Source: Parapedobacter tibetensis (lineage in GTDB: Bacteria; Bacteroidota; Bacteroidia; Sphingobacteriales; Sphingobacteriaceae). Taken from it: 64,000 bases of DNA. The translations under genes were made by a program, and so were the position numbers. The stretch spans positions 62,001 to 126,000 of the forward strand of contig NZ_JAMXBE010000011.1 of the NCBI RefSeq assembly GCF_024704835.1, written 5' to 3'. Below, piece by piece: positions 1-64,000 of the stretch. The notes below the pieces were generated by a model. That model did no database searches, had not been told where the DNA came from, and saw only the letters and a program-made list of their open reading frames with translations. Every line of letters starts with the position of its first letter. Position 1 is the stretch's first letter.

Positions 1-305
1 TTCTCTTATAGTCAGGAATATTGTGCCAAACCGAAATATTGAACCCACTAGGTAATGCCTTTCATCGCATCATACCAAAAGACTAAGCTGACTATCAACC
101 TAGTAATTGATTAAATCCAATATATACAATAGTTTTTTCTACGAGCGACCGTTATCTTTAAGTGGTGTCGTTATTATTTCTGTAGAAACAATTCCCCAAA
201 GTGTTGCCGGAAAAGGTGATTTGTCACACAGTTGCTGTCCGATGAAAAGACGCGGAAGACGAAAACCGCCCGACGAACAAAACAATAAATACTTATCTTT
301 GTACC
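1..305. other. Left-edge region without a recognised gene
   Basis: No convincing gene is seen here. A 136-codon open frame from 107 to 517 overlaps the better-supported gene at 306 in another frame and has no family-like motif. A TATCTTTG box (294-301), matching the Bacteroidota -7 consensus TAnnTTTG, lies just before the next gene. Confidence 0.4.
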
Positions 306-650
306 GTGAATGCTTCAGAAATCAACAAAAAATGGACGGCTTTGCAGCAAGAGACAGCAAAGCAGTTCGAGATGGAAATACCAGATATCAAAGTGCTTTT
401 GTTTCTCATTGGTGTACAGGAATTGGGCAAAGGCCCAATGAAGTTCAACAAAAGACAGAAGGAGGAATTGATGCATATTGCTACTTGCCGACTATTCAGT
501 GCAATGGGCTTTTATAAGCTGGAAGGGCTTGATCAAGATGGCTGGCCTCATTGGCACCTCGTCAATCCTATACCAAACTACACCTTACTGGAACAGGAAA
601 TGATTATCAAGTCGCTCATTATTGACTATTTTGATGAAGTCTATCAGTAG
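306..650 (+). CDS. Small hypothetical protein, 114 aa
   Basis: I do not recognise a named family. The protein is 114 residues, has no signal peptide or membrane segment, and looks like a compact alpha-helical cytosolic protein with a central hydrophobic stretch (KVLLFLIGVQELG) and an acidic C-terminus. It precedes a cyclophilin gene on the same strand with a 39-bp gap. The start is uncertain. Position 306 is a GTG, and the -7-like TATCTTTG at 294-301 would place transcription start around 308. The ATG at 372 (MEIPDIKVLL) is therefore a possible alternative, shortening the protein by 22 residues. That it is a real gene rests on the open frame, sensible amino-acid composition and operon-like placement; the function is unknown. 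Confidence 0.6.
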   Translation: MNASEINKKWTALQQETAKQFEMEIPDIKVLLFLIGVQELGKGPMKFNKRQKEELMHIATCRLFSAMGFYKLEGLDQDGWPHWHLVNPIPNYTLLEQEMIIKSLIIDYFDEVYQ

Positions 651-689
651 GGATAGGCCTATTGCTTAAAGGCATAACATAACAAATAC

Positions 690-1439
690 ATGAAGAAAAC
701 CATTATATTAATTACCCTCATCGCATGGCATGTTATATTACATGCAGCCAATCCACCCCACAAATATGTACGCATTATCACTTCCAAAGGCGAATGCCTG
801 TTGAAGTTGTACGAAGAAACGCCATTACATCGTGATAATTTCACCAAATTAGTCCGTGAGGGATATTATAAGGACTTGTTATTCCACCGTGTCATCCAAA
901 ATTTCATGATTCAAGGGGGCGATCCCAATTCTCGGTATGCCGCAGAGCGGCAACGCTTGGGAGAAGATGGGCCAGACTATACCATTCCCGCCGAATTCAA
1001 CGATAGCCTCTTCCATAAGAAAGGGGTTATAGCAGCAGCACGCGATAATAATCCTGAAAAGGCTTCAAGTGGATCCCAGTTTTATCTTGTACAAGGGCGT
1101 ATATTTACGGATAGGGGCCTAGATAGTTTGGAGCAAATGCGCCTTGGTGGACGCAAAATCCCCTCGTACCAACGCCAAGTGTATAAAATGCTTGGTGGCG
1201 TGCCCCATCTCGATCAAAATTATACTGTTTTTGGTGAGTTGATTTCAGGGGTGTCGGTAATCGATAGTATTGCTACAGTAAACACTGATCCGAACGACCG
1301 ACCGCTGGAAAACCAACGTATGGATATGTATTTGCTTACTAGGAGAGAAGCCATTAACCTTGAGCGGGAGCTAGCTGGTTTCGAACCCAAAAACAACATA
1401 TTGACTAAATTTTTAGATTTATTCAAGCCAAAATATTAA
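690..1439 (+). CDS. Exported cyclophilin-type peptidyl-prolyl isomerase
   Basis: This 249-residue protein catalyses cis-trans isomerisation of X-Pro bonds, helping exported proteins fold. An N-terminal hydrophobic stretch ending at HAA (about residue 20) is a Sec signal peptide, so it should act in the periplasm. The cyclophilin core is clear. FHRVIQNFMIQGGDP near residues 65-80 contains the catalytic Arg and the Phe and Gln of the active site, and SSGSQFYLVQG follows near residue 130. A charged insertion after the second motif and an extra C-terminal tail make it longer than minimal cyclophilins, which is common in Bacteroidota. The next gene, exonuclease III, starts about 70 bp downstream on the same strand. 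The assignment is secure; client proteins are unknown. Confidence 0.93.
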   Translation: MKKTIILITLIAWHVILHAANPPHKYVRIITSKGECLLKLYEETPLHRDNFTKLVREGYYKDLLFHRVIQNFMIQGGDPNSRYAAERQRLGEDGPDYTIPAEFNDSLFHKKGVIAAARDNNPEKASSGSQFYLVQGRIFTDRGLDSLEQMRLGGRKIPSYQRQVYKMLGGVPHLDQNYTVFGELISGVSVIDSIATVNTDPNDRPLENQRMDMYLLTRREAINLERELAGFEPKNNILTKFLDLFKPKY

Positions 1440-1508
1440 TAGTTGTCGACGACCAGTGATGAATTACCGACCACTAATTACCTCCATTGGTCCCTAGTCA
1501 CAAAGAAA

Positions 1509-2276
1509 ATGAAAATCGTCACCTACAACGTCAATGGTATCCGTTCAGCCCTTCGGAAAGATTGGCTCTCATGGCTCAAAGCCTCCAAAGCAGATGTGGT
1601 GTGCCTACAGGAAATCAAAGCCACACCGGATCAATTACTGGAACTACAGCTTATTGAACAAATGGGCTATGAGCACTACTGGTACCCTGCTGAAAAAAAA
1701 GGATATAGCGGCACGGCCATCTTGACCAAAACTTCCCCCAAGCACGTTGAATACGGTTGCGGTCATGATGACTATGACCGCGAGGGCCGTATCATACGTG
1801 CAGATTTTGAAGGCATATCGGTGATGAGCACCTACTTCCCTTCGGGCACCACAGGCGATATTCGGCAGAATTTCAAGTATCGTTTTTTGGATGATTTCCA
1901 ACTATATAGTGATAAGTTGCGTCGCGAGCTGCCAAATCTTGTCATTTGTGGCGACTATAATATCTGCCATCGCTCCATCGATATTCACAACCCCATCAGT
2001 AACGCCAATTCATCCGGTTTTTTACCCGCCGAGCGCGAATGGATGGAAAACTTCGTCAACACTGGATACGTCGATTCATTCCGGCATCTCAACCCCGAAC
2101 CACACCACTATACCTGGTGGAGCTTCAGGGCTAACGCACGGGCACGCAACCTGGGTTGGCGTATCGATTACAATATGGCGAGCAAAACACTTGAAGATAA
2201 AATCGTCAGTGCTTACATCATGCCCGAAGCTGTACATTCTGACCATTGCCCGGTATTGCTCGAACTGGCTATTTAA
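1509..2276 (+). CDS. xth: Exodeoxyribonuclease III (AP endonuclease)
   Basis: This 255-residue Mg2+-dependent 3'-5' exonuclease and AP endonuclease acts in base excision repair. The EEP-fold motifs are all visible: NVNGIRS near the N-terminus, LQEIKA with the metal-binding Glu, GDYNICHRSIDIHNP with catalytic Asp and Asn, WRIDYNM, and the terminal SDHCPV containing the catalytic His. The open frame extends upstream to a TTG at 1443. The ATG at 1509 gives MKIVTYNVNGIRS, the normal N-terminus for the family, so I use it. The length matches the usual ~255 residues. It is cytosolic. The downstream tRNA-modification gene appears to have its own promoter. Confidence 0.95.
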   Translation: MKIVTYNVNGIRSALRKDWLSWLKASKADVVCLQEIKATPDQLLELQLIEQMGYEHYWYPAEKKGYSGTAILTKTSPKHVEYGCGHDDYDREGRIIRADFEGISVMSTYFPSGTTGDIRQNFKYRFLDDFQLYSDKLRRELPNLVICGDYNICHRSIDIHNPISNANSSGFLPAEREWMENFVNTGYVDSFRHLNPEPHHYTWWSFRANARARNLGWRIDYNMASKTLEDKIVSAYIMPEAVHSDHCPVLLELAI

Positions 2277-2368
2277 TGTGGGTAGTAATTTTATTAACGG
2301 TTTTGTTATCAGAAGCCATACGTTTCATCTTGTCATTACTGGAAAACGAACGGATAGATAATTTTCCG

Positions 2369-2376
2369 TATTTTTG
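2369..2376 (+). promoter_or_regulatory. Candidate -7 promoter box of the dihydrouridine synthase gene
   Basis: TATTTTTG fits the Bacteroidota -7 element TAnnTTTG. It lies 24 bp before the ATG at 2401 and overlaps the TTG at 2374, which argues that 2401 is the true start. No clear TTG -33 element is visible at the expected distance. Confidence 0.45.
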
Positions 2377-2400
2377 CAGCCGAATAATGTAATACACTGC

Positions 2401-3393
2401 ATGTCCGTGAAGATTGGAAATATCGATTTGGGTGAATTCCCTTTGCTCCTCGCACCCATGGAGGATGTAAGCGATCCACCCTTCCGTTTTGTGTGCAAGC
2501 AAAATGGGGTAGACATGATGTATACCGAGTTTATTTCCTCCGAAGGGCTTATCCGCGATGCGGCTAAAAGTCGGCAGAAGCTCGATATCTTCGAGTATGA
2601 GCGACCCATTGGCATCCAAATATTCGGTAGCGATATCAATACCATGCGCGAGGCTACCGAAATTGCCTCCCACGTTAATCCCGATCTGATAGACATCAAT
2701 TATGGCTGCCCCGTAAAAAATGTAGCCTGCCGTGGGGCAGGGGCGAGCTTGCTGCAAGATGTCGAAAAAATGGTGGCCATGACCAAGGCCGTAGTGGAGG
2801 CTACACCCTTACCCGTGACCGTGAAGACCCGCCTAGGCTGGGACGATAACACCAAAAACGTGTATGAAGTGGCCGAACGCTTGCAGGATGTGGGCATCCA
2901 AGCCCTCAGCATCCACGGTCGCACTCGTGCACAACTATACAAGGGGCAAGCCGATTGGCGCATGATTCGTGATATAAAGCACAATCCCCGCATACGCATT
3001 CCCATTTTTGGAAACGGCGACGTAGATAGCGTCGAGAAGGCTGCAGCTTGGCGTATGGAATATGAAGTGGATGGTATCATGATCGGTCGAGCATCCATAG
3101 GCTATCCTTGGATTTTCCGTGAAATCAAACATTTTTTCAATACAGGCGAACGATTAGCGGGCCCTACGATTATAGAGCGTGTGGACGTATGCCGTACCCA
3201 CCTGCAAAAATCCGTGGAATGGAAAGGCGACAAAACCGGTATTTTTGAGATGCGCCGACATTATGCCAACTATTTCAAAGGCATACCCCACTTCAAGGAA
3301 TACCGAATGAGATTGGTTTCACTTACCGACATCAACGATATCCATGCTGTACTTGATGAAATCAGCGAGCAATTCGAGATGGAAGTCGCTTAA
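2401..3393 (+). CDS. dusB: tRNA-dihydrouridine synthase (DusB-like)
   Basis: This 330-residue FMN-dependent flavoenzyme reduces uridine to dihydrouridine in tRNA. The Dus signature motifs are visible: APMEDVSDPPFR near the N-terminus (FMN phosphate region), and NYGCPVKNVACRGAGASLL around residue 90-110. The Cys in the second motif (ACRGAG) is the catalytic proton donor. KTRLGWD, SIHGRTRAQLYKG and GNGDVDS with MIGRASIG follow, forming the rest of the flavin-binding barrel. A TTG at 2374 would add nine residues, but it sits inside the promoter-like box, so ATG 2401 is chosen. The gene converges on the flippase gene with only 9 bp between them. DusB is the likeliest subgroup; other Dus classes are possible. 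Confidence 0.9.
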   Translation: MSVKIGNIDLGEFPLLLAPMEDVSDPPFRFVCKQNGVDMMYTEFISSEGLIRDAAKSRQKLDIFEYERPIGIQIFGSDINTMREATEIASHVNPDLIDINYGCPVKNVACRGAGASLLQDVEKMVAMTKAVVEATPLPVTVKTRLGWDDNTKNVYEVAERLQDVGIQALSIHGRTRAQLYKGQADWRMIRDIKHNPRIRIPIFGNGDVDSVEKAAAWRMEYEVDGIMIGRASIGYPWIFREIKHFFNTGERLAGPTIIERVDVCRTHLQKSVEWKGDKTGIFEMRRHYANYFKGIPHFKEYRMRLVSLTDINDIHAVLDEISEQFEMEVA

Positions 3394-3402
3394 CACTCCC
3401 CT

Positions 3403-4899
3403 TTACTTTTTTAATACCGCCATTAACGTCTTTCGCTCAGCAAAAAAGGCAATTGCCGCAAATGCGCATAACAACACATTGCCAATGATGACATGGCGAT
3501 CAAACACATCAAAGGCCAACCAGCAAACAGCTACTCCTGCCAAGATATAAGTGATGTTTTTGCCTACGCGATAGGGAATGGGATACCGCTGTTGTCCCCA
3601 AAGGTAGGATAACACGACCATACATGCATAGGCTAATAATGTGACCCAAACTGCACCTACGTAACTGAAACGAGGGATCAAAATCACATTAAGCACCACC
3701 GTCACGACCGCTCCGATTCCCGAAATATACAATCCAAACCGGGTCTGGTCGGTCAATTTATACCATATCGATAAGTTCATGTAAACACCCAACAACACAT
3801 AATTCAGCAACAAGATGGGCACAATATGCAGTCCCGACCAGTATAATGCCTGTTGTTCGGCACCATCGCCTTCGATAAAATATTTCAGCCAATCAATATT
3901 AGCAGTAATACCCACCATGACCAAAACCATGGCGATGATGAAATAGTCCATGATGAGTGCATAGATTTTACGGGCATTTTCATTTTTGGAATAACTAAAA
4001 AAGAATGGTTCTGCCCCTAAACGGAATGCTTGCACCGCTATGCTCAGGAATACAGCTATCTTAGATACAGCACCATATATTCCGTTGTCAATCTTCCCCG
4101 CCTCGCCGGGTATCAGCAGCGGTATCATGATTTTACCGAGGTATTCGTTGATGATAAACGAGATGTTGGCCACCAAAATGGGGAAGCTATAGGAAAGCAT
4201 ATCTACCAAAAGCTTACGCTCCACCTGCAGGCGGATCCGGCGGATTTCCGGAATCAAAAGCAGCAATGTCAGTCCACTGGCCACGAGATTGGCCATAAAT
4301 ACGTAGCCCAGCCAGCCGGGCTTGTACCAGCCTGCAAAATATGCTGCCGAGCTAGGCACCTGCTGCATCAGCCAAGGAATGGCCACAATCAACACTAGGT
4401 TGAGGCAAACGAATGTTAGGATATTAATCAGCTTAATCACCGCAAACCGGATGGGGCGACCTTGGGCACGCAATTGTGCAAACGGGATGACCGCAAGCGC
4501 ATCGGCCGCGAGGATAAGGGCAAAATAGCGCACATACCGGTTATAATCACTGTCGTACTGTCCGTTGTTTAGCCACGCGGCAATCGAGGCAGAAAACAAG
4601 AACATCGTCGCTAAAAAAAGGGCTGAAGCAAATAAGATAACCACGAAGCTGTTGTTGAGCACCTTCTTTTGGTTGCCCTCATGCTTTTGCAAATAGCGGA
4701 AGAAGGTCGTTTCCATGCCAAAAGCAAGCACGGCATTGATCATGGCCGCCCAGCTATATAGTTGGGTGAAAATTCCATATACGGCCGTAGGGAACTGCCG
4801 TACAAAAAGCGGCGTGAGCACAAAATTAATTAGCCTTGCGATGATGGTACTCAACCCATAGATTGCGGTTTGACCGGCAAATTTTTTTAGTGCAGACAA
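3403..4899 (-). CDS. Polysaccharide flippase, MOP/Wzx-like
   Basis: This 498-residue integral inner-membrane protein of the MOP superfamily probably flips lipid-linked oligosaccharides across the membrane during surface polysaccharide or O-antigen assembly. About 12-14 hydrophobic helices run through the whole protein. It begins with MSALKKFAGQTAIYGLSTI, a typical start for Bacteroidota polysaccharide biosynthesis proteins. Loops contain the usual small-residue and proline patterns, such as FSFPILVANIS-type kinks. It starts 18 bp after the acylphosphatase gene, so the two are probably cotranscribed. There are no glycosyltransferase neighbours, so the cargo is unknown. Relatives in this family also include peptidoglycan lipid II flippases, which I consider less likely. 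Confidence 0.85.
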   Translation of the reverse strand: MSALKKFAGQTAIYGLSTIIARLINFVLTPLFVRQFPTAVYGIFTQLYSWAAMINAVLAFGMETTFFRYLQKHEGNQKKVLNNSFVVILFASALFLATMFLFSASIAAWLNNGQYDSDYNRYVRYFALILAADALAVIPFAQLRAQGRPIRFAVIKLINILTFVCLNLVLIVAIPWLMQQVPSSAAYFAGWYKPGWLGYVFMANLVASGLTLLLLIPEIRRIRLQVERKLLVDMLSYSFPILVANISFIINEYLGKIMIPLLIPGEAGKIDNGIYGAVSKIAVFLSIAVQAFRLGAEPFFFSYSKNENARKIYALIMDYFIIAMVLVMVGITANIDWLKYFIEGDGAEQQALYWSGLHIVPILLLNYVLLGVYMNLSIWYKLTDQTRFGLYISGIGAVVTVVLNVILIPRFSYVGAVWVTLLAYACMVVLSYLWGQQRYPIPYRVGKNITYILAGVAVCWLAFDVFDRHVIIGNVLLCAFAAIAFFAERKTLMAVLKK

Positions 4900-4917
4900 G
4901 TTTTCAATGCGTTAAAG

Positions 4918-5217
4918 TCAACTACCCAATTTCTTGATGACTTCAAAATTACGATAGTTTTTTACTTCTCCCTCATGATACGCTACCTTTTCAACTAGAG
5001 CTCTATCAGGTCCTTCATTGCACCATTCAAGAAAAGCGTCTAAAGCGAAGCGGTCGCCTTCTGCTTCGATATAAACGGTGCCGTCGGGTATATTGCACAC
5101 AATACCTTTCACACCGAGTTGATTGGCCACCGCTTTAGTAGCCAGGCGAAAGTATACCCCCTGTACCTTGCCTGATACGATTATGCTGAGATGTTTGATG
5201 TTTTTGTCATTAGCCAT
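4918..5217 (-). CDS. acyP: Acylphosphatase
   Basis: This 99-residue cytosolic enzyme hydrolyses the carboxyl-phosphate bond of acyl phosphates. Both acylphosphatase signatures are present. GKVQGVYFR carries the catalytic Arg in the phosphate-binding loop, and KGIVCNIPDGTVYIEAEG contains the conserved Asn that positions the nucleophilic water. The length is the family norm. It lies 24 bp downstream of the GH29 fucosidase gene and just before the flippase gene, all on the minus strand. It could be the tail of the locus A transcript, but a function in glycan use is not implied. The identification is firm. Confidence 0.93.
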   Translation of the reverse strand: MANDKNIKHLSIIVSGKVQGVYFRLATKAVANQLGVKGIVCNIPDGTVYIEAEGDRFALDAFLEWCNEGPDRALVEKVAYHEGEVKNYRNFEVIKKLGS

Positions 5218-5241
5218 TCCCGTTCCCTTCGTCTTGCACGA

Positions 5242-6621
5242 TCACTGCAATATCCCTTCCAATTTAAATACCCAAGCATGTGCACAAGGCATTTCGGCTG
5301 GACCAACGGCAGGAGGTGTAATGGATAATGCCTTGCCTTTGCTGCTTGTTTTAATCGTTGCATCCGAACCCAACAAGGAGACGTTTTGGGGTTTCCCGTC
5401 AATAGGCACATGAATAGGTTGCTCAGGCCAGCGGGTACAGATGACATAGAGATCGTTGCCTTTGCGTGTATAATAAACAGGCTCATTCGCTTTATTATTG
5501 GGGCGTTCCTGCCATGCCGTTGTCCCATAGATGGCGTCACCATTCACGGCTAGCCATTCCCCCATGTCAAGCAAACGTTGCTCCATGATTACGGGGATAA
5601 GGCCGTTAGCCTTAGGCCCCACGTTAAGTAAGAGGTTACCTCCGTTGCTTACCTTATCTATTAATAGATCGATGAGTTGCTTGGACGAGAAATAATGTGC
5701 GGTGGTTTCGAATTGATTGTACCCATATGACGTGCCAATGCCCCGGCTTTCTTCCCAAGGGTGGGTAGCTTTATCACCTATACCCTTCTCATTATGAATC
5801 AAATCGTATTCCGTGGTATAGTAATCGCCGTGTTTGCTGCGGGTTTCCTTGCCCCAACGGTCATTCACCACTACATGCTCTTTTACCGGAGATTCATTAT
5901 ACAGCCAGGCCAAAAATTCAACACTCTTCAATGTCTCACTCGGATAGTCCCATTCACCGTCTGAAAAAATGATCTCAGGTTGGTAGGCACTGACTAACTC
6001 CTTCATTTGGGGAATCATGTGGGTATCCACCCAGTTGTGGATGGTTTCTTTTTTATAGAGCGGGTGGCTCCATTCCAGCAAGGAGTAGTAGAATCCCATA
6101 TGAAGCCCGGCATCCTTTACCGCTTGCGTGAGTTCTCCCGCTAAATCACGATTGGCACCGATATCCATACTGTTCCATCGGGGGCTATATTGGCTAGGCC
6201 ATAAACAAAATCCATCATGGTGCTTGGACGTGAGCACGACATATTTAGCTCCTGCACGCTTAAATAGATCTGCCCATTTGTTGGCCTGAAAATGCTCCGC
6301 TTTAAACATCGGGGCAAAATCACGGTAAGTGATGTGGTCACCGTACGTCTTGCGGTGGTATTCAGCAAAAAACTTGTTGCCATGCAACAGCCGGTTTTCA
6401 TAATGCTCGGCATATTTTTCATATACTCCTTCTACTTCATCTACTGGGGCATAGGCAGGCACCGAGTAAGGCCCCCAATGGATGAAGATGCCAAATTTGG
6501 CATCAGACCACCATTGTGGGGTTTCGCGTTTGTCAAGCGATTCCCAATTGGGTTGGTAGGATTGGGCTAGCAATGAGGTTGTGGTACATAGTACAAGTAG
6601 TTGCATCAATAAGTATTTCAT
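5242..6621 (-). CDS. Alpha-L-fucosidase, GH29
   Basis: This 459-residue retaining exo-glycosidase of family GH29 releases alpha-L-fucose. A signal peptide (MKYLLMQLLVLCTTTSLLAQ) sends it to the periplasm. The GH29 N-terminal barrel motifs are clear: KFGIFIHWGPYSVPA near residues 42-57, KYVVLTSKHHDGFCLWPS near 126-143, then IIFSDGEWDYPSE. In the last of these, Asp221 is the probable nucleophile. The barrel ends with a gNLLLNVGPK motif, followed by a short beta-sandwich tail, as in the family. It is the last gene of locus A, 84 bp after the EEP-fold lipoprotein, and is the only glycoside hydrolase there. Fucosylated glycan is therefore the likely target of locus A. Linkage specificity cannot be read from sequence. 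Confidence 0.93.
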   Translation of the reverse strand: MKYLLMQLLVLCTTTSLLAQSYQPNWESLDKRETPQWWSDAKFGIFIHWGPYSVPAYAPVDEVEGVYEKYAEHYENRLLHGNKFFAEYHRKTYGDHITYRDFAPMFKAEHFQANKWADLFKRAGAKYVVLTSKHHDGFCLWPSQYSPRWNSMDIGANRDLAGELTQAVKDAGLHMGFYYSLLEWSHPLYKKETIHNWVDTHMIPQMKELVSAYQPEIIFSDGEWDYPSETLKSVEFLAWLYNESPVKEHVVVNDRWGKETRSKHGDYYTTEYDLIHNEKGIGDKATHPWEESRGIGTSYGYNQFETTAHYFSSKQLIDLLIDKVSNGGNLLLNVGPKANGLIPVIMEQRLLDMGEWLAVNGDAIYGTTAWQERPNNKANEPVYYTRKGNDLYVICTRWPEQPIHVPIDGKPQNVSLLGSDATIKTSSKGKALSITPPAVGPAEMPCAHAWVFKLEGILQ

Positions 6622-6705
6622 AGCTTGAATCCGTAGGATCTTATCTGATTTGTTATTAATTGGATTCCGCTAATATCGCGATTTGTTTTGAAAACTTGCA
6701 ACTCC

Positions 6706-7557
6706 CTATTCCATATGACGAATAGCCGCCACTACCGGAAGATGATCAGAAGGATAACGCTGGTCTTTGGCATCGGTTAGCACCGCATATTTTGATACAT
6801 CGAAATGCTTACTTACGAATATATAATCAATACGATGCTTCATTAGTGCAGTGAAATTAAAAGAATTAGTAGTCCCTACAGGACCATAAGGCGGTAACTT
6901 TGAAATGGAATAAGTGTCATTAAGTATCGATGAAATGGCTTTAATCTGTTCAGTTTCCGGTGTAGAGTTAAAATCTCCAGTGCAAATAACAGGCTCATCC
7001 TTAGCGATTTCCTTTATTTTTGACACCATTAGCTTTCCCGATTCCTGACGGGCAATTACCCCTTGATGGTCAAAATGTGCGTTGAATACGTAAAACTGTT
7101 TTTTGGTATCCTTATCCTCGAATTTTGCCCACGAACATATCCTATTGCAACAAGTCGCATCCCAGCCCAATCCGGGTTCATCCGGAGTTTCGCTCAGCCA
7201 AAAGTTTCCAGAATCAATGACTCTAAAGCGGTCTTTCTTATAAAGAATCGCCGAATGTTCGCCGGCATGCTCACCATCATCACGGCCTGCTCCAAAGTAG
7301 GCATACGCTGGTATTTCACAAAGGTCATTTAATTGGTGAATAAAACCTTCTTGGGTACCGATAATATCAAAATCGTGGTATTGGATCAAGGCTTTTACAT
7401 TTTCCTTACGGTGAGGCCATGCATTTAGGCTATCCCTTGGTGTGTCCATCCGCAGGTTATAGCTTGCCACATTGATGTCGGTGGTACCGTTCCGTTTTTG
7501 GCCACATCCGGCAAAAATGAAAAAACAGGAGAAAACGATTATAATAGATGCTCTCAT
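6706..7557 (-). CDS. Lipoprotein of the endonuclease/exonuclease/phosphatase fold
   Basis: This 283-residue exported EEP-superfamily hydrolase is probably a metal-dependent phosphodiesterase or phosphatase. The ATG at 7557 gives MRASIIIVFSCFFIFAGCGQ, a lipoprotein signal with a FAGC lipobox; a frame extension to 7617 spoils the signal. The fold motifs are present in order: NVASYNLRMDT, GTQEGF with the metal-ligand Glu, CTGDFNSTPE, RIDYIFVSK, and PSDHLPVVAAIRH with the catalytic His. It is more like sphingomyelinase- or carbon-catabolite-type EEP proteins than like exonuclease III, though the real substrate is unknown. It lies between SusD and the fucosidase in locus A, so it may remove a phosphate-containing decoration from the glycan. 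That role is inference. Confidence 0.85.
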   Translation of the reverse strand: MRASIIIVFSCFFIFAGCGQKRNGTTDINVASYNLRMDTPRDSLNAWPHRKENVKALIQYHDFDIIGTQEGFIHQLNDLCEIPAYAYFGAGRDDGEHAGEHSAILYKKDRFRVIDSGNFWLSETPDEPGLGWDATCCNRICSWAKFEDKDTKKQFYVFNAHFDHQGVIARQESGKLMVSKIKEIAKDEPVICTGDFNSTPETEQIKAISSILNDTYSISKLPPYGPVGTTNSFNFTALMKHRIDYIFVSKHFDVSKYAVLTDAKDQRYPSDHLPVVAAIRHME

Positions 7558-7637
7558 AATTACATGCTTGATTTGTAATGATATGGCAGAGGCCATAAAG
7601 CAGCCCCTGCCATTCATGATGAAATAAACTATATGAA

Positions 7638-9401
7638 CTACCAGCCCGGATTTTGTCCAAGTGCCGGATTCCGATCCCGATCAGTTTCGGGAATGGGATA
7701 TAGGTACTTTTTATCCAGCCATTCGCGGACTCCAGGGTTCCACCTCACCTCACCCGATGTTCCATTGGACAGTTGTATCCTCCCCGTAGCCGTAGATGGA
7801 GATACATCCACAAAAGCAATTGAAGGATTCGTAGAAGTTGGCTTGCTTCCCTGATAGAAATAAACATCCATGATCCCATCCTCGTTCAGATCATACTCAC
7901 CCAAAGCGGGCACATACATACCATTCATCGGGGCATCCTGGAACAGCTTACCAATTCGCCATCTTTTTAAGTCATCGGGTCGAAGCCCTTCGAAGATCAA
8001 TTCAACGGCTCGTTCGCGCATAACTTCAAGCAATACCGCATTGGTAAACTTTCCTTGGTAAAAATTAACCAGGTATGGGTCAGCAATGGATGGCATGGTA
8101 GTGAGTGTTGCACCCGTGATACCGGCACGCTGGCGCAAAGCGCCAATAGTTGCTGCCCATGTCGCATTGGTCATTGCACCTAATTCTGCCAAAGCCTCCG
8201 CCTTGTTCAACAATACCTCTCCCCAACGCATGATGATGTGGGCATTATCATTCCTACTTTCATCATCATAAGGGAAGCGCTCGTCATAACACCACTTTAT
8301 GGGCTGGTATCCGGTAACCGTCTGATTGAAATTTGGAGGTGCCACCATGGGAACCCCGTTTTCAGTTCGTCGATAGTCTCCCAAGCGGATGGTTTGTTTC
8401 AGCCGCAGGTCACGATCTTTTACTTCATCCACAAATGGTGTCATTTGATAATTCGGGTTATCGGTAAAAGGCGTGCCATCCAGCTTGAGGTAGGTGTTTA
8501 CAAAATTACGGGTCAAACTTGGGCGGTTGCCATATGTTGGGCTTATAAACCGCCGGTTTGCCGAACTGAATACCTGTAGGCTGGCATCCAATGCCACGGC
8601 CAAGATCGTTTCGTCTGCATAAGGAGTTTTGGTGATGAAAATCTCGCGGTAAGACCGCGCTTGTAATGTGCCCTGATGCAAGGAGAAGCCTGCGATGTTG
8701 TCCGCCTCTTTTATCACCTCTTGGTACCATGCATCAGCAGTAGACTGCATGTTATAATCCGTATGGTACTTCCTAAAAGACGCCTCATAGAGACATATCC
8801 TTGTTTTATAGGCTCGAGCAACATTGTTGGTAATCCTAGTGCTCGTAGGGTCCGTTGCCAATGTAATGTTTGTTATGGCGTAATCAAGATCGGCCAACAC
8901 ATTATCCATTACTTCGAAACGGTTTGTACGAGGTCCGTGTAGCGTAAGACTGTCTGTTATTTCGATCGTTCTGTCAATCCAAGGCACATCCCCAAAGCGT
9001 TTTACTTTATCAAAATAAAACAATGCGCGAAAGAAACGGGCCATCCCAATGTAATGATTTTTCTCAGGCACGGTGCTTTCTTCGGCATTCTCAATAAAAT
9101 AGTTGATATTACGGAGGTCTGTCCAACTCCATCCAGAGCTTGTAATGGGGCTTAACGCCCCGGGGGCCAATAAATTATCCACCCCGTTTCGGGCAACCAA
9201 ATCCGATACATCGTCACTCTGAAACACACCAACATCTGTTCCGGGCAAAATATCATAAAACGAGTTGGCATAAAGTTCAAGACCGCTTGCTGAGCCAAAG
9301 ATCGCCTGATTTGTTGCGGTATCCACGGGGATTTCATCCAGATCGCATGACGCTAGCGAGATGATGATCAATATTGGCAATAAATAACGAAATGTCTTCA
9401 T
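7638..9401 (-). CDS. SusD/RagB-family glycan-binding lipoprotein (locus A)
   Basis: This 587-residue surface lipoprotein forms the lid of the SusCD importer and binds the target glycan. The signal peptide ends in SLASC, giving a lipidated Cys19. The N-terminal SusD helical region (TPR-like) and the C-terminal RagB/SusD nutrient-uptake region are both recognisable. RWGEVLLNKAEALAELG sits mid-protein, followed by the AVELIFEGLRPDDLKRWR segment and the terminal YPIPETDRDRNPALGQNPGW, which is the hallmark SusD ending. It follows SusC by 12 bp, the standard arrangement. At 587 residues it is slightly long for a SusD. The substrate is not deducible from sequence, but the neighbouring GH29 suggests fucosylated glycan. 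Confidence 0.95.
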   Translation of the reverse strand: MKTFRYLLPILIIISLASCDLDEIPVDTATNQAIFGSASGLELYANSFYDILPGTDVGVFQSDDVSDLVARNGVDNLLAPGALSPITSSGWSWTDLRNINYFIENAEESTVPEKNHYIGMARFFRALFYFDKVKRFGDVPWIDRTIEITDSLTLHGPRTNRFEVMDNVLADLDYAITNITLATDPTSTRITNNVARAYKTRICLYEASFRKYHTDYNMQSTADAWYQEVIKEADNIAGFSLHQGTLQARSYREIFITKTPYADETILAVALDASLQVFSSANRRFISPTYGNRPSLTRNFVNTYLKLDGTPFTDNPNYQMTPFVDEVKDRDLRLKQTIRLGDYRRTENGVPMVAPPNFNQTVTGYQPIKWCYDERFPYDDESRNDNAHIIMRWGEVLLNKAEALAELGAMTNATWAATIGALRQRAGITGATLTTMPSIADPYLVNFYQGKFTNAVLLEVMRERAVELIFEGLRPDDLKRWRIGKLFQDAPMNGMYVPALGEYDLNEDGIMDVYFYQGSKPTSTNPSIAFVDVSPSTATGRIQLSNGTSGEVRWNPGVREWLDKKYLYPIPETDRDRNPALGQNPGW

Positions 9402-9413
9402 GATTATTCAAGA

Positions 9414-12400
9414 TTAAAAATTAAGGGTTAATCCTACTGAAATGGCTTTGAGCATCGGGTAATTGTACCCGTCTCCGCTCCTACCCCTACCATCACTGCT
9501 CAAATCACGGTCGGACCCATAGATATTAGTCACATCCGTATCTTTGGTCCATTTGTACATCGGTGACCATGTCCATAGATTTTCGGCAGAGACATATACT
9601 TTCAAATCATTTGCATGAATTCTCGAGACAAGTTGCATTGGAATCGTATAGCCCACTTGCAGGTTTCGCAATCGAATATAAGCCGCATTCTGCAGATACC
9701 GGTCATTCGGCACATTCAAAGCACGCCCTGTTCCCTGGGCGATATAACCAACAAGACGTGGCATATAGGCATCGAAATTTCCAAGCTCTTCCCTGAACAT
9801 ATTGGCCTCTTGCCAGCGCGGGTATTGATTGTAGGGACGATTATACTGCCCCCAGAATCGCGCCTCCGGTGACGGGTAGTAATCCTGCTTCATTACCCCT
9901 TGGAAAAATGCCGATAGGAAAAAGCCATTCCAATCGCCAGAAAAATTAAACCCAAACGTATACCGCGGTTCCGAATTGCCGATAATGGATTTATCGCCTG
10001 AATCACCAACGCGGTTCAGGCCCTGGTAAATAACACTGTCCCCATCCAAATTTCTAAATTTGATATCCCCAACATAGTTTTTCCGGGTATTGGTATTCGG
10101 GATGTTGTGCTGGGAGGGTGAGTTTGCGATTTCCTCTTCCGAACGGAAAAGGCCCTCTACCTGATAACCCCATATTTCCCCGACACGCTGGCCGACATAG
10201 TAGTCCGTCAGCAATTTGTCCCTATTGTTGTACTTTGTGATTGTGGCCCGATAGTCGGATAAGGTAAATCGGACGTCATAATTAAATGGTTTTTCGGCTA
10301 AGGTAAAACGATCCATCCAATTGACGGAAATCTCCCATCCGGTGGTTTCCAGGTCGGCATAATTCCCTTTCGGCACGGTCGTTCCATAGATAGCGGGCAA
10401 TGTCGGCCCGGTGGTGAACATGTCACTTGTCCAGCGACGATACAGATCGCCCACAAACTGGAGCCTGTTGTTCAAACTTGAAAATTCCAAACCGATATTG
10501 CCCGTTGTGGACGTTTCCCAGGTCAATCCCTCAGGAACAACGCCCGGTTGTCCTGTTCGTTGCGGACGGATCCCATTGATGATACGACCCGATTGGGAGA
10601 TGACAAAGTTCTCCGTAAACGAATAAGGGTTAATATTTCCATTACCCAATGAACCATAAGAGGCCCGTAACTTTACATTGGACAAAGCCTTGGGATTTAC
10701 CTTCCAAAACGGCTCTTCAGAAATCCGCCAACCGACGGATGCCGATGGGAAGAAGGCCCATTGTTGGTCAGTGGGGAACTTTGAGGAACCATCATAACGG
10801 CCATTTACTTCAAGTAAATACCGTTCCTTGAAATCATAATTCACACGAAAAAATCCACCGGCAATAGCCCATTTTTGATTGCCTCCTGTGGTAAGAATGC
10901 TTTGCCCGAGCGCCAGATTGATGTCATCCGCATCGGCATATACAATACCATTACGCCGTGCGGTCAGGTTTTTATACAGCGACTGCTCATAATTGTAGCC
11001 AACCAATAAACCGATGTTGTGGGCAGCATTAATTGACTTTACATAGTTGGCATAGATATTTGTAGCAATATATTCCGTCGTTTGTCTACGCTCTTCCAGG
11101 TCGTTTGTGTTGGTGCCTGTGTAGCCGATTACCCCTTCGTAACGGCTGTATGGCACTTGAACCCGGTTTTGTTGCGAACCGATATCTGTACTTTGGAAGG
11201 TAAAATCAGCACGTAGTGTCAAGCTTTTATCAAGAAATTCAGCCTTGGCAGCTGTTCTGTTCTTCAGGAACCGTCGCGCGTTATCCGTGCCGTTTCTTCC
11301 GATATAGTAGTCGCCTACCGTATAAGCCGCGGGAAAGGATAAGGTACCATCCGGATTCAGCAACGGGGCTAGGGGATGGCCTTCGTCGGCCATATTACGC
11401 CAAATGCCACTGCCTTCCCCAACGTTCAATGGTTGATGATAGTCCATCCGCGAGTATTCCGTATTATTTTCCATTTGCAACCATTGGGTAAGTTGAATGG
11501 TGCCTTTCGCCCGTAAATTATACATGGAATAGGTGTCTGAATTATATCGGAAAAGCCCGTCTTGCCCATTGTAGCGGCCACTCAAATAAAATGCGGTCTT
11601 CTCGTTCCCACCGGAAAGCGCCAGGTTATGGTCTTGCGCCAAAAACTGGTCTTTATACAATTCGCGATACCAGTCAGTACTGTAGAAATATTGGTACTCT
11701 CCCGTAGATGGATTTACTTCTATCCTTGGTAGGGACGGGTCCTCCCACCGCCTTTTTATTTCGGCTAAATATGCAGGCGAAAATGGTAGGGTTTTGTTTA
11801 CCGCTGTGGGTGTATTGCCATTGTCATTCCATCTCGACCATGCATCGCTAAAGCCTTGGGCCCAAGGATAAGAATCCGTGATGTTATCCGGGACGGTTGT
11901 TGGCGATTTTGAAGAGAAATTTGTTGAATAAGTAATGGATGTTTTTCCTTCAGATGCGGATTTAGTGGTAATCAATACCACCCCAAAAGCGGCGCGTGCC
12001 CCATAGATGGAGGCTGAAGCAGCGTCTTTTAATACGGATATGCTTTCAATATCGTTTGGGTTCAACATACGTGGATCGCCTTCTACTCCATCTATCAAGA
12101 TCAACGCGCTACCTTGTTGCCCGATTGAAGTCGTGCCCCGGACATTAAACTCTGGCGATTGGGTCGGCTTACCGTCCAACATGCGGATATTCAAATTTGG
12201 AGAAGCCCCTACTAAACCTTGGGAAATATTTGTGATAGGTCGGTTCTGGAATGCCTCAGCAGTGATTTGATCTACCGCACCCGTAAGGTTTACTTTTCGT
12301 TGCGTGCCATAACCTACCACCACCACCTCATCCAAATCGCTTACCTGTTCTTGCATGGTCACATTGATGACATTGCCCGTAGTTACGGGCATCTCCATTG

Positions 12401-12971
12401 GCGTATAGCCGACTATGGAAAATGCCAGCACCTGATCGCGGTTTGGCAGTTGGATGCGGAAGTTTCCATTGACATCGGTGGTTACCACAAGCGTACTGCC
12501 CTTTACGCGTACTGTGGCCCCTTCAAGCGGTTCTCCTTGTTCGCTAGTAACCCTGCCGGTGATGATGATTTCCTGTATGGCTACTTTTTTTCCTACAGGA
12601 GGGTCTGATTTCGCTTTGGTAATAATGATGTTCTTTTCGATCATCTGATAGTCAAGCCCCTGTCCTTTCAGACTCTCGGAGAGCGCCTCTTCAATGGAGG
12701 CTTCTTTAAGTGTAATGGCAATCGGCTTTATACGGCGGATGAGCTCCGAATCATAGAAAATATGATATCCGGTTTGTCGCTTTATTTCCTTGAAAACCTC
12801 CACCAATGTTGCCCTGTCTTTTTGTAGGGTAACGTGCTGGGCATACGTCAATGCGCTGACCTGCAAACAGCTGATCAATGACAAGATACAGGACAATTTC
12901 ATGGCCAATACATATTTGGGCTTCACACACCTACGGAGACGATGGTAATGTGTGGTAAAATTTTTGTACAT
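9414..12971 (-). CDS. SusC-family TonB-dependent transducer (locus A)
   Basis: This 1185-residue outer-membrane importer moves glycan with energy from TonB. After a signal region comes an STN (secretin/TonB N-terminal) domain around residues 60-115, with FKEIKRQTGYHIFYDSEL as its core. A carboxypeptidase-regulatory-like beta domain follows (about 135-210, GRVTSEQGEPLEGATVRVKG). The TonB box/plug start VVVVGYGTQRKVNLTGAV is next, then the 22-strand barrel ending in a terminal Phe. The STN domain marks it as a transducer that signals to FecR, matching the FecR/sigma pair encoded immediately upstream. A 135-bp gap separates it from FecR, leaving room for a sigma-dependent promoter that I could not define. 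Confidence 0.95.
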   Translation of the reverse strand: MYKNFTTHYHRLRRCVKPKYVLAMKLSCILSLISCLQVSALTYAQHVTLQKDRATLVEVFKEIKRQTGYHIFYDSELIRRIKPIAITLKEASIEEALSESLKGQGLDYQMIEKNIIITKAKSDPPVGKKVAIQEIIITGRVTSEQGEPLEGATVRVKGSTLVVTTDVNGNFRIQLPNRDQVLAFSIVGYTPMEMPVTTGNVINVTMQEQVSDLDEVVVVGYGTQRKVNLTGAVDQITAEAFQNRPITNISQGLVGASPNLNIRMLDGKPTQSPEFNVRGTTSIGQQGSALILIDGVEGDPRMLNPNDIESISVLKDAASASIYGARAAFGVVLITTKSASEGKTSITYSTNFSSKSPTTVPDNITDSYPWAQGFSDAWSRWNDNGNTPTAVNKTLPFSPAYLAEIKRRWEDPSLPRIEVNPSTGEYQYFYSTDWYRELYKDQFLAQDHNLALSGGNEKTAFYLSGRYNGQDGLFRYNSDTYSMYNLRAKGTIQLTQWLQMENNTEYSRMDYHQPLNVGEGSGIWRNMADEGHPLAPLLNPDGTLSFPAAYTVGDYYIGRNGTDNARRFLKNRTAAKAEFLDKSLTLRADFTFQSTDIGSQQNRVQVPYSRYEGVIGYTGTNTNDLEERRQTTEYIATNIYANYVKSINAAHNIGLLVGYNYEQSLYKNLTARRNGIVYADADDINLALGQSILTTGGNQKWAIAGGFFRVNYDFKERYLLEVNGRYDGSSKFPTDQQWAFFPSASVGWRISEEPFWKVNPKALSNVKLRASYGSLGNGNINPYSFTENFVISQSGRIINGIRPQRTGQPGVVPEGLTWETSTTGNIGLEFSSLNNRLQFVGDLYRRWTSDMFTTGPTLPAIYGTTVPKGNYADLETTGWEISVNWMDRFTLAEKPFNYDVRFTLSDYRATITKYNNRDKLLTDYYVGQRVGEIWGYQVEGLFRSEEEIANSPSQHNIPNTNTRKNYVGDIKFRNLDGDSVIYQGLNRVGDSGDKSIIGNSEPRYTFGFNFSGDWNGFFLSAFFQGVMKQDYYPSPEARFWGQYNRPYNQYPRWQEANMFREELGNFDAYMPRLVGYIAQGTGRALNVPNDRYLQNAAYIRLRNLQVGYTIPMQLVSRIHANDLKVYVSAENLWTWSPMYKWTKDTDVTNIYGSDRDLSSDGRGRSGDGYNYPMLKAISVGLTLNF

Positions 12972-13106
12972 TTGAATAGGGTTTATGAAAAAAGGTTCCT
13001 AATTATTCTTTTACTAAATCCTGATGGCCCAAAGCCATTTGCATTCAGGGGCGGTCGCAACGCTCCTGTTTGCATCTTTTAGCCTTGGATTGCCCTTTCC
13101 ATTAAG

Positions 13107-14354
13107 CTATGTCATCACAATTACCCTCCTTCCTACTATCCGAAACCGGATGGAACCTGTTAGTGCTATGGTGCCCAATAAGGTTTCAAAATCTTCAAAT
13201 CTTGAAATGGTGCCCCCAAAATACTTATTTGTCATATCGCCTTGGTATTCCACTTCAATATCATACCATCGTGCGATGGTGGTCATTACGTAGGTGATGT
13301 GCTCATCCGAAAAGGCGAAATAGCCATTTTTCCAAGCGATGGCATTGGTTGGATCTACTTGTGCGACCTGAATGATATTGCTACCCCTTTTGACGGTAGC
13401 TTCCTCGTTGGGATTTAGGATACGGTGTATGGATTCATTCGGTCTTGAGGTAGTGGCTGATACTTTTACACGGCCTTCGAGCAAGGTAGTTTTTACGGTT
13501 TCTCCATCATTATAGGCATTGATATTGAAATGAGTGCCAAGGACTTCCACAGTTTGCGTCTTGGTTTTGACGAGGAATGGTAGATGGAACGCGGATTGGG
13601 CGGATGACTGACTGCTAACCTCAAAATACGCTTCTCCTTCGAGTTCGACTATTCTTTTATTTCCAATAAACTGCGTGGGGTACGTTAATGTGGATGCCGC
13701 ATTGAGCCATACCTTGGTACCATCGGGTAATATCATCCGCTGTTCACCCCCGTTCGGCGTGCTGATGGTGTTGTATACGACCTCTTTTACCTGTGTCGTA
13801 TGAATGGATTCATAGAAAAGTTGTCCCTCTGCTGTCTTCACAATCCGCATGCCTGATTCCTCGGCGATACGCCCAGAACTGATTTCATCCAAATTGATGG
13901 TTCTGCCATTGGACAAGGTAAGGATTGCCTTTTCACCACCTGGTACGATAGCATCTGAAAGCACCGTTTTGTCTAATTGTTCGTCTTTCGTATTATCATT
14001 GGTAGAACGATCGTGCAGAAAAAACAGCATGCCTATGCAAAGCAATGCAGCCACTCCCGCTGTCCACCGCCAAATGGCTGGCTGGATTAGCCTGCTCGAT
14101 TTTGGTTGCTTTATTGGTGGGTTAGCCTGTACTCTTGGGTCGTTGAGGATGCTTCGATACATGGAATCACTTTGGGCGGACATCGGTGTATCGCTATTTA
14201 AATCGTGCCACAGGCTGTCAATGACAGCATTCAAATCACCCTCCGTGTCGGTCTGCAACATATACTGTTTCAATTCCAACAGTTCATCGGCACTAATTTG
14301 ATTGCTCATATATCCTTGAAGCAGCTGGCGTAACCGTGCTTTGTCAAATTCCAT
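13107..14354 (-). CDS. FecR-family anti-sigma factor (locus A)
   Basis: This 415-residue inner-membrane regulator relays occupancy of the SusC transducer to the ECF sigma factor. The cytosolic N-terminal part (about 1-90) should hold the sigma. A single membrane helix follows near residues 92-112 (WRWTAGVAALLCIGMLFFL). The periplasmic FecR domain contains GGEQRMILPDGTKVWLNAAS. The C-terminal DUF4974-type domain ends with FRIVGRRVIVMT and would contact the STN domain of the transducer. It lies between sigma and SusC on the same strand, 126 bp after the sigma gene. The assignment is secure; the sensing direction (activation or inhibition) is inferred from family members. Confidence 0.94.
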   Translation of the reverse strand: MEFDKARLRQLLQGYMSNQISADELLELKQYMLQTDTEGDLNAVIDSLWHDLNSDTPMSAQSDSMYRSILNDPRVQANPPIKQPKSSRLIQPAIWRWTAGVAALLCIGMLFFLHDRSTNDNTKDEQLDKTVLSDAIVPGGEKAILTLSNGRTINLDEISSGRIAEESGMRIVKTAEGQLFYESIHTTQVKEVVYNTISTPNGGEQRMILPDGTKVWLNAASTLTYPTQFIGNKRIVELEGEAYFEVSSQSSAQSAFHLPFLVKTKTQTVEVLGTHFNINAYNDGETVKTTLLEGRVKVSATTSRPNESIHRILNPNEEATVKRGSNIIQVAQVDPTNAIAWKNGYFAFSDEHITYVMTTIARWYDIEVEYQGDMTNKYFGGTISRFEDFETLLGTIALTGSIRFRIVGRRVIVMT

Positions 14355-14480
14355 GCAATGTCCTTCTCAAGTTTATCATATGGTCCATCAGATTTATGAG
14401 GGTTACCTATACAATAAACGGATGAGGGATGCCAGAGGACTAGTGGGGCATCTATTTTTTTATTGGGGGGAAAATCGTGT

Positions 14481-15068
14481 TCATCCGATTAACAGAAACA
14501 GCGACAGCAGAAAAGTCATATTATGTTTGCTGAAGTGCAGTTTTAAGGTTTTCAATGCACTCACCATATGATTTCTTACGGTATTAGGTGAAATGTGTAA
14601 GCGTTCGGCAATTTCGTCATATGACAACCCTTCTTTGCGGCTCAGGGTGAAAACAGTCTGTTGTTGGGTTGGCAACGCTTTGATGGTCTCTTCTGTAAAC
14701 CGATTCAAATCTTCGAATATGATAGTTTCTTCGGTATTATTGGTATGGGTCTCCATGTAGCGGCTCAAATAGTCTTTTGCGCTAGCCTCCGACAATTTTT
14801 TCCGAAAATGGTCAATGGTTAGCCTTCTCGCCGTCAAGTAAACATAAGGATACAACGGTTGGGTCTCGTTGAGTTTGCCCCGATGGAGCCACAGTGCCAC
14901 AAATGTTTCCTGAAGCAATTCTTCGGTCTTTGCGGTATCTTTAACCAACGATTGGATTAGCCGATAGATTCGCCCGTGCAGTTGATTGTAGATGGCACGG
15001 AAAGCCGCCTCCTCTCCGTCCTGTAGGCGGGTGATTAGTTCGGGGGCGATTTCTACATGGGTAGACAT
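14481..15068 (-). CDS. ECF RNA polymerase sigma factor (locus A)
   Basis: This 195-residue extracytoplasmic-function sigma factor of the Bacteroidota FecI-like type probably drives the locus A SusCD operon. The sigma-70 region 2 is around residues 20-90 (LYPYVYLTARRLTIDHFRKK as its end). Region 4 is around 130-185, with EGLSYDEIAERLHISPNTVRNHMVSA-type helix-turn-helix sequence. The ATG at 15068 (MSTHVEIAPEL) is preferred to a TTG two codons earlier. It is the first gene of the sigma-FecR-SusC-SusD-EEP-GH29 series and has a promoter-like sequence upstream. Confidence 0.94.
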   Translation of the reverse strand: MSTHVEIAPELITRLQDGEEAAFRAIYNQLHGRIYRLIQSLVKDTAKTEELLQETFVALWLHRGKLNETQPLYPYVYLTARRLTIDHFRKKLSEASAKDYLSRYMETHTNNTEETIIFEDLNRFTEETIKALPTQQQTVFTLSRKEGLSYDEIAERLHISPNTVRNHMVSALKTLKLHFSKHNMTFLLSLFLLIG

Positions 15069-15128
15069 GAACAATATGGATAGTAAACTAGTTTCGAATT
15101 ACAGGAATATCCTTGGCATTGGTAAGAG

Positions 15129-15159
15129 CAAACTTAAAGCAAATTCTTTAACATTCCAA
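15129..15159 (-). promoter_or_regulatory. Candidate housekeeping promoter of the locus A sigma gene
   Basis: On the minus strand a TTG (-33) lies 20 bp before TAAGTTTG (-7, at 15129-15136), matching the Bacteroidota pattern TTG-N19/20-TAnnTTTG. It is about 60 bp upstream of the sigma start codon. The same TAAGTTTG box precedes the second sigma gene (48275-48282). Confidence 0.5.
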
Positions 15160-15291
15160 GGATATCAATGGACATCATTCTGTCAACAAAAATAACAGAC
15201 TAAGCTAAACTTCTTGTTCGCTATAGGTTAAGTTTGTGTTAGGAGTAGTAATCCACAGGCAGGGCACTCACGCTTGAGCCGCACCAGATAC

Positions 15292-15501
15292 TTAGACTTG
15301 CGCCGCAGCTTCCCTGACATTCAGTCTCTGTACTTTTACCCCTTCTTCGGATGTTAAATATTGCTGGTTCCTATCGCATTTGCTCTGCGGGTTTGTCATG
15401 CTGATCCATTTCGCATCAATGGCCGTTTTCAGCACCTTGTTGAAATTGTCCGTATACTGGGTAGTCCGAATTTGTCTTTCAACGTATCCGTACTTATTCG
15501 T
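15292..15501 (-). pseudogene. Winged-helix C-terminal relic 1 (AlbA_2/Fic-tail type)
   Basis: A 70-codon open stretch with no good start ends at a TAA (15292-15294). It reads as the last domain of a larger protein: QYTDNFNKVLKTAIDAKW, then ISMTNPQSKCDRNQQYLT. This resembles the winged-helix tail found after AlbA_2 or Fic domains. Upstream of about 15450 the plausible coding frame shifts (LLSGYKRISTDTLKDKFG lies in another frame) and stops follow, so the gene is broken. A second, homologous tail lies at 15858-16049. The family name is a moderate-confidence guess; that it is a relic is clearer. Confidence 0.55.
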
Positions 15502-15583
15502 TTATATCCGCTTAAAAGCGACTTTAGTTTGCTAATAAAATTAGATTATGGAAAAATGAGAACTGACAGGAGGCAGTGATACT

Positions 15584-15781
15584 ATGGGTATAGAACAATT
15601 ATTGATTGAAACAGAAAAGAAGGGAAGCGAAAAGAAAGGCATTGAAAAAGGCAAGTCAGATGTGGTAGCCAACCTAATCCAGCAGCTGGGGCTGGACGAC
15701 CAGGCCGCTGCCGAGGTAGCCGAAGTCTCCATCGACTTCGTGCGCAAGGTCCGTAAGGATTTGGCCAAGAAAAAGAAATAA
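15584..15781 (+). CDS. Small protein resembling the Rpn nuclease C-terminal tail
   Basis: This is a 65-residue, Lys- and Glu-rich, coiled-coil-like protein. It begins MGIEQLLIETEKKGSEKKG and ends with a short helical domain (SIDFVRKVRKDLAKKKK). This pattern, including LIQQLGLDDQAAAEVAEV, resembles the C-terminal segment of PD-(D/E)XK Rpn/transposase-like proteins. The nuclease domain is absent, and no remnant of one is visible upstream. A purine-rich AGGAGG lies about 11 nt before the ATG, and a terminator-like hairpin follows the stop. Both suggest a live gene within a decayed region. Stand-alone short Rpn tails are known as separate products inside rpn genes, where they modulate the nuclease. 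Whether this one regulates a distant Rpn is speculation. Confidence 0.6.
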   Translation: MGIEQLLIETEKKGSEKKGIEKGKSDVVANLIQQLGLDDQAAAEVAEVSIDFVRKVRKDLAKKKK

Positions 15782-15811
15782 GAAGTTTTACCAATAGAAT
15801 CTAGATATTTC

Positions 15812-15847
15812 AAGCCATCCGCCAGTTGTCGGGGGCTTTTTTATTTT
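15812..15847 (+). terminator. Intrinsic terminator after the small Rpn-tail gene
   Basis: AAGCC (15812-15816) pairs with GGCTT (15834-15838), with an inner CCG/CGG pairing, followed by a T-rich run through 15847. It lies 30 bp after the stop of the 65-aa gene and fits a Rho-independent terminator. Confidence 0.55.
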
Positions 15848-15857
15848 CTCACAAGCT

Positions 15858-16049
15858 CTACACCAAATACCGCTGGTTCTTATGGTGCAGGCTTTCGGGA
15901 TATTTGAGGCGCAGTAGGCCGGCTTGAAGGGCTAGGTCCAATAGGCGGTTGAAGGAGCGGGTGTAGGTTTTGAGGTTGAACTTTAATGATAGCCGTAGGA
16001 TTTCATAGCGAAATCCTTTATTTTTGCAATCAACTTTACCTTTGATTAA
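15858..16049 (-). pseudogene. Winged-helix C-terminal relic 2, homologous to relic 1
   Basis: The frame is open for 64 codons back to an in-frame TAG, with no start, and ends YLV at 15858. It reads GFRYEILRLSLKFN, then LKTYTRSFNRLLDLALQAGL, then LRLKYPESLHHKNQRYLV. Aligned with relic 1 it shares the pattern YTxxFNxxLxxAxxAxxxxxxxPxSxxxxNQxYL, so the two are tails of the same family. The N-terminal catalytic part is missing. Its upstream end overlaps the region just before the DUF3800 relic. Confidence 0.55.
16019..16026 (+). promoter_or_regulatory. Candidate -7 box of the DUF3800 relic
   Basis: TATTTTTG matches TAnnTTTG and lies 38 bp before the TTG that opens the DUF3800 reading frame. No -33 element was identified. 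Confidence 0.35.
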
Positions 16050-16063
16050 CTAAAATCGAAACC

Positions 16064-16543
16064 TTGAAAAAGTATTACTTTATTGATGAGAGCGGAGACC
16101 CGGTATTCTATGGGCATCGGAAAAAGCTTCTTGTCGGAACCGATGGTTTCCAACCCTATCTGATTATTGGCATGATCGAAACTGACAACAGGAGAGCTCT
16201 ACGTAAAGCCGTGGTTGACTTCATGGAGATGATTAAAGCCGATGTCATGTAAATAGTATTCCATCCATATCCGATGGGAAAGGCTGGTATGTACATGCAA
16301 GGGAGACCATCCCGAGATCAGGGCAAAGTTCTTTGAGCTGTTGCGTGGCCTGCAGGGTTTCAAAGCACACATCGTCATCGCCAAAAAAAGGACTTGAATA
16401 TCTTCAACCGCAAACACAACAATAATCCGACAGAATTTTACTTCGATGTATTGCAACATTTACTCAATGGCAAATTGCATAATCAGCAATGCGAACATTG
16501 CCTGTACCTGTCCAATATATGTCGCAATACAAGAAATGAGTAA
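16064..16543 (+). pseudogene. DUF3800 protein, frameshifted pseudogene
   Basis: The first frame begins at a TTG with MKKYYFIDESGDPVFYG, the DUF3800 N-terminal motif (an RNase H-like fold predicted to be a nuclease). It then breaks at least three times. After IKADV near 16249 the reading moves to NSIPSISDGKGWYVHARETI. Near 16307 it moves to EIRAKFFELLRGLQGFKAHI. At the A-run around 16380-16387 it moves to DLNIFNRKHNNNPTEFYFDV. These pieces are in the correct family order. The C-terminal third is missing after YLSNICRN. It is therefore dead unless the shifts are sequencing errors, which three separate breaks make unlikely. DUF3800 genes are common in phage, plasmid and defence neighbourhoods. 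Confidence 0.8.
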
Positions 16544-16739
16544 CAATAAAAATAGGACAGAAGAAGAGTTTAACCGGATTCAGTCCCTGGGCGAACCCGA
16601 CCCCTTCAGATTGAAATACCGGGAACGACAATAATGGATTTCCCGGATTTCTTGGCCAGGGCAACCGGAGTTTCGTATCTTTTTTCAAACAAGTGACGTT
16701 TTTTTCCGCATCGGGCGTGGTGGTAGTGTTAGGGGATGC
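16544..16739 (+). other. Unrecognised short fragments after the DUF3800 relic
   Basis: Two tiny frames follow: one from 16536 ending RIQSLGEPDPFRLKYRERQ, and one beginning MDFPDFLARATGVSYLFSNK directly after it. Both are too short to assign. They look like more gene debris rather than functional genes. Confidence 0.3.
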
Positions 16740-19346
16740 TTAGAAGACACACGCAATAATTTCCCCTCCTTCGCTCGGCTTCAGATCGCTGAATTCCCGC
16801 CAGATTCCTGTGTCCGGATCACCAACCCTCATCAGGTAGGTCGATTCGTTAAACACTTTCGGTTTAAATGTTGGGCTTTCTACGCGAAGCGAATACACCA
16901 GTTCGCCATTTTCCTGATCGATTATTTCAACGACTGGACTTTCCAGGTTTTCCAGCTGAAGTTCGGGCAGGTAACCGATCGCCTTGCGTGCATAGTTATC
17001 CTGCTGCGCAATGGTCATCGGCCATCCTTGGTATTGTCCATCCAGTTCTTTTTCCGGGTCGGCATACCGGGGCCAGCATTCCACTTGGATGCTTTGGGCT
17101 TCCTTATCAAACGTAACGATCCCGTAACCGGTGGAACGGTCGTAAATGATAGCAGGCTCCCGGTTCGTTTGCCGTGGGTTGGCCACCGCATGGATGGTCA
17201 TCCGGTTCCCGAATCCGTCGAAAAAATCGCCAGTGTATGCCGGTTGGCCGTTGAGTGGCCTGTGGTTTTCGGTCACGGGCGGCCACCAGCGCCTCGGGAA
17301 AATATTATTCAGTGCCGGCCCGGCGAAGGCATATCCGGCATCGCCGAATTCTTCTATACCATAGTGCACCATACTGGCCAGGTGTTGGTCTCCTGCGATA
17401 TGGAAGGCAAAGCATTTCCGGATCAGCTTCAGTGCCTCATCGCGCCCGCGCTGCGGCCAACCGTTTGAATCCATATCGGCCGTGGGCGCATCACCCGGAA
17501 TGTATTCGCCTTGCTTCGGTACTGGAAGTTTGGGGACGATGCTGTCGATAACACTCCCTTGGGGTAGGGTGGCCACGGTGCAGAAATTGGTCTGCGAAAG
17601 TACCGCTTTCATTTTTATACCCTGCTTCCAATCTTTCGACCATTCCTCCAGGAAATGCAGCTGGCGATCACCCAACAAGTCTGCATCGATATCGTAATGT
17701 GCTTTGATGTCAAAATCCCGATTCTGTGTAAAACCATTGAGTACATTGGCTTCCCCGGGCAACGCATTTTTGGGCGCTGTTTTGAACTTCCGGTCTTCCA
17801 GGATCGCAAAACCCACGCCTCCGTAATTCCAATTGGTGTAGTACACCCCGATTCCTTGCTCCACAGGGGTGGGATCGTAAGGATCGGGGAGATGGCTGGT
17901 TTGCGTCTGCTGCATCATGTTTACCCAGGCTGCGGGCATTTTATACCCACCCTGATCTTGAGCCACATAATTCCAACCTTCATTGGTTGGAGCAGCCTTG
18001 CCGCCTTCTCCCCATACATTACCATGGTACGCATCATGGTCGTCCGGGATGATGGCCGCGGGGATGTGCCTGAAGATATCGCGGTACGACCACCCGAACA
18101 TGTACCACTTGCGCAGGTAATCCAACGTGGCGCGGTCTAACGGAGCGGTTTCGATACCGAACCCGCCGGTCGATTCATAAAACTGGTCGCCTAGGAAAAG
18201 GGCCAGGTCCGGGCGGTGTTTGGCCACATGCCGGCCTACCTCGGTGTCGGGGAATCCAAAATCGCCGTTGCAGCTGAATACCGCCGCTTTAAGCCCCTCT
18301 TCGCCTACGGGCTCACCGGCGATGCTCCCCTCGTAAAAATAGGTTTCGGTTCCCCTGCCAAGGGGGAGTTGCACCCGAACCCGGTAGGGCACGGTTTGTT
18401 CGTACGCCCAGTTGTCTGCCCGAAACCGGGCGATGCGCCCCTGGCCGTCTACCCGGCTGTCCTGCACGGGATCCCAGCTATCGCCGGGTTTTATTTCTAG
18501 GGTGACCCGGTGGCCGGCTATGGTCTCTATGGGGGTTAGCTGGGCAGTGAGTTTAAGTACCTTATTGTGCAGGGTGTACTGTGCGAAACATACCGGGCCG
18601 AAAACCTGATCGGGATGGTGATCCACCTTTGTCCCGCTGATCTTCCAATCGGCAAAAGCAGCCGAAGGATATAATTCGGCTGTTTTCTCGGCCTCCAAAA
18701 AATGTGATATTAGGGCGATGTTGCCCGTGAGGCGATGCCGGGGTATGTCGCCAACCTCCATTTCGGCCAATTGTCTGTCGCCGTCAGCGCTCTTGGCGGC
18801 CAAGTGTATCCGATAGGCCCCACCACGGGGTTCGGCCCGCAAGATTAGTTGGCACGTCCCACTCGGGGATAAACTGGCGGATACCTTGCGATCACCGATA
18901 AATAAATCGCCCGCTGCGGTAATCCCGGTATCCAGTCCCTTCCCGAAGACCGTGGCAGACCGATAGTCGGCAAACGGGCCTTTCGCCCCCAAGCGGATCC
19001 CAACATATTCCATACCGGCATTTCGCCCCTTGCTAAACAGGTGCACCTGTACCGAAACCTCGAACACTTCCATACGGTCGCTAAGCTGGCAAGTAAGGCA
19101 ATGTAGGGTGCGGTTTTTCCCGGTCACCACGCAAACCGCACGCCCGTCCTGAAGCTCCCAGTCCTGCAGGCGATTGCCCCAATACTCCGGGCCTACCCAG
19201 CGTATGTTTGGCCAGTGATGCCACTGACTTGCGAAGTCCGCCGCATCGGTTGTCGTTTTATTGTTCGCTTTCTTGGTGTCCGCGAGTAACGCGGATGGGG
19301 CTACCATGGCAACGCCGATGGTTTTGATCGCATTTCTTCTTTTCAT
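16740..19346 (-). CDS. PhoD-type alkaline phosphatase/phosphodiesterase, Tat-exported
   Basis: This 868-residue metallophosphatase belongs to the PhoD family. The chosen ATG at 19346 gives [20 protein letters not shown], a twin-arginine-like signal. The reading frame extends 60 codons further upstream, but only into the shadow of a sulfatase relic. An N-terminal beta-sandwich region (about 40-330) precedes the catalytic domain. That domain shows [29 protein letters not shown] and [10 protein letters not shown], the metal-ligand motifs of PhoD-like enzymes. At 868 residues it is much longer than typical PhoD because of the N-terminal part. It is the last gene of locus B. A truncated copy of its 5' end sits at 23158-23211, so this gene was once duplicated with its sulfatase neighbour. 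Confidence 0.88.
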
Positions 19347-19359
19347 TTCTTCGTTTCGA

Positions 19360-19893
19360 TTTGTTTGCTTTAGCGATATCTGAATTATAAAAACTAGTGT
19401 CCTGCTCGAAATCCGTGGCATTGACCCAAGGCGATTCCATTTCTTCCCCGGCCATATATCGCTCATAAAAATCCCGATTATTCTTGGCAAAATAAGGGTA
19501 TTCGTCAAATATATGGCCTTTTCCAAACATCCGCGGATCTCCTTCGTCCCTTAATTTTTCAAACAGGAGTTCCTTTAAGCTTAACCTAACGGAATCATGG
19601 GCCGCTTCATTCGCCAGATTTCGGCCAGTGAGGATACTGGCCCTGGAAGGCGCACATTTGGCATTGGGGGTATACGCGTTCGTAAATAAAACCCCCTCGG
19701 CGACCACGCGGTCAAATGCCGGGGTCTGCAGCCACTCGCATCCGTACGCACTCATATAGGGAAAAGATGCATCATCCGCCAATGCGAATAAGATATTGGA
19801 TCGCTTGGGCTTTTCCTCTTGGTTTTCGCGGTCACTTTTATGTGAATACGATATTTCCATCTGGAGAAGTGAGTTTAATATTTTTCTGCGCAA
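19360..19893 (-). pseudogene. Sulfatase relic with a large internal deletion
   Basis: This frame starts with a Cys-type sulfatase N-terminus ([15 protein letters not shown], then the [13 protein letters not shown] modification motif) and jumps at about 19618 straight to the sulfatase C-terminal end ([20 protein letters not shown]). Compared with the intact paralogue at 23208-24815, the equivalent of residues 89-449 is missing, about 361 residues. Most of the substrate-binding and metal-binding residues are thus lost. Its signal peptide is gone too, replaced by out-of-frame GH97 sequence. The normal stop is lost and the frame runs on to 19258, overlapping the PhoD start. It cannot be an active sulfatase. 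Confidence 0.9.
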
Positions 19894-19951
19894 ATGCTGG
19901 TATTGTGCATGCCACTAAAAAAATAGTGAAGATATTGCTTAAAACGTTCAT
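19838..19951 (-). pseudogene. 5' head of a lost GH97 glycoside hydrolase gene
   Basis: A 37-codon frame starts at ATG 19951 with a signal peptide ([20 protein letters not shown], cleavage after AQ). It continues [15 protein letters not shown], the typical mature N-terminus of family GH97 (alpha-glucosidase/alpha-galactosidase). A stop at 19838 then interrupts it and the sequence passes into the sulfatase relic in a different frame. The remaining ~600 residues of a GH97 are absent. This is a deletion junction rather than a gene. Confidence 0.7.
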
Positions 19952-20111
19952 AATATTGCGATTCCGTTGATTCGACTCTTTGCGTTTATTGACATGCAAT
20001 ATAATAAAACCGTCCGAATCGTGCTAATCGTCGCAATTTAATGCCGTTTTATAATTTTTAAGGATAAGCTTCTAATTCTTTGACAACAGGCTTAAGGTCT
20101 GCATCGGCTTC

Positions 20112-21737
20112 TTATTTCTCCTTCGACGTTGCCGACAAATAGCTGTCGATGTATTTTTGATCGTTCGCATCCGAGTCCTTATACTTTTTGCGAAGCTCAT
20201 CCAGCTTTGTATGCATTTCTTCCCGGATGCCCTTATAAGATGGATCATCGTACACATTGTGCATCTCATGCGGATCCTTCTCCAGGTCATATAGTTCCCA
20301 CTCGTCGATATCGTAATAGAAATGGATCAGTTTGTAGCGGTCCGTACGGATACCATAGTGGCGCTTGACCATGTGGATTGATGGATATTCGTAGTAGGTA
20401 TAATAGATGGCATCCCGCCAATCCTTCGTTTTCCCTGATACCAGCTCCCTGAACGATTCGCCTTGCATGTCTGCCGGAATCTGCGACCCAGCATAGTCCA
20501 GGAATGTCGGCGCGAAATCCAGATTCTGTACCAGTGCATCGAGCTTCGTGCCTGCCTTGATCTCTTTTGGATAGCGGATCATCAGTGGTGTACGGAGCGA
20601 TTCTTCATACATGAACCGCTTATCGAACCAACCATGCTCACCCATGTAGAAGCCCTGGTCTGATGTATATATCACAATTGTATTTTCATCCAGCCCGTTT
20701 TCTTTCAAGTAGTCCAGCATCCTGCCCACCCCATCGTCCACAGCGGCGATCGTTGCCAAGTAGTCCTGCATGTAGCGCTGGTAACGCCACCGCATCACAT
20801 CTTCCTCCGACATCGAAGGGTAGCGCTTCTTGAAATCCTCGTTGATCGGATCGTAAACTGCATCCCATGCCACACGCTGGGACGAATCCATCCGCCCTAG
20901 GTTATTATTGTAGGCATTTTTATCCCAGTTCAACGTACTCGGTATACCCAATTCATCCATCACCTCCGGTTTGATCTTCGAATCACCTGCCCAGTTCATG
21001 TCTTTAAGGATATTCATCTCGGCCGATTTAGCGGCCGTACCGCGGTCCTCATAGTCATCGAACAAGGTCTCCGGTTCCGGAAATTTCATCTTGGTGTATT
21101 CTTGATAATGCCGCTCGGCAGGTAGCCATTCGCGATGAGGGGCTTTCTGATGATACAATAAACAGAACGGCTTGTCCTTATCCCGTCCTTCCAGCCATTC
21201 CAGCGCCAAGTCCGTCGTGATATCGGTTACATAGCCGTGTATCTGTTCCTTCTTGCCGTTTACGATGAAATCCGGATTGTAATACTGCCCCTGCCCCGGC
21301 ACCACCGCGGAATAGTCAAACCCCTGTGGCAAACCATCCATGTGGATCTTGCCCACCATGGCTGTCTGGTAGCCAGCACGCTGGAGCAATTTGGGAAAAT
21401 TGTCCTGCTCCCAGTTGAAATGCTGCACGTTGTCCACTTTACCGTTAAGAAAACTATGTTTGCCCGTCAACAGCACAGCCCGACTTGGCGCACACAATGA
21501 ATTGGTCACCGTTGCGCGCGTGAAAAGTGCTCCTTCGGCCGCAATCCGGTCTATGTTCGGCGTTTTATTTATTCCGTAGCCATAGGCGCTCACCGCCTGG
21601 TAGCCATGGTCGTCGCTCATGATGTAAACAATATTGGGACGTACGTCCTTCTTGTTTTCAGGTTGTGCACAAGACATAACAGCCCCTACAATGATAAATC
21701 CTATGGAATGCCAAACGCTAACAGTTGTTCTCATCAT
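20112..21737 (-). CDS. Type I sulfatase, lipoprotein
   Basis: This 541-residue formylglycine-dependent sulfate ester hydrolase has a signal ending VMSC (Cys23), suggesting lipid anchoring. RPNIVYIMSDDHG carries the Ca2+-ligand Asp pair. The modification motif is LCAPSRAVLLTGKH with Cys82 to be converted to formylglycine. Later motifs are GYQTAMVGKIHMDG and VIYTSDQGFYMGEHGWFDKR, the second metal site. NSLCAPSRAVLLTGKHS and the FPKLLQRAGYQTAMVGK run resemble sulfatases of the S1_11 type (GlcNAc-6-sulfatase-like), but subfamily assignment from memory is weak. Its start overlaps the stop of the next sulfatase upstream by 4 bp (ATGA), so the two are translationally coupled. Confidence 0.92.
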   Translation of the reverse strand: MMRTTVSVWHSIGFIIVGAVMSCAQPENKKDVRPNIVYIMSDDHGYQAVSAYGYGINKTPNIDRIAAEGALFTRATVTNSLCAPSRAVLLTGKHSFLNGKVDNVQHFNWEQDNFPKLLQRAGYQTAMVGKIHMDGLPQGFDYSAVVPGQGQYYNPDFIVNGKKEQIHGYVTDITTDLALEWLEGRDKDKPFCLLYHQKAPHREWLPAERHYQEYTKMKFPEPETLFDDYEDRGTAAKSAEMNILKDMNWAGDSKIKPEVMDELGIPSTLNWDKNAYNNNLGRMDSSQRVAWDAVYDPINEDFKKRYPSMSEEDVMRWRYQRYMQDYLATIAAVDDGVGRMLDYLKENGLDENTIVIYTSDQGFYMGEHGWFDKRFMYEESLRTPLMIRYPKEIKAGTKLDALVQNLDFAPTFLDYAGSQIPADMQGESFRELVSGKTKDWRDAIYYTYYEYPSIHMVKRHYGIRTDRYKLIHFYYDIDEWELYDLEKDPHEMHNVYDDPSYKGIREEMHTKLDELRKKYKDSDANDQKYIDSYLSATSKEK

Positions 21738-23110
21738 CGTTGTACGCTATTGAGCCACGATTTGTGCAGGTTGAATAATTCCATTACTTTTTCCGGATGT
21801 TTTTCAGCGAGATTTATTGCCTCACCGATATCTGATGGTAAATGTACCAAAAATAGCCGGTCTTTCCCATTGAAGTCCGCATTCCACTTAGGATTAGGAT
21901 CCGTGGGATTGCCCAATAATTTCCAGTCCCCCTTCCGCACAGCCCAGCTGCTGGTACTGTCATCATAGGATCCGGTCTGCCAATGCAACTCACGCGGTGG
22001 TGCGTCCCGGTGGTTTTCCATCAGGAGAGGGAGCAAATTGACACCTTCAACCCCCTCTTGCTCGTACTTAGCGCCGGTGATGGTAACGATTGTAGGAAAC
22101 CAATCCATTCCAGATGCAACAACATCACTCTCCACTCCTTTGGGAACAAGCTTTGGATAGCTAATGATCGCCGGCACTCTGATCCCTCCCTCGAACATAC
22201 TGAATTTGCCGCCGCGATAAGGACCGGAATTCCCGCCCCCAAAAAATGCACGTTCTTCGTAGGAATGGCCGTGATCTGATTGGAACACAATTACTGTGTT
22301 CTCCAGCTGTCCAGTTTCTTCCAGTTTTTTCATTACCTGTCCGATGCGTTCATCCAGAGTCGATACAAACGCAGCGTACTCCTTTCGAGGCGAGGCAAGG
22401 TTTTTATAATAATCCAGCCACTTTTGTGTGCCTTGATAGGGATAATGTGGCACATTGGCTGCCCAATAAATAAAAAAGGGCTGACTCCGCCTTTGGTCGA
22501 TAATCGCATTGATTTCCGTTACCATTAAGTCCGGAAAATAAGCTCCTGGTCTGTACAGCTCCTGTTCATTTTGGTATAAATCATGTTTGTTTGGGCCACT
22601 CCAAAAAAAGAAATGAGAATAGTTATCAATACAACCCCGCTGATGGCCGAAAAAATAGTCGAACCCCTGTGCATTTGGAAGTTTGTCCGGTGCGTGGCCT
22701 AAGTGCCACTTGCCCACCAGCGCTGTATAGTAGCCATTGCTTTTCAGCATTTCCGCCATGGTTACTTCCGAAGAGGGCAATCCTCTGGTCATGCCAGGGT
22801 CCTTTTCCGGAATGGGCACATTCCCTGGCAATCCCGCTCCCAGGTTAGATTTTCCTGTCAATAGTCCCGCTCGGGAGGGGGAGCATACCGGCGCAACAGC
22901 ATAGAATTGGGTGAACCGAATGCCGTTGCTGGCTAAACGGTCGAGGTTTGGCGTTGCCAAGTCATCCGCCCCATAGAAGTTCAAATCCATGGTTCCCAAA
23001 TCATCGGCCAAAATAACAATGACATTTGGCCTGGATTGTGCCCAAACTATCGTATTAAGGCCATTTAATATGACCAATCCAATGAATACAATTCTCTTTA
23101 ATTTTCCCAT
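21734..23110 (-). CDS. Type I sulfatase (arylsulfatase A-like)
   Basis: This 458-residue exported sulfatase has a Sec signal ending IVWAQ. RPNVIVILADDLG provides the first metal ligands. The active-site motif is VCSPSRAGLLTGKS with Cys76 as the formylglycine residue. YYTALVGKWHLGH and IVFQSDHGHS follow. The overall pattern (LNFYGADDLATPNLDRLA, GFDYFFGHQRGCIDNYSH) is that of arylsulfatase A-like enzymes. It lies directly downstream of a deletion scar that holds the last codons of a lost SusD gene, so it formerly followed a SusD gene. It overlaps the next sulfatase by 4 bp. The sulfate position and sugar cannot be read from sequence. Confidence 0.92.
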   Translation of the reverse strand: MGKLKRIVFIGLVILNGLNTIVWAQSRPNVIVILADDLGTMDLNFYGADDLATPNLDRLASNGIRFTQFYAVAPVCSPSRAGLLTGKSNLGAGLPGNVPIPEKDPGMTRGLPSSEVTMAEMLKSNGYYTALVGKWHLGHAPDKLPNAQGFDYFFGHQRGCIDNYSHFFFWSGPNKHDLYQNEQELYRPGAYFPDLMVTEINAIIDQRRSQPFFIYWAANVPHYPYQGTQKWLDYYKNLASPRKEYAAFVSTLDERIGQVMKKLEETGQLENTVIVFQSDHGHSYEERAFFGGGNSGPYRGGKFSMFEGGIRVPAIISYPKLVPKGVESDVVASGMDWFPTIVTITGAKYEQEGVEGVNLLPLLMENHRDAPPRELHWQTGSYDDSTSSWAVRKGDWKLLGNPTDPNPKWNADFNGKDRLFLVHLPSDIGEAINLAEKHPEKVMELFNLHKSWLNSVQR

Positions 23111-23125
23111 TTTTAAACAACTTAT

Positions 23126-23167
23126 TTACCAATTAGGGTTTTGCTCGAGTTCGGGGTTCAAATCACT
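23126..23167 (-). pseudogene. C-terminal tail of a vanished SusD gene
   Basis: The codons just before the TAA at 23126-23128 read DLNPELEQNPNW, the characteristic terminal motif of SusD proteins (compare NPLMEQNPGYQ and NPALGQNPGW elsewhere in the window). Nothing else of a SusD gene is present. This tail is joined directly to a PhoD 5' fragment, marking a deletion. Confidence 0.75.
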
Positions 23168-23211
23168 ATCATCGCAACGCCGATGGTTTTGATCGCATTT
23201 CTCCGTTTCAT
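23158..23211 (-). pseudogene. Truncated 5' end of a second PhoD gene
   Basis: ATG 23211 opens a 17-codon frame, [17 protein letters not shown], whose first 14 residues are identical to the PhoD start at 19346. Homology stops near codon 15 and a TGA at 23158-23160 follows. The ATG overlaps the sulfatase stop (ATGA), which shows the original sulfatase-PhoD translational coupling. It is a scar, not a functional gene. Confidence 0.85.
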
Positions 23212-24815
23212 TTATTTGCTTTTGCGGTATCTGAACTATAAAAACTCGTATCCGGTTCGAAATCGGTGGCATTGACCCAAGGCGATTCCATTTCCTCCCC
23301 GGCCATATATCGCTCGTAAAAATTCCGGTTATTTTTGGCAAAATAAAGATATTCGTCAAACACATGGCCTTCACCGGCCATCCGCGGATCTTCTTCTTCC
23401 CTCAATTTTTCAAACAGCAGTGCCTTCAATGCCATTCTAGTGGAATCATAGCTCGCCTTGCTCGCCAAGTTCTGTACGCATTCCGGATCCGTATCGATCC
23501 GGTATAGTTCTTCTTGGGGCCTCCTCCCAAAGGATTGATCCCAGTAGCGATCCACTCCTGTTTGCCTTCGTCGGTTTAGGATCACCGTTTTCGTCGGGCT
23601 GCCATCGGTATTCAGGTAACCCGTTTCTGGATTGCCCGCGGGCCACCGTGCCGTTTCGAAGTTATGCAAGTAGATAAATCCATCCTTCACGATCCCCCGG
23701 ATGGGATATCCCCAGTCATGTGGCCTCCCCACATCATGGCGTTCCTTGCCGATCAGCACGAAATCCCGGTCGGGGTCAATTTGGCCGGATGAATCACTGT
23801 AAAAAATATCCGTGAGGCTGCTACCTGTAATTGGCTCCATGCCGCTTGCTGCCGCTGAGATACCTGCCAGTTCCAGAAAAGTTGGCGCCAGGTCTACGAA
23901 GCTGACCAGATCGTGCACCTGCCGGCCTGGTTTTTTGATCCCGTCTGCCCACATCACGGCAAGCGGCAGGTGGTTGGAATATTCATACGCTTGCCCCTTA
24001 ATGCGAGGAAACGGCATGCCGTTGTCCGCCGTTACCACCACTAAGGTATTCTCCAGTTCGCCCCGTTCTTCCAGCAATTCGAGCATCTGCTGCAAATGCC
24101 TGTCGAAATGCTCCAGCTCAAACGCATAATCCAGCATGTCGGCCCTTACGGTATCATTGTCGGGCCAAAAATCCGGCACCTTCGTGATGTCGCCAACCTG
24201 CTTACCGCCTTTTTCAATACCTGATCTAAACTCATAGCCCCGGTGCGGCTCGGTTGATCCATACCAAAAACAGAAGGGTTCGCCATCGGGCTTTGCATCC
24301 AGGAACGCTTTGAAATTTCCCGCGTAATCGTTGGTGTTGATGCCTGTAGTGGGTGCGGCAAGCGTATGCTGGTTGTATGCCTTGCCCGTGAGCTGCCGTT
24401 TTGCGCCGTTTACCTCGCCCGGATCACCGGGCGCCCAGCCTTTGGCTGTATAACCGGTATGGTAGCCGTGTGCCGTCAGGGCCTCCGCATACGTTTTGAA
24501 CTTAGCCGGGAAGAACGCCCCATGGTTTGCGGCTTCTTCCAGCTGCCAGGAGTTTCTACCGGTAAGGATACTCGCCCTGGAGGGTGCACATTTGGCGTTG
24601 GGCGTATACGCGTTGGTAAACAAAATACCCTCCTCGGCTACCCGGTCAAATGCAGGAGTTTGCAACCAATCGCTCCCCATCATATACGCATAAGAAGCAT
24701 CATCCGCCAATGCGAATAAAATATTGGGTTTCTTGGGCTTTCCCTTTTGGCCTTCGCCCATGGAGCAAGCCACCAAACCGAGTGTGAGCGTAAAAAAGAG
24801 CAGTTTTTTCTTCAT
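23208..24815 (-). CDS. Type I sulfatase, lipoprotein (intact paralogue of the relic)
   Basis: This 535-residue sulfatase has a lipobox LVACS (Cys17). [17 protein letters not shown] contains the first metal ligands. [16 protein letters not shown] holds Cys76, the formylglycine site. [13 protein letters not shown] and [15 protein letters not shown] follow, and [16 protein letters not shown] provides the second metal site. Its N- and C-terminal ends match the deleted relic at 19360-19893 closely, in protein and in DNA. It is the functional member of that duplicated pair, and it lost the PhoD partner that once followed it. The 13-bp gap to the upstream sulfatase fits one operon. The sugar specificity is unknown; heparan-type or other uronate-linked substrates are possible. 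Confidence 0.92.
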
Positions 24816-24828
24816 TTTGTCAATTCGT

Positions 24829-26343
24829 TTATTGTTTGGCTTCCGGATGAGTGTTCAATAGCTTCCGGAGTGCAGCAACGACCTCCGGCCGTTGGTCTGC
24901 TATATTTTCATGTTCGACAGGTCCGTCTTGGTAGTCGTATAGTTCCAACTCCGCGGATTGGGGATCTGCACCGATTTTTTTCCATTCCACCAAGCGATAC
25001 CGATCCGTTCGGATGGCCCGGCCTAACCGCCCTCCCCGTGGGAAGCAATGGTACACATGGTCTCGAATGTGTACTTCAGGGTGTTGGAGTACGGATACCA
25101 TGCTCAGGCCGTCAAACGGCTGTAGTACGCCCGGTTTGTCCAATCCGGCGAGCGCTGCCAATGTGGGGTAGATATCCACCGTTTCGGCCGGCTGATCGGT
25201 ATGGGTACCGGGCCGTGTAATACCGGGGGCACATACGATTAGGGGGATCCGGCAGGCAAGCTCATAATTGACGTGCTTCGTCCAGATACCAAGCTCCCCA
25301 AGATGAAACCCATGGTCGCCCCAGAATACCACGATGGTATTTTCATCCAGATCAAGGGCTTCCAACTCCTGCAATACTTTCCCGATCTGCGTATCCACAT
25401 AACTGACGCCAGCGTAGTAACCGTGGATCAGCTTGCGCGTGAGGTGGGCAGGAAACGGATCCTGCTCTGACGATAGTGGGATGGGACTGTACTGGCTGAT
25501 TTCGACATCCCGCTTGCCAGCATAGTCCGGCGCACCCTTTGGCGCTTTTTCATAGAAGGGCATGGGGAGTTTTTCGGGGTCATATCGATCCCAATACTTT
25601 TGGGGTACGGAAAAGGGGAGGTGCGGACGTGCGAACCCTATGGCAAGGAAAAAAGGTTGTTCCGGATTTTTCTTTAATGCCCGCAACCGCTGGATAGCGC
25701 GGTTGGCCGTCCGGCCATCAGCATAGGCATCATCTTCCACCTCCGGCGATTCCCAGGCCGGTCCACGGATAAGTGTCTTCGCAAGGTCCTTGTCTCTATT
25801 TCCGAAAAGCGCTTCTTCGCGGGTCAGCTTGCCACCGGTGCTGGCGGGGTCTACATACTCAACCACCAGGTCTTTGTGGTGGGGTACACTCCAGGAAGCG
25901 GTATCATTATAACTGCCGTGGCCAATGTGGTAGACCTTACCCATGGACTCGCAGTGGTATCCGTTTTGTTTGAAGTACTGCGGCAGCGTGACCGCCTCTG
26001 GGTAAAGCTTCCGGAAATCCCGGCCAAAGGTGTAAATACCTGTTGATGAAGATCGGCTGCCCAACATCAGATTGTAACGCGAAGGGCCGCAGACCGCCTG
26101 ATTCGCATACGCGTGGTTGAACTGCATGCCCTTAGATGCTAGTCGGTCTATATTTGGTGTGATTGCCACCGGATCACCATAGCTACCCGTGGCGGGCTTC
26201 AGGTCATCTACCAATATCAACAAGACATTGGGCCGGCGGGCTGCCGGTTGCTGGGCGGAGGCGTCATGTCGCCCTGCAATCATTAGCAGGTACAAAACGA
26301 GTAAGTAAGTTGGTTTCATGGATCGTTGCCGTAAGTATTTCAT
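24829..26343 (-). CDS. Type I sulfatase, iduronate-2-sulfatase-like
   Basis: This 504-residue exported sulfatase has a signal ending [19 protein letters not shown] has the metal ligands. [19 protein letters not shown] carries Cys85 as formylglycine, with Leu-Gly in place of the usual Thr-Gly. [32 protein letters not shown] and [15 protein letters not shown] follow. This set is typical of iduronate-2-sulfatase-like enzymes, which remove 2-O-sulfate from uronic acids, so it is the best hint that the substrate carries a sulfated uronate. An ATG at 26319 ([12 protein letters not shown]) is an alternative start eight residues in. It begins 3 bp after the preceding gene's stop, so translation is probably coupled. 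Confidence 0.92.
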
Positions 26344-26346
26344 CGC

Positions 26347-28431
26347 CTATAATTTCACCCCCATTTCGTCAAATCTAGCGGCAGCATTCAGAAAATGTGC
26401 CGTGATCCAGAATACCGTCCACGATTCGGCATAGCCGCCGCGCAGTGCATAAACATCCGTGACTTCGCCCCGCTGCGCAAAGTTTGTCTGCTGCAGTTGT
26501 TCGCCCTGGCTACCGGAGGGGTCAATCAATTGGCCACAGCTGAGAAACATGATTTTTGCTAGCTGCTGTAACCGTGGATCATCCAGATATTCGCCTAACT
26601 TGTATATTTCTGGGCTATACAATACGCCATAGATATCGACGTGCTGGTTCTGGGGCGACACAACGGTCCACCCCCGGGTTTTCAACCCATGGTCGGCAAG
26701 CCTGCCCGGAGGCAGCGGGATGTCCCATACCACCGTGTAGCTCAGGCATACCTCGCCCGCGTGTTTGGCCCACGCGAGGTACTTTTTTTCATCCAGGTGT
26801 TCGTACAGCGTTAAGAAACCCTGGAAAGCCGCCCATGCCCCCTCCTTGTCTTCACCTGTGGCATCCAGCGTGCCGCCCCAGTAGGGTTCTTCCATCGAAA
26901 GGTGCCTATCCGCATAATGGGTTGCTGCCTTGACCGCCGCATCCTTGTACGACGCTGTACCGAACAGCGAATGGGCAATGATCAACGGGGCGATATAAAA
27001 TCCCTCCGCTGTGGAGCGGGGGTACCACTTTGGATCGAGGATGCGCGCCGAGGCGAAATCACACGCCTCAATCAGAAACGCCTCCCACTTGGCCGACTGG
27101 TATTGCCCGTTGGCTCGGGCCGACCGTATGGCACTGGCGAAATTATACATGGCCTGCCCCACGGAAACATGATCACTTTTGGTCCATATTCCTTTGCGGA
27201 TGTTATAGTTTACTGAAAAGCCCGCCTCTTCAGACGGGTTGGTTGTGGTCAGAAAATCCAGCGACTTCTGCACCATCCGATGGATGTCGTGGTCATCCCC
27301 GGCTTGAAATTCCCGAAGATGTTGCAGTGAGTACCCCGGTGATGCCGCCTGACCGCACCAGCCCATCACGATGTGTTGACGATCTGCGGGTTCATACATG
27401 TTGAACCCCGCCACCGAATCGTCCTCAACATACCGGGATACCGCCATTCGGTATTTGGCTCCAACGATATCCGCGAACGCTGGCAATCCGCTATCGGAAT
27501 AGGGTTCATGGAGCTCCAACGCGTCGTACAGCGGCTTCTGGAAACCCGTGCCTTTGCGGGCTATCGGGAACACATCCAAATAAAAAGTTTTCTCGATGAC
27601 CATGCCAGGCGAGGCTGTAAAGTAAGTATCGTTGTACTCCACCGGGGCTTTTTGCGTGGCCTTCGCTACGCTGCGCCTGCCATTGTACCCCACCGGCCCC
27701 GAATACAAGACCAACTCACTGCTGCCGGAGTCTGCCAAGGCGCCCATTGACCACCAATGATCTGGGAGTCTTGGGTTCTTGACCGGGCTGGGGAGTGAAT
27801 GGACGGCTGCGCCGTATTTTTCCGCGCCGATACTGTTTTCGAGGGCAACAAAAGGCATGGGGAACCGATGCTCTTCAAACACCGCAAATTCACCGGGAAG
27901 TCCGTTGTATGATGGCACCCGACCGGGGGTGTTGGCCGTTCCAGACGGGTTGCCGTAATAGAGGATGCCCGGCATGAACACGGAGAGGTGCGCTCCCGGC
28001 ACACGCCAACGCACCGAAAGCGTCACCGAATCGAGGGCCTCCTCTCCGGTCCATTCATACCGTCTCACACACTTTACCAGCCCCTGTTCATATCGGTAGG
28101 CATCCCGGAAAATCCACTTGCCTTCCGGTAGATCCAACGAGCCTTCAAGGATATCCCAATCGCCCACTTGTTCATGCGACATAGCCTCGACATGCCGCCA
28201 TTCCGATGGCCAGTCCCCATCCCAGGCCGTCGCAATAGACCAAAGGCCTTCTTCCGGAGGTGATAGCTGGATGCCCGACACGCTTTTGACCAATGGAATA
28301 TATTGACCATCCTGCTGTTCAACTTCAAAACGGGCCTGTCCTTCAGTATCCGGCGTGCTTTGCGCCGCAACGATGCCGGACTGCACGGCCAGCCATAGAA
28401 AAATTAATGATAGTGAAGCCAATTGATGCAT
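26347..28431 (-). CDS. Unassigned exported protein with a predicted alpha/alpha-barrel
   Basis: I do not recognise the family. The ATG at 28431 gives MHQLASLSLIFLWLAVQSGI and a cleavage site at AAQS, so it is exported; the frame also extends 21 codons upstream without a signal. It is 694 residues. The first ~330 residues look like beta-sandwich sequence. The rest has the repeated aromatic-rich helices of a six-hairpin (alpha/alpha)6 barrel (for example WCGQAASPGYSLQHLREF, AAFQGFLTLYEHLDEKKYL and YAESWTVFWITAHFL). That architecture is common in glycoside hydrolases and polysaccharide lyases. Its position among sulfatases suggests a glycan-active enzyme. Catalytic residues cannot be named with confidence. 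Confidence 0.75.
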   Translation of the reverse strand: MHQLASLSLIFLWLAVQSGIVAAQSTPDTEGQARFEVEQQDGQYIPLVKSVSGIQLSPPEEGLWSIATAWDGDWPSEWRHVEAMSHEQVGDWDILEGSLDLPEGKWIFRDAYRYEQGLVKCVRRYEWTGEEALDSVTLSVRWRVPGAHLSVFMPGILYYGNPSGTANTPGRVPSYNGLPGEFAVFEEHRFPMPFVALENSIGAEKYGAAVHSLPSPVKNPRLPDHWWSMGALADSGSSELVLYSGPVGYNGRRSVAKATQKAPVEYNDTYFTASPGMVIEKTFYLDVFPIARKGTGFQKPLYDALELHEPYSDSGLPAFADIVGAKYRMAVSRYVEDDSVAGFNMYEPADRQHIVMGWCGQAASPGYSLQHLREFQAGDDHDIHRMVQKSLDFLTTTNPSEEAGFSVNYNIRKGIWTKSDHVSVGQAMYNFASAIRSARANGQYQSAKWEAFLIEACDFASARILDPKWYPRSTAEGFYIAPLIIAHSLFGTASYKDAAVKAATHYADRHLSMEEPYWGGTLDATGEDKEGAWAAFQGFLTLYEHLDEKKYLAWAKHAGEVCLSYTVVWDIPLPPGRLADHGLKTRGWTVVSPQNQHVDIYGVLYSPEIYKLGEYLDDPRLQQLAKIMFLSCGQLIDPSGSQGEQLQQTNFAQRGEVTDVYALRGGYAESWTVFWITAHFLNAAARFDEMGVKL

Positions 28432-28450
28432 GATCTGTTCTTTTTTAAAC

Positions 28451-30043
28451 TTAACGATGGGATTCCATTTTTTCCATTCGGCTCGTCCCGGCACGATCCC
28501 ATTTTTGCAACAACGCCCTCATCTCATCAACCATATCCGGGTAGTCATTCCACACATTACTCACTTCTTCAGGATCCCTGCTGAGATCATAGAGTTGCCC
28601 TTTGGGCCCTTCGGGTTGGGCCTCGATCGAAGCCGGACGGGAGAAACCGCCCGAACCAAGCGATTCGATCAATTTCCACCGCCCGCTTTGGATGCTCCTC
28701 ACCCCAAGGCTGGATACCGAGACAACCGGAGGACGAATAGCCACCTGTTCTGGCTGTTCTCCGGTCAGTACCGGCAATAAGCTGAAACTATCTTCACCGG
28801 CATCCGTCGGTAAATCCACGCCAACAATAGCTGCAAACGTCGCCATTACATCGGTGAACGATACAGTCTGGCCCGTTAGCGCCCCTGCCTTCACAACTCG
28901 TGGCCAACGCACAATAAAAGGCATATGGTGGCCTGCCTCATAGGTGTCGCCTTTCATTCCCCGATAGGAAACATACGATGTACTACCATCCTTTGCTAAC
29001 CGTATGCCTGCACTGGCATGGTGGCCAAAGCGTCGAGTGTCATGGAGATACCAGACCGGGCCGTTATCACTGGTAAAGATTACTAGCGTCTCGTCTGACA
29101 TACCGGTGCTATCAAGCGCAGAAAGGATTTTTCCGACCTCGGCGTCCACCGTCGCGACAAAATCGCCATATTCTCCCGCTCCACTTTTTCCGCGAAAATT
29201 ATCGGCGGGTAGCCAAGGGGTGTGTGGAGCAGGGAACGCTATATGCAAAAATAGCGGCTTATGAGCACTTCCCTTGGCATGATCTTCAATAACCTCAACC
29301 GCTTCTTCCGAGAATCGCGGCAATACATCAGCCAGATTCAACCCCGGCGCTATCCCCCCACCGCGCCAAAAGGCACCTTGAATGGGTGTCCAATCCGGAC
29401 TGTTATGATCTTCAATCGTATCAGTGGGAGGCGTAACCACGCGATCATTCCGAATAAAAAAATAAGGTGGAATATCCGTAGATGCTCGGATGCCGAAAAA
29501 GGAGTCGAACCCGCAATCTACGGGGCCTCCTGAAAGCCTTTGGCCTTGCTGATAGACGCGATATGCGGCCTTGCTGTTCCCGTCGTCAGACACGTGTTCT
29601 GTGCTTGCGGCGACAGCCTCGGATTCATCAAACCCCAAATGCCACTTCCCTACCATCGCCGTCCGGTACCCGTTCGATCGAAGCAGGGAGGCGATCGTCA
29701 TCCGGCCGGGCTCAATTACCGGCTTCTCCGGCCAAACACTTACATCCGTACGGAAAGGGTATCGGCCCGTGATCAATCCATAGCGTGAAGGATGGCAAAC
29801 GGCCCCCGGTGCATGGGCATCGGTAAAACGCATGCCTTCATTGGCCAACCGGTCGATATGGAGCGTCGGAATCTTAGCTTGCGCATTGTATGCGCCGACA
29901 TCCCCATAGCCCATATCATCCACTAAAATAATGACTATATTCGGACGTTCCCTACCCTTTTCCTGTCCAAATGAAGGCGTAACCAGTAAGACTAGTTGGC
30001 ATACAAAAAATAAATACCGACGCCTGTAAGCAAAACTCACCAT
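28451..30043 (-). CDS. Type I sulfatase
   Basis: This 530-residue sulfatase has a Sec signal ending SFGQ. RPNIVIILVDDMGYGDVG contains the first metal ligands. VCHPSRYGLITGRYPFRT has Cys83 with an unusual His at the variable position of C-x-P-S-R. YRTAMVGKWHLGFDE, FLHIAFPAPHTPWLP and VIFTSDNGPVWY follow. The CxPSRYGLITGRYPFR pattern is reminiscent of S1_15-type sulfatases (hexosamine or galactose 6-sulfate), with low confidence. It sits between the third GH-A paralogue (18 bp upstream) and the alpha/alpha-barrel gene (19 bp downstream), in one operon. Confidence 0.92.
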   Translation of the reverse strand: MVSFAYRRRYLFFVCQLVLLVTPSFGQEKGRERPNIVIILVDDMGYGDVGAYNAQAKIPTLHIDRLANEGMRFTDAHAPGAVCHPSRYGLITGRYPFRTDVSVWPEKPVIEPGRMTIASLLRSNGYRTAMVGKWHLGFDESEAVAASTEHVSDDGNSKAAYRVYQQGQRLSGGPVDCGFDSFFGIRASTDIPPYFFIRNDRVVTPPTDTIEDHNSPDWTPIQGAFWRGGGIAPGLNLADVLPRFSEEAVEVIEDHAKGSAHKPLFLHIAFPAPHTPWLPADNFRGKSGAGEYGDFVATVDAEVGKILSALDSTGMSDETLVIFTSDNGPVWYLHDTRRFGHHASAGIRLAKDGSTSYVSYRGMKGDTYEAGHHMPFIVRWPRVVKAGALTGQTVSFTDVMATFAAIVGVDLPTDAGEDSFSLLPVLTGEQPEQVAIRPPVVSVSSLGVRSIQSGRWKLIESLGSGGFSRPASIEAQPEGPKGQLYDLSRDPEEVSNVWNDYPDMVDEMRALLQKWDRAGTSRMEKMESHR

Positions 30044-30061
30044 CTTATTCCTTTCCCATCG

Positions 30062-31705
30062 CTACTTTGTAAACGTGATCTCATCCCAAGAGGCCGTTCC
30101 TGCGCCATTGTGCTCCAATGAGATAACCGCCCATTCGTTTCCGGCAACAAAGCTGACCTCCGCATGCACGTATTTCCCATCGGACTCCGCGTAGGTGACT
30201 TCCTTTTCTGCTTTCTCCTTCCCCAATACATCGAAACCCATGGCTCTCAGATTGGCTTTCGATGCCGCTCCAGTCAGCTTCACCCGGGCACAGAGTTTGT
30301 ACCGTTGCCCCGGTGTTAACCCTTCCACCAAGCGACGACACCTGTTCGCTGAAATTTGCGTTAAAGGACGAACGGGTTTGGACATCTTTAAATAGTTATT
30401 CCCCTTGAAGGCCCCGGACGGATCATTCTTGACAAAATCCACCGATTCCCATTCCTGCGGTACGGAGGTTTGCATGCCAATACGAGGGTTTCCTTTAAAG
30501 CATACCACCCACCCGCGCGATTTATCCGGATTAGCCTCCTCAAAGCCACCGTTTATACCATTCGATAACAAATGTGGCTCCAACCGCCAAAGCTCTTTAT
30601 AGGCTTGGTATTCCCGCTCATAGCGCTCGAATCCATTCGCCAAAGGGCGATTTTTGTCCAGTATATTGTACTCGCCGCCGTTGGCCTGCGACTTGATCAC
30701 TGCATACATCACGATATACTTGAAACCCAGCGCCTTCATTTGCACCAAATCGTTCCCTATCCACCGCGCTTTATAGGTACGGGCATCCGCTTCGGTGGCG
30801 CCCTCCCATACCTGCGGGAGTGTAAGCCGGGTGCCGTTCTCGTCCATCACCATGGGTCGACGGGGATATCCCATTTCCTCGGCTCGATCGATGATCCGCC
30901 AAACATCGGTACCGCCTTCGTTATGGCCATCTTCACCAATATCATTGTGCTTGTGTACCCCGAAATAGTCGCAATACTGGGTAATGCCACGTTCGGCCAG
31001 CTCCACGCCTTTGTCGATACGGCCACCGGAAATCGGGCAGGACAGCACGACAATTTCGGGATTCACGGCCTTTAGTGTCGTATACACCACTTCCTGTACC
31101 CGCATCACCTGATCGACTGTCAACGGCACACCATCCTCCCGCATACCGGGCAGAAAGGGCTCGTTCACTGCCGAGTAATAGAGCGGTTTTGTTCCGTAAT
31201 ATTTCCCGATCTCCTCCACCACGTACCGGGCATTCTCTTCCCAAACCGGCCCGAAGTTATCCGGATTGGCTACCACACGATCCAATCGCAGCTCCGTAGC
31301 ATACCGGATGCCCTCTTCATCCAGTCGTCTATAGATCGAATCCATATACGGAAAATCGATAAAACTACCCTTCCTCCGTTTTAATCTGTTAACTTCCAAC
31401 ACACCTACCGACTCACGCACGCCCCATACATCCAGGTCTTTCAGGTGTTTGATCACCCGCTCGCGCATGGGCTTGCCGTCCGCCGAATCTTTGCTCCGCG
31501 GGCGGTACCTGAAAAATTTCAAATTCGAATTGAACAGCAAGTTGCCCCGATAGGTTTCATCAACCGAAACTTGTGCGTTGCTTTTTTCTTCCGTAAGCCC
31601 ATCTGAGAGCTTATCCTGGCATTTGCTGAAAAACGGAAAAACGATAAAAAGTGCAAGGTACTTCACCAGCACCGGGAGCGATTTTCTATTTGTAGGTTTC
31701 ATCAT
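30062..31705 (-). CDS. Clan GH-A-like barrel protein with C-terminal carbohydrate-binding-like domain (paralogue 1)
   Basis: This 546-residue exported protein begins MMKPTNRKSLPVLVKYLALF, with a signal ending near FFSKC (a weak lipobox). A TIM-barrel region spans about 85-400. It shows two glutamates placed as in clan GH-A glycosidases: YYSAVNEP (Glu182, candidate acid/base) and MVMDENG (Glu289, candidate nucleophile). The C-terminal ~140 residues (INGGFEEANPDKSRGWVV onward, ending WDEITFTK) resemble a galactose-binding-like carbohydrate-binding module. Two paralogues lie at 36470 and 43160. Unlike those, this copy is followed by a sulfatase rather than SusC. I cannot place it in a numbered GH family; GH39-like is the nearest guess. 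The open frame runs further upstream into SusD, without signal-peptide support. Confidence 0.75.
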   Translation of the reverse strand: MMKPTNRKSLPVLVKYLALFIVFPFFSKCQDKLSDGLTEEKSNAQVSVDETYRGNLLFNSNLKFFRYRPRSKDSADGKPMRERVIKHLKDLDVWGVRESVGVLEVNRLKRRKGSFIDFPYMDSIYRRLDEEGIRYATELRLDRVVANPDNFGPVWEENARYVVEEIGKYYGTKPLYYSAVNEPFLPGMREDGVPLTVDQVMRVQEVVYTTLKAVNPEIVVLSCPISGGRIDKGVELAERGITQYCDYFGVHKHNDIGEDGHNEGGTDVWRIIDRAEEMGYPRRPMVMDENGTRLTLPQVWEGATEADARTYKARWIGNDLVQMKALGFKYIVMYAVIKSQANGGEYNILDKNRPLANGFERYEREYQAYKELWRLEPHLLSNGINGGFEEANPDKSRGWVVCFKGNPRIGMQTSVPQEWESVDFVKNDPSGAFKGNNYLKMSKPVRPLTQISANRCRRLVEGLTPGQRYKLCARVKLTGAASKANLRAMGFDVLGKEKAEKEVTYAESDGKYVHAEVSFVAGNEWAVISLEHNGAGTASWDEITFTK

Positions 31706-31733
31706 TTTGGTTTTTTTTAATTTAATCAATGTT

Positions 31734-33299
31734 TCAATACCCCTCGCTTTGTTCCAACTGGTCATTGGCTTCCAATTCTTGTTGAGGGATGGGTAAGTAA
31801 TTGTCGCGGGGAGCATAGTTGATGGTTCCCGACCTGACTTTTCCATAAGCAGCTAACTCATCCTCAACGATACCCCAGCGTTGCAGATCATACCACCGAT
31901 GGCCCTCGGCAAACAATTCCAAAAAGCGTTCCTCCCGGATCGCATCGCGGAGCTGGATTCCCGACAACCCCATAAGGTCTGCCGAAGGCTCGGGCGTATC
32001 CGGACTAAACCCGTGGGCCCGCCTTCTTACTTTATTCATGTATTCCAAGGCCTCGACATCGTTGCCTTGGGCCTGAAGCACCTCAGCATACATCAAATAC
32101 ACATCGGCCAAGCGCATCATGATCAGGTTTGCCCCATGGGTAAGGTTGGTGGAATAAACCGAATGGTCCAAGGGTACGTACTTCCTAAAGCTCCAACCCA
32201 GCGCACCGTCATCACCCACGTAAACCTGCAAAGGAATCTTAGCTCCCTTGTTGTCAAAAACCGAGTCCACGCCCGGCTCTAACGCTGCGATGCGTAGACG
32301 GGGATCATCTCCAAAGCGCTGGACATTCTTGTCGTGCGGATATACATTGCTCCATCCTGATCCCTTGGGAGCCATCACCAGCGAGGTCAGTGTTCCGGTA
32401 CCTCCGGCGCGCTCCTGCATGTCTACGCTGAAGTTGAGTTCGTAGAGCGATTCCGGGCTAAACTCGTTGGTTCCGCGGAACAGGGCATCGTACGCATCAT
32501 AGGGCTCCAATGAAAAAGCCCCGCTGCTAATCACCTCTTCGAAATACCCACGAGCCATCTCCCAGTTTTCCTGGTAGAGGTACGTCTTTCCCAAAAAACC
32601 TTTTGCCGCATACCGGTCTACCCGGGCAATGTTTTCGCCGCTCCAGGAATCCGGCAGCCGTTGCTCGGCTTCTTTAAAGTCGTTGACGATTTGCTGATAA
32701 ACTTCGGCAACGGAAGCCCGGGGCACAAACATGTCCTCCCGCGTTTCGGGCACTTCCAAAATCAGCGGAACGCCCCGCGTGCTACCGTTTCTTGCCGGAC
32801 TGTCTTCGCCCCACAAACGTATGAGGTGAAAATAGGCCAGCCCCCGTTGGAAATGGGCTTCACCTTTCATTTGCGAAACGCGTTCTTGCTCTTCCTCGGA
32901 AAGCTCGGTGCCTGCGGCAAATTGATCGCTTTGGGTTAAAAAATCATTCGCCCGTGCGATAATTCGGTACCAGCTTCGCCAGAAATCCCTAACCAGGCCG
33001 TTCTCCGGTGTCACGTTGTTTTGGTATAGCTGATTCCATGCATTATCCGCAATCCATTCCTGATCGGCCGTGTGAGCCAGGCCATACAAAGCCTTGGGCA
33101 CAAAATCCCGGCCGTAAAGCTCCCGGGTGGTTTGGGCGGAATACACCGCAGTAAGTGCCAGCTCCAGGTCTTGCATCTTCGTAAAGAAATTTTTCTCATC
33201 GATCTGATTGGGATTGGCAACGTCCAGAAAATTATCCGAGCACTGTGTTGATACCAAGCCTACACTCGCCAATACGATATATATCTTTAGTTTCTTCAT
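31734..33299 (-). CDS. SusD/RagB-family lipoprotein (locus B, unit 1)
   Basis: This 521-residue SusD-like surface lipoprotein starts at ATG 33299 (MKKLKIYIVLASVGLVSTQC), which places Cys20 in a lipobox-like position. An upstream in-frame ATG at 33335 would bury the signal. The SusD helical features include FQRGLAYFHLIRLWGEDSP, followed by MRLADVYLMYAEVLQAQG and the conserved ELFAEGHRWYDLQRWG. The protein ends YLPIPQQELEANDQLEQSEG, a divergent version of the usual NPxxxQNPGY tail. It follows its SusC partner with a 35-bp gap. It should bind the sulfated glycan at the surface and hand it to SusC. Confidence 0.94.
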   Translation of the reverse strand: MKKLKIYIVLASVGLVSTQCSDNFLDVANPNQIDEKNFFTKMQDLELALTAVYSAQTTRELYGRDFVPKALYGLAHTADQEWIADNAWNQLYQNNVTPENGLVRDFWRSWYRIIARANDFLTQSDQFAAGTELSEEEQERVSQMKGEAHFQRGLAYFHLIRLWGEDSPARNGSTRGVPLILEVPETREDMFVPRASVAEVYQQIVNDFKEAEQRLPDSWSGENIARVDRYAAKGFLGKTYLYQENWEMARGYFEEVISSGAFSLEPYDAYDALFRGTNEFSPESLYELNFSVDMQERAGGTGTLTSLVMAPKGSGWSNVYPHDKNVQRFGDDPRLRIAALEPGVDSVFDNKGAKIPLQVYVGDDGALGWSFRKYVPLDHSVYSTNLTHGANLIMMRLADVYLMYAEVLQAQGNDVEALEYMNKVRRRAHGFSPDTPEPSADLMGLSGIQLRDAIREERFLELFAEGHRWYDLQRWGIVEDELAAYGKVRSGTINYAPRDNYLPIPQQELEANDQLEQSEGY

Positions 33300-33334
33300 C
33301 ACTTTTATTGATTTATGAACATGCTTTATTTCCA

Positions 33335-36300
33335 TCAGAATCCGATTTGTACGCCTGCCGAAAACAGCCGGGTTTGCGGATACTGGTCCTGTCCGTCGAT
33401 CCCCCTAGCGGTATTCCCCCCAGCCAATTCAGGATCCAATCCCGAGTATTTGGTCAATGTGAGTACATTCTGGGCGCTCACAAACACCCGGGTGTTGGTC
33501 ATACCGACTCGCTGCATCAGGGGCTGGGGAAGTGTGTACCCCAATTGTACGTTCCTGAGCTTCAGATAAGAACCATCTTCCACGAAATAACTCGAAGGTT
33601 TTCGAAAATTGCCGTTCGGATCGGTTGCGATCAGCCGCGGATGTTCAGTTGGGTTTTCCGGGGTCCAGGCTTCATACACATCGGTGGTTGAATTATAGTC
33701 GCTATACAACGTACGCGAGTAGGCTTTGTTGAGATTGAACAGTTCCACCCCTTGCACCCCTTGCAAAAATAGGCTAAGATCCCATCCCCGATACCCCACG
33801 TTCACATTCAAACCATACGTCATTTTTGGCCAGGGATTTCCGATATGAACACGATCATCATTGGTAATCACCCCGTCCCCGTTCATATCGCGGTACTTCA
33901 AGTCCCCCGCCGCTGTTCCCTCTTCCTGATAGTTACCCGTAGGAGACTGGCTATTCAAGGCATTGATCTCCTCGTCGCTCTGAAAAATACCATCTGCTAT
34001 CCAACCCCAATACATACTCATCGGATGTCCGGTTTCGGTAATCGTCAGGTTATAACCGCTCATGGCCGCACCACCTGCTCCCCCAGTCAGGAAATCGTCC
34101 GCATTCAACTGTTCTATTTCATTCTTGTTGAATGAAGTATTACCCGTTACATTCAGGTTCCAGTCGTTAAAGTCCTTCCGGTAGGTAAGCGCCAGTTCAA
34201 AACCGCGGTTACTGACCTGCCCGACATTAATCGGCGAACTGGACGGGCCGACATTGGCTGCCGCAATACCGGACGTAAGCGGCAGTTGCACATTGAACAA
34301 CATGTCGGTTGTTTTCTTTATATAATAGTCGGCCGTGAGGGTTATGCTCCCGTCCAAAAAGCCCGCATCGATGCCGATATTCGTTTGCCGCACCTCTTCC
34401 CATTTAACCTCTTCATTAGGAAACCTGCTCAAGTAAAACCCTCTGGATCTCGTACCCCCGTCAACTCCCGTAGCATCAAAAACATACGATGAGCGGATAT
34501 TGTTATAGGTTCTGGAGTAGATAAAGTCCGCAATCCGATCCGACCCCAGTATGCCCCAACCGGCCCTAAGCTTCAGATCAGAAAGTACGGGTATGTTTTG
34601 CATAAAAGGCTCTTCGATCATACGCCATCCCGCGGAAAAAGATGGAAAAACCCCGTAGCGGTTTTCCGGCCCGAAACGGGAGGACCCATCGCGGCGGACA
34701 TTCGCCGTAAGCAAATATTTACCGCTATACGTGTAATTCACCCGCCCGAACACGGACGCTAGCCGGTACATCCCCAGGGTATTCCTATTGACGATGTCCA
34801 CCTCGCCCGAAGCCAGGGCGAAGCTATAACTCACATCGACCGGAAAATCCAAGGCTTTGGCACTAAACGCCGTCCCATCACTTTGGAAGCGTTCGTATCC
34901 GGCCATCGCAGAAAAATCATGCTTCCCGAGCGTATTGGCATATGTAAGCACCACATTGGTATTGTACTCTTCGACGTCATCGCTGGCATGCGTCAGTGAA
35001 TTTATCGGATCACCCTGCGTACCATAGTCAAACGCCTCCTGGAAATTTTGCGTGCGGCCGGCCAAAATATTTGCTCCGAACGAGCCCCGGAGTGTTAAAC
35101 CGGGTAGCGGCTCAAGTTCGGCATACACATTTCCGTTTATACGTGTGTTCGTTGACAATATATGCGATTGCCATTCCTGGGCCACCGGGTTACCCCCGTT
35201 AAAATAGGTCGGCCCACGCCCCCACCCTCCAAAAGAATTGGATGCGTCGTATACAGGCATAATCGGAATAGACCGGTATATCCGTTCCAAATCCCGTGTG
35301 TCATTATCGGTGGGGTTATTCCGAGACCGGGACACTAATATCGATTCGCCGATCTTCAGCATTTTCCCAATCTTGAAATCGGAATTGGCCCGTACCGCAA
35401 AGCGTTCGAACCAGTTGTTGATCATGACTCCGTTCTCGCGGTCGTACGCGCCTGAAACATAGAACTTTGATCGCTCATTCCCACCGGATACCGAAAGGTT
35501 GTAGGTTTGCTCCAACCCATTCCCGGCATATAGTTCGTCTGCCCAATTCGTGCTGGGCAACGATGCGGGATTGTCCCACGCGCTTTCCGGGGTTTGGCCC
35601 GCTGCTTCGCGGGATTTTGTACCCGTTTCCACAAATTGTAGGGTATTGAGCATCTTGGGTAAGCTAACGGCTTCCCGCCAGCCAACTTGTGTACCCAAGT
35701 TTACCGTAACCTTATCCTGGGCCGCCCCCCGCTTGGTTGTCACCAAAATTACACCATGGGCGGCGCGGGCGCCATAGATAGCCGCTGCTGAGGCATCCTT
35801 CAATATTTCGATGGATTCCGCGTCGTTCATATTGAAATAATTACCCGGAGCCATTGGTACACCGTCTATGACCCACAGCGGTGTGCTGTTTCCGATCGTA
35901 CCCGCTCCCCGGATTTGGATGGAACTCCCTGATCCGGGTTTCCCCTCAGACCTGGAAACGATAACCCCCGCCGCCTTGCCCTGCAGCGCTGTTGCCAAGC
36001 TCCGCTCCGATACTTTGGTGATTTCTTCGATAGGAACAGACGAAACCGAGCCGGTTAGGTCGCTCTTTTTCTGCGTGCCGTACCCAATCACCACTACTTC
36101 GTCCATCGTGCTGTGCGTCGCGTGGAGTGTCGCATCTATCGTGGAGCGGGTGCCCACCTGCAATTCCAATGGTTCAAAGCCCACCATACTGAACATCACA
36201 ATCCCGTTGTCCGAAACATCCTGCAATTCATAGTGCCCTTGTGTGTTGGTAGACGCACCTAGCGATGTGCCCTTGATGGCGACAGACACACCCTCCAAAG

Positions 36301-36409
36301 GTGCGCCGGTGGTATCGCTCACCGTCCCGCGGAGTGTCCGTTGCTGGGCCTGAACCTGAAGCAGGGTTGTGGTGAGCAAAATGAGCATCAGCTTACAATT
36401 TAAATACAT
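33335..36409 (-). CDS. SusC-family importer without STN domain (locus B, unit 1)
   Basis: This 1024-residue TonB-dependent outer-membrane importer starts at ATG 36409 (MYLNCKLMLILLTTTLLQVQ), which matches the start context of the other locus B SusC. After the signal it goes directly to the carboxypeptidase-regulatory-like domain (TLRGTVSDTTGAPLEGVSVA). The TonB box/plug VVVIGYGTQKKSDLTGSVSS and the barrel ending VQIGF follow. There is no STN domain, so it should not signal to FecR. It lies downstream of the paralogue 2 GH-A gene and upstream of SusD. A leader sequence before the ATG is shared with the second SusC. Confidence 0.95.
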   Translation of the reverse strand: MYLNCKLMLILLTTTLLQVQAQQRTLRGTVSDTTGAPLEGVSVAIKGTSLGASTNTQGHYELQDVSDNGIVMFSMVGFEPLELQVGTRSTIDATLHATHSTMDEVVVIGYGTQKKSDLTGSVSSVPIEEITKVSERSLATALQGKAAGVIVSRSEGKPGSGSSIQIRGAGTIGNSTPLWVIDGVPMAPGNYFNMNDAESIEILKDASAAAIYGARAAHGVILVTTKRGAAQDKVTVNLGTQVGWREAVSLPKMLNTLQFVETGTKSREAAGQTPESAWDNPASLPSTNWADELYAGNGLEQTYNLSVSGGNERSKFYVSGAYDRENGVMINNWFERFAVRANSDFKIGKMLKIGESILVSRSRNNPTDNDTRDLERIYRSIPIMPVYDASNSFGGWGRGPTYFNGGNPVAQEWQSHILSTNTRINGNVYAELEPLPGLTLRGSFGANILAGRTQNFQEAFDYGTQGDPINSLTHASDDVEEYNTNVVLTYANTLGKHDFSAMAGYERFQSDGTAFSAKALDFPVDVSYSFALASGEVDIVNRNTLGMYRLASVFGRVNYTYSGKYLLTANVRRDGSSRFGPENRYGVFPSFSAGWRMIEEPFMQNIPVLSDLKLRAGWGILGSDRIADFIYSRTYNNIRSSYVFDATGVDGGTRSRGFYLSRFPNEEVKWEEVRQTNIGIDAGFLDGSITLTADYYIKKTTDMLFNVQLPLTSGIAAANVGPSSSPINVGQVSNRGFELALTYRKDFNDWNLNVTGNTSFNKNEIEQLNADDFLTGGAGGAAMSGYNLTITETGHPMSMYWGWIADGIFQSDEEINALNSQSPTGNYQEEGTAAGDLKYRDMNGDGVITNDDRVHIGNPWPKMTYGLNVNVGYRGWDLSLFLQGVQGVELFNLNKAYSRTLYSDYNSTTDVYEAWTPENPTEHPRLIATDPNGNFRKPSSYFVEDGSYLKLRNVQLGYTLPQPLMQRVGMTNTRVFVSAQNVLTLTKYSGLDPELAGGNTARGIDGQDQYPQTRLFSAGVQIGF

Positions 36410-36456
36410 ACTTTCCCCTTGTTTTAAGGTTAAACAATCAGCCCCCATTCAGATGG
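36410..36456 (-). repeat. Conserved leader upstream of SusC (copy 1)
   Basis: On the minus strand CCATCTGAAT, then about 8 variable bases, then TGATTGTTTAACCTTAAA, run up to the ATG of this SusC. The same sequence precedes the SusC at 43048 (copy at 43049-43095). Both follow a GH-A gene, consistent with tandem duplication of a GH-A/SusC/SusD unit. A shared regulatory role is possible. Confidence 0.75.
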
Positions 36457-36469
36457 ATTAAGTTTTTCG

Positions 36470-38104
36470 TTATTTGGTGAATGTGATTTCATCCCAATAG
36501 GCCACCCCTTCGCCATTGTGTTCCAGCGAGATGACCACCCACTCATTTACCGCCACAAAACTCACTTCTATTCTCGTGTATTTCCCTTGGGATTCGGCAT
36601 AAGTAACTACTTTTTCAGCCTTCTCTTTCCCCAGCACATCGAAACCCATGCCCCTTAGGGTTGCCCGGGAACTGTCTCCGCTTAGCTTTACCCGGGCACA
36701 GATCTTATAGCGTTGTCCGGGGATCAGCCCCTCTACCAAGCGCCGGCACCGGTTTGCCGATATCTGTGGCCGGATGGGTTTGGCCATCTTCAAATAGCTA
36801 TCCCCTTTGAAGGCTCCAGGCGAGTCATCGTGAATAAAATCTACCGATTCCCATTCCTGGGGTATCGAGCTTTGCGCGCCGCCGCGGGGCCATCCTTTGA
36901 AAGACACCACCCATCCACGCGACTTGTCGGGGTTTTCCTCTTCGAATCCGCCGTTGATACCTCTGGAAACCAAATGCGGTTCCACTTGCCAAAGCTCCTT
37001 ATAAGCCTGGTATTCCTTCTCGTAGGGTGTGAACCCATTCGCTGTTGGACGGTCAACATCCAAAATATTGTACTCTCCATTATTAGCCTTCGAGCCGAGT
37101 AGCGAATACATGACGATGTATTTGCAACCCAAGGCTTTCATCTGGATCAAATCGTTCCCCACCCAGCGTGCCTTAAAATCGCGTGCGTCTTCCTCGGTGG
37201 CTCCGGACCATACGCGCGGCAGTATCAGGTGCGTCCCGTTTTCATTAAGCACTATTCCACGGCGCGGGAAACCCATTTCCTCAGCCCGATCGATGGCATC
37301 CCAGATCAACTTCTCCGATCTTGGAGCATCTTCGCCGATATCCACGTGCTTATGAAAGCCGAAGTAGTCACAGTATTGGGTTATCCCCCGCTCGGCCAGT
37401 TGCACTGATCCACGATTGATTTCCAACGTGTTAACCGGGCAGGATATCACTATTATTTCGGGATTCACTGCCTTCAAAGCCCTATAAAACACCTCCTGTA
37501 TGCGCAGTACCTGATCGACCGTCAATGGCACGCCATCCCCCCGCATGCCGGCAGTAAAGGGTTCGTTTACCGCCGAATAATAAAGGGGCCGGGTGCCGTA
37601 ATACCTCGCCATCTCCTGCACGTACCACCTGCAGTTCTCCTCCCAAACCGGCCCATAATCATCCGGGTTTACGACCACGCGGTCTACTATAAGGGGAATG
37701 GCATACCGGATACCTTCTTCATCCAGCACTTTATACATCTTATCCAAGTAATCGAAGTCGATAGGGTCGCCTTTTTCCACTTTTCTGTCCTTTCCCCCCA
37801 CCGCAAGGTATCCTACAGACTCCCGTACGCCCATGGTCTTCAGGTCTTTCAAGTGGTTTATGATGGACGCCCGTATCTTTTTACGTTCGTCCGTGTCATT
37901 TGCGTCCCGGTACGTGTAGTTATCCAAATTCGCATTGAAAAGGATATTCCCTTTATAACTTTCATCAATGGGAAAAACATTCGCTTTTTCCGTTGAAAGA
38001 TCTCCCTTGAAGTCTGCGCGCTTGCATCCAGAGAAAAACAGTACGGCCATCAAAAGGACGAAGTATTTTGCTAACGGTAGAAATCGTTTGATATTAGTTT
38101 CCAT
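36470..38104 (-). CDS. Clan GH-A-like barrel protein (paralogue 2), lipoprotein
   Basis: This 544-residue protein has a good lipobox (VLFFSGC, Cys27), so it is likely lipid-anchored, perhaps at the surface. It has the same architecture as the paralogues at 30062 and 43160. A barrel carries YYSAVNEP (Glu181 candidate acid/base) and IVLNENG (Glu288 candidate nucleophile). A C-terminal carbohydrate-binding-like domain (INGGFEEENPDKSRG onward) ends YWDEITFTK. It starts 27 bp after the stop of the preceding SusD and is followed by a SusC. Retention of both glutamates in all three copies argues for an active glycosidase rather than a pure binding protein. The substrate is unknown. Confidence 0.76.
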   Translation of the reverse strand: METNIKRFLPLAKYFVLLMAVLFFSGCKRADFKGDLSTEKANVFPIDESYKGNILFNANLDNYTYRDANDTDERKKIRASIINHLKDLKTMGVRESVGYLAVGGKDRKVEKGDPIDFDYLDKMYKVLDEEGIRYAIPLIVDRVVVNPDDYGPVWEENCRWYVQEMARYYGTRPLYYSAVNEPFTAGMRGDGVPLTVDQVLRIQEVFYRALKAVNPEIIVISCPVNTLEINRGSVQLAERGITQYCDYFGFHKHVDIGEDAPRSEKLIWDAIDRAEEMGFPRRGIVLNENGTHLILPRVWSGATEEDARDFKARWVGNDLIQMKALGCKYIVMYSLLGSKANNGEYNILDVDRPTANGFTPYEKEYQAYKELWQVEPHLVSRGINGGFEEENPDKSRGWVVSFKGWPRGGAQSSIPQEWESVDFIHDDSPGAFKGDSYLKMAKPIRPQISANRCRRLVEGLIPGQRYKICARVKLSGDSSRATLRGMGFDVLGKEKAEKVVTYAESQGKYTRIEVSFVAVNEWVVISLEHNGEGVAYWDEITFTK

Positions 38105-38131
38105 TTTTTCGTGTTTAAATTAATGAATGAG

Positions 38132-39676
38132 TTACTGGTAGCCCGGATTCTGTTCCATTAAAGGGTTGGAATCCATCTCCAGCAGCGGTATCGGGAACAG
38201 TTTGTGCGTATCCTCATTAAACCTTTCTTTTACTTGAGGCCGCTTTTTTGCCATTACTACCTCACCTAGACGCTCATACCTGATCAGATCGTGCCACCGC
38301 GAACAGTCTTCATAGCAAAGCTCCCAAGAGCGCTCCTGCAATACCGTGTCTATAAATTCGGCCAGTGGCAATCCCGAATAGTCGAGCGAGTCCGCCACGT
38401 CTACCGGTTTACCAAACGCTCTTCTTTTTACTGCATTCAATGCCGAATACGAGGCTTCCGATGGCGACCCATTCGCCATAGCCGAGGCCTCTGCGTATAG
38501 CAGCAGTATGTCTGCATAGCGGATCAACGGATAGTCGTAAGGCGAATTGTACCCCACATACGAGCCGTCGCGCCGGAATTTGGCAATGCCGAAGTGGGTA
38601 ACCTTTGTGCTTGGCGCGGTAGCGCCGTTTTTTCCTGCCAAGAAGTTGGATATCGTCCAATTGCGCCGGGTATCCAAGCTATCATAAGATTGGTAGAAAG
38701 ACTGTTCCACTTTTACCGTTCCAAAACCGGCGATATTGTCCCAGCTATTCCCGTTCGCCCCGCCAAAGGGCACGATACCCCCATGGGATCCCAACGTGGT
38801 TCGCTCGCCCGGGCTATCGCTAAATTTAACGGCCAGTATGACTTCATCGTTCACCTCGGTAGCCCGGTCATTCCCGCCAAAGACATCCACAAAATCGTCC
38901 AACAACCGGTGTTCGCCCGAGGTCATGACCTCCTCGGCATAATCGGCTGCCTCCGCCCATTTGGTCTCATCATGGAGCGGATACGTAGCCCAGGTGGAAT
39001 ACACCCGTGCCAGCAAAGCCCAAGCCGCGGTTTTTGTAACCCGTCCGTTTTCGGCGGCGCCGAGTTCGCCCGGTAGGAGCAGGTACTCCTGTGCAGAAAG
39101 CAGGTCCGACTCGATTTGCTGGTAGACCGCCAGCACCGGAGACCGTTCGATGGCGATCACGTCTTCTGCCGTTAGGCTCGCTGTTTCCGTCAATTTAAGG
39201 GGAACCGCTCCGTAAAACCGTACGAGATTGAAGTAATACAATGCCCGTAGAAACTTTGCTTGGGCGATAAAATGCTGTAGGTTCTCCGTGTTGAAACGTT
39301 TATCTTCCAACAGGGGCTCCACCCGGTTGATGACCGTGTTTGCCCGATTGATGCCGACATAATGCCCCTTCCAGACTTGCGACGGAATCTGTGAGCTTGG
39401 ACCATAAGCGTACAGATCCATTTGGTGGAATTTGTTGGCCACATCGTTGTTGTTTGACCGGAGCTGGTCTGTGCCGGTCATCCCCACGGTGAGTAAGTGT
39501 TGCTTGTAACCGGCTGCGGCCAACGCATCGTAGATGCCATTGACCGCGATCTCGATATTCTCTTCGGAAGTAAAAAAGGTTTCGGATGCCAACAATGATT
39601 CCGGGGTCTCCTCCAAAAATTTCTGGCAGCCTGATAGCAGGCCAGTCAACAATCCAAGTAGTAATAGCTTCTTCAT
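38132..39676 (-). CDS. SusD/RagB-family lipoprotein (locus B, unit 2)
   Basis: This 514-residue SusD-like surface lipoprotein has a strong lipobox (GLLTGLLSGCQ, Cys17). SusD features are the N-terminal FLEETPESLLASETFFTSEE, RALYYFNLVRFYGAVPLKLT, YPLIRYADILLLYAEASAM and SWELCYEDCSRWHDLIRYERL. The hallmark C-terminus is FPIPLLEMDSNPLMEQNPGYQ. It lies 9 bp downstream of its SusC. Together with that SusC it forms the importer nearest the sigma/FecR genes. Ligand identity is unknown. Confidence 0.95.
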   Translation of the reverse strand: MKKLLLLGLLTGLLSGCQKFLEETPESLLASETFFTSEENIEIAVNGIYDALAAAGYKQHLLTVGMTGTDQLRSNNNDVANKFHQMDLYAYGPSSQIPSQVWKGHYVGINRANTVINRVEPLLEDKRFNTENLQHFIAQAKFLRALYYFNLVRFYGAVPLKLTETASLTAEDVIAIERSPVLAVYQQIESDLLSAQEYLLLPGELGAAENGRVTKTAAWALLARVYSTWATYPLHDETKWAEAADYAEEVMTSGEHRLLDDFVDVFGGNDRATEVNDEVILAVKFSDSPGERTTLGSHGGIVPFGGANGNSWDNIAGFGTVKVEQSFYQSYDSLDTRRNWTISNFLAGKNGATAPSTKVTHFGIAKFRRDGSYVGYNSPYDYPLIRYADILLLYAEASAMANGSPSEASYSALNAVKRRAFGKPVDVADSLDYSGLPLAEFIDTVLQERSWELCYEDCSRWHDLIRYERLGEVVMAKKRPQVKERFNEDTHKLFPIPLLEMDSNPLMEQNPGYQ

Positions 39677-39685
39677 AACAGTTCT

Positions 39686-42600
39686 TTAAAATTTTACCTG
39701 TACACCAAATGTATAAATCCGGGAAAGGGGATACGCTGCCCAATCGATCCCCGGCGCAACGGGGTTACGATTCACATTCGCTTCGGGGTTGTATCCCTTG
39801 TAGTTGGTCCATGTAAGCAAGTTTTGGCCCATCGCATATACCCTTAAGGTCTTCAGCGGTGTGCGTTTCAACAGGTCAGGCCGGAGTGTATAACCCAAGG
39901 TTACGTTACGCAGGCGTAAAAACGACCCATCTTCGATGTATCGTTCGACCAGCCGGTTCACTTCACTTTTTCCGATAGCGGGCAATTCGGCGTCCTGATT
40001 TTCGGATGTCCAACTGCCTTCTAAAGCGATGGGCGACTTGTTCCTGGGATCGGTTATTTCTTCGAGGTAAATCCGATTGGCATTGTATACGCTGTTGCCG
40101 TATGACCAGTTGAAGAACACGCTCAAATCGAGATTTTTGTACCTCAAGTCGTTTGTAAAACCACCGTAGTGTTTGGGCTGAGCATTTCCGAGGATTACAC
40201 GATCATCATCATTAATGACCCCATCGCCATTTTGATCCACAAAGTTCCATCTGCCGGCCTGTCGCTGCTCTGCCTGCGTTGGATTGTCCGGCAACCCGAC
40301 GATCCCATCGGTTTGGTAGCCGTAGAACGTACCGATAGGGGAGCCCGGTTGTAAAATCACCTCATTCACCACCGTATGGCTTCCGCCAACTACATTGACA
40401 AAGATCTGTTCATATGGCCCCAAGTCCAGTACTTTATTGCGGATAAACGATATATTGAAGCTCGTGCTCCACTCAAAATCCCGCTTGGCAATGTTCTTTG
40501 AATTGATACCGATCTCCAGTCCGGTGTTTTGCAAGCTACCAATGTTCTGCAGTGCCGGTGCGGCAACGCCCGCCGAAGGAATCAGATTGATGGCCAAGAG
40601 CAGGTCTTCCGTCTTTTTGTGGAATGCATCAACGGTTGCGTTCAGCCTATTCTTGAACAACCCTACATCCAAGCCTAGATTGTATTGGGTGGTTTTTTCC
40701 CACGTCAAATCCGGATTGGCTACACGATCGGTGCCTACCGCAATGTTGGCCCCTCCATCGCCTGTTCCGAAACTGTAGAAATTGACCCCAAGGGACGATA
40801 GGGACTGGTAACGCTGCACCTCCTGGTTTCCGGTGACACCGTACCCCAACCGCAGTTTGAGATCGCTGATGGCTTTTACGTCTTTCAGGAATGCTTCGTT
40901 TGATAGCCTCCATGCGAAAGCGGCCGCAGGGAAATACCCCCATTTATTGCCCTTGGCAAAACGTGATGAGCCATCGGCCCGCAAACTGAGGGTAACCAGG
41001 TACCGCTCGTCAAACTGGTAGTTTACCCTTCCCAAACCCGAGGCAATGGACCACTCGTCGACGCTTGATTTGGGGATAACCGGATTCGTACCCAACCCGA
41101 TGTTGTTGAAACCCAAATCTTCAATGTCAAAATCGAAGTTGAGAATCTCATTGAATGTTCGCCGACCGGATTGTAAGGTGCCTCCCCCCAACACGGTGAG
41201 GTGGTGCTTTCCGAATTGTTTATCGTACGTGAGCGTATTCTCATTCACCCAATCCCGGTTGTTCGCGTTCCGGATCTGTACCCGCCCCCCAACTGCAGCA
41301 CCGGCCCCTACACGGGATGAGTGGAATGCGTTGCGTTTCTGATTAAGCACATTGGCGCCGGCCATCACTTTAAAGGTCAATGCTTTCGTAATGTCGTATT
41401 CCACCGACACATTCCCCATAAGCCGGTCTGCGGTATTTTCCAGGTCAATTTCATTGAGCACGGATAGGGGACTATAGTTGGCAGATCCGCCGATTTCACT
41501 GGTGGGTTCCAGATTTTCATTCGGAATTACCGGCGGGAAGAACAGTGCTTGGTTTACCACGCCGGCATTCTGGTTGTTGGTGCCACCGGTGGCCGCCCCG
41601 TCTTGTTTGACAAACGAAGCCGAAACCAAGGTTGAGAAACGCATTTTTGGAGAAATATTGCCCCGCAAGTTGAGGCGACCCGTGAAACGGTCGAATGCCG
41701 AGGTCTTGATGATCCCCTGGTCGTTGAAATAACCAAACGAGGTGTTGTACTTGATGTTTTTGACCCCGCCACTCATGCCCAACACATGGTTTTGCATCAC
41801 CGCTTGCCGGTAGATGGCGTCCTGCCAGTTGGTCGTTGCTGAATCCGCGTACCGCTCCGGATTTTCGAAGGGGTTTTCTTCATTGTTGATACGTCTGATA
41901 TTTTGATAGGTCGCATATTGTAGCGCATCCATCACGGTTAGCTGTTCGGTTAGGTTCTTTATCCCTGCATAGGCATTGTATGTAATGGTGGGCTGCCCAA
42001 CCTGCCCGCTTTTGGTGGTAATGATCACAACCCCATTAGCTCCCCGGGCGCCATAGATAGCCGTTGCTGACGCATCTTTGAGAATTTGGATGGATTCAAT
42101 ATCGCTGGGGTTTATGCCCGCAAGGATATTGGTGCTGGCGGTGGCCGCGTAATCCGCCCCCATCGCTTCTTGCTCGTCGTCAATGATCGGAAACCCGTCG
42201 ATGACGTAAAGGGGCTCATTTGAAGCGCTGATGGAGGTGCCCCCCCGTACCCGGATAGACGCGCCGCCGCCGGGGCTACCCTCGCCGCTGAGCACCTGTA
42301 CACCGGCGGCTCGCCCCGTCAATGCATCGATAAACGAGGTGTTGACGGTTTTTTCCAACTCGGCCGACGAAACAGATGCAATCGCACCCGTCACGTCCCC
42401 CTTCTTCTGCGTACCATAGCCAACCACCACCACCTCATCCACCTCGCTAAACGTTGCTTTGAGTACAACATCTACCGTGGTACGATTCCCCACAGGTATG
42501 CCCGCGGTCTCAAATCCGAGCATACTAAACACCAGTATCGCATTTTTCGGGACATTTCGCATTTGGTATTGTCCTGCTGCATTGGTGGAGACACCCCGAT

Positions 42601-43048
42601 CCGTTCCTTTGATCGATACCGACGCGCCCACCAGCGGTGCACCGGTGGTGTCCCTTACCGACCCCCGAAGGATCCGGGGTTGCTTCGCCTTATCGGTCGG
42701 CCGCGGTATATCCCGTTGGCCCTTTGGGTAAATCATGATGGTCTTGTCTTCCATCATGTAGTCCAACCCTTGCCCCGCCAAACTGGCCTCGAGCGCTTCT
42801 TCCAGCGTCCCTTTTTCGATAGCGAAGGTTACCGGTTTCGCGTGCCGGAAAATCCCATTGTTGTAGAAAAAAACATAGTCGCTTTGCTGTTCGATGGCCG
42901 AAAGCACCTGCTTCAACGGAAGTTCCCGGGCCGAAAACGTGATGCTCTGGGAAAATCCCCTGGCCTGAACCTGAAGCATGGCGACGGTTAGTAACATCAT
43001 CGTCAATTTCATAACTAACCAATAATTCGTTTTATAATTTAAATGCAT
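39686..43048 (-). CDS. SusC-family TonB-dependent transducer with STN domain (locus B, unit 2)
   Basis: This 1120-residue outer-membrane importer and signal transducer starts at ATG 43048 (MHLNYKTNYWLVMKLTMMLL), chosen by comparison with the SusC at 36409; ATG 43012 is an alternative. The signal ends near ARGFSQ. An STN domain follows (LKQVLSAIEQQSDYVFFYN), then a carboxypeptidase-regulatory-like domain (RGSVRDTTGAPLVGASVSIK), the plug start VVVVGYGTQKKGDVTGAIAS, and the barrel ending VQVKF. The STN domain makes it the likely partner of the locus B FecR (46322), whereas the SusC at 33335 lacks it. It is preceded by the third GH-A gene and a stem-loop. Confidence 0.95.
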   Translation of the reverse strand: MHLNYKTNYWLVMKLTMMLLTVAMLQVQARGFSQSITFSARELPLKQVLSAIEQQSDYVFFYNNGIFRHAKPVTFAIEKGTLEEALEASLAGQGLDYMMEDKTIMIYPKGQRDIPRPTDKAKQPRILRGSVRDTTGAPLVGASVSIKGTDRGVSTNAAGQYQMRNVPKNAILVFSMLGFETAGIPVGNRTTVDVVLKATFSEVDEVVVVGYGTQKKGDVTGAIASVSSAELEKTVNTSFIDALTGRAAGVQVLSGEGSPGGGASIRVRGGTSISASNEPLYVIDGFPIIDDEQEAMGADYAATASTNILAGINPSDIESIQILKDASATAIYGARGANGVVIITTKSGQVGQPTITYNAYAGIKNLTEQLTVMDALQYATYQNIRRINNEENPFENPERYADSATTNWQDAIYRQAVMQNHVLGMSGGVKNIKYNTSFGYFNDQGIIKTSAFDRFTGRLNLRGNISPKMRFSTLVSASFVKQDGAATGGTNNQNAGVVNQALFFPPVIPNENLEPTSEIGGSANYSPLSVLNEIDLENTADRLMGNVSVEYDITKALTFKVMAGANVLNQKRNAFHSSRVGAGAAVGGRVQIRNANNRDWVNENTLTYDKQFGKHHLTVLGGGTLQSGRRTFNEILNFDFDIEDLGFNNIGLGTNPVIPKSSVDEWSIASGLGRVNYQFDERYLVTLSLRADGSSRFAKGNKWGYFPAAAFAWRLSNEAFLKDVKAISDLKLRLGYGVTGNQEVQRYQSLSSLGVNFYSFGTGDGGANIAVGTDRVANPDLTWEKTTQYNLGLDVGLFKNRLNATVDAFHKKTEDLLLAINLIPSAGVAAPALQNIGSLQNTGLEIGINSKNIAKRDFEWSTSFNISFIRNKVLDLGPYEQIFVNVVGGSHTVVNEVILQPGSPIGTFYGYQTDGIVGLPDNPTQAEQRQAGRWNFVDQNGDGVINDDDRVILGNAQPKHYGGFTNDLRYKNLDLSVFFNWSYGNSVYNANRIYLEEITDPRNKSPIALEGSWTSENQDAELPAIGKSEVNRLVERYIEDGSFLRLRNVTLGYTLRPDLLKRTPLKTLRVYAMGQNLLTWTNYKGYNPEANVNRNPVAPGIDWAAYPLSRIYTFGVQVKF

Positions 43049-43095
43049 ACTTTTACCTTGTTTAAGGTTAAACAATCAATTCCAATTCAGATGGG
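43049..43095 (-). repeat. Conserved leader upstream of SusC (copy 2)
   Basis: This matches the leader at 36410-36456: CCATCTGAAT, a short variable stretch, TGATTGTTTAACCTTAAA, then CAAGG and the ATG. Conservation in an untranslated stretch next to both SusC genes suggests common descent, and possibly a cis-acting role. Confidence 0.75.
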
Positions 43096-43132
43096 TGAGA
43101 CCTTGAACGCCCTGCCTTTTGGGCGGGTTTTC

Positions 43133-43159
43133 GCCGGAAGTGCCGCAAACACTTCCGGC
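43133..43159 (-). promoter_or_regulatory. Perfect 10-bp stem-loop between GH-A paralogue 3 and SusC
   Basis: GCCGGAAGTG (43133-43142) pairs perfectly with CACTTCCGGC (43150-43159) across a 7-nt loop, starting immediately after the GH-A stop codon. A second weaker hairpin (CGCCC 43108-43112 with GGGCG 43121-43125) follows. No T-run follows on the transcribed strand, so it is more likely an RNA processing, stability or attenuation element than a classical terminator. Confidence 0.5.
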
Positions 43160-44797
43160 TTATTTGGTGCATGTGATTTCATCCCAATACGCCACTCCTT
43201 CGCCATTGTGCTCTAAAGAGATGACTACCCATTCGTTTACCGCGACGAAGCTAACCTCTCTCCTGATGTATTTCCCATCGGACTCCGCGTAGGTGATCTT
43301 TTTTTCTGCTTTCTCTTTCCCCAATACGTCGAAACCTATCCCTCTCAAGGTCGCTTGCGAGCCTTCCCCGCTTAGCTTTACCCAAGCCCCGATCTTATAC
43401 CGCTGGCCAGGCGTTAGCCCTTCCACCAATCGCCTGCAGCGGTTGGCTGTAATTTGGGTACGGCCTGGCTTTGTCATTTTCAGGTAGCTATTCCCAACCC
43501 GTGCATTTTCGGAGTCGTCATGGGCGAAGACCACCGACTGCCATTCCACTGGAATGGACGTTTGCACGCCTCCCCAGGCCCGGCCCCGGAACGAAACCAC
43601 CCACCCGCGGGATTTATCGGGATTAGCCTCTTCAAACCCGCCGTTGATCCCGCCCGAGAGCAAGTGTGGTTCCAATTGCCAAAGCGATTTGTACGCTTGG
43701 TATTCTTTCTCGTATGGTTCAAATCCATCAGCCGTTGGCCGGCCTACGTCCAGCACATTATACTCCCCATTGCTTGCCTTCGATCCGATCAGCGAATACA
43801 TCACGATGTATTTACACCCCAGGGATTTCATCTGCACCAGATCGTTACCGATCCATCGGGTCTTAAACGCCCTCGAATCCGCTTCCGTGGCTCCAGCCCA
43901 CGCTACGTCGAGCGTAAGCGGGGTTCCATTTTCGTTCATCACAACACCCCTGCGCGGATAGCCCATTTCCTCCGCCCGGTCAATGGCATTCCAGATCGCG
44001 GTCTCCGACATTTGTCCGTCTTCGCCAATATCATTGTGTTTGTGGAACCCGAAATAATCACAGTGGCGAGTAATCCCACCCTCGGCCAACTGCACGGCGC
44101 TTGTGGCGATATGGCCGGTAGAAACCGGACTGGATATCAACACCACGTCCGGATTGACGGCTTTCATCGCCGTATAAACCACCTCCTGGATCCGCAGCAC
44201 CTGAGCAATGGTCAAGGCTACGCCATCCTCCCGCATACCGGGCATGAAGGGTTCGTTTACTGCCGAATAATAGATCGGCCGGGTTCCATAATACCGGGCA
44301 AGCTCTCCCACGTAGTATCGGCAATTCTCTTCCCAAATGGGCCCGTAGTTGTCCGGGTTCACGACCACTCGGTCAACTATCATAGGAATGCTGTACCGGA
44401 TGCCTTCTTCATCCAGGGTTTTATAAATCTTATCTAGATAGGCAAATTCAATCGGGTCGCCCTTTTCTATCTTTCTCCCGCCGAGATGCAGGTTGGCTAC
44501 GGACTCGCGCACGCCCCATACATTCAAGTCTTTGAGGTGCTTGATGATGGCGGCCCGTTTCGGCATGCCATCCGTCGTGTCCCTTGCTCCCCGATAGGTA
44601 TAGATATCCAAATTCGCATTGAACAACAGGTTGCCCCGATAACTTTCGTCATACGCAGGGCGCGCTTCGCTTTTTTCTTGGGGCTCAGGTTTTTGCGTTA
44701 GCTTATCTTGGCATTTGCTAAAAAATGGAAAGACTGCAAAAAAAGCGACGCATCTCATTAGCCGCGGAATAAATTTTCTCCTGTTAGGTTTCATCAT
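43160..44797 (-). CDS. Clan GH-A-like barrel protein (paralogue 3)
   Basis: This 545-residue exported protein begins MMKPNRRKFIPRLMRC, with a signal ending near FFSKC, almost the same as paralogue 1. The barrel has YYSAVNEP (Glu182, candidate acid/base) and VVMNENG (Glu289, candidate nucleophile). The C-terminal binding-like domain (INGGFEEANPDKSRGWVV) ends YWDEITCTK. It is the first of the three GH-A genes in transcription order, 24 bp after a sulfatase and just upstream of the SusC transducer. N-terminal similarity groups it with paralogue 1 rather than the lipoprotein paralogue 2. The enzyme class is inferred from barrel motifs only. Confidence 0.75.
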   Translation of the reverse strand: MMKPNRRKFIPRLMRCVAFFAVFPFFSKCQDKLTQKPEPQEKSEARPAYDESYRGNLLFNANLDIYTYRGARDTTDGMPKRAAIIKHLKDLNVWGVRESVANLHLGGRKIEKGDPIEFAYLDKIYKTLDEEGIRYSIPMIVDRVVVNPDNYGPIWEENCRYYVGELARYYGTRPIYYSAVNEPFMPGMREDGVALTIAQVLRIQEVVYTAMKAVNPDVVLISSPVSTGHIATSAVQLAEGGITRHCDYFGFHKHNDIGEDGQMSETAIWNAIDRAEEMGYPRRGVVMNENGTPLTLDVAWAGATEADSRAFKTRWIGNDLVQMKSLGCKYIVMYSLIGSKASNGEYNVLDVGRPTADGFEPYEKEYQAYKSLWQLEPHLLSGGINGGFEEANPDKSRGWVVSFRGRAWGGVQTSIPVEWQSVVFAHDDSENARVGNSYLKMTKPGRTQITANRCRRLVEGLTPGQRYKIGAWVKLSGEGSQATLRGIGFDVLGKEKAEKKITYAESDGKYIRREVSFVAVNEWVVISLEHNGEGVAYWDEITCTK

Positions 44798-44821
44798 GGT
44801 GGTTTTTTATTTGGTTTACAC

Positions 44822-46249
44822 TTATGGGTTTATTCTATAAAGATTCCTGTCTATGTCATGCGGATAATTGTCGTACCACGTTTTCAATTCTTCTTTGAGC
44901 CGCCTAGTTGCCCGGCGATCGATAAGGGCTAAGTTATCCCTCTCCCCCGGGTCTTTGCGGATGTTATACAATTGCTGGGACGTGCCATCGACATCCATCA
45001 TCAGTTTGAAATCGCCTTTCCGTATCGCCAGATCGGGATCGTTGTCGCCATCGTATCCCGGACGGTCTGGCGGACGGATCCAAAACAACGGTTTCTCACG
45101 CAACCGCGAAGACTGTCCGGTAATGGCGCCAAACAGGTTTTCGCCATCGTAGGCTACCTCAGGCTGCGGGTCAACGCCTGCCGCCGCCATAAAAATCAGT
45201 GGCAGATCGATACCTGCCATTACCGTATTTTGATTGACCGTGCCACGCTTATCGGCCGAAATCTGATCCGGCCACCAGGCAATAAACGGCTCTCGAATAC
45301 CGCCCTCATACAAGCTGGCCTTATATCCCCTAAGATTTCCTGCTGTATTGACTTTTTTATCAGGGCCATTATCGCTGGTGAAGATGATGAGTGTATTCTT
45401 GGCGAGCTCCGGTTCAGCCCGGATGAAGTCAAAAAGGCGGCCCATTTGCCGATCCATTTCAGCCATTACCCCCAAAAAGCGTGCTTTGGTTGAAAGATCC
45501 CCCCGCAATGCTGCTATGGGTTCCAACGGTGTATGAATATCATCCGGCCAAAGGTTAATGAAGAAGGGCTTATTTGCCCGCTTTGCGTTCTGTATCGCAC
45601 CGATGGTCCGGTCGACAAACACTTGTGTGAAATTTTCCCGCTTTTCCCAGTGTATGTCTCCGTTACCGAGTTTGGCCGACATTTTCTCCAACTCCCTCGT
45701 ACTATCTTTCAGATTCAGCGTCTCATAAGTGGCCAAATACCGTTCGCCCAAACCTTCGAACTGTGTGACTGACTCGTCAAACCCGTATTGGGTAATAAGC
45801 GGAGCATCACCAACATCGCGGCCACCGCCCATATGCCATTTGCCGATGTGGGCGGTATAGTATCCGGTTTTGGCGATGGATGGCGCTGCCGTATCCAGGT
45901 AGTCGCGCATCCCCCTTGCTTTATTTTGTTCCCTCGCGTGAATAAAAGAGGTAATCCCCCAACGGGAAGGATATTGACCAGTGAGCACCGCCGTACGGGA
46001 GGGCGAGCAAATGGGGGCATTCACATAGAACTGGTTGAAGCGGATCCCCTCCGAGGCCAGTTTATCGATATTCGGCGTCTGGACTTCGTCATTTCCGTAG
46101 CAGCCCAAATCGCCGTATCCCATGTCGTCAATGAAAACAAATAGGATATTCGGCTGATGCGCAACAACGTTGTTGGTGTTGCAGACTAAACAAATAGCCA
46201 GAACAAAAAGCGCGCAGACACTACTCGTTTCCTGAATAGCATTGTTCAT
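44822..46249 (-). CDS. Type I sulfatase (first gene after FecR in locus B)
   Basis: This 475-residue exported sulfatase starts at ATG 46249 (MNNAIQETSS); a GTG at 46270 would add seven residues. The signal ends near VVAHQ. QPNILFVFIDDMGYGDLG provides the first metal ligands. ICSPSRTAVLTGQYPSRWG holds Cys81, the formylglycine residue. YYTAHIGKWHMGGG, FFINLWPDDIHTPLEP and IIFTSDNGPDKK follow. The CSPSRTAVLTGQYPSRWG pattern recalls S1_16-type sulfatases (4-O-sulfate on galactose-type sugars), with low confidence. It lies 73 bp after FecR, downstream of a palindromic site, and heads the structural part of locus B. Confidence 0.92.
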   Translation of the reverse strand: MNNAIQETSSVCALFVLAICLVCNTNNVVAHQPNILFVFIDDMGYGDLGCYGNDEVQTPNIDKLASEGIRFNQFYVNAPICSPSRTAVLTGQYPSRWGITSFIHAREQNKARGMRDYLDTAAPSIAKTGYYTAHIGKWHMGGGRDVGDAPLITQYGFDESVTQFEGLGERYLATYETLNLKDSTRELEKMSAKLGNGDIHWEKRENFTQVFVDRTIGAIQNAKRANKPFFINLWPDDIHTPLEPIAALRGDLSTKARFLGVMAEMDRQMGRLFDFIRAEPELAKNTLIIFTSDNGPDKKVNTAGNLRGYKASLYEGGIREPFIAWWPDQISADKRGTVNQNTVMAGIDLPLIFMAAAGVDPQPEVAYDGENLFGAITGQSSRLREKPLFWIRPPDRPGYDGDNDPDLAIRKGDFKLMMDVDGTSQQLYNIRKDPGERDNLALIDRRATRRLKEELKTWYDNYPHDIDRNLYRINP

Positions 46250-46293
46250 CACAATACAGGTTTTAATCACTAATTTCCTCCCAATGTACCGAA

Positions 46294-46303
46294 GTACCGG
46301 TAC
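46294..46303. promoter_or_regulatory. Palindrome GTACCGGTAC between FecR and the first sulfatase
   Basis: This is a perfect 10-bp palindrome in the 72-bp FecR-sulfatase gap, preceded by a second GTACC at 46286-46290 and followed by GGTA at 46306-46309. It may be an operator or part of a sigma-dependent promoter region for the long sulfatase/SusCD operon. Confidence 0.35.
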
Positions 46304-46321
46304 ACGGTATTTATAATTAAG

Positions 46322-47512
46322 TTATGGCCTTACCACCAGTTTCCGCCCATCTAAATGGAACTGAACCCCTCCTTTTTCCAAAATCCTTAACACTTGCGAC
46401 AACTGCAGGCTTCGCTGGATTTTTCCTGAAAATTCCAATGCGGGAGTATTTCCGTCATAATCAACTTCAACATCATACCACCTCCCAACTTGCCGTATAA
46501 TATCAACCAACGGTGTGCTATTGAAATAAAAGAAACCATCTTTCCAAGCGGTGTATTGTTGTACATCTACCGTGTGGATATCCGTAGCCGCCCCGCGGAT
46601 GATGCTTTGTTCTCCGGGCTGTAATTTATTGACCGTTTCAGATTGGCGATTGACGATTTGCACGCCGCCCTCCACCAAAGTGGTTTTGACTTCTTTTTCG
46701 TCTGCATAAGCGGAAATATTGAATTCCGTACCCAACACGTCAACCTCCTGCCCGTTGCTGATGACCTTGAAGGGCTTGCGCGCGTCCTTTGCCACCGCGA
46801 AATACCCTTCGCCCACCAGTTCCACAACCCGCTCTCTGCCGGTAAACGCACTGGGATACTTCAATGTGCTGGCCGCATTGAGCCATACTTTGGAGCCGTC
46901 CGGTAAAATGAGCTGGTAAGTACCTCCTTTTGGAGTAGTGAGCACAAGCTGATCCACAATACCAGACTGTAGATTAACGATTTCTCGTGACTCATCGCTG
47001 TATGAAATATTGCCTTCATTGACGATAATACCTTCTTTTGCTTCATCAAGCGAGATTGTACTACCGTCTGCTAAGGTTAATTTTGCTCTGCTGCCGCCTG
47101 GCAAAATTTCTTCGGCATCGATAATTTTTGATTGTTGATTTCCGATCCGATCTCTTAAAAGAAACCATGTCGTGACTGTAGCCATTACGAGAATTGCAGC
47201 AGCATAGGAGAGCCATTTACGAATGCGCCTTATAGATTGGGCGCCATGGTCGCTAAGAATTCCTGATTTGCGCTGATGATACTTGGCGAGAAGCAACGGT
47301 AGAACTTCTTCCGCAGGACGCGGCGGCTCTTCTTGGAGCGAGACCTGCCTGCTGTGGTCATTCATCAATTCTTCGTAAACCTGCTTGTTGCGGTCGGACA
47401 ATTTTAACCAAGCGGTTATCTCGCGCGCCTCACCGTCCGTAAGCGTGCCGCGGAGTTGCTTAACCAATAGTTGGCCGATTCGGATCGCTTGCTGCTCATA
47501 TTTGTACGACAT
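46322..47512 (-). CDS. FecR-family anti-sigma factor (locus B)
   Basis: This 396-residue inner-membrane anti-sigma regulator has a cytosolic N-terminal region (about 1-90). One membrane helix follows near 95-115 (WLSYAAAILVMATVTTWFLL). The periplasmic FecR domain contains GGTYQLILPDGSKVWLNAAS and VELVGEGYFAVAKDARKPF. A DUF4974-type C-terminal domain ends QFHLDGRKLVVRP. It is encoded 135 bp after the sigma gene and before the first sulfatase. The STN-bearing SusC at 39686 is the most probable partner, although five genes separate them. Confidence 0.94.
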   Translation of the reverse strand: MSYKYEQQAIRIGQLLVKQLRGTLTDGEAREITAWLKLSDRNKQVYEELMNDHSRQVSLQEEPPRPAEEVLPLLLAKYHQRKSGILSDHGAQSIRRIRKWLSYAAAILVMATVTTWFLLRDRIGNQQSKIIDAEEILPGGSRAKLTLADGSTISLDEAKEGIIVNEGNISYSDESREIVNLQSGIVDQLVLTTPKGGTYQLILPDGSKVWLNAASTLKYPSAFTGRERVVELVGEGYFAVAKDARKPFKVISNGQEVDVLGTEFNISAYADEKEVKTTLVEGGVQIVNRQSETVNKLQPGEQSIIRGAATDIHTVDVQQYTAWKDGFFYFNSTPLVDIIRQVGRWYDVEVDYDGNTPALEFSGKIQRSLQLSQVLRILEKGGVQFHLDGRKLVVRP

Positions 47513-47647
47513 CTAGGTTACCTTTTTTTACAACTTGGTTATCGTCATTCAACAACCACCAAACAACATGGATCCCGAAAAGTACCAAAGGCAATGTTGG
47601 ATTTTTTTGATGAAAAAAGTTAACCAGTTGATATTCAGCTAAAAAAT

Positions 47648-48244
47648 TTAATAATTGAGAGCTGCAAGGCTTAGAAGCAACAGGAATTGTTCATCGGTTA
47701 GTCTGGTGCGCAACAGGGAAAGTGCCCGGAGTTTTTGGTTTTTGATCGTCTGCACTGACAATTCCAGCGCGTCGGCGGCTTCCTGGTTGGTCATGCCTTC
47801 GAAGTAGGTGAGGGTAATGACCTTCTTCGCTTGCGTAGGCAGGTTGGCTACGGCCTGCCTCAACTGGAGCATGGCCTCTGCCCGAGCAAGCTGGGCAAGA
47901 TAATCATGTTCTTCATTGGCATCCCATGTGGCGAAAGCCCTGTCTCTGTGGGTTTTGCGGACAGCCATCTTCCGGGCATTCAGGCAGGCATGTCGGACAG
48001 CCCGGAACAAATAGGCTTTCAGGTGTGTGGCATCGTTAAAGTGGGTGTCTTCTTCCAGCAATTTCAGGAACACGTTTTCGGTCACGTCTTCCGCCTCGGT
48101 ATCACTGCCTACAAATTTTTTGGCAAACTGGAACATGATGGCATAGTAGATTTTAAAGACGATACCGAAAGCTTGCTCGTCACCCTTTGCCAAGTTGGCG
48201 AAGAATTCTGGATTGTTTGTCGCTATATGGTCTTTCTCTGCCAT
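47648..48244 (-). CDS. ECF RNA polymerase sigma factor (locus B)
   Basis: This 198-residue ECF sigma factor starts at ATG 48244 (MAEKDHIATNNPEFFANLAK); the frame extends 14 codons upstream without support. Region 2 covers about 25-95 (FAKKFVGSDTEAEDVTENVF and HLKAYLFRAVRHACLNARK). Region 4 covers about 130-185 (EGMTNQEAADALELSVQTIK). It is followed by FecR and then the sulfatase operon, the standard Bacteroidota arrangement for a locus switched on by its own glycan. A TAAGTTTG box lies about 30 bp upstream. Confidence 0.94.
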   Translation of the reverse strand: MAEKDHIATNNPEFFANLAKGDEQAFGIVFKIYYAIMFQFAKKFVGSDTEAEDVTENVFLKLLEEDTHFNDATHLKAYLFRAVRHACLNARKMAVRKTHRDRAFATWDANEEHDYLAQLARAEAMLQLRQAVANLPTQAKKVITLTYFEGMTNQEAADALELSVQTIKNQKLRALSLLRTRLTDEQFLLLLSLAALNY

Positions 48245-48274
48245 TTTACATTCCTTCCATTTCCAAAGGTAACG

Positions 48275-48282
48275 CAAACTTA
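48275..48282 (-). promoter_or_regulatory. Candidate -7 box of the locus B sigma gene
   Basis: TAAGTTTG on the minus strand matches TAnnTTTG and is identical to the box before the locus A sigma gene. No clear TTG -33 element is visible at 19-21 bp. Confidence 0.4.
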
Positions 48283-48426
48283 TCATATTTCTATGCCGGA
48301 TTCGATTCTACTCAGCCATTATTTAGCTATTTTTCAGCAGAAAGTGGTTGCTTTTTTATGGTTGTTGACACTACGAGTGCCAAATATTCACTTTTCTTGC
48401 GTTCACTTTTCAGGATTGTGTCTTAT

Positions 48427-48771
48427 TTATCCGAAGCCAGCAGCAATGGTCGATAAAACAGGCGATGACACATTTACATAGCCCGAATTTGTCTTCTGTT
48501 CAATTAAATCCTTATCCTGCCATTCTTTTTTATAAACAAAATCGATTTGGACGTACGGCTTTTTTTTCACGGGTAGGTAAGGAGGTCTTGTGACAACCAC
48601 ATTCCTCTGTGGTTGTTGGTGTGCTGCTCCATACCATGCCGCTGCATTTAATAGGCCGATGCTGGAGCGATCGTCCACATAAGCCTTCCATTGTTGTGCC
48701 CATCCGTAAAAGTCCATCCGTGGGATGTTCTCGAAATCCTTAAAACTTGCGTTATCGAAATCGTTGCTCAT
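48427..48771 (-). CDS. Small hypothetical protein at the end of locus C
   Basis: This 114-residue protein is of no family I recognise. It has no signal peptide or membrane segment. It is rich in aromatic and acidic residues at the start (FDNASFKDFENIPRMDFYGW) and contains a proline- and lysine-rich centre (RPPYLPVKKKPYVQIDFVYK). It begins 33 bp after the KduD stop on the same strand, so it is probably the last gene of the locus C operon. It ends close to the locus B sigma promoter region. It could be a genuine small protein or the remnant of something longer. Confidence 0.5.
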   Translation of the reverse strand: MSNDFDNASFKDFENIPRMDFYGWAQQWKAYVDDRSSIGLLNAAAWYGAAHQQPQRNVVVTRPPYLPVKKKPYVQIDFVYKKEWQDKDLIEQKTNSGYVNVSSPVLSTIAAGFG

Positions 48772-48804
48772 AACAGTATTATTTTGTTTATGGGCAAGGT
48801 ATAA

Positions 48805-49575
48805 CTATCTCCCCATCCAACCTCCATCAATGGTCAGTATTGTGCCATGCACGTAACTGGCAGCCGCTGAGGCTAGAAATACCACTGCACCCTTGAAATC
48901 ATCAGGCGTACCCCATCGGCCGGCGGGTATTCGGGAAAGAATGGCCTCGCTCCGTACTGAATCGTTGCGCAACGCTTCAGTATTGTCGGTATCGATATAA
49001 CCCGGGGCAATGGCATTCACGTTGACACCATGTGCCGCCCATTCGTTGGCCAGGGCCTTCGTTAACTGCCCGATAGCACCCTTACTGGCGGCATAGCCCG
49101 GCACGGTGATGCCGCCCTGGAATGTCAACAAGGAAGCGGTAAAGATAATCTTGCCGCCACCTCGCTTCACCATATCCTTTCCGAATTCACGGGAAAGAAT
49201 AAATTGGGCGTTTAGGTTGACGTCGATGATTTCATCCCAGTATTCATCGGAATGTTCTATTGCGGGTTTGCGCAAGATCGTACCTGCGTTGTTGATTAAA
49301 ATGTCTATGGGTTGTCCACTAGCCTTCACTTGCTCGATGAAACGGTATACCGCATTTCTATCGGAAAAATCGCACTGGAACGCGGTGAATTTTTTGCCTA
49401 ATGCGGTGATTTCTTTCTCTACCTGACTTCCTGCTGGTGCAAGCGAAGCAGAAACGCCGACGATATCGGCTCCCGCCTCTGCCAACGCGATAGCCATCGC
49501 TTTGCCGATGCCGCGCTTGCAGCCGGTTACCAACGCGGTTTTACCGCTTAAATCGAATGGGTTTTTAGTGTTCAT
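48805..49575 (-). CDS. kduD: 2-dehydro-3-deoxy-D-gluconate 5-dehydrogenase (KduD-like SDR)
   Basis: This 256-residue short-chain dehydrogenase resembles KduD, which acts in breakdown of unsaturated uronic acids by interconverting 2,5-diketo-3-deoxygluconate and 2-keto-3-deoxygluconate with NAD(H). It has the cofactor loop TGCKRGIGKAMA, ILINNAGTILRKPAIEHSD, the catalytic Ser in FTASLLTFQGGITVPGYAAS with its Tyr-x-x-x-Lys (YAASK), and the KduD-typical NVNAIAPGYIDTDNTEALR, IPAGRWGTPDD and IDGGWMGR. It is cytosolic and lies just after the lyase gene. KduI, KdgK and KdgA are absent from the window, so the pathway must be completed elsewhere or run differently. Other SDRs acting on related keto sugars are possible. 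Confidence 0.83.
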   Translation of the reverse strand: MNTKNPFDLSGKTALVTGCKRGIGKAMAIALAEAGADIVGVSASLAPAGSQVEKEITALGKKFTAFQCDFSDRNAVYRFIEQVKASGQPIDILINNAGTILRKPAIEHSDEYWDEIIDVNLNAQFILSREFGKDMVKRGGGKIIFTASLLTFQGGITVPGYAASKGAIGQLTKALANEWAAHGVNVNAIAPGYIDTDNTEALRNDSVRSEAILSRIPAGRWGTPDDFKGAVVFLASAAASYVHGTILTIDGGWMGR

Positions 49576-49613
49576 GATTTGTTTGAGTTGCTAAAAGTGA
49601 TTGCATTGCTACT

Positions 49614-51710
49614 TCATGACTTCATTACTTCGTTAAAGCCATAACGACCGTTCAGGGCGGTGAGCTGCCAGCTGCGCCCTCCTATCCTATCATTCAGCGT
49701 AAAGGCCATGTGTTCACCTGGAGTCAACGTCAATATCCAGTGCTCTTCGGGGCTACGGGCTTCATAAGCGTCCGCGTTAGTGCTTAATGTCCAGTCGCCC
49801 AATTTGTCAGGCTTGTCTGCAACCAACACATGTACCGCGCAGCGATTGGTCTGCGCTACCGGCTCGATGGCACGGAAAATCAGGCCGCTGCCCGGCCGCC
49901 CTTCGCCGAGCCGGGCGGGCTCGGGATGATAGGCATCATGGGCGTAACCATAAACCGGCCCGACCGGCCTGGCCGGTCCGCCTTGTAGGAGTTTCAGTCC
50001 GGCCAATGGCCGATGAATGGTCAGTTGCTGATCTTCGACCGTCACACTAGCGAGCCCGTCGCGGTTGTTGATAATCCAATTCCAGCTGGTGCGCACCGGT
50101 ACTGCCGACTGGATTTGATCGATGACAAAAACGACGTGGCTGCCAGCGACGACCCAAAAGCGTGAAAACGCGGTGAGCGGTGGCCCATAACAGGCTGATG
50201 CCTCAGCCCCTACAACGGATACTTCTGCAATTCGCTCGACAATCAGTCGGTTATTGCCACGTAGAATGGGACTGCCCACCACACCATCTACAATTAGGCG
50301 CCTGCTCAGTATGCTCTGCTGCTCCAGCAGTTTGGTCTTGGTCAGGTCTTCTTGCAGGCCCAACCCACCCTCTTCGATCAAAAACGTACAGGTATTGTGG
50401 GTTTGACTACTGCTTTCCAGGCCGTGGATGAGGTTACGGTAGCAGCTATGGCCGGGATCGATAAGGAGGCGTTCCCGTTGGTGGGCTAACATAAAACTGT
50501 TTACGTCGCCGTGCAAATGGCCCGGCCCATGGAGGGGTGAGGCGCCAGCTTGTAATGCGATGACCGTATCGCCATTCCAGGCATCCCGTACAAATGTATT
50601 GCCGTTTTCGAAGGCTGCCGTGAGTGGCAGACCGGCATCAGACGGCGATAGGCGAGTCGCTGCTTGCCCAAGTAAAGGCAACGTCAGAAAACCCCAATCG
50701 TTGACGAACCCGAAGCTGGCCAAATGGTGCGGCTCCTGCGATGGAACCGGCACATAATAGGTGTGAAATAGGTAACTGGCCAATCCGGCTGCCTGCTGAT
50801 CGGTATGTGTACAACGGGCGGCGATGTGCAGCAACAGATCGCCCGACGGCCTGAAAATGGCTGCACTATCGTTGAAATTGACGGCTCGCGCGCGGGATTC
50901 TTCACCCCATCCGGAAAGGGGTTTGGCATACAGCATGCTACTGACCACCCAAGGTATTCCCATGGCATAGGCTTCGACAGCAATGGTGGAAGCGTAATCG
51001 GTGTACACCCGGACCAACGATTCGTAGACGAGCATCAGCGCATGTGCTAAGTAATTTCCATACTGCACCGACTCGGCATAGGAGCCGTCTGGCTGGAAAG
51101 CGGCCAAGCACTGCGCCATCAGGGGAACATGGTCTTCCAGGCGTTGCCGATCGCCCAATACGGCGGATGGCACCAATACGCCCGCCAACATGATACCCCG
51201 CCAGTTGGCCAAGTGGGTATTTTTTGCGAGCCACCGCTCACAGGGGATGACGCCTTTTTCGAGGAGTGCTTGGCTGACTTCTTCGTGCTCTGCAGGGGTA
51301 AACGCCGCAGCGGCAAGGTCTAGCACGCTAGCAATACCCCAACAGACGTGAGCTGTTTCTAAATGGCCGGTGTACGGCTGGCTGTGATCCCGGAACCACG
51401 GACCGACCCATTCGCCCGCCGGATACCGCGCGATGGAAAGTGCAACCTGCCGGAGCCAGTCGCCTACGTGCTGATCTTGCTCGATGGCATATAGCATGGC
51501 GGCATCCGAAAGGTATTCAAAAGCGGGGTACCACCATCCGGTACCATCTTCTGGTTGCGGCAACTGTGGCTGCGCTGTTCGCGCCAGTACCCGGTCACGA
51601 AGTGCAGGCCGGAAAACGTTTACCTCGCCGCCACCGGCGAGAATCCGCTCGCGCTCCTCCCTGGTCAGGAAACACGCTTCACGACCAATTTGGTTATTGA
51701 ATGTGTTCAT
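49614..51710 (-). CDS. Heparinase II/III-family polysaccharide/oligosaccharide lyase
   Basis: This 698-residue protein with an (alpha/alpha) toroid plus beta-sandwich resembles heparinase II/III-type lyases, which cut uronic acid-containing chains by beta-elimination. The N-terminal helical half contains HLANWRGIMLAGVLVPSAV and DGSYAESVQYGNYLAHALM, likely to carry the Asn and Tyr of the active site. The second half has HGPGHLHGDVNSFMLAHQ with RLLIDPGHSCY, the equivalent of the conserved His-Gly-His-Ala-Asp motif. No signal peptide is present, so it probably works in the cytosol on imported oligosaccharides. Its end product would be an unsaturated or keto uronate for KduD. It overlaps the dehydrogenase gene by 17 bp. 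The exact PL family is uncertain. Confidence 0.82.
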   Translation of the reverse strand: MNTFNNQIGREACFLTREERERILAGGGEVNVFRPALRDRVLARTAQPQLPQPEDGTGWWYPAFEYLSDAAMLYAIEQDQHVGDWLRQVALSIARYPAGEWVGPWFRDHSQPYTGHLETAHVCWGIASVLDLAAAAFTPAEHEEVSQALLEKGVIPCERWLAKNTHLANWRGIMLAGVLVPSAVLGDRQRLEDHVPLMAQCLAAFQPDGSYAESVQYGNYLAHALMLVYESLVRVYTDYASTIAVEAYAMGIPWVVSSMLYAKPLSGWGEESRARAVNFNDSAAIFRPSGDLLLHIAARCTHTDQQAAGLASYLFHTYYVPVPSQEPHHLASFGFVNDWGFLTLPLLGQAATRLSPSDAGLPLTAAFENGNTFVRDAWNGDTVIALQAGASPLHGPGHLHGDVNSFMLAHQRERLLIDPGHSCYRNLIHGLESSSQTHNTCTFLIEEGGLGLQEDLTKTKLLEQQSILSRRLIVDGVVGSPILRGNNRLIVERIAEVSVVGAEASACYGPPLTAFSRFWVVAGSHVVFVIDQIQSAVPVRTSWNWIINNRDGLASVTVEDQQLTIHRPLAGLKLLQGGPARPVGPVYGYAHDAYHPEPARLGEGRPGSGLIFRAIEPVAQTNRCAVHVLVADKPDKLGDWTLSTNADAYEARSPEEHWILTLTPGEHMAFTLNDRIGGRSWQLTALNGRYGFNEVMKS

Positions 51711-52722
51711 TGCAGTGGAGCAGATATTTCATCCCCGATGGATTTTGATCAATTTGTTCAAACGCATCCTGCACGCGACCTAATGGCAACACCTTCGTAA
51801 TCAGTTCCGCCAACGGCAGGGTGCCCAACGCGACCAGTGCAATGGCCGCCTCAAAATCTTCCGGCTCGTAAACCCGGGCGCCCACCAGCTGCAGTTCTTT
51901 CCAGAAGAAGTCAAACAGCCGCACGGGTTTGGGTTGGCTATGGATGGCGACCATCACCGCACGGCCACGGACTTTTAGTAGTTGGGTCATGCTATCGACG
52001 GCGGCGGCCACCCCGGAGACTTCAAACACCACATCGGCCATTGCGCCATCGGTGAAACGGTCGACAACCTGTACCAGGTCTTCTGCTGTGGGATCTGCCG
52101 TTTGGAAATCGAGCGACTGAATCATCGCCAACCGGTGTGGATTGACTTCTGAAACGAGCACGACGGCGTCTTGTTGCCGGGCGACCAGGGCGACGAGCAC
52201 CCCAATGGGCCCACCGCCCAATACGACCGCTTTATCCCCGGCTTTCAACTGGCTGAGGCGCACATCGTGGCAAGCCACGGCGAGTGGTTCGATCAACGCT
52301 GCTTCCGCTAACGATACACCGGCGGGCAGCCGGTGAAGGGTGTGCGCGGGTACCACCCACGACGATTGCATGCCGCCTGGGGTATCGATGCCGATAAACT
52401 TGAGGTTCTTGCCGATGTGTGTGTAGCCATTATCAAACGGGGTCTGCTCGCCGGGTTGTAATGGACGGACAGTAACGGAATCGCCGATTTGGAATCCCTC
52501 CACATCGGGCGCCAACTCACTAATCACCCCCGATACTTCGTGGCCGATGACCTGGGGAATGGCGACCCGTTGATCCATCGCGCCGTGGTAGATGTGCACA
52601 TCGGTACCGCAAATGCCGCAGTAGGCAACATCCAAACGTACCATTCCTGCTTCCAATGGGGGTAAGTCTGTTAAGGCCTTTACCGCAAACCGTTTATTGC
52701 CTTCGTAATATGCTGCTTGCAT
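51694..52722 (-). CDS. Zinc-type alcohol dehydrogenase (MDR) lacking the structural-zinc cysteines
   Basis: This 342-residue medium-chain dehydrogenase is related to threonine/sorbitol dehydrogenases. Catalytic zinc ligands are visible in CGICGTDVHIYHG and IGHEVSGVI, and the NAD(P) Rossmann loop is VLGGGPIGVLVAL. The stretch that normally holds four structural-zinc Cys residues instead reads RPLQPGEQTPFDNGYTHIGK, with no Cys. It is a cytosolic oxidoreductase, likely for a sugar acid or sugar alcohol. Its start overlaps the stop of the upstream VOC gene (TGATG), and its end overlaps the lyase gene, so the three are tightly coupled. The specific substrate is unknown. Confidence 0.85.
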   Translation of the reverse strand: MQAAYYEGNKRFAVKALTDLPPLEAGMVRLDVAYCGICGTDVHIYHGAMDQRVAIPQVIGHEVSGVISELAPDVEGFQIGDSVTVRPLQPGEQTPFDNGYTHIGKNLKFIGIDTPGGMQSSWVVPAHTLHRLPAGVSLAEAALIEPLAVACHDVRLSQLKAGDKAVVLGGGPIGVLVALVARQQDAVVLVSEVNPHRLAMIQSLDFQTADPTAEDLVQVVDRFTDGAMADVVFEVSGVAAAVDSMTQLLKVRGRAVMVAIHSQPKPVRLFDFFWKELQLVGARVYEPEDFEAAIALVALGTLPLAELITKVLPLGRVQDAFEQIDQNPSGMKYLLHCNEHIQ

Positions 52723-53129
52723 CAGTGTTCAAATTGACGTTCCAGAATCTGTAACATGTTCCCCTCGGGATCAACAAGGTTTCGCACGCGGCCGCCCCCG
52801 ATAGCGGGTGTCGGGTCGCCACCCCATTGTACGCCCTTTTCATCCAGACGAGCAATTGCCTCATCGAGGTTTGCTACGCGAATGGCCAGGTGTGACCAAC
52901 CGGGTGTCCAAGTGGTCCGTTCCGGCCGAACGGTGTGATCTTTGGGCATGATCTCCAGCAAGGTATCGTCTGGCGCGCGAAGCATCCATACGGGCTTATC
53001 GTGCCGGAAATACTTTTCATAACCGAGCACCTCACAATACCAATCTGCCAATTGATCCACATCATCCGCAGCTACCGCGGGGTGGTCTATTCCGGTGAAT
53101 CCGATGTTGTTACTGTTGTTATCTTTCAT
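52722..53129 (-). CDS. VOC (glyoxalase/dioxygenase fold) protein
   Basis: This 135-residue vicinal oxygen chelate protein is cytosolic. Metal-ligand candidates follow the VOC pattern: His in GIDHPAVAADDV, Glu in DDTLLEIMPK, His in PGWSHLAIRVANLDEAI, and Glu in MLQILERQ. In Bacteroidota and Proteobacteria such small VOC proteins often act as epimerases, isomerases or lyases on keto acids. Its gene sits between an RraA-like protein and the alcohol dehydrogenase, so a catabolic step is probable. It overlaps the dehydrogenase start codon by one base. Confidence 0.83.
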   Translation of the reverse strand: MKDNNSNNIGFTGIDHPAVAADDVDQLADWYCEVLGYEKYFRHDKPVWMLRAPDDTLLEIMPKDHTVRPERTTWTPGWSHLAIRVANLDEAIARLDEKGVQWGGDPTPAIGGGRVRNLVDPEGNMLQILERQFEH

Positions 53130-53139
53130 GATTTCCTGA

Positions 53140-53841
53140 TTAAAAATATCCGCCTCGCTTGACGACTTCCGTGGGCTTTAAGCCGCTCTCCACCATGGCT
53201 TTGATATCTACTTCCTTCACCTTGATCGCTTCGGACGCTACCAATACATCATAAGCGATGGCCGCTGGAATGGCTATAACACCATCGATATCGCCGAATA
53301 TCCAGTCGCCGGGGTGGATAATGATCTCCCCGATCAATACGGGTTTCTGATAATAGTACATCCGGAATCGTCCGAGCATACCGGTATTGGATTTGTATTG
53401 GTAGAATACTGGAAATTGCTGTTCCAAAATAGACTGCGTATCGCGAATGCCATTGACCAGTGCTCCCCGACAACCGGCCTTGCCGGCAGCCATGGTCATC
53501 ACCTCCCCCCACTGCGACGTTACGGTATCGCCGGTACAATCCCAGATAACGACCGAGTTTTGGTGTAAGGTTTCCAACATTTCAGCACGCATCTCAAACT
53601 CGCCGTCGGTGGTGATGTCAGGCCCGCCCTTGACGGTGAACGCCTGGCCAACCATTTTCATTTCGTCGCGAAGTGGACGATAGCTTGCCGGTAGGCTGGT
53701 GGCGTGCATTTTATAATTGAACCGCAACACATCGTTGATTGCTCCAGAAAATAACTGGAGGTACCGCTCACGCATCTCGGCTACCGGTACTGGGTACTGT
53801 ACATCATTTGCTGAAATACCCTGTTTAGTTAGTGCTCCCAT
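53140..53841 (-). CDS. RraA-like protein (aldolase/keto-acid lyase superfamily)
   Basis: This 233-residue protein belongs to the RraA/4-hydroxy-4-methyl-2-oxoglutarate aldolase superfamily. Members cleave or decarboxylate alpha-keto acids, or bind RNase E as an inhibitor. The family core is visible: GQAFTVKGGPDIT, GALVNGIRDTQSILEQQFPV, and HPGDWIFGDIDGVIAIP with the metal-binding Asp and adjacent acidic residues. Company with KduD, two dehydrogenases and a lyase favours an aldolase or lyase role over RNase regulation. It follows the SDR gene by 4 bp. Its stop is 10 bp before the VOC start. The substrate is unknown. Confidence 0.82.
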   Translation of the reverse strand: MGALTKQGISANDVQYPVPVAEMRERYLQLFSGAINDVLRFNYKMHATSLPASYRPLRDEMKMVGQAFTVKGGPDITTDGEFEMRAEMLETLHQNSVVIWDCTGDTVTSQWGEVMTMAAGKAGCRGALVNGIRDTQSILEQQFPVFYQYKSNTGMLGRFRMYYYQKPVLIGEIIIHPGDWIFGDIDGVIAIPAAIAYDVLVASEAIKVKEVDIKAMVESGLKPTEVVKRGGYF

Positions 53842-53845
53842 GCTG

Positions 53846-54538
53846 CTATCTTGCTAAAAACTTCATGTTGTCAAAATTAATCTCGCGAATGACCACGTAC
53901 TCGGGCTGGGACAGCACAAATGTAATGATATTGGCCACGTCTTCTACCTTCAGGAATTTCTCCCGAGCCACCTTGCGATCGCCCCAATACGCGCTATCCA
54001 CCGGTCCAGGGTTTACATCGGTAACCTTGATGCCTTGTTTCAATACCTGATCGGCAAAGCCACCGCTGAGTCCGCGCGCGCCGAATTTAGATGCACAATA
54101 CAGCGGTGCATTCGGATTGGTACGCTGCCCGGCCATGGATATCAGGTTAACGATATGGCCTTTGCCTTTGGGCTTCATCATCCGCAATGCTTCCCGGCTG
54201 CACAGAAAAACGCCGCGCATGTTCGTATCGACCATCTGCTCAAATACCGCCAATTCGGTCTCCGCCAAATCTGGGGTCGGCAATCCCACGCCGGCATTGT
54301 TGATCAATACATCCACCGTACCGAACGCTGCTACACACTGCCGAAACGCTTCCTGTACATCCGCTTCATTACCAACATCGCCGGCAAATACGCGATGATT
54401 TGGTTCATTGGCTGTAACCTGGCTCCTGCTCATGGAAAAGACCTTGGCACCATTAGCCAGCAGCAACTGCTGCACGGCTTCTCCGATTCCCGACGATGCC
54501 CCTGTGAGGAATACCACTTTATTTTTCAACTGACTCAT
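53846..54538 (-). CDS. Short-chain dehydrogenase/reductase
   Basis: This 230-residue cytosolic NAD(P)-dependent SDR has the cofactor-binding TGASSGIGEAVQ, DVLINNAGVGLP, catalytic Ser in LISMAGQRTNPN and Tyr-x-x-x-Lys in YCASKFGARGL, then VNPGPVDSAYWG. It is a classical SDR of shorter length. Its role in locus C is likely oxidation or reduction of a sugar-derived intermediate, complementing KduD. It overlaps the end of the symporter gene by 20 bp, so the two are coupled. The substrate cannot be named. Confidence 0.85.
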   Translation of the reverse strand: MSQLKNKVVFLTGASSGIGEAVQQLLLANGAKVFSMSRSQVTANEPNHRVFAGDVGNEADVQEAFRQCVAAFGTVDVLINNAGVGLPTPDLAETELAVFEQMVDTNMRGVFLCSREALRMMKPKGKGHIVNLISMAGQRTNPNAPLYCASKFGARGLSGGFADQVLKQGIKVTDVNPGPVDSAYWGDRKVAREKFLKVEDVANIITFVLSQPEYVVIREINFDNMKFLAR

Positions 54539-56216
54539 ACGTATGTTTTTTTTGTTTTTCTTTCATTCGTTCATTTTTTCCATAAGGCCAGGCTAATGCG
54601 CCACCGATCAAACAGATTACACCTGCCCCTAGGGATAACTGTCCCCCCAAAACGCTTAATGACGGTATGCTCATGAGGACAAACAATACCCCGGTGGCTG
54701 CCAAGGAAAAGACAACCACCTTTCGCATACCGATCCCTGTCTTTGCAGAAAGCGACGGCTTTTCGGCCGCCGTCAACGGACGGTTCAATTGGTCAAAGAA
54801 TGCCGTTGTCCGTGATAGATACGCCGGGTCTCTTGCCGGCCATGCGGCCGAGACCAGCATCACTGCAAAGCAAAGCATGACCTGGATCAGGGTGGCAGTT
54901 TCCCAACTGTACTGGGGATGGGCATTAAAAAACAATCCCGTCACCAATCCCACCAGAATGGAAGCAAATGCACCAGCGGGACGAATCCGTTTCGATACGA
55001 TCCCACCGATCAACGGGATCGTCATCGGAATGGCGAATAAACCTGTAAAAAGTTTATTGGCCTCGAATGCGCCGCCGAACCGATCAATATAAAGCGCACC
55101 TAACATAACCAGTATTCCAATTCCTGTTGTTGCCACCCGACCGACAAGCAGCCGTTGTTTTTCCGTTGCACGGGGACGAATTAGGCGTGCGTAGACATCC
55201 AGTGTCACCACACCGGCCATCACGTTATATTCGCCATCAAGCGATGACATGGTAGCGACAAACATCGCGGCTATCATTAGCCCCAGGATTCCCGGAGGAA
55301 GTGCCGCGGCGCTAATCGCAGCATAGGCCATCTCACCGTTTTCCAATCCCGGCAATGCCACGGCTGCCACCATCGATGGCAGCAGAAAAATAATGGGAAA
55401 CGCCAAAAAAAAGCACGCACTCATCCAGCCCAGCTTCTGGGCTGACCGCTCATCCTTTACACTGTAAAACCGCTGGATAAAACCCCAATTGCCATTGTAT
55501 TTGATCAACACCATCACATAATAAGCCAGCAGAAACCAGAACGAACCTTTAGGCCCATTGAACCAATTGAAATGGTCCGGTATGGTAGTTACCACAGTAT
55601 CGATGCCACCAGCCATCCGGATGGACAACGGGATCAATATCAGCGTAGTCAACATCAGGAAAAAGAACTGGACGGTATCCGTAATTACCACTGCCCATAG
55701 GCCACCGGCGATGGTATAAGCCAACACCCCTGTTCCGGCGAGCAGGATGGCTATTTTCAGCGAAAGCGGTGTGACCGCTGAAAGGAAAATTCCCATGGCA
55801 TACAATCGCACCATATTGTCTAGCAACCTAAAAAACAAACCCGACCAGGTAAACACTTGCCGCGTAGCAGGGTTGAACCGCCTTTCTAAAAATTCCACCG
55901 GCGTCATGATGTTGGCCCGGCGCCAACGTTTGGCCAGAAACAGCGCTGCCAAGACCATCGGAGGTACAGTACACCAAAGCAAGGTCAGCGAAACCAATCC
56001 AAACTCGTAGGCTATGCCCGCGTAAGCAACAAAGATAAACGTGCTGAACATGGACATGAAATTGCTGACTGCCCCCACCGCCCACGGAATCACGCTGCCT
56101 CCCTTGAAATAGTCGCCCGCGTCCTTCACGAACCGTCCCAACAGCACGCCTAAGACCGCCATGAGCAACATGTACAGGGCGATAGCGGTGTAATCTAAGT
56201 GGTGGAGGGTGTTCAT
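54519..56216 (-). CDS. Sodium:solute symporter (SSS family)
   Basis: This 565-residue inner-membrane transporter has about 13-14 hydrophobic helices. The N-terminus MNTLHHLDYTAIALYMLLMA and the early FVKDAGDYFKGGSVIPWAVG region are typical of SSS proteins. ATMSSLDGEYNVMAGVVTLD near the middle resembles the ion-binding region. It would import a mono- or oligosaccharide, probably a uronic-acid product, into the cytosol with Na+. It is the only clear inner-membrane importer in locus C. It starts on the ATGA overlap with the GDSL gene. The exact cargo is inference from the neighbouring lyase and KduD. Confidence 0.9.
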   Translation of the reverse strand: MNTLHHLDYTAIALYMLLMAVLGVLLGRFVKDAGDYFKGGSVIPWAVGAVSNFMSMFSTFIFVAYAGIAYEFGLVSLTLLWCTVPPMVLAALFLAKRWRRANIMTPVEFLERRFNPATRQVFTWSGLFFRLLDNMVRLYAMGIFLSAVTPLSLKIAILLAGTGVLAYTIAGGLWAVVITDTVQFFFLMLTTLILIPLSIRMAGGIDTVVTTIPDHFNWFNGPKGSFWFLLAYYVMVLIKYNGNWGFIQRFYSVKDERSAQKLGWMSACFFLAFPIIFLLPSMVAAVALPGLENGEMAYAAISAAALPPGILGLMIAAMFVATMSSLDGEYNVMAGVVTLDVYARLIRPRATEKQRLLVGRVATTGIGILVMLGALYIDRFGGAFEANKLFTGLFAIPMTIPLIGGIVSKRIRPAGAFASILVGLVTGLFFNAHPQYSWETATLIQVMLCFAVMLVSAAWPARDPAYLSRTTAFFDQLNRPLTAAEKPSLSAKTGIGMRKVVVFSLAATGVLFVLMSIPSLSVLGGQLSLGAGVICLIGGALAWPYGKNERMKEKQKKHTYESVEK

Positions 56217-56902
56217 TGTTGCGTTAAGTAGTTTTGTAAAAATCCGGCAATGTACGCTGCCTGCGCTATGCGACCGCTATCGCTATAGTGGACATGGTCG
56301 ATGACCTGTTCACGGCCTAGTGAAACCGAAAGATGATATAAATCGATTGCTGGAACTCCGTTCGCCTGGCAAACTTCATCCGCAATTCGGTTGAAACTAT
56401 CTAAATCTGCAGTGTATCGCTTAAACGCTTTGGAACGTTGATTATGCACGGAATCAATGACCATCGTGGTACGCATCCAGATCAATTGGATGCCCTTTTC
56501 AGACAACAGCCTGTGTATTTCTTGGAGATTTTGGCGGTATGCCGCCGAGTCGACCTGCGTACCCGCCCCATTAACATCGCGCTTGATATCATGAAGGCCG
56601 CAGTTGAGCAGCAGATAATCGGGTTTGAAATCGGGGTCGGCGGCCTTTTTCTTCAAGTACGCCAACACCATACGTGAATCTCCGCCATTAGCACCGGTAG
56701 GTATATCCAGGTTTTTGGCTGCGCTGCCATCATCTTCCTTACGTTCCAGCTGCGCGATTCCTTTCAAGTATTCCTGTAGGTATGGGCCATATTGGATAGA
56801 AATGGAATCGCCGATGAGGAATACATTGGGCAGGGGGTTCTTCCATGCCAGCAGCATACAGCCAATTGCCATCATGCCGATTAGGATTCTAAGCTTCGTC
56901 AT
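56213..56902 (-). CDS. SGNH/GDSL-type hydrolase
   Basis: This 229-residue exported SGNH esterase begins with a signal or anchor (MTKLRILIGMMAIGCMLLAW). VFLIGDSISIQYGPYLQEYL contains the catalytic Ser in GDS. NCGLHDIKRDV carries the Asn block, and VIDHVHYSDSGRIAQAAY has the C-terminal Asp/His pair. Such enzymes remove acetyl or other acyl groups from sugars. It overlaps both neighbours by 4 bp, so it belongs to the locus C operon. A deacetylation step on the glycan is likely; the acyl group is unknown. Confidence 0.86.
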   Translation of the reverse strand: MTKLRILIGMMAIGCMLLAWKNPLPNVFLIGDSISIQYGPYLQEYLKGIAQLERKEDDGSAAKNLDIPTGANGGDSRMVLAYLKKKAADPDFKPDYLLLNCGLHDIKRDVNGAGTQVDSAAYRQNLQEIHRLLSEKGIQLIWMRTTMVIDSVHNQRSKAFKRYTADLDSFNRIADEVCQANGVPAIDLYHLSVSLGREQVIDHVHYSDSGRIAQAAYIAGFLQNYLTQQ

Positions 56903-58071
56903 ACGCCGATATTCTTTGTTCCATTAAACACATTGCAGACGTGCAGGGACTGTGCTGTAAACTGATAAGGCCCCTCGTAGCCCGTGTTGCCCAGCATATG
57001 CGCGATCAGCGCGATGGACAACGGATAAAACCATGACCCAAGCATGATATGGGTACGGTTGGGGTCTTCGTCCCTCAGCTCGGCTGTTGCTTCTGCTTCT
57101 CCGGGCTTCCAGATCCAATGCGGCCTGGGCACCCAATCCTTCGGGCTGCTATCCCGGCGGTGCAATAACCAACCATGTTGATCCGGGTCTTCATGCATCA
57201 ATGCATGCCGGAGGTAGCGCATCGCCGCAGCTTCCATATCTTCCCGTCGGTAATCGGTGAGCTCCGCAAGGTTAGCCATCATATATGCACCGTCAAAATC
57301 GGGGCAATCCGATCCCCCCGGCCAAAAGGAGCCGTCGCTGAGTTGGCAAGCCAGCGTAGCATCCACATTGCGGTCTACGGCACGTAATGGCCAACCTTGC
57401 GCAAAATAGATCGGTGTGACGTGGATGGTGCCAAACAGGCCATTGGGGAGATCTGCTCCGAACTGCGTACCCCAAAATCCGGTCTGTTCATCAAGTAATT
57501 CTTCCAATGCCGGGTACATGCCGTCTTCCATGATTTTGTCTACCTCAGACACCCCGAACCAATCGCGCAGGGCAAACAATGCCGTCGCACAGGCGAGGAC
57601 CTGATTTCCTGCAGCCCAAGAATTGGCCCAATTATATTTCTTCACCCAGTTATACAGGGCTTTTGCATCCAGCAATGGTTCTAGAAAATCCAGCTGGTGT
57701 TTGGGTTTTATACCCAGCACACGCAATGCCCAGATGTTGCCCCGGGTATAGTGCCAGTAGGGGTCAAAATCGTCGATTGTCAGTCGGCGATCGGCATCTT
57801 CCGGCTTGGACGAGAAATAGCCCTGTTGGGTCTGGCGTTTGGTAAAATTGGCCGCCCAAATGGCCTTTTCATCACCGGATAACGCGTCCAATTCGCCAAA
57901 CAAATCCAAAATATGCACCGCATGATAGGATCCGTAAAAACTCTCTCCTTCACTCGCTTCCTTACGGTAGACGCCGGGCGTATCACCGATTTTCATGGCG
58001 TTTACAAAATTGAGGGCGGTCCGCTTGATGCGGCTGTACCCGTAGACCTCGTTGTTTATCGTTTCACTCAT
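56899..58071 (-). CDS. Unassigned alpha/alpha-toroid-like protein
   Basis: I do not recognise the family. It has 390 residues and no signal peptide. It is rich in aromatic residues and helices that look like an (alpha/alpha) toroid (FDPYWHYTRGNIWALRVLG, NSWAAGNQVLACATALFAL, YFAQGWPLRAVDRNVDATL, FDGAYMMANLAELTDYRR). Toroid folds of this kind occur in glycoside hydrolases, epimerases and polysaccharide lyases. It is encoded between the GH39-like enzyme and the GDSL esterase, overlapping the latter by 4 bp. A cytosolic sugar-processing role is plausible but unproven. Confidence 0.7.
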   Translation of the reverse strand: MSETINNEVYGYSRIKRTALNFVNAMKIGDTPGVYRKEASEGESFYGSYHAVHILDLFGELDALSGDEKAIWAANFTKRQTQQGYFSSKPEDADRRLTIDDFDPYWHYTRGNIWALRVLGIKPKHQLDFLEPLLDAKALYNWVKKYNWANSWAAGNQVLACATALFALRDWFGVSEVDKIMEDGMYPALEELLDEQTGFWGTQFGADLPNGLFGTIHVTPIYFAQGWPLRAVDRNVDATLACQLSDGSFWPGGSDCPDFDGAYMMANLAELTDYRREDMEAAAMRYLRHALMHEDPDQHGWLLHRRDSSPKDWVPRPHWIWKPGEAEATAELRDEDPNRTHIMLGSWFYPLSIALIAHMLGNTGYEGPYQFTAQSLHVCNVFNGTKNIGV

Positions 58072-58095
58072 TGCTAAAGATACTATTCAACTTGA

Positions 58096-59544
58096 TTATC
58101 TGCACGCTTGATACGGTATTGCTGACCGATCGGCAATCAATATCGGATAATCGGGTACCTGGATATTCTTGATTGTCCTTTTGCCATCCATTTCGATGAT
58201 TGCTTCTTTCGGAACTTGATACACATTTCCGGATATCAGATCGACATAAACGGGATTCTTGACCTGATCGGCAAGGACAATATCTTGGAGCGCAGGAACA
58301 AAGCTTTCTAACGGGCGTCCCTCATGGTTCCAAATGCTATAAACTGGCGTACGGGTTGCCTTGTGTTGGTAGCCGAATACCGATATCGACTCGGGAAGCG
58401 CTGTAGGAATTACTTCAGCCGATTCCAAACGGTCAACCTCATCCGCAGTGAAGAAGCCCATAATCCGCTGTGCGGTAAAGTAACCGATCTTCGGTCTATC
58501 AATCGTTTTATCCTCATGGGTTTTCAACAACCCTTTTGAGTTAACTCCGGCAAAATGATCTCCTTTTTCGTAATGCAAATCACTAAGTGTAAACAGGTTG
58601 GTCTCGATACCTCTACCGTAGTCGCCCAGTAACCGCCGAGCAACATATTTGGCTTGGCTAAGCTCTGTCCAATCCAATTGTCTCAACGCACCTACACTGA
58701 TACTGCTTGGCGTGGAGGGGCAGCCATTTTCGCCCTGCATCAGCTTGATACGGGACGCATACCCATGCACTACGCTCTTTAACTTATCAATCGTCGGATA
58801 CAGGGCGTCTGGATTGGAAGGATATCCATGGAAGGTGACCACATCAACCAAGTCTAACTTACCTTGCGCTTTTAACACCTCAAAAAATTCAGTCAGAAAA
58901 GCCGTGTTACTCACGCCAGCATACCCTAACGCCAATAAACGGGCATTTGGTTGTACTTTTCTAACCAATTCCGCCGTTCGGATATAAAAATCAGCATAGG
59001 ACTTACCGGTTATCTTCGCGGTTAAATCTGGCTCATTCCACACTTCCCACTCGATAACCTTATCTTTATTGCGAGATACCAATGCCGTTACCCAAGCATC
59101 CCAGGCCTTAAGTGCTTCATCAGACGAAGGGAGAGCCCCGCCAAGCTTGGGTTCGCCCCCGCCCTCATAGATGGGATTGCCGTAGGAAAACTCTACCCAT
59201 GGGTGTACTCCCCGTGACAGCGCATCATCAATCATGTCATCCAACCAGGTGAAATCATGTTGCCCTTTAACCCTTTCGCATTTTGCCCAACCAGCCTGGA
59301 ATCGGATACGCTTTGCTCCTAACTCACCGAGATACTCCTTATAGGAATGGTAGTCTGCATAATCCCGATCAAGCGTTTCCCCGCCGATGGACCATGTAGA
59401 TGATTTAATCTCGGAGGATTTTTTGCCTTTCATCGAACCTAATAATTCGTAACCGGCCGGTCCTACGGGGTGCTGCCCATACATCACCGAGGTTATAAAA
59501 ACCATTAACATCCCCAGTGAAATTTTTCTTTTTGTTTGTATCAT
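58096..59544 (-). CDS. Clan GH-A glycoside hydrolase, GH39-like
   Basis: This 482-residue exported TIM-barrel glycosidase has a signal ending SVMYGQ. The clan GH-A motifs are WEVWNEPDL (Glu171, candidate acid/base) and KLMQGENGCPS (Glu272, candidate nucleophile), with FHGYPSNPD between them. It is distinct from the three GH-A-like paralogues of locus B, without their C-terminal binding domain, though the ENG motif is shared. It starts 51 bp after the small ORF and is followed by the toroid gene. GH39 members include xylosidases, iduronidases and enzymes acting on algal uronides, so an iduronate- or uronate-related role would fit the KduD and lyase neighbours. This is inference. Confidence 0.75.
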   Translation of the reverse strand: MIQTKRKISLGMLMVFITSVMYGQHPVGPAGYELLGSMKGKKSSEIKSSTWSIGGETLDRDYADYHSYKEYLGELGAKRIRFQAGWAKCERVKGQHDFTWLDDMIDDALSRGVHPWVEFSYGNPIYEGGGEPKLGGALPSSDEALKAWDAWVTALVSRNKDKVIEWEVWNEPDLTAKITGKSYADFYIRTAELVRKVQPNARLLALGYAGVSNTAFLTEFFEVLKAQGKLDLVDVVTFHGYPSNPDALYPTIDKLKSVVHGYASRIKLMQGENGCPSTPSSISVGALRQLDWTELSQAKYVARRLLGDYGRGIETNLFTLSDLHYEKGDHFAGVNSKGLLKTHEDKTIDRPKIGYFTAQRIMGFFTADEVDRLESAEVIPTALPESISVFGYQHKATRTPVYSIWNHEGRPLESFVPALQDIVLADQVKNPVYVDLISGNVYQVPKEAIIEMDGKRTIKNIQVPDYPILIADRSAIPYQACR

Positions 59545-59595
59545 AATCCATTAAGTTTTCTCAAAGCTATTCACTACTTAAGCACGCTAATTTAT

Positions 59596-59790
59596 TCAAA
59601 TCCTGGGTTTGACCTTACCGATCTTCTGGTAATAAATCCCGCTTGTTTGCGCGGTCAGGGCAGCACAATAGATCAAGCTAAAAATAAATACGAAGATACC
59701 CTTTTTCAACCCCTTTCGTTTTGGTTTTGGCCTTTGCCGTTTTACCCAAAAAGCTTTCTGTTCTCCGTATCGAGGCATAAACGTATCCAT
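59596..59790 (-). CDS. Small ORF with signal-like helix; possible gene fragment
   Basis: This is a 64-codon frame 4 bp after the PhoD stop. It has a basic N-region (RQRPKPKRKGLKKG), a hydrophobic helix (IFVFIFSLIYCAALTAQ) with a cleavage-like site, and only ~18 further residues before a stop. It may be a small exported peptide, or the cut-off head of a lost exported protein, as at 19838 and 23158. No family is recognised. Confidence 0.35.
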   Translation of the reverse strand: MDTFMPRYGEQKAFWVKRQRPKPKRKGLKKGIFVFIFSLIYCAALTAQTSGIYYQKIGKVKPRI

Positions 59791-59794
59791 TCCG

Positions 59795-61330
59795 CTATTT
59801 ATTTTCTTCTTTATTTCCCCGATTGAAATTACCGGGGGTTAACTTGCTGCGCTTCAAGGTCAGCTCCTCGATATTTTCTCCTTCCTGGTCGATCAACCGA
59901 AATGTAACCGTGGGATCCGGCACCTTCGTGTTGATCTCAAACTCACCGAATGCATATCCACCAGATATTCCATAGAATTGAGTAGTCCACTCGCTCATTG
60001 TTGCAGGCGGACCGGAAAGGCCACCCAAGCTTCCGACTCCAAATTCATAAAATTTAAATCCCGATGGGCGGGGAATCTGAAACCCTCTCGCACCGTGGCG
60101 GTCTCCCGAAATCAGCAAAACTCCCCGGATATTATTATCTTCAATAAAATCAAATAGCTCCTCGCGGCCTTCAGGATCGTTTATTCCCCAGGAATCCTTG
60201 CCTCCTGAAACATAATCGCTCCACATTGATCCGCAGGAAAGGATAATAAAAGGACCTTTACAGTCGAGTAGTTGTTTTTTTAGCCAGTCCATTTGCGCAT
60301 CGCCAAGAAAAGAACCCTTTTTCCCGGTCCGGAAATACCGGTTGTCTGTCATAATAACATCACAGTGTCCAATCCGTGTCCGTAGAAAAATACCTTTTCT
60401 ATGTTCCCCTAAACCATATGATGGGTTATTCCAAGAATATCTGAAGACCTTCCAAACATTCTCCTTATCTTTTTCGCGGTATCCTTCCGGTATTCCGGCT
60501 TTATCGTTACCGAAGTAATCGTGATCGTCCCAGGTTGCATAAACCGGTACGTTGGAAACGAGATTTTGCCAGGCAGGATAAAGATCTCGTGCCATGTAAT
60601 CCAAGCTATGCCATCCTGCATGATTGTTCCTGTCCTGAGCGCCTATATCCCCCAGTCCTAAAAACGCATGCGGATGTCTTTCAATCATAGCCTTACTTTG
60701 CTTTTCATTCCCAAGCCCCCAGCGATGAAAGTCCCCTCCGAAAATGATTCGCGTATTTACGTCTTCAGCACCAGACGGAGTCCAGATGCATGCATTTTCC
60801 GGAACCCCTATTTCTTGCTCCCCAACAAAAACCTTGTAGGTATATCGTGTGTCAGGTTTCAGATCTGACACATGCACAATAGCAGTAAGTTCAGTATTCT
60901 TTGTCGATTTTACCGGACCAAACTCTTTGGCTTCTCCATCAATCTCTACTTTAACTGTCACTAAATCCGGTTTCACCGTACGGACCCAAATATCTACAGA
61001 GTTCGTGGTTATATTACCTAACATCGGGCCGCCCAAATGAACAATATTAAATTCGCCGGCTAGCTTTTGAAATTGGGGGTAATCAACCAGCGCACTGAAT
61101 CCTTTACCGGCTTCACCTGATAGTCTAGTCTCCGCCCATTTATAAAGCAGCTGTTTTTCAAGGGGCAGTTCCCGATCAAAATTGTTCAGGAAAATAAGAT
61201 TATCCAACAACCGGGGACTAAATTCAACTCCGTTTTTAACAGGAAAGTTACCGGCCTGAGAAAACGCTTCAAAAGTGAAGAGTAAACTCAGCATGGATAT
61301 TATAAACAGCCTTGCACTTCTTTCTTCCAT
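59795..61330 (-). CDS. PhoD-type phosphatase/phosphodiesterase (locus C)
   Basis: This 511-residue exported metallophosphatase has a Sec signal ending TFEAFSQ, unlike the Tat-type signal on the larger PhoD at 16740. A fibronectin-like N-terminal domain (about 100-185) contains TVKVEIDGEAKEFGP and DTRYTYKVFVGEQE. The catalytic domain follows with IFGGDFHRWG, LGLGDIGAQDRNN, YATWDDHDYFGNDKAG and LISGDRHGARGF, the PhoD metal-ligand motifs. It follows SusD by 54 bp and belongs to the locus C operon. Two PhoD enzymes in sulfatase/SusCD loci suggest phosphate or phosphodiester groups on the glycan, or an undescribed substrate for this fold. Confidence 0.9.
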   Translation of the reverse strand: MEERSARLFIISMLSLLFTFEAFSQAGNFPVKNGVEFSPRLLDNLIFLNNFDRELPLEKQLLYKWAETRLSGEAGKGFSALVDYPQFQKLAGEFNIVHLGGPMLGNITTNSVDIWVRTVKPDLVTVKVEIDGEAKEFGPVKSTKNTELTAIVHVSDLKPDTRYTYKVFVGEQEIGVPENACIWTPSGAEDVNTRIIFGGDFHRWGLGNEKQSKAMIERHPHAFLGLGDIGAQDRNNHAGWHSLDYMARDLYPAWQNLVSNVPVYATWDDHDYFGNDKAGIPEGYREKDKENVWKVFRYSWNNPSYGLGEHRKGIFLRTRIGHCDVIMTDNRYFRTGKKGSFLGDAQMDWLKKQLLDCKGPFIILSCGSMWSDYVSGGKDSWGINDPEGREELFDFIEDNNIRGVLLISGDRHGARGFQIPRPSGFKFYEFGVGSLGGLSGPPATMSEWTTQFYGISGGYAFGEFEINTKVPDPTVTFRLIDQEGENIEELTLKRSKLTPGNFNRGNKEENK

Positions 61331-61384
61331 TTTTATTTTTTACCATTAGATCTTATGATCCTGATGCAATTTCGCGTAAGGCGC

Positions 61385-63007
61385 TCACCAGCCAGGATTC
61401 TGCGGAAACTCCTTATCAATGTTCGCGTCAATGACAGCCTGGGGAATTGGAAACAAGGTATCCCTATCGGCGATATGCGGACCGGATTGTTCATTAAACC
61501 GCCGTGTGCGTTCGAGGTAGGTGCCTGTGCGCAACAACGTATAGCGGCGGTGCTCTTCTGCATGGAGCTCCCTAGCCCGCTCTTCGAGGATAAACTCCAT
61601 GGATACATCCGCGGCTGTGATAGCTGACGCATTTGATCTGGTTCTCACGCTGTTAATGCTTTGTGCAGCCAGTTCGTTTTTACCTTGCAGGTATTGTGCT
61701 TCCGCTAGCAGCAAGAAGGTTTCGGCCAGCCGGAGATAGGGTTGATCTTTGTACCCTTGGTCATCCACTGGGTTTTCTTCATATACATCCTCCCATTTAC
61801 GCGTAGAAGGCCAGTTATAAGGCCGATCAGGATGCGTTGGCGGAAAGGATCCGATGGCGAAGGCACCGATATACTTATCGGCATTGGTCGTGGTGTAGAG
61901 TGTATCCCCATTGTCTTTAATCACATAGCGAAAAACCGCAAATTCCGAATACCGATCGTCATCAGCTTCATACAGGTCGAAGCCATGTTTATTAAAGGCA
62001 TACCAGCCGGTACCCCTACCTCCTGTTTGAACGCCTGTCGATATACCCGGATTTTGCCAATACCAAAGTACCCATGCCCGCCTCATCCGGTTAAATCCTC
62101 CGCCTTGTACCTGCCTACTGTACGGAATAGCCCATAATGCTTCCGTATTCCCTTCCTGATGCAATGCATTACCATCGTAAAATTGATCCATGAACGGAAC
62201 GCCGGGCTGATTTGCCCGCACTCCGTAACGCTCGGTAATCAATTTGTAATTGGGATTGTTAATAGCGGCCCGCGCCTTTTGTTCGGCTTGGTCTGGACGG
62301 CCCAAGATGAGGTAGAGTTCGGCTAGGTAGTGTTGTGCAGTCGCACTGCTTGTACTGCCGGCATTGGCTTGGACCGGGGGAAGGTGCTGTTCTGCAAAAA
62401 GCAAGTCTTCTTCCATTTGACTTTGCACTTCGCGTTTGGCTGTACGTTCCCAATCATTGCGGAAATTAACTCCCGTGATCTCCTCAGTAACCAAGGGTAC
62501 GTCGCCCCAAAGAAAAGTAAGATGCCTGTAGCACCATGCCCTGATTAATCGGGCCTCTGCGACAACTTCATTTTTCTGGGTTTCATCGCTCCACGGAATA
62601 TCCGGATTTTCCGCCCGATGTATGATCATGTTTGCGGCCAGAATCATTTGATACAACTGTTCGAACCAAATTTCGAAATCAGGCAATGTACTGTTGATGT
62701 AGCTTCCTCTTTGTGCCCAAGGTATATGCGGATTGTTGACAATAGGTGCGTAGTAGTAGTCTGTGGCCAATGAAAGCCCTTTACCCATCATCACTTCCCG
62801 ATCACCCCGCACCGTAAGGCGTTCGAACGTACGGAAACCACTGTATAGTCCATTCAGCGCTAACTGAAAGCCTGAGGGACTGCTGTACAACTGTTCGGCT
62901 GTTAATTTGGATTTTGGCACCTCTTGCAGAAAATCCTGCTCACTGCATCCTAACGGCAGGAAAAATAGGAACCCAATACCGATTAAAACAATGATGTATG
63001 ATTTCAT
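61385..63007 (-). CDS. SusD/RagB-family lipoprotein (locus C)
   Basis: This 540-residue SusD-like surface lipoprotein has a lipobox FLPLGCS (Cys21). SusD features are FLQEVPKSKLTAEQLYSSPS, ARLIRAWCYRHLTFLWGDVP, PYLRLAETFLLLAEAQYLQG and ARELHAEEHRRYTLLRTGTY. The hallmark ending is LFPIPQAVIDANIDKEFPQN followed by PGW. It follows its SusC by 11 bp and is followed by the PhoD gene. It is the glycan-binding lid of the locus C importer. Confidence 0.95.
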   Translation of the reverse strand: MKSYIIVLIGIGFLFFLPLGCSEQDFLQEVPKSKLTAEQLYSSPSGFQLALNGLYSGFRTFERLTVRGDREVMMGKGLSLATDYYYAPIVNNPHIPWAQRGSYINSTLPDFEIWFEQLYQMILAANMIIHRAENPDIPWSDETQKNEVVAEARLIRAWCYRHLTFLWGDVPLVTEEITGVNFRNDWERTAKREVQSQMEEDLLFAEQHLPPVQANAGSTSSATAQHYLAELYLILGRPDQAEQKARAAINNPNYKLITERYGVRANQPGVPFMDQFYDGNALHQEGNTEALWAIPYSRQVQGGGFNRMRRAWVLWYWQNPGISTGVQTGGRGTGWYAFNKHGFDLYEADDDRYSEFAVFRYVIKDNGDTLYTTTNADKYIGAFAIGSFPPTHPDRPYNWPSTRKWEDVYEENPVDDQGYKDQPYLRLAETFLLLAEAQYLQGKNELAAQSINSVRTRSNASAITAADVSMEFILEERARELHAEEHRRYTLLRTGTYLERTRRFNEQSGPHIADRDTLFPIPQAVIDANIDKEFPQNPGW

Positions 63008-63018
63008 AATGATTTTTT

Positions 63019-64000
63019 CTAAAATGTGACGTTCAATCCAAGATTGTATACCCGATCAAGCGGTGCCCCGCGTTGATCGCTATATTCCGGATCGAGCCCG
63101 TTCCAAGACGTGAACGTGAATCCATTAATTAATCCTGCTGACAGCATGAGTCTTGACACCCCCCACTGCTGCAAGACTTGGACAGGTAGTGTATAGTTAA
63201 GACCGATGTTGTTAATCCGGACGTAACTGGCATTTTTGTAGAATCTTACACCAAAGGGGTTTGTCCCTTCGCGATTGGCGGGGTAATCATTCGTAGGATT
63301 ATTTTCATTCCACCAGTTCTGCTTAAGCGTGTTGCGAACGGCATCTGCATATACGATATCCGTATTCCAATATTGATTCAGGCGCGTCACACCGGTTCTA
63401 CCCGTTACCATCACATTCAATGAAAACTGTTTAAACCGGATTTGATTATCGACACCGAAAGTCAATTTGGGGGATCGCTGGCCGATAAAGGTACGATCGT
63501 CTGGGGTGATCTGACCGTCTCCGTTCACGTCGACAATCTTAATATCCCCTGGTTTGGCTGTAGGCTGATGCATATTGGGAATATCATCGTCCGACTGCCA
63601 TACGCCATCATACAGGAAACCAAAATTAGTGCCGATAGGTTTACCGAGGAACCAATTATTGGAAATATCATCCTGTCCATTTCCATACAGGTCAACGATC
63701 TCATTGCCGTTGTGGGCTACATTAAACGTAGTGACCCATTCAACATGTTCCTTCTTGATGTTGCGGGTACTTAGTGCCAGTTCAATCCCGGTGTTCTGCA
63801 CTTTACCAACGTTAGAGAGGATATTGGTTACCCCATTGACGGATGATATGGCCCTATTGAGCAACAAGTCTTGCGTATTGGACCGATAGAAATCCAGCGT
63901 TCCAAAAATACGGCCGCCGAGAAATCCATAGTCTAAACCCACATTGAGCGAACGGGTAGACTCCCACCCCAGTAAAGCGTTCTCCAGTGAACCGGGCCGA
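63019..64000 (-). CDS. SusC-family TonB-dependent importer, C-terminal part (cut by window edge)
   Basis: About 327 residues of the barrel are visible and the frame is open to the right edge, so the gene continues beyond 64000. The C-terminal SusC features are GLDYGFLGGRIFGTLDFYRS, GNGQDDISNNWFLGKPIGTN, VDVNGDGQITPDDRTFIGQR, and the final barrel strand LNVTF with a terminal Phe. Whether it has an STN domain cannot be seen. It precedes SusD by 11 bp and should be the first visible gene of the locus C operon. Confidence 0.94.
   Translation of the reverse strand, partial: RPGSLENALLGWESTRSLNVGLDYGFLGGRIFGTLDFYRSNTQDLLLNRAISSVNGVTNILSNVGKVQNTGIELALSTRNIKKEHVEWVTTFNVAHNGNEIVDLYGNGQDDISNNWFLGKPIGTNFGFLYDGVWQSDDDIPNMHQPTAKPGDIKIVDVNGDGQITPDDRTFIGQRSPKLTFGVDNQIRFKQFSLNVMVTGRTGVTRLNQYWNTDIVYADAVRNTLKQNWWNENNPTNDYPANREGTNPFGVRFYKNASYVRINNIGLNYTLPVQVLQQWGVSRLMLSAGLINGFTFTSWNGLDPEYSDQRGAPLDRVYNLGLNVTF

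Follow-up and report, generated by a model that had tools for sequence, protein, structure and literature searches.

Known systems and setting of the locus

Gene remnants left by deletion after duplication belong to the general decay of pseudogenes, and the polysaccharide utilization loci of Bacteroidota combine SusC/SusD pairs with sulfatases. The window analyzed here is a stretch of 64,000 nucleotides of Parapedobacter tibetensis (contig NZ_JAMXBE010000011.1), to which all coordinates refer; all features described lie on the minus strand. It resembles such loci in that profile searches found SusC/SusD, several PF00884 sulfatases, an alpha-L-fucosidase and an ECF sigma factor, and the genome itself is rich in such clusters (110 SusD matches). 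A tRNA scan of the window detected none. In contrast to the known loci, the end of one unit appears here to be fused to the body of another without its SusD. The sulfatase relic studied below resembles a decaying pseudogene in being a truncated copy whose ends are homologous, in having lost its start and stop codons and in carrying a few substitutions at invariant sites. Unlike in ordinary cases, the scars hold identifiable ends of two neighboring genes, and the extents of loss are partly readable. The process is ordinary gene decay, whereas its record is unusually legible.

The relic and the intact sulfatase

The original prediction of a sulfatase relic just upstream of an intact PhoD-like gene was confirmed: the region 19360-19836 shares about 80% DNA identity with the intact sulfatase gene at 23208-24815 (535 AA), here called copy A and regarded as the partner of a lost PhoD. 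Using blastn, 19301-19616 aligned to 23166-23467 (80.4% over 316 columns, E 4e-81) and 19619-19829 to 24553-24757 (79.6% over 211 columns, E 2e-46). Of the 535 residues, the relic retains approximately 18-88 and 449-535. The N-terminal block (19621-19836), recognized by amino acid identity and PF00884, is 79% identical to intact residues 18-88 on the amino acid level, and the C-terminal block (19360-19620), delimited by amino acid identity and the join coordinates, is 78% identical to intact residues 448-535. The internal gap is likewise present as predicted. Asn88 is joined in frame to Asn449, residues 89-448 are absent and 361 codons are missing. Only about 4 bases match at this join (AACT in the intact gene, AATCT in the relic), which is too short a match to support a mechanism such as the short-homology recombination suggested before. 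Some details had to be corrected. Both ends of the relic match, but the relic has also lost residues 1 to ~18, and with them its start codon and its signal peptide; an open frame exists at 19360-19893, but its true extent is 19258-19893. A stop is missing from the homologous position, and the frame continues into the PhoD gene, out of phase. According to the comparison with the intact copy, a near-tandem insertion of about 14 bp (~19346-19359) occupies the site expected for the ATGA overlap of sulfatase and PhoD.

The intact sulfatase matched PF00884 with 129.4 bits over the whole profile (1-301 of 301), and we take it to be of the S1 type. It contains CAPSR at residue 76, a C-x-P-S-R sequence which is presumably the maturation motif with the formylglycine site, as well as the motifs DDAS, DNGMP and GKERHD. 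The whole relic reached 57.2 bits and covered profile positions 2-103 of 301 only; with residues 89-448 absent, a complete catalytic domain is lacking.

That selection maintains the short form as a small functional protein is very improbable. Its frame is open, its Ka/Ks (see below) is low and CAPSR is kept, but it is without its own start codon, signal peptide or stop at the homologous place, and most of the catalytic domain is gone. It also carries substitutions at near-invariant sites, namely S where the orthologues have P (44/44) and V where they have A (98% of 45). When 38 substitutions were simulated neutrally, the frame likewise stayed open in 18.7% of cases; the open frame was therefore not used as evidence of function. 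An ancient conserved short form in relatives, which would speak against a relic, was searched for and not seen in the 300 other family genomes: at E 1e-22, with no more than 11 candidates considered in each genome, 12 matches in 11 of the 300 genomes were obtained, all in full-length frames of 527-558 AA.

Hardly more credible is an assembly artefact. The genome is a draft of 85 contigs and the sequence is known here from the assembly alone; against this, the longest exact stretch common to both copies is 29 bp, which should be too short for assemblers to confuse the two, and the site lies about 81 kb from the nearer end of a contig of 208,676 bases, in an assembly with completeness 99.82 and contamination 0.85.

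The PhoD-like gene and the scars of neighboring genes

The intact PhoD-like gene (16740-19346, 868 AA), which would be the survivor of the relic's copy (copy B), matched PF09423 with 32.7 bits (cut-off 27) and is a predicted phosphatase; an NCBIfam search gave no match. A full-length relative is present in genome G579 (61% over residues 1-865). At E 1e-60, no PhoD was found in the 300 other family genomes, and a plasmid search returned four records (31-37%).

A broken PhoD head following the intact sulfatase had been predicted and was verified by blastn and by reading the sequence. It comprises 14 codons (23170-23211), is coupled to the sulfatase by an ATGA overlap and encodes 14 residues identical to those of the intact PhoD, with 3/42 bases differing. 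From 23211 to 23170, this head runs straight into a piece which the original prediction did not contain: the last 14 codons and the stop of a SusD gene (23126-23170). A second additional piece, the head of a GH97-like gene (19838-19951), is broken directly upstream of the relic.

The SusD tail ends in the C-terminal sequence LNPxLxQNPxW/Y and a stop. It scored 24.0 bits with a SusD-tail matrix from which 11 of the 30 tails of the own genome were left out by eye, and 25.5 bits, first in the window, with all 30; the null maximum in 200 simulated 64-kb sequences was 17.8. No parent SusD with the same tail was found among the 30 examined of the 110 own SusD matches.

The GH97-like head consists of a putative signal peptide, recognized by eye only, and an SPDGN-type N-terminal motif. 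Its frame stops after 37 codons; a catalytic domain is lacking and a Pfam search at E 0.5 gave no match. For the GH97-head matrix, 30 of 33 loci gave a head and 27 were used, among them the closest homologue, L185. The fragment scored 27.7 bits (null maximum 23.7 in 100 simulations) and, when L185 was omitted, 21.2 bits, with the next best site in the window at ~12; one of 200 simulated 64-kb sequences exceeded the latter score (21.9). The head nearly matches the GH97 of a congener (L185/L194); the nearest GH97 seen is that of congener G007, in an unrelated neighborhood. DNA of the head region gave only chance-level matches in the own genome (19-28 bp, E 0.5-1). Two intact sulfatases lie between both scars, one at 20112-21737 (PF00884, PF16347) and one at 21734-23110 (PF00884), the second directly after the SusD tail.

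Because the junctions hold the tail of a SusD gene and the head of a GH97-like gene, neighboring genes were lost too, probably through multi-gene deletions. A different origin would be partial copying, in which only the sulfatase and the first 14 PhoD codons were duplicated and the PhoD of copy A was never complete. The head alone is seen and a copied segment may end anywhere; yet the segment would have had to land exactly at the SusD tail, whereas a deletion between two genes explains directly why the head abuts this tail at 23170. We consider partial copying improbable.

Search for an intact tandem in relatives

An intact sulfatase-PhoD tandem in related genomes, proposed as a check of the original prediction, was not found: the orthologous sulfatase immediately next to this PhoD was seen neither in 45 loci drawn from genome contigs nor in matched loci from 301 family, 395 phylum and 395 class genomes, where loci were matches above set E-values with flanks of ~1.5 kb. 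Among 192 loci, a single one outside the own genome (L103) contains both a sulfatase of this group (> 300 bits, 45%) and a PhoD, which are two genes apart. Genomes G363, G430, G457 and G473 contain both genes, distant from each other or on separate contigs, with a stop inside two PhoD matches and one sulfatase match. As the loci examined held no intact tandem, we can only infer that the second copy once had a complete PhoD. At PhoD-like loci elsewhere in the phylum, a sulfatase match (E 1e-6) within ~1.5 kb was found in 15/29 cases, always on the same strand; these sulfatases best match other sulfatases of the window, not the duplicated one. The parts of the literature consulted described neither such scars nor a sulfatase-PhoD pair in such loci, and in the sections of PMC7477175 available, PhoD is treated under phosphorus metabolism and, separately, sulfatases under polysaccharide loci.

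Divergence and timing of the two copies

For 146 codon pairs, kept after dropping the codons around a 2-residue gap, Ka/Ks between the copies was 0.128 (bootstrap 0.066-0.218) with Ks 0.78. The differences are mainly silent (17/15/45 by codon position). Such a pattern indicates purifying selection on the copies during a long divergence and does not suit a fresh duplicate. Compared with 46 orthologues (those over 480 bits, which are not independent), the relic was closer than the intact copy to 17, equally close to 4 and further from 25. Being about as near to the orthologues as the intact copy, and with mostly silent differences between the two, the relic was probably a working gene, and both sulfatases probably functioned through most of the time since they diverged.

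A tree was computed from 46 rows over 151 columns; in it, the two copies grouped with an ultrafast bootstrap of 100 against 44 orthologues, two of the 46 having been dropped for gaps. Branch lengths were 0.075 for the relic and 0.123 for the intact copy (0.086 and 0.100 in the full alignment). A C-terminal tail is common to both copies and unmatched in the six orthologues displayed. The silent divergence pS between the copies was 0.486, compared to a median of 0.807 (range 0.79-0.84) among the reciprocal best pairs with congener G007, of which seven were found. This value below the congener level fits a duplication in this lineage. The Ka of 0.100, in contrast, lies inside the congener range (0.082-0.133, six pairs listed); the amino acid clock gives no support to a late duplication and cannot separate the two cases. 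Calibration against congener G003 yielded no reciprocal pairs in the stretches compared.

These data bear on the strongest competing explanation, in which a related cluster was transferred horizontally and brought the second unit, an already diverged sulfatase-PhoD pair of its own. PhoD is absent from the 300 other family genomes, hence the unit was probably acquired; a Ks of 0.78 is long for two copies in one genome, their Ka is like that between congeners, and the genome is cluster-rich. However, identity between the copies is 78-79% on the amino acid level, whereas none of the 46 orthologues exceeds 67% to the intact one; the copies also have the C-terminal tail in common and are less diverged at silent sites than congeners. 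Transfer is regarded as rather unlikely, though a serious contender.

Proposed history of the locus

We favor, as the probable course, a duplication of a sulfatase-PhoD unit in this lineage followed by at least three deletions, leaving sulfatase A and PhoD B. The original prediction of a duplicated pair with complementary losses stands as far as the two copies, the PhoD start at the same place in each and the complementary survivors are concerned; it is not simply that each copy lost one partner, as the pieces of SusD and GH97-like genes at the junctions demonstrate. Two such units would once have been present in a polysaccharide utilization region, duplicated most likely after the split from congener G007, with SusD and its neighbors presumably lying between the copies. 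Both sulfatases would have functioned for most of the divergence, and the deletions, which we believe made the junctions, would have come later; this order of events is conjectural. One deletion may have begun at codon 14 of copy A's PhoD and reached the final 14 codons of the downstream SusD gene; a second may have taken the sequence between codon 37 of the GH97-like gene and approximately residue 18 of sulfatase B, and a third may have removed residues 89-448 inside sulfatase B. The 14-bp insertion now stands where the stop of sulfatase B and the PhoD overlap are expected, and one member of each kind survives. The absence of an intact tandem and of the parent SusD and GH97 genes from the sequences searched, the Ka of 0.100 and the slight excess of orthologues nearer to the intact copy count against the favored history.

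More tentatively, two neighboring polysaccharide clusters, each ending in a sulfatase-PhoD pair, may have been fused by deletions which removed SusC/SusD and GH97 of the second cluster and spared exactly one functional gene of each kind, a sulfatase and a PhoD. If true, the sequence would legibly record a cluster fusion during which selection preserved one of each partner. Related bacteria vary in their clusters for degrading sulfated sugars, and a single sequence rarely shows how such clusters were rebuilt step by step. The scars described here put names to lost genes, and the substitutions suggest that one sulfatase was trimmed only after both had been working for long. The frequent neighborhood of PhoD-like genes and sulfatases hints that the two may work jointly.

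The sulfatase relic and its surroundings

The features listed in this paragraph all lie on the minus strand. The most upstream is the intact sulfatase A (24815-23208), after which, as originally predicted, a 14-codon PhoD head (PhoD A, 23211-23170) follows in an ATGA overlap. Next come a SusD tail of 14 codons plus stop (23170-23126) and two further sulfatases, both intact (23110-21734 and 21737-20112). A 37-codon GH97-like head (19951-19838) directly precedes the broken sulfatase B (19836-19360; the relic), which is located between this head and the most downstream feature, an intact PhoD gene (PhoD B, 19346-16740). We consider it fairly probable that two sulfatase-PhoD units once stood here and were trimmed by deletions to one sulfatase and one PhoD.

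In the DNA comparison, the relic matched sulfatase A in two blocks of 80.4% (E 4e-81) and 79.6% (E 2e-46) identity, the former extending past the sulfatase into the PhoD head. Its protein retains residues 18-88 (79%) and 448-535 (78%) of sulfatase A, and the join is Asn88/Asn449 with 361 codons gone in frame; homology at both ends and the internal gap were thereby confirmed. The proposed frame end at 19360 did not hold: the open frame extends to 19258, and a near-tandem insertion of ~14 bp is found at the expected site of the relic's stop and ATGA overlap. Start codon and signal peptide are absent as well. The bases common to both sides of the join, about four, say little about the deletion mechanism, for which short homology at the shared Asn had been suggested. 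Sulfatase A itself has lost two residues from the GAYG stretch (residues 45-48), which is retained by the relic and nearly all orthologues (related sulfatases scoring > 480 bits; Y in 98% of 43).

Traces of SusD and GH97-like genes

After the PhoD head, the frame reads DSDLNPELEQNPNW and then stops. Using a matrix of 19 of the genome's own SusD C-termini, this tail scored 24.0 bits (rank 2 among the window's 2557 stop-terminated ends; null maximum 15.1 bits in 60 simulations). With all 30 tails in the matrix it reached 25.5 bits and rank 1, compared with a maximum of 17.8 bits in 200 simulated 64-kb sequences.

Before the relic, a start codon and a signal-like stretch are followed by 15 residues resembling the N-terminus of a GH97 enzyme. 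This head scored 27.7 bits (null maximum 23.7 in 100 simulations) with a matrix which included the closest homologue, and 21.2 bits after removal of that homologue, when one of 200 simulations obtained 21.9. A Pfam search of the fragment gave no match. A near match to the start of a congener's GH97 gene (L194) supports the assignment; the case for a putative GH97 gene head is good but not overwhelming. Because a SusD tail and a GH97-like head lie at the junctions, the two scars would name two more lost genes, which the original prediction had overlooked.

Constraint and time of decay

Over 146 codons, there are 17 differences between the two copies at first, 15 at second and 45 at third codon positions (Ka 0.100; Ks 0.782, 0.53-1.22; Ka/Ks 0.128, 0.066-0.218). 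Compared with sulfatase A, the relic was closer to 17 of the 46 orthologues, equally close to 4 and further from 25. At the 28 sites differing between the copies, orthologues favoured the relic at 14 and the intact copy at 13, with one tie. In the 151-column tree (44 orthologues kept), both copies group with an ultrafast bootstrap of 100, and the branch is 0.075 for the relic versus 0.123 for the intact copy (0.086 and 0.100 in the full alignment). Two relic substitutions, P to S and A to V, fall at near-invariant sites. Since long freedom from constraint should lengthen a branch and that of the relic is not longer, the relic probably lost its function late, within a small final part of its own history.

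Duplication or import

The silent clock was based on few pairs, namely seven reciprocal best pairs with the congener G007; the stretches fetched from the congener G003 gave none. The pS was 0.79-0.84 (median 0.807) for these pairs and 0.486 between the copies, which fits a split after the separation from G007 and, hence, duplication within this lineage. Amino-acid divergence disagrees: the Ka of the copies (0.100) falls within the range of the six G007 pairs printed (0.082-0.133), three of which are cluster genes of the window. Less probably, two units already diverged may instead have been imported; their silent divergence is below that of the congener pairs. The unit was probably acquired before doubling, because PhoD was absent from 300 other family genomes (E 1e-60), while 29 of 394 other genomes spread over the phylum contained it (E 1e-40).

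The sulfatase region is flanked by window positions 690-1439 and by L270:7049-9850 (C3:133049-135850 of the same genome). Both flanks match one G007 neighbourhood (C1:1172493 and, inverted, 1178512-1175758). As they are about 2.5 kb apart in G007 versus about 70 kb in P. tibetensis, the region appears to be an insertion specific to this lineage, with rearrangement. Part of these 70 kb would not be new, since the sigma/FecR genes (13107-15068) have partial matches (56-66%) beside the same G007 spot.

Occurrence in other genomes

At 15 of the 29 PhoD loci of other genomes (a raw count), a sulfatase match lay no more than about 1.5 kb away, in each case on the PhoD strand; these sulfatases resemble other window sulfatases more closely than the duplicated one. 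At one locus (L103), PhoD and a sulfatase of the duplicated group (45%) share a cluster, two genes apart. A tandem like the inferred pair was not found in the loci examined. No short sulfatase form was detected among the 300 other family genomes: a search at E 1e-22, scoring up to 11 candidates per genome, gave 12 matches from 11 genomes, each of them within a full-length frame.

Other genes of the region

Three related genes (30062-31846, 36470-38104 and 43160-44797) share about 70-72% DNA identity over aligned parts and recur in the clusters, with no Pfam match above cut-off and no NCBIfam match. The 715-aa protein encoded at 26347-28494 in the sulfatase cluster, likewise without Pfam or NCBIfam match, may be a carbohydrate enzyme that has gone unrecognised. 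The sulfatase at 20112-21737 has a 70% relative on a 16,548-base contig of the same genome (L145:13477-15033, C24); nothing beside this relative matched the SusC, SusD or remaining sulfatases of the window.

Proposed course of gene loss

One deletion would have removed PhoD A and the body of a SusD gene, another the body of the GH97-like gene and the start of sulfatase B, and a further one the core of sulfatase B, leaving one sulfatase and one PhoD. We infer deletion as the origin of the junctions, the order of events and the former completeness of PhoD A. No account of such a scar record was found in the literature surveyed. The process of gene loss is ordinary; the record it has left is unusually clear.
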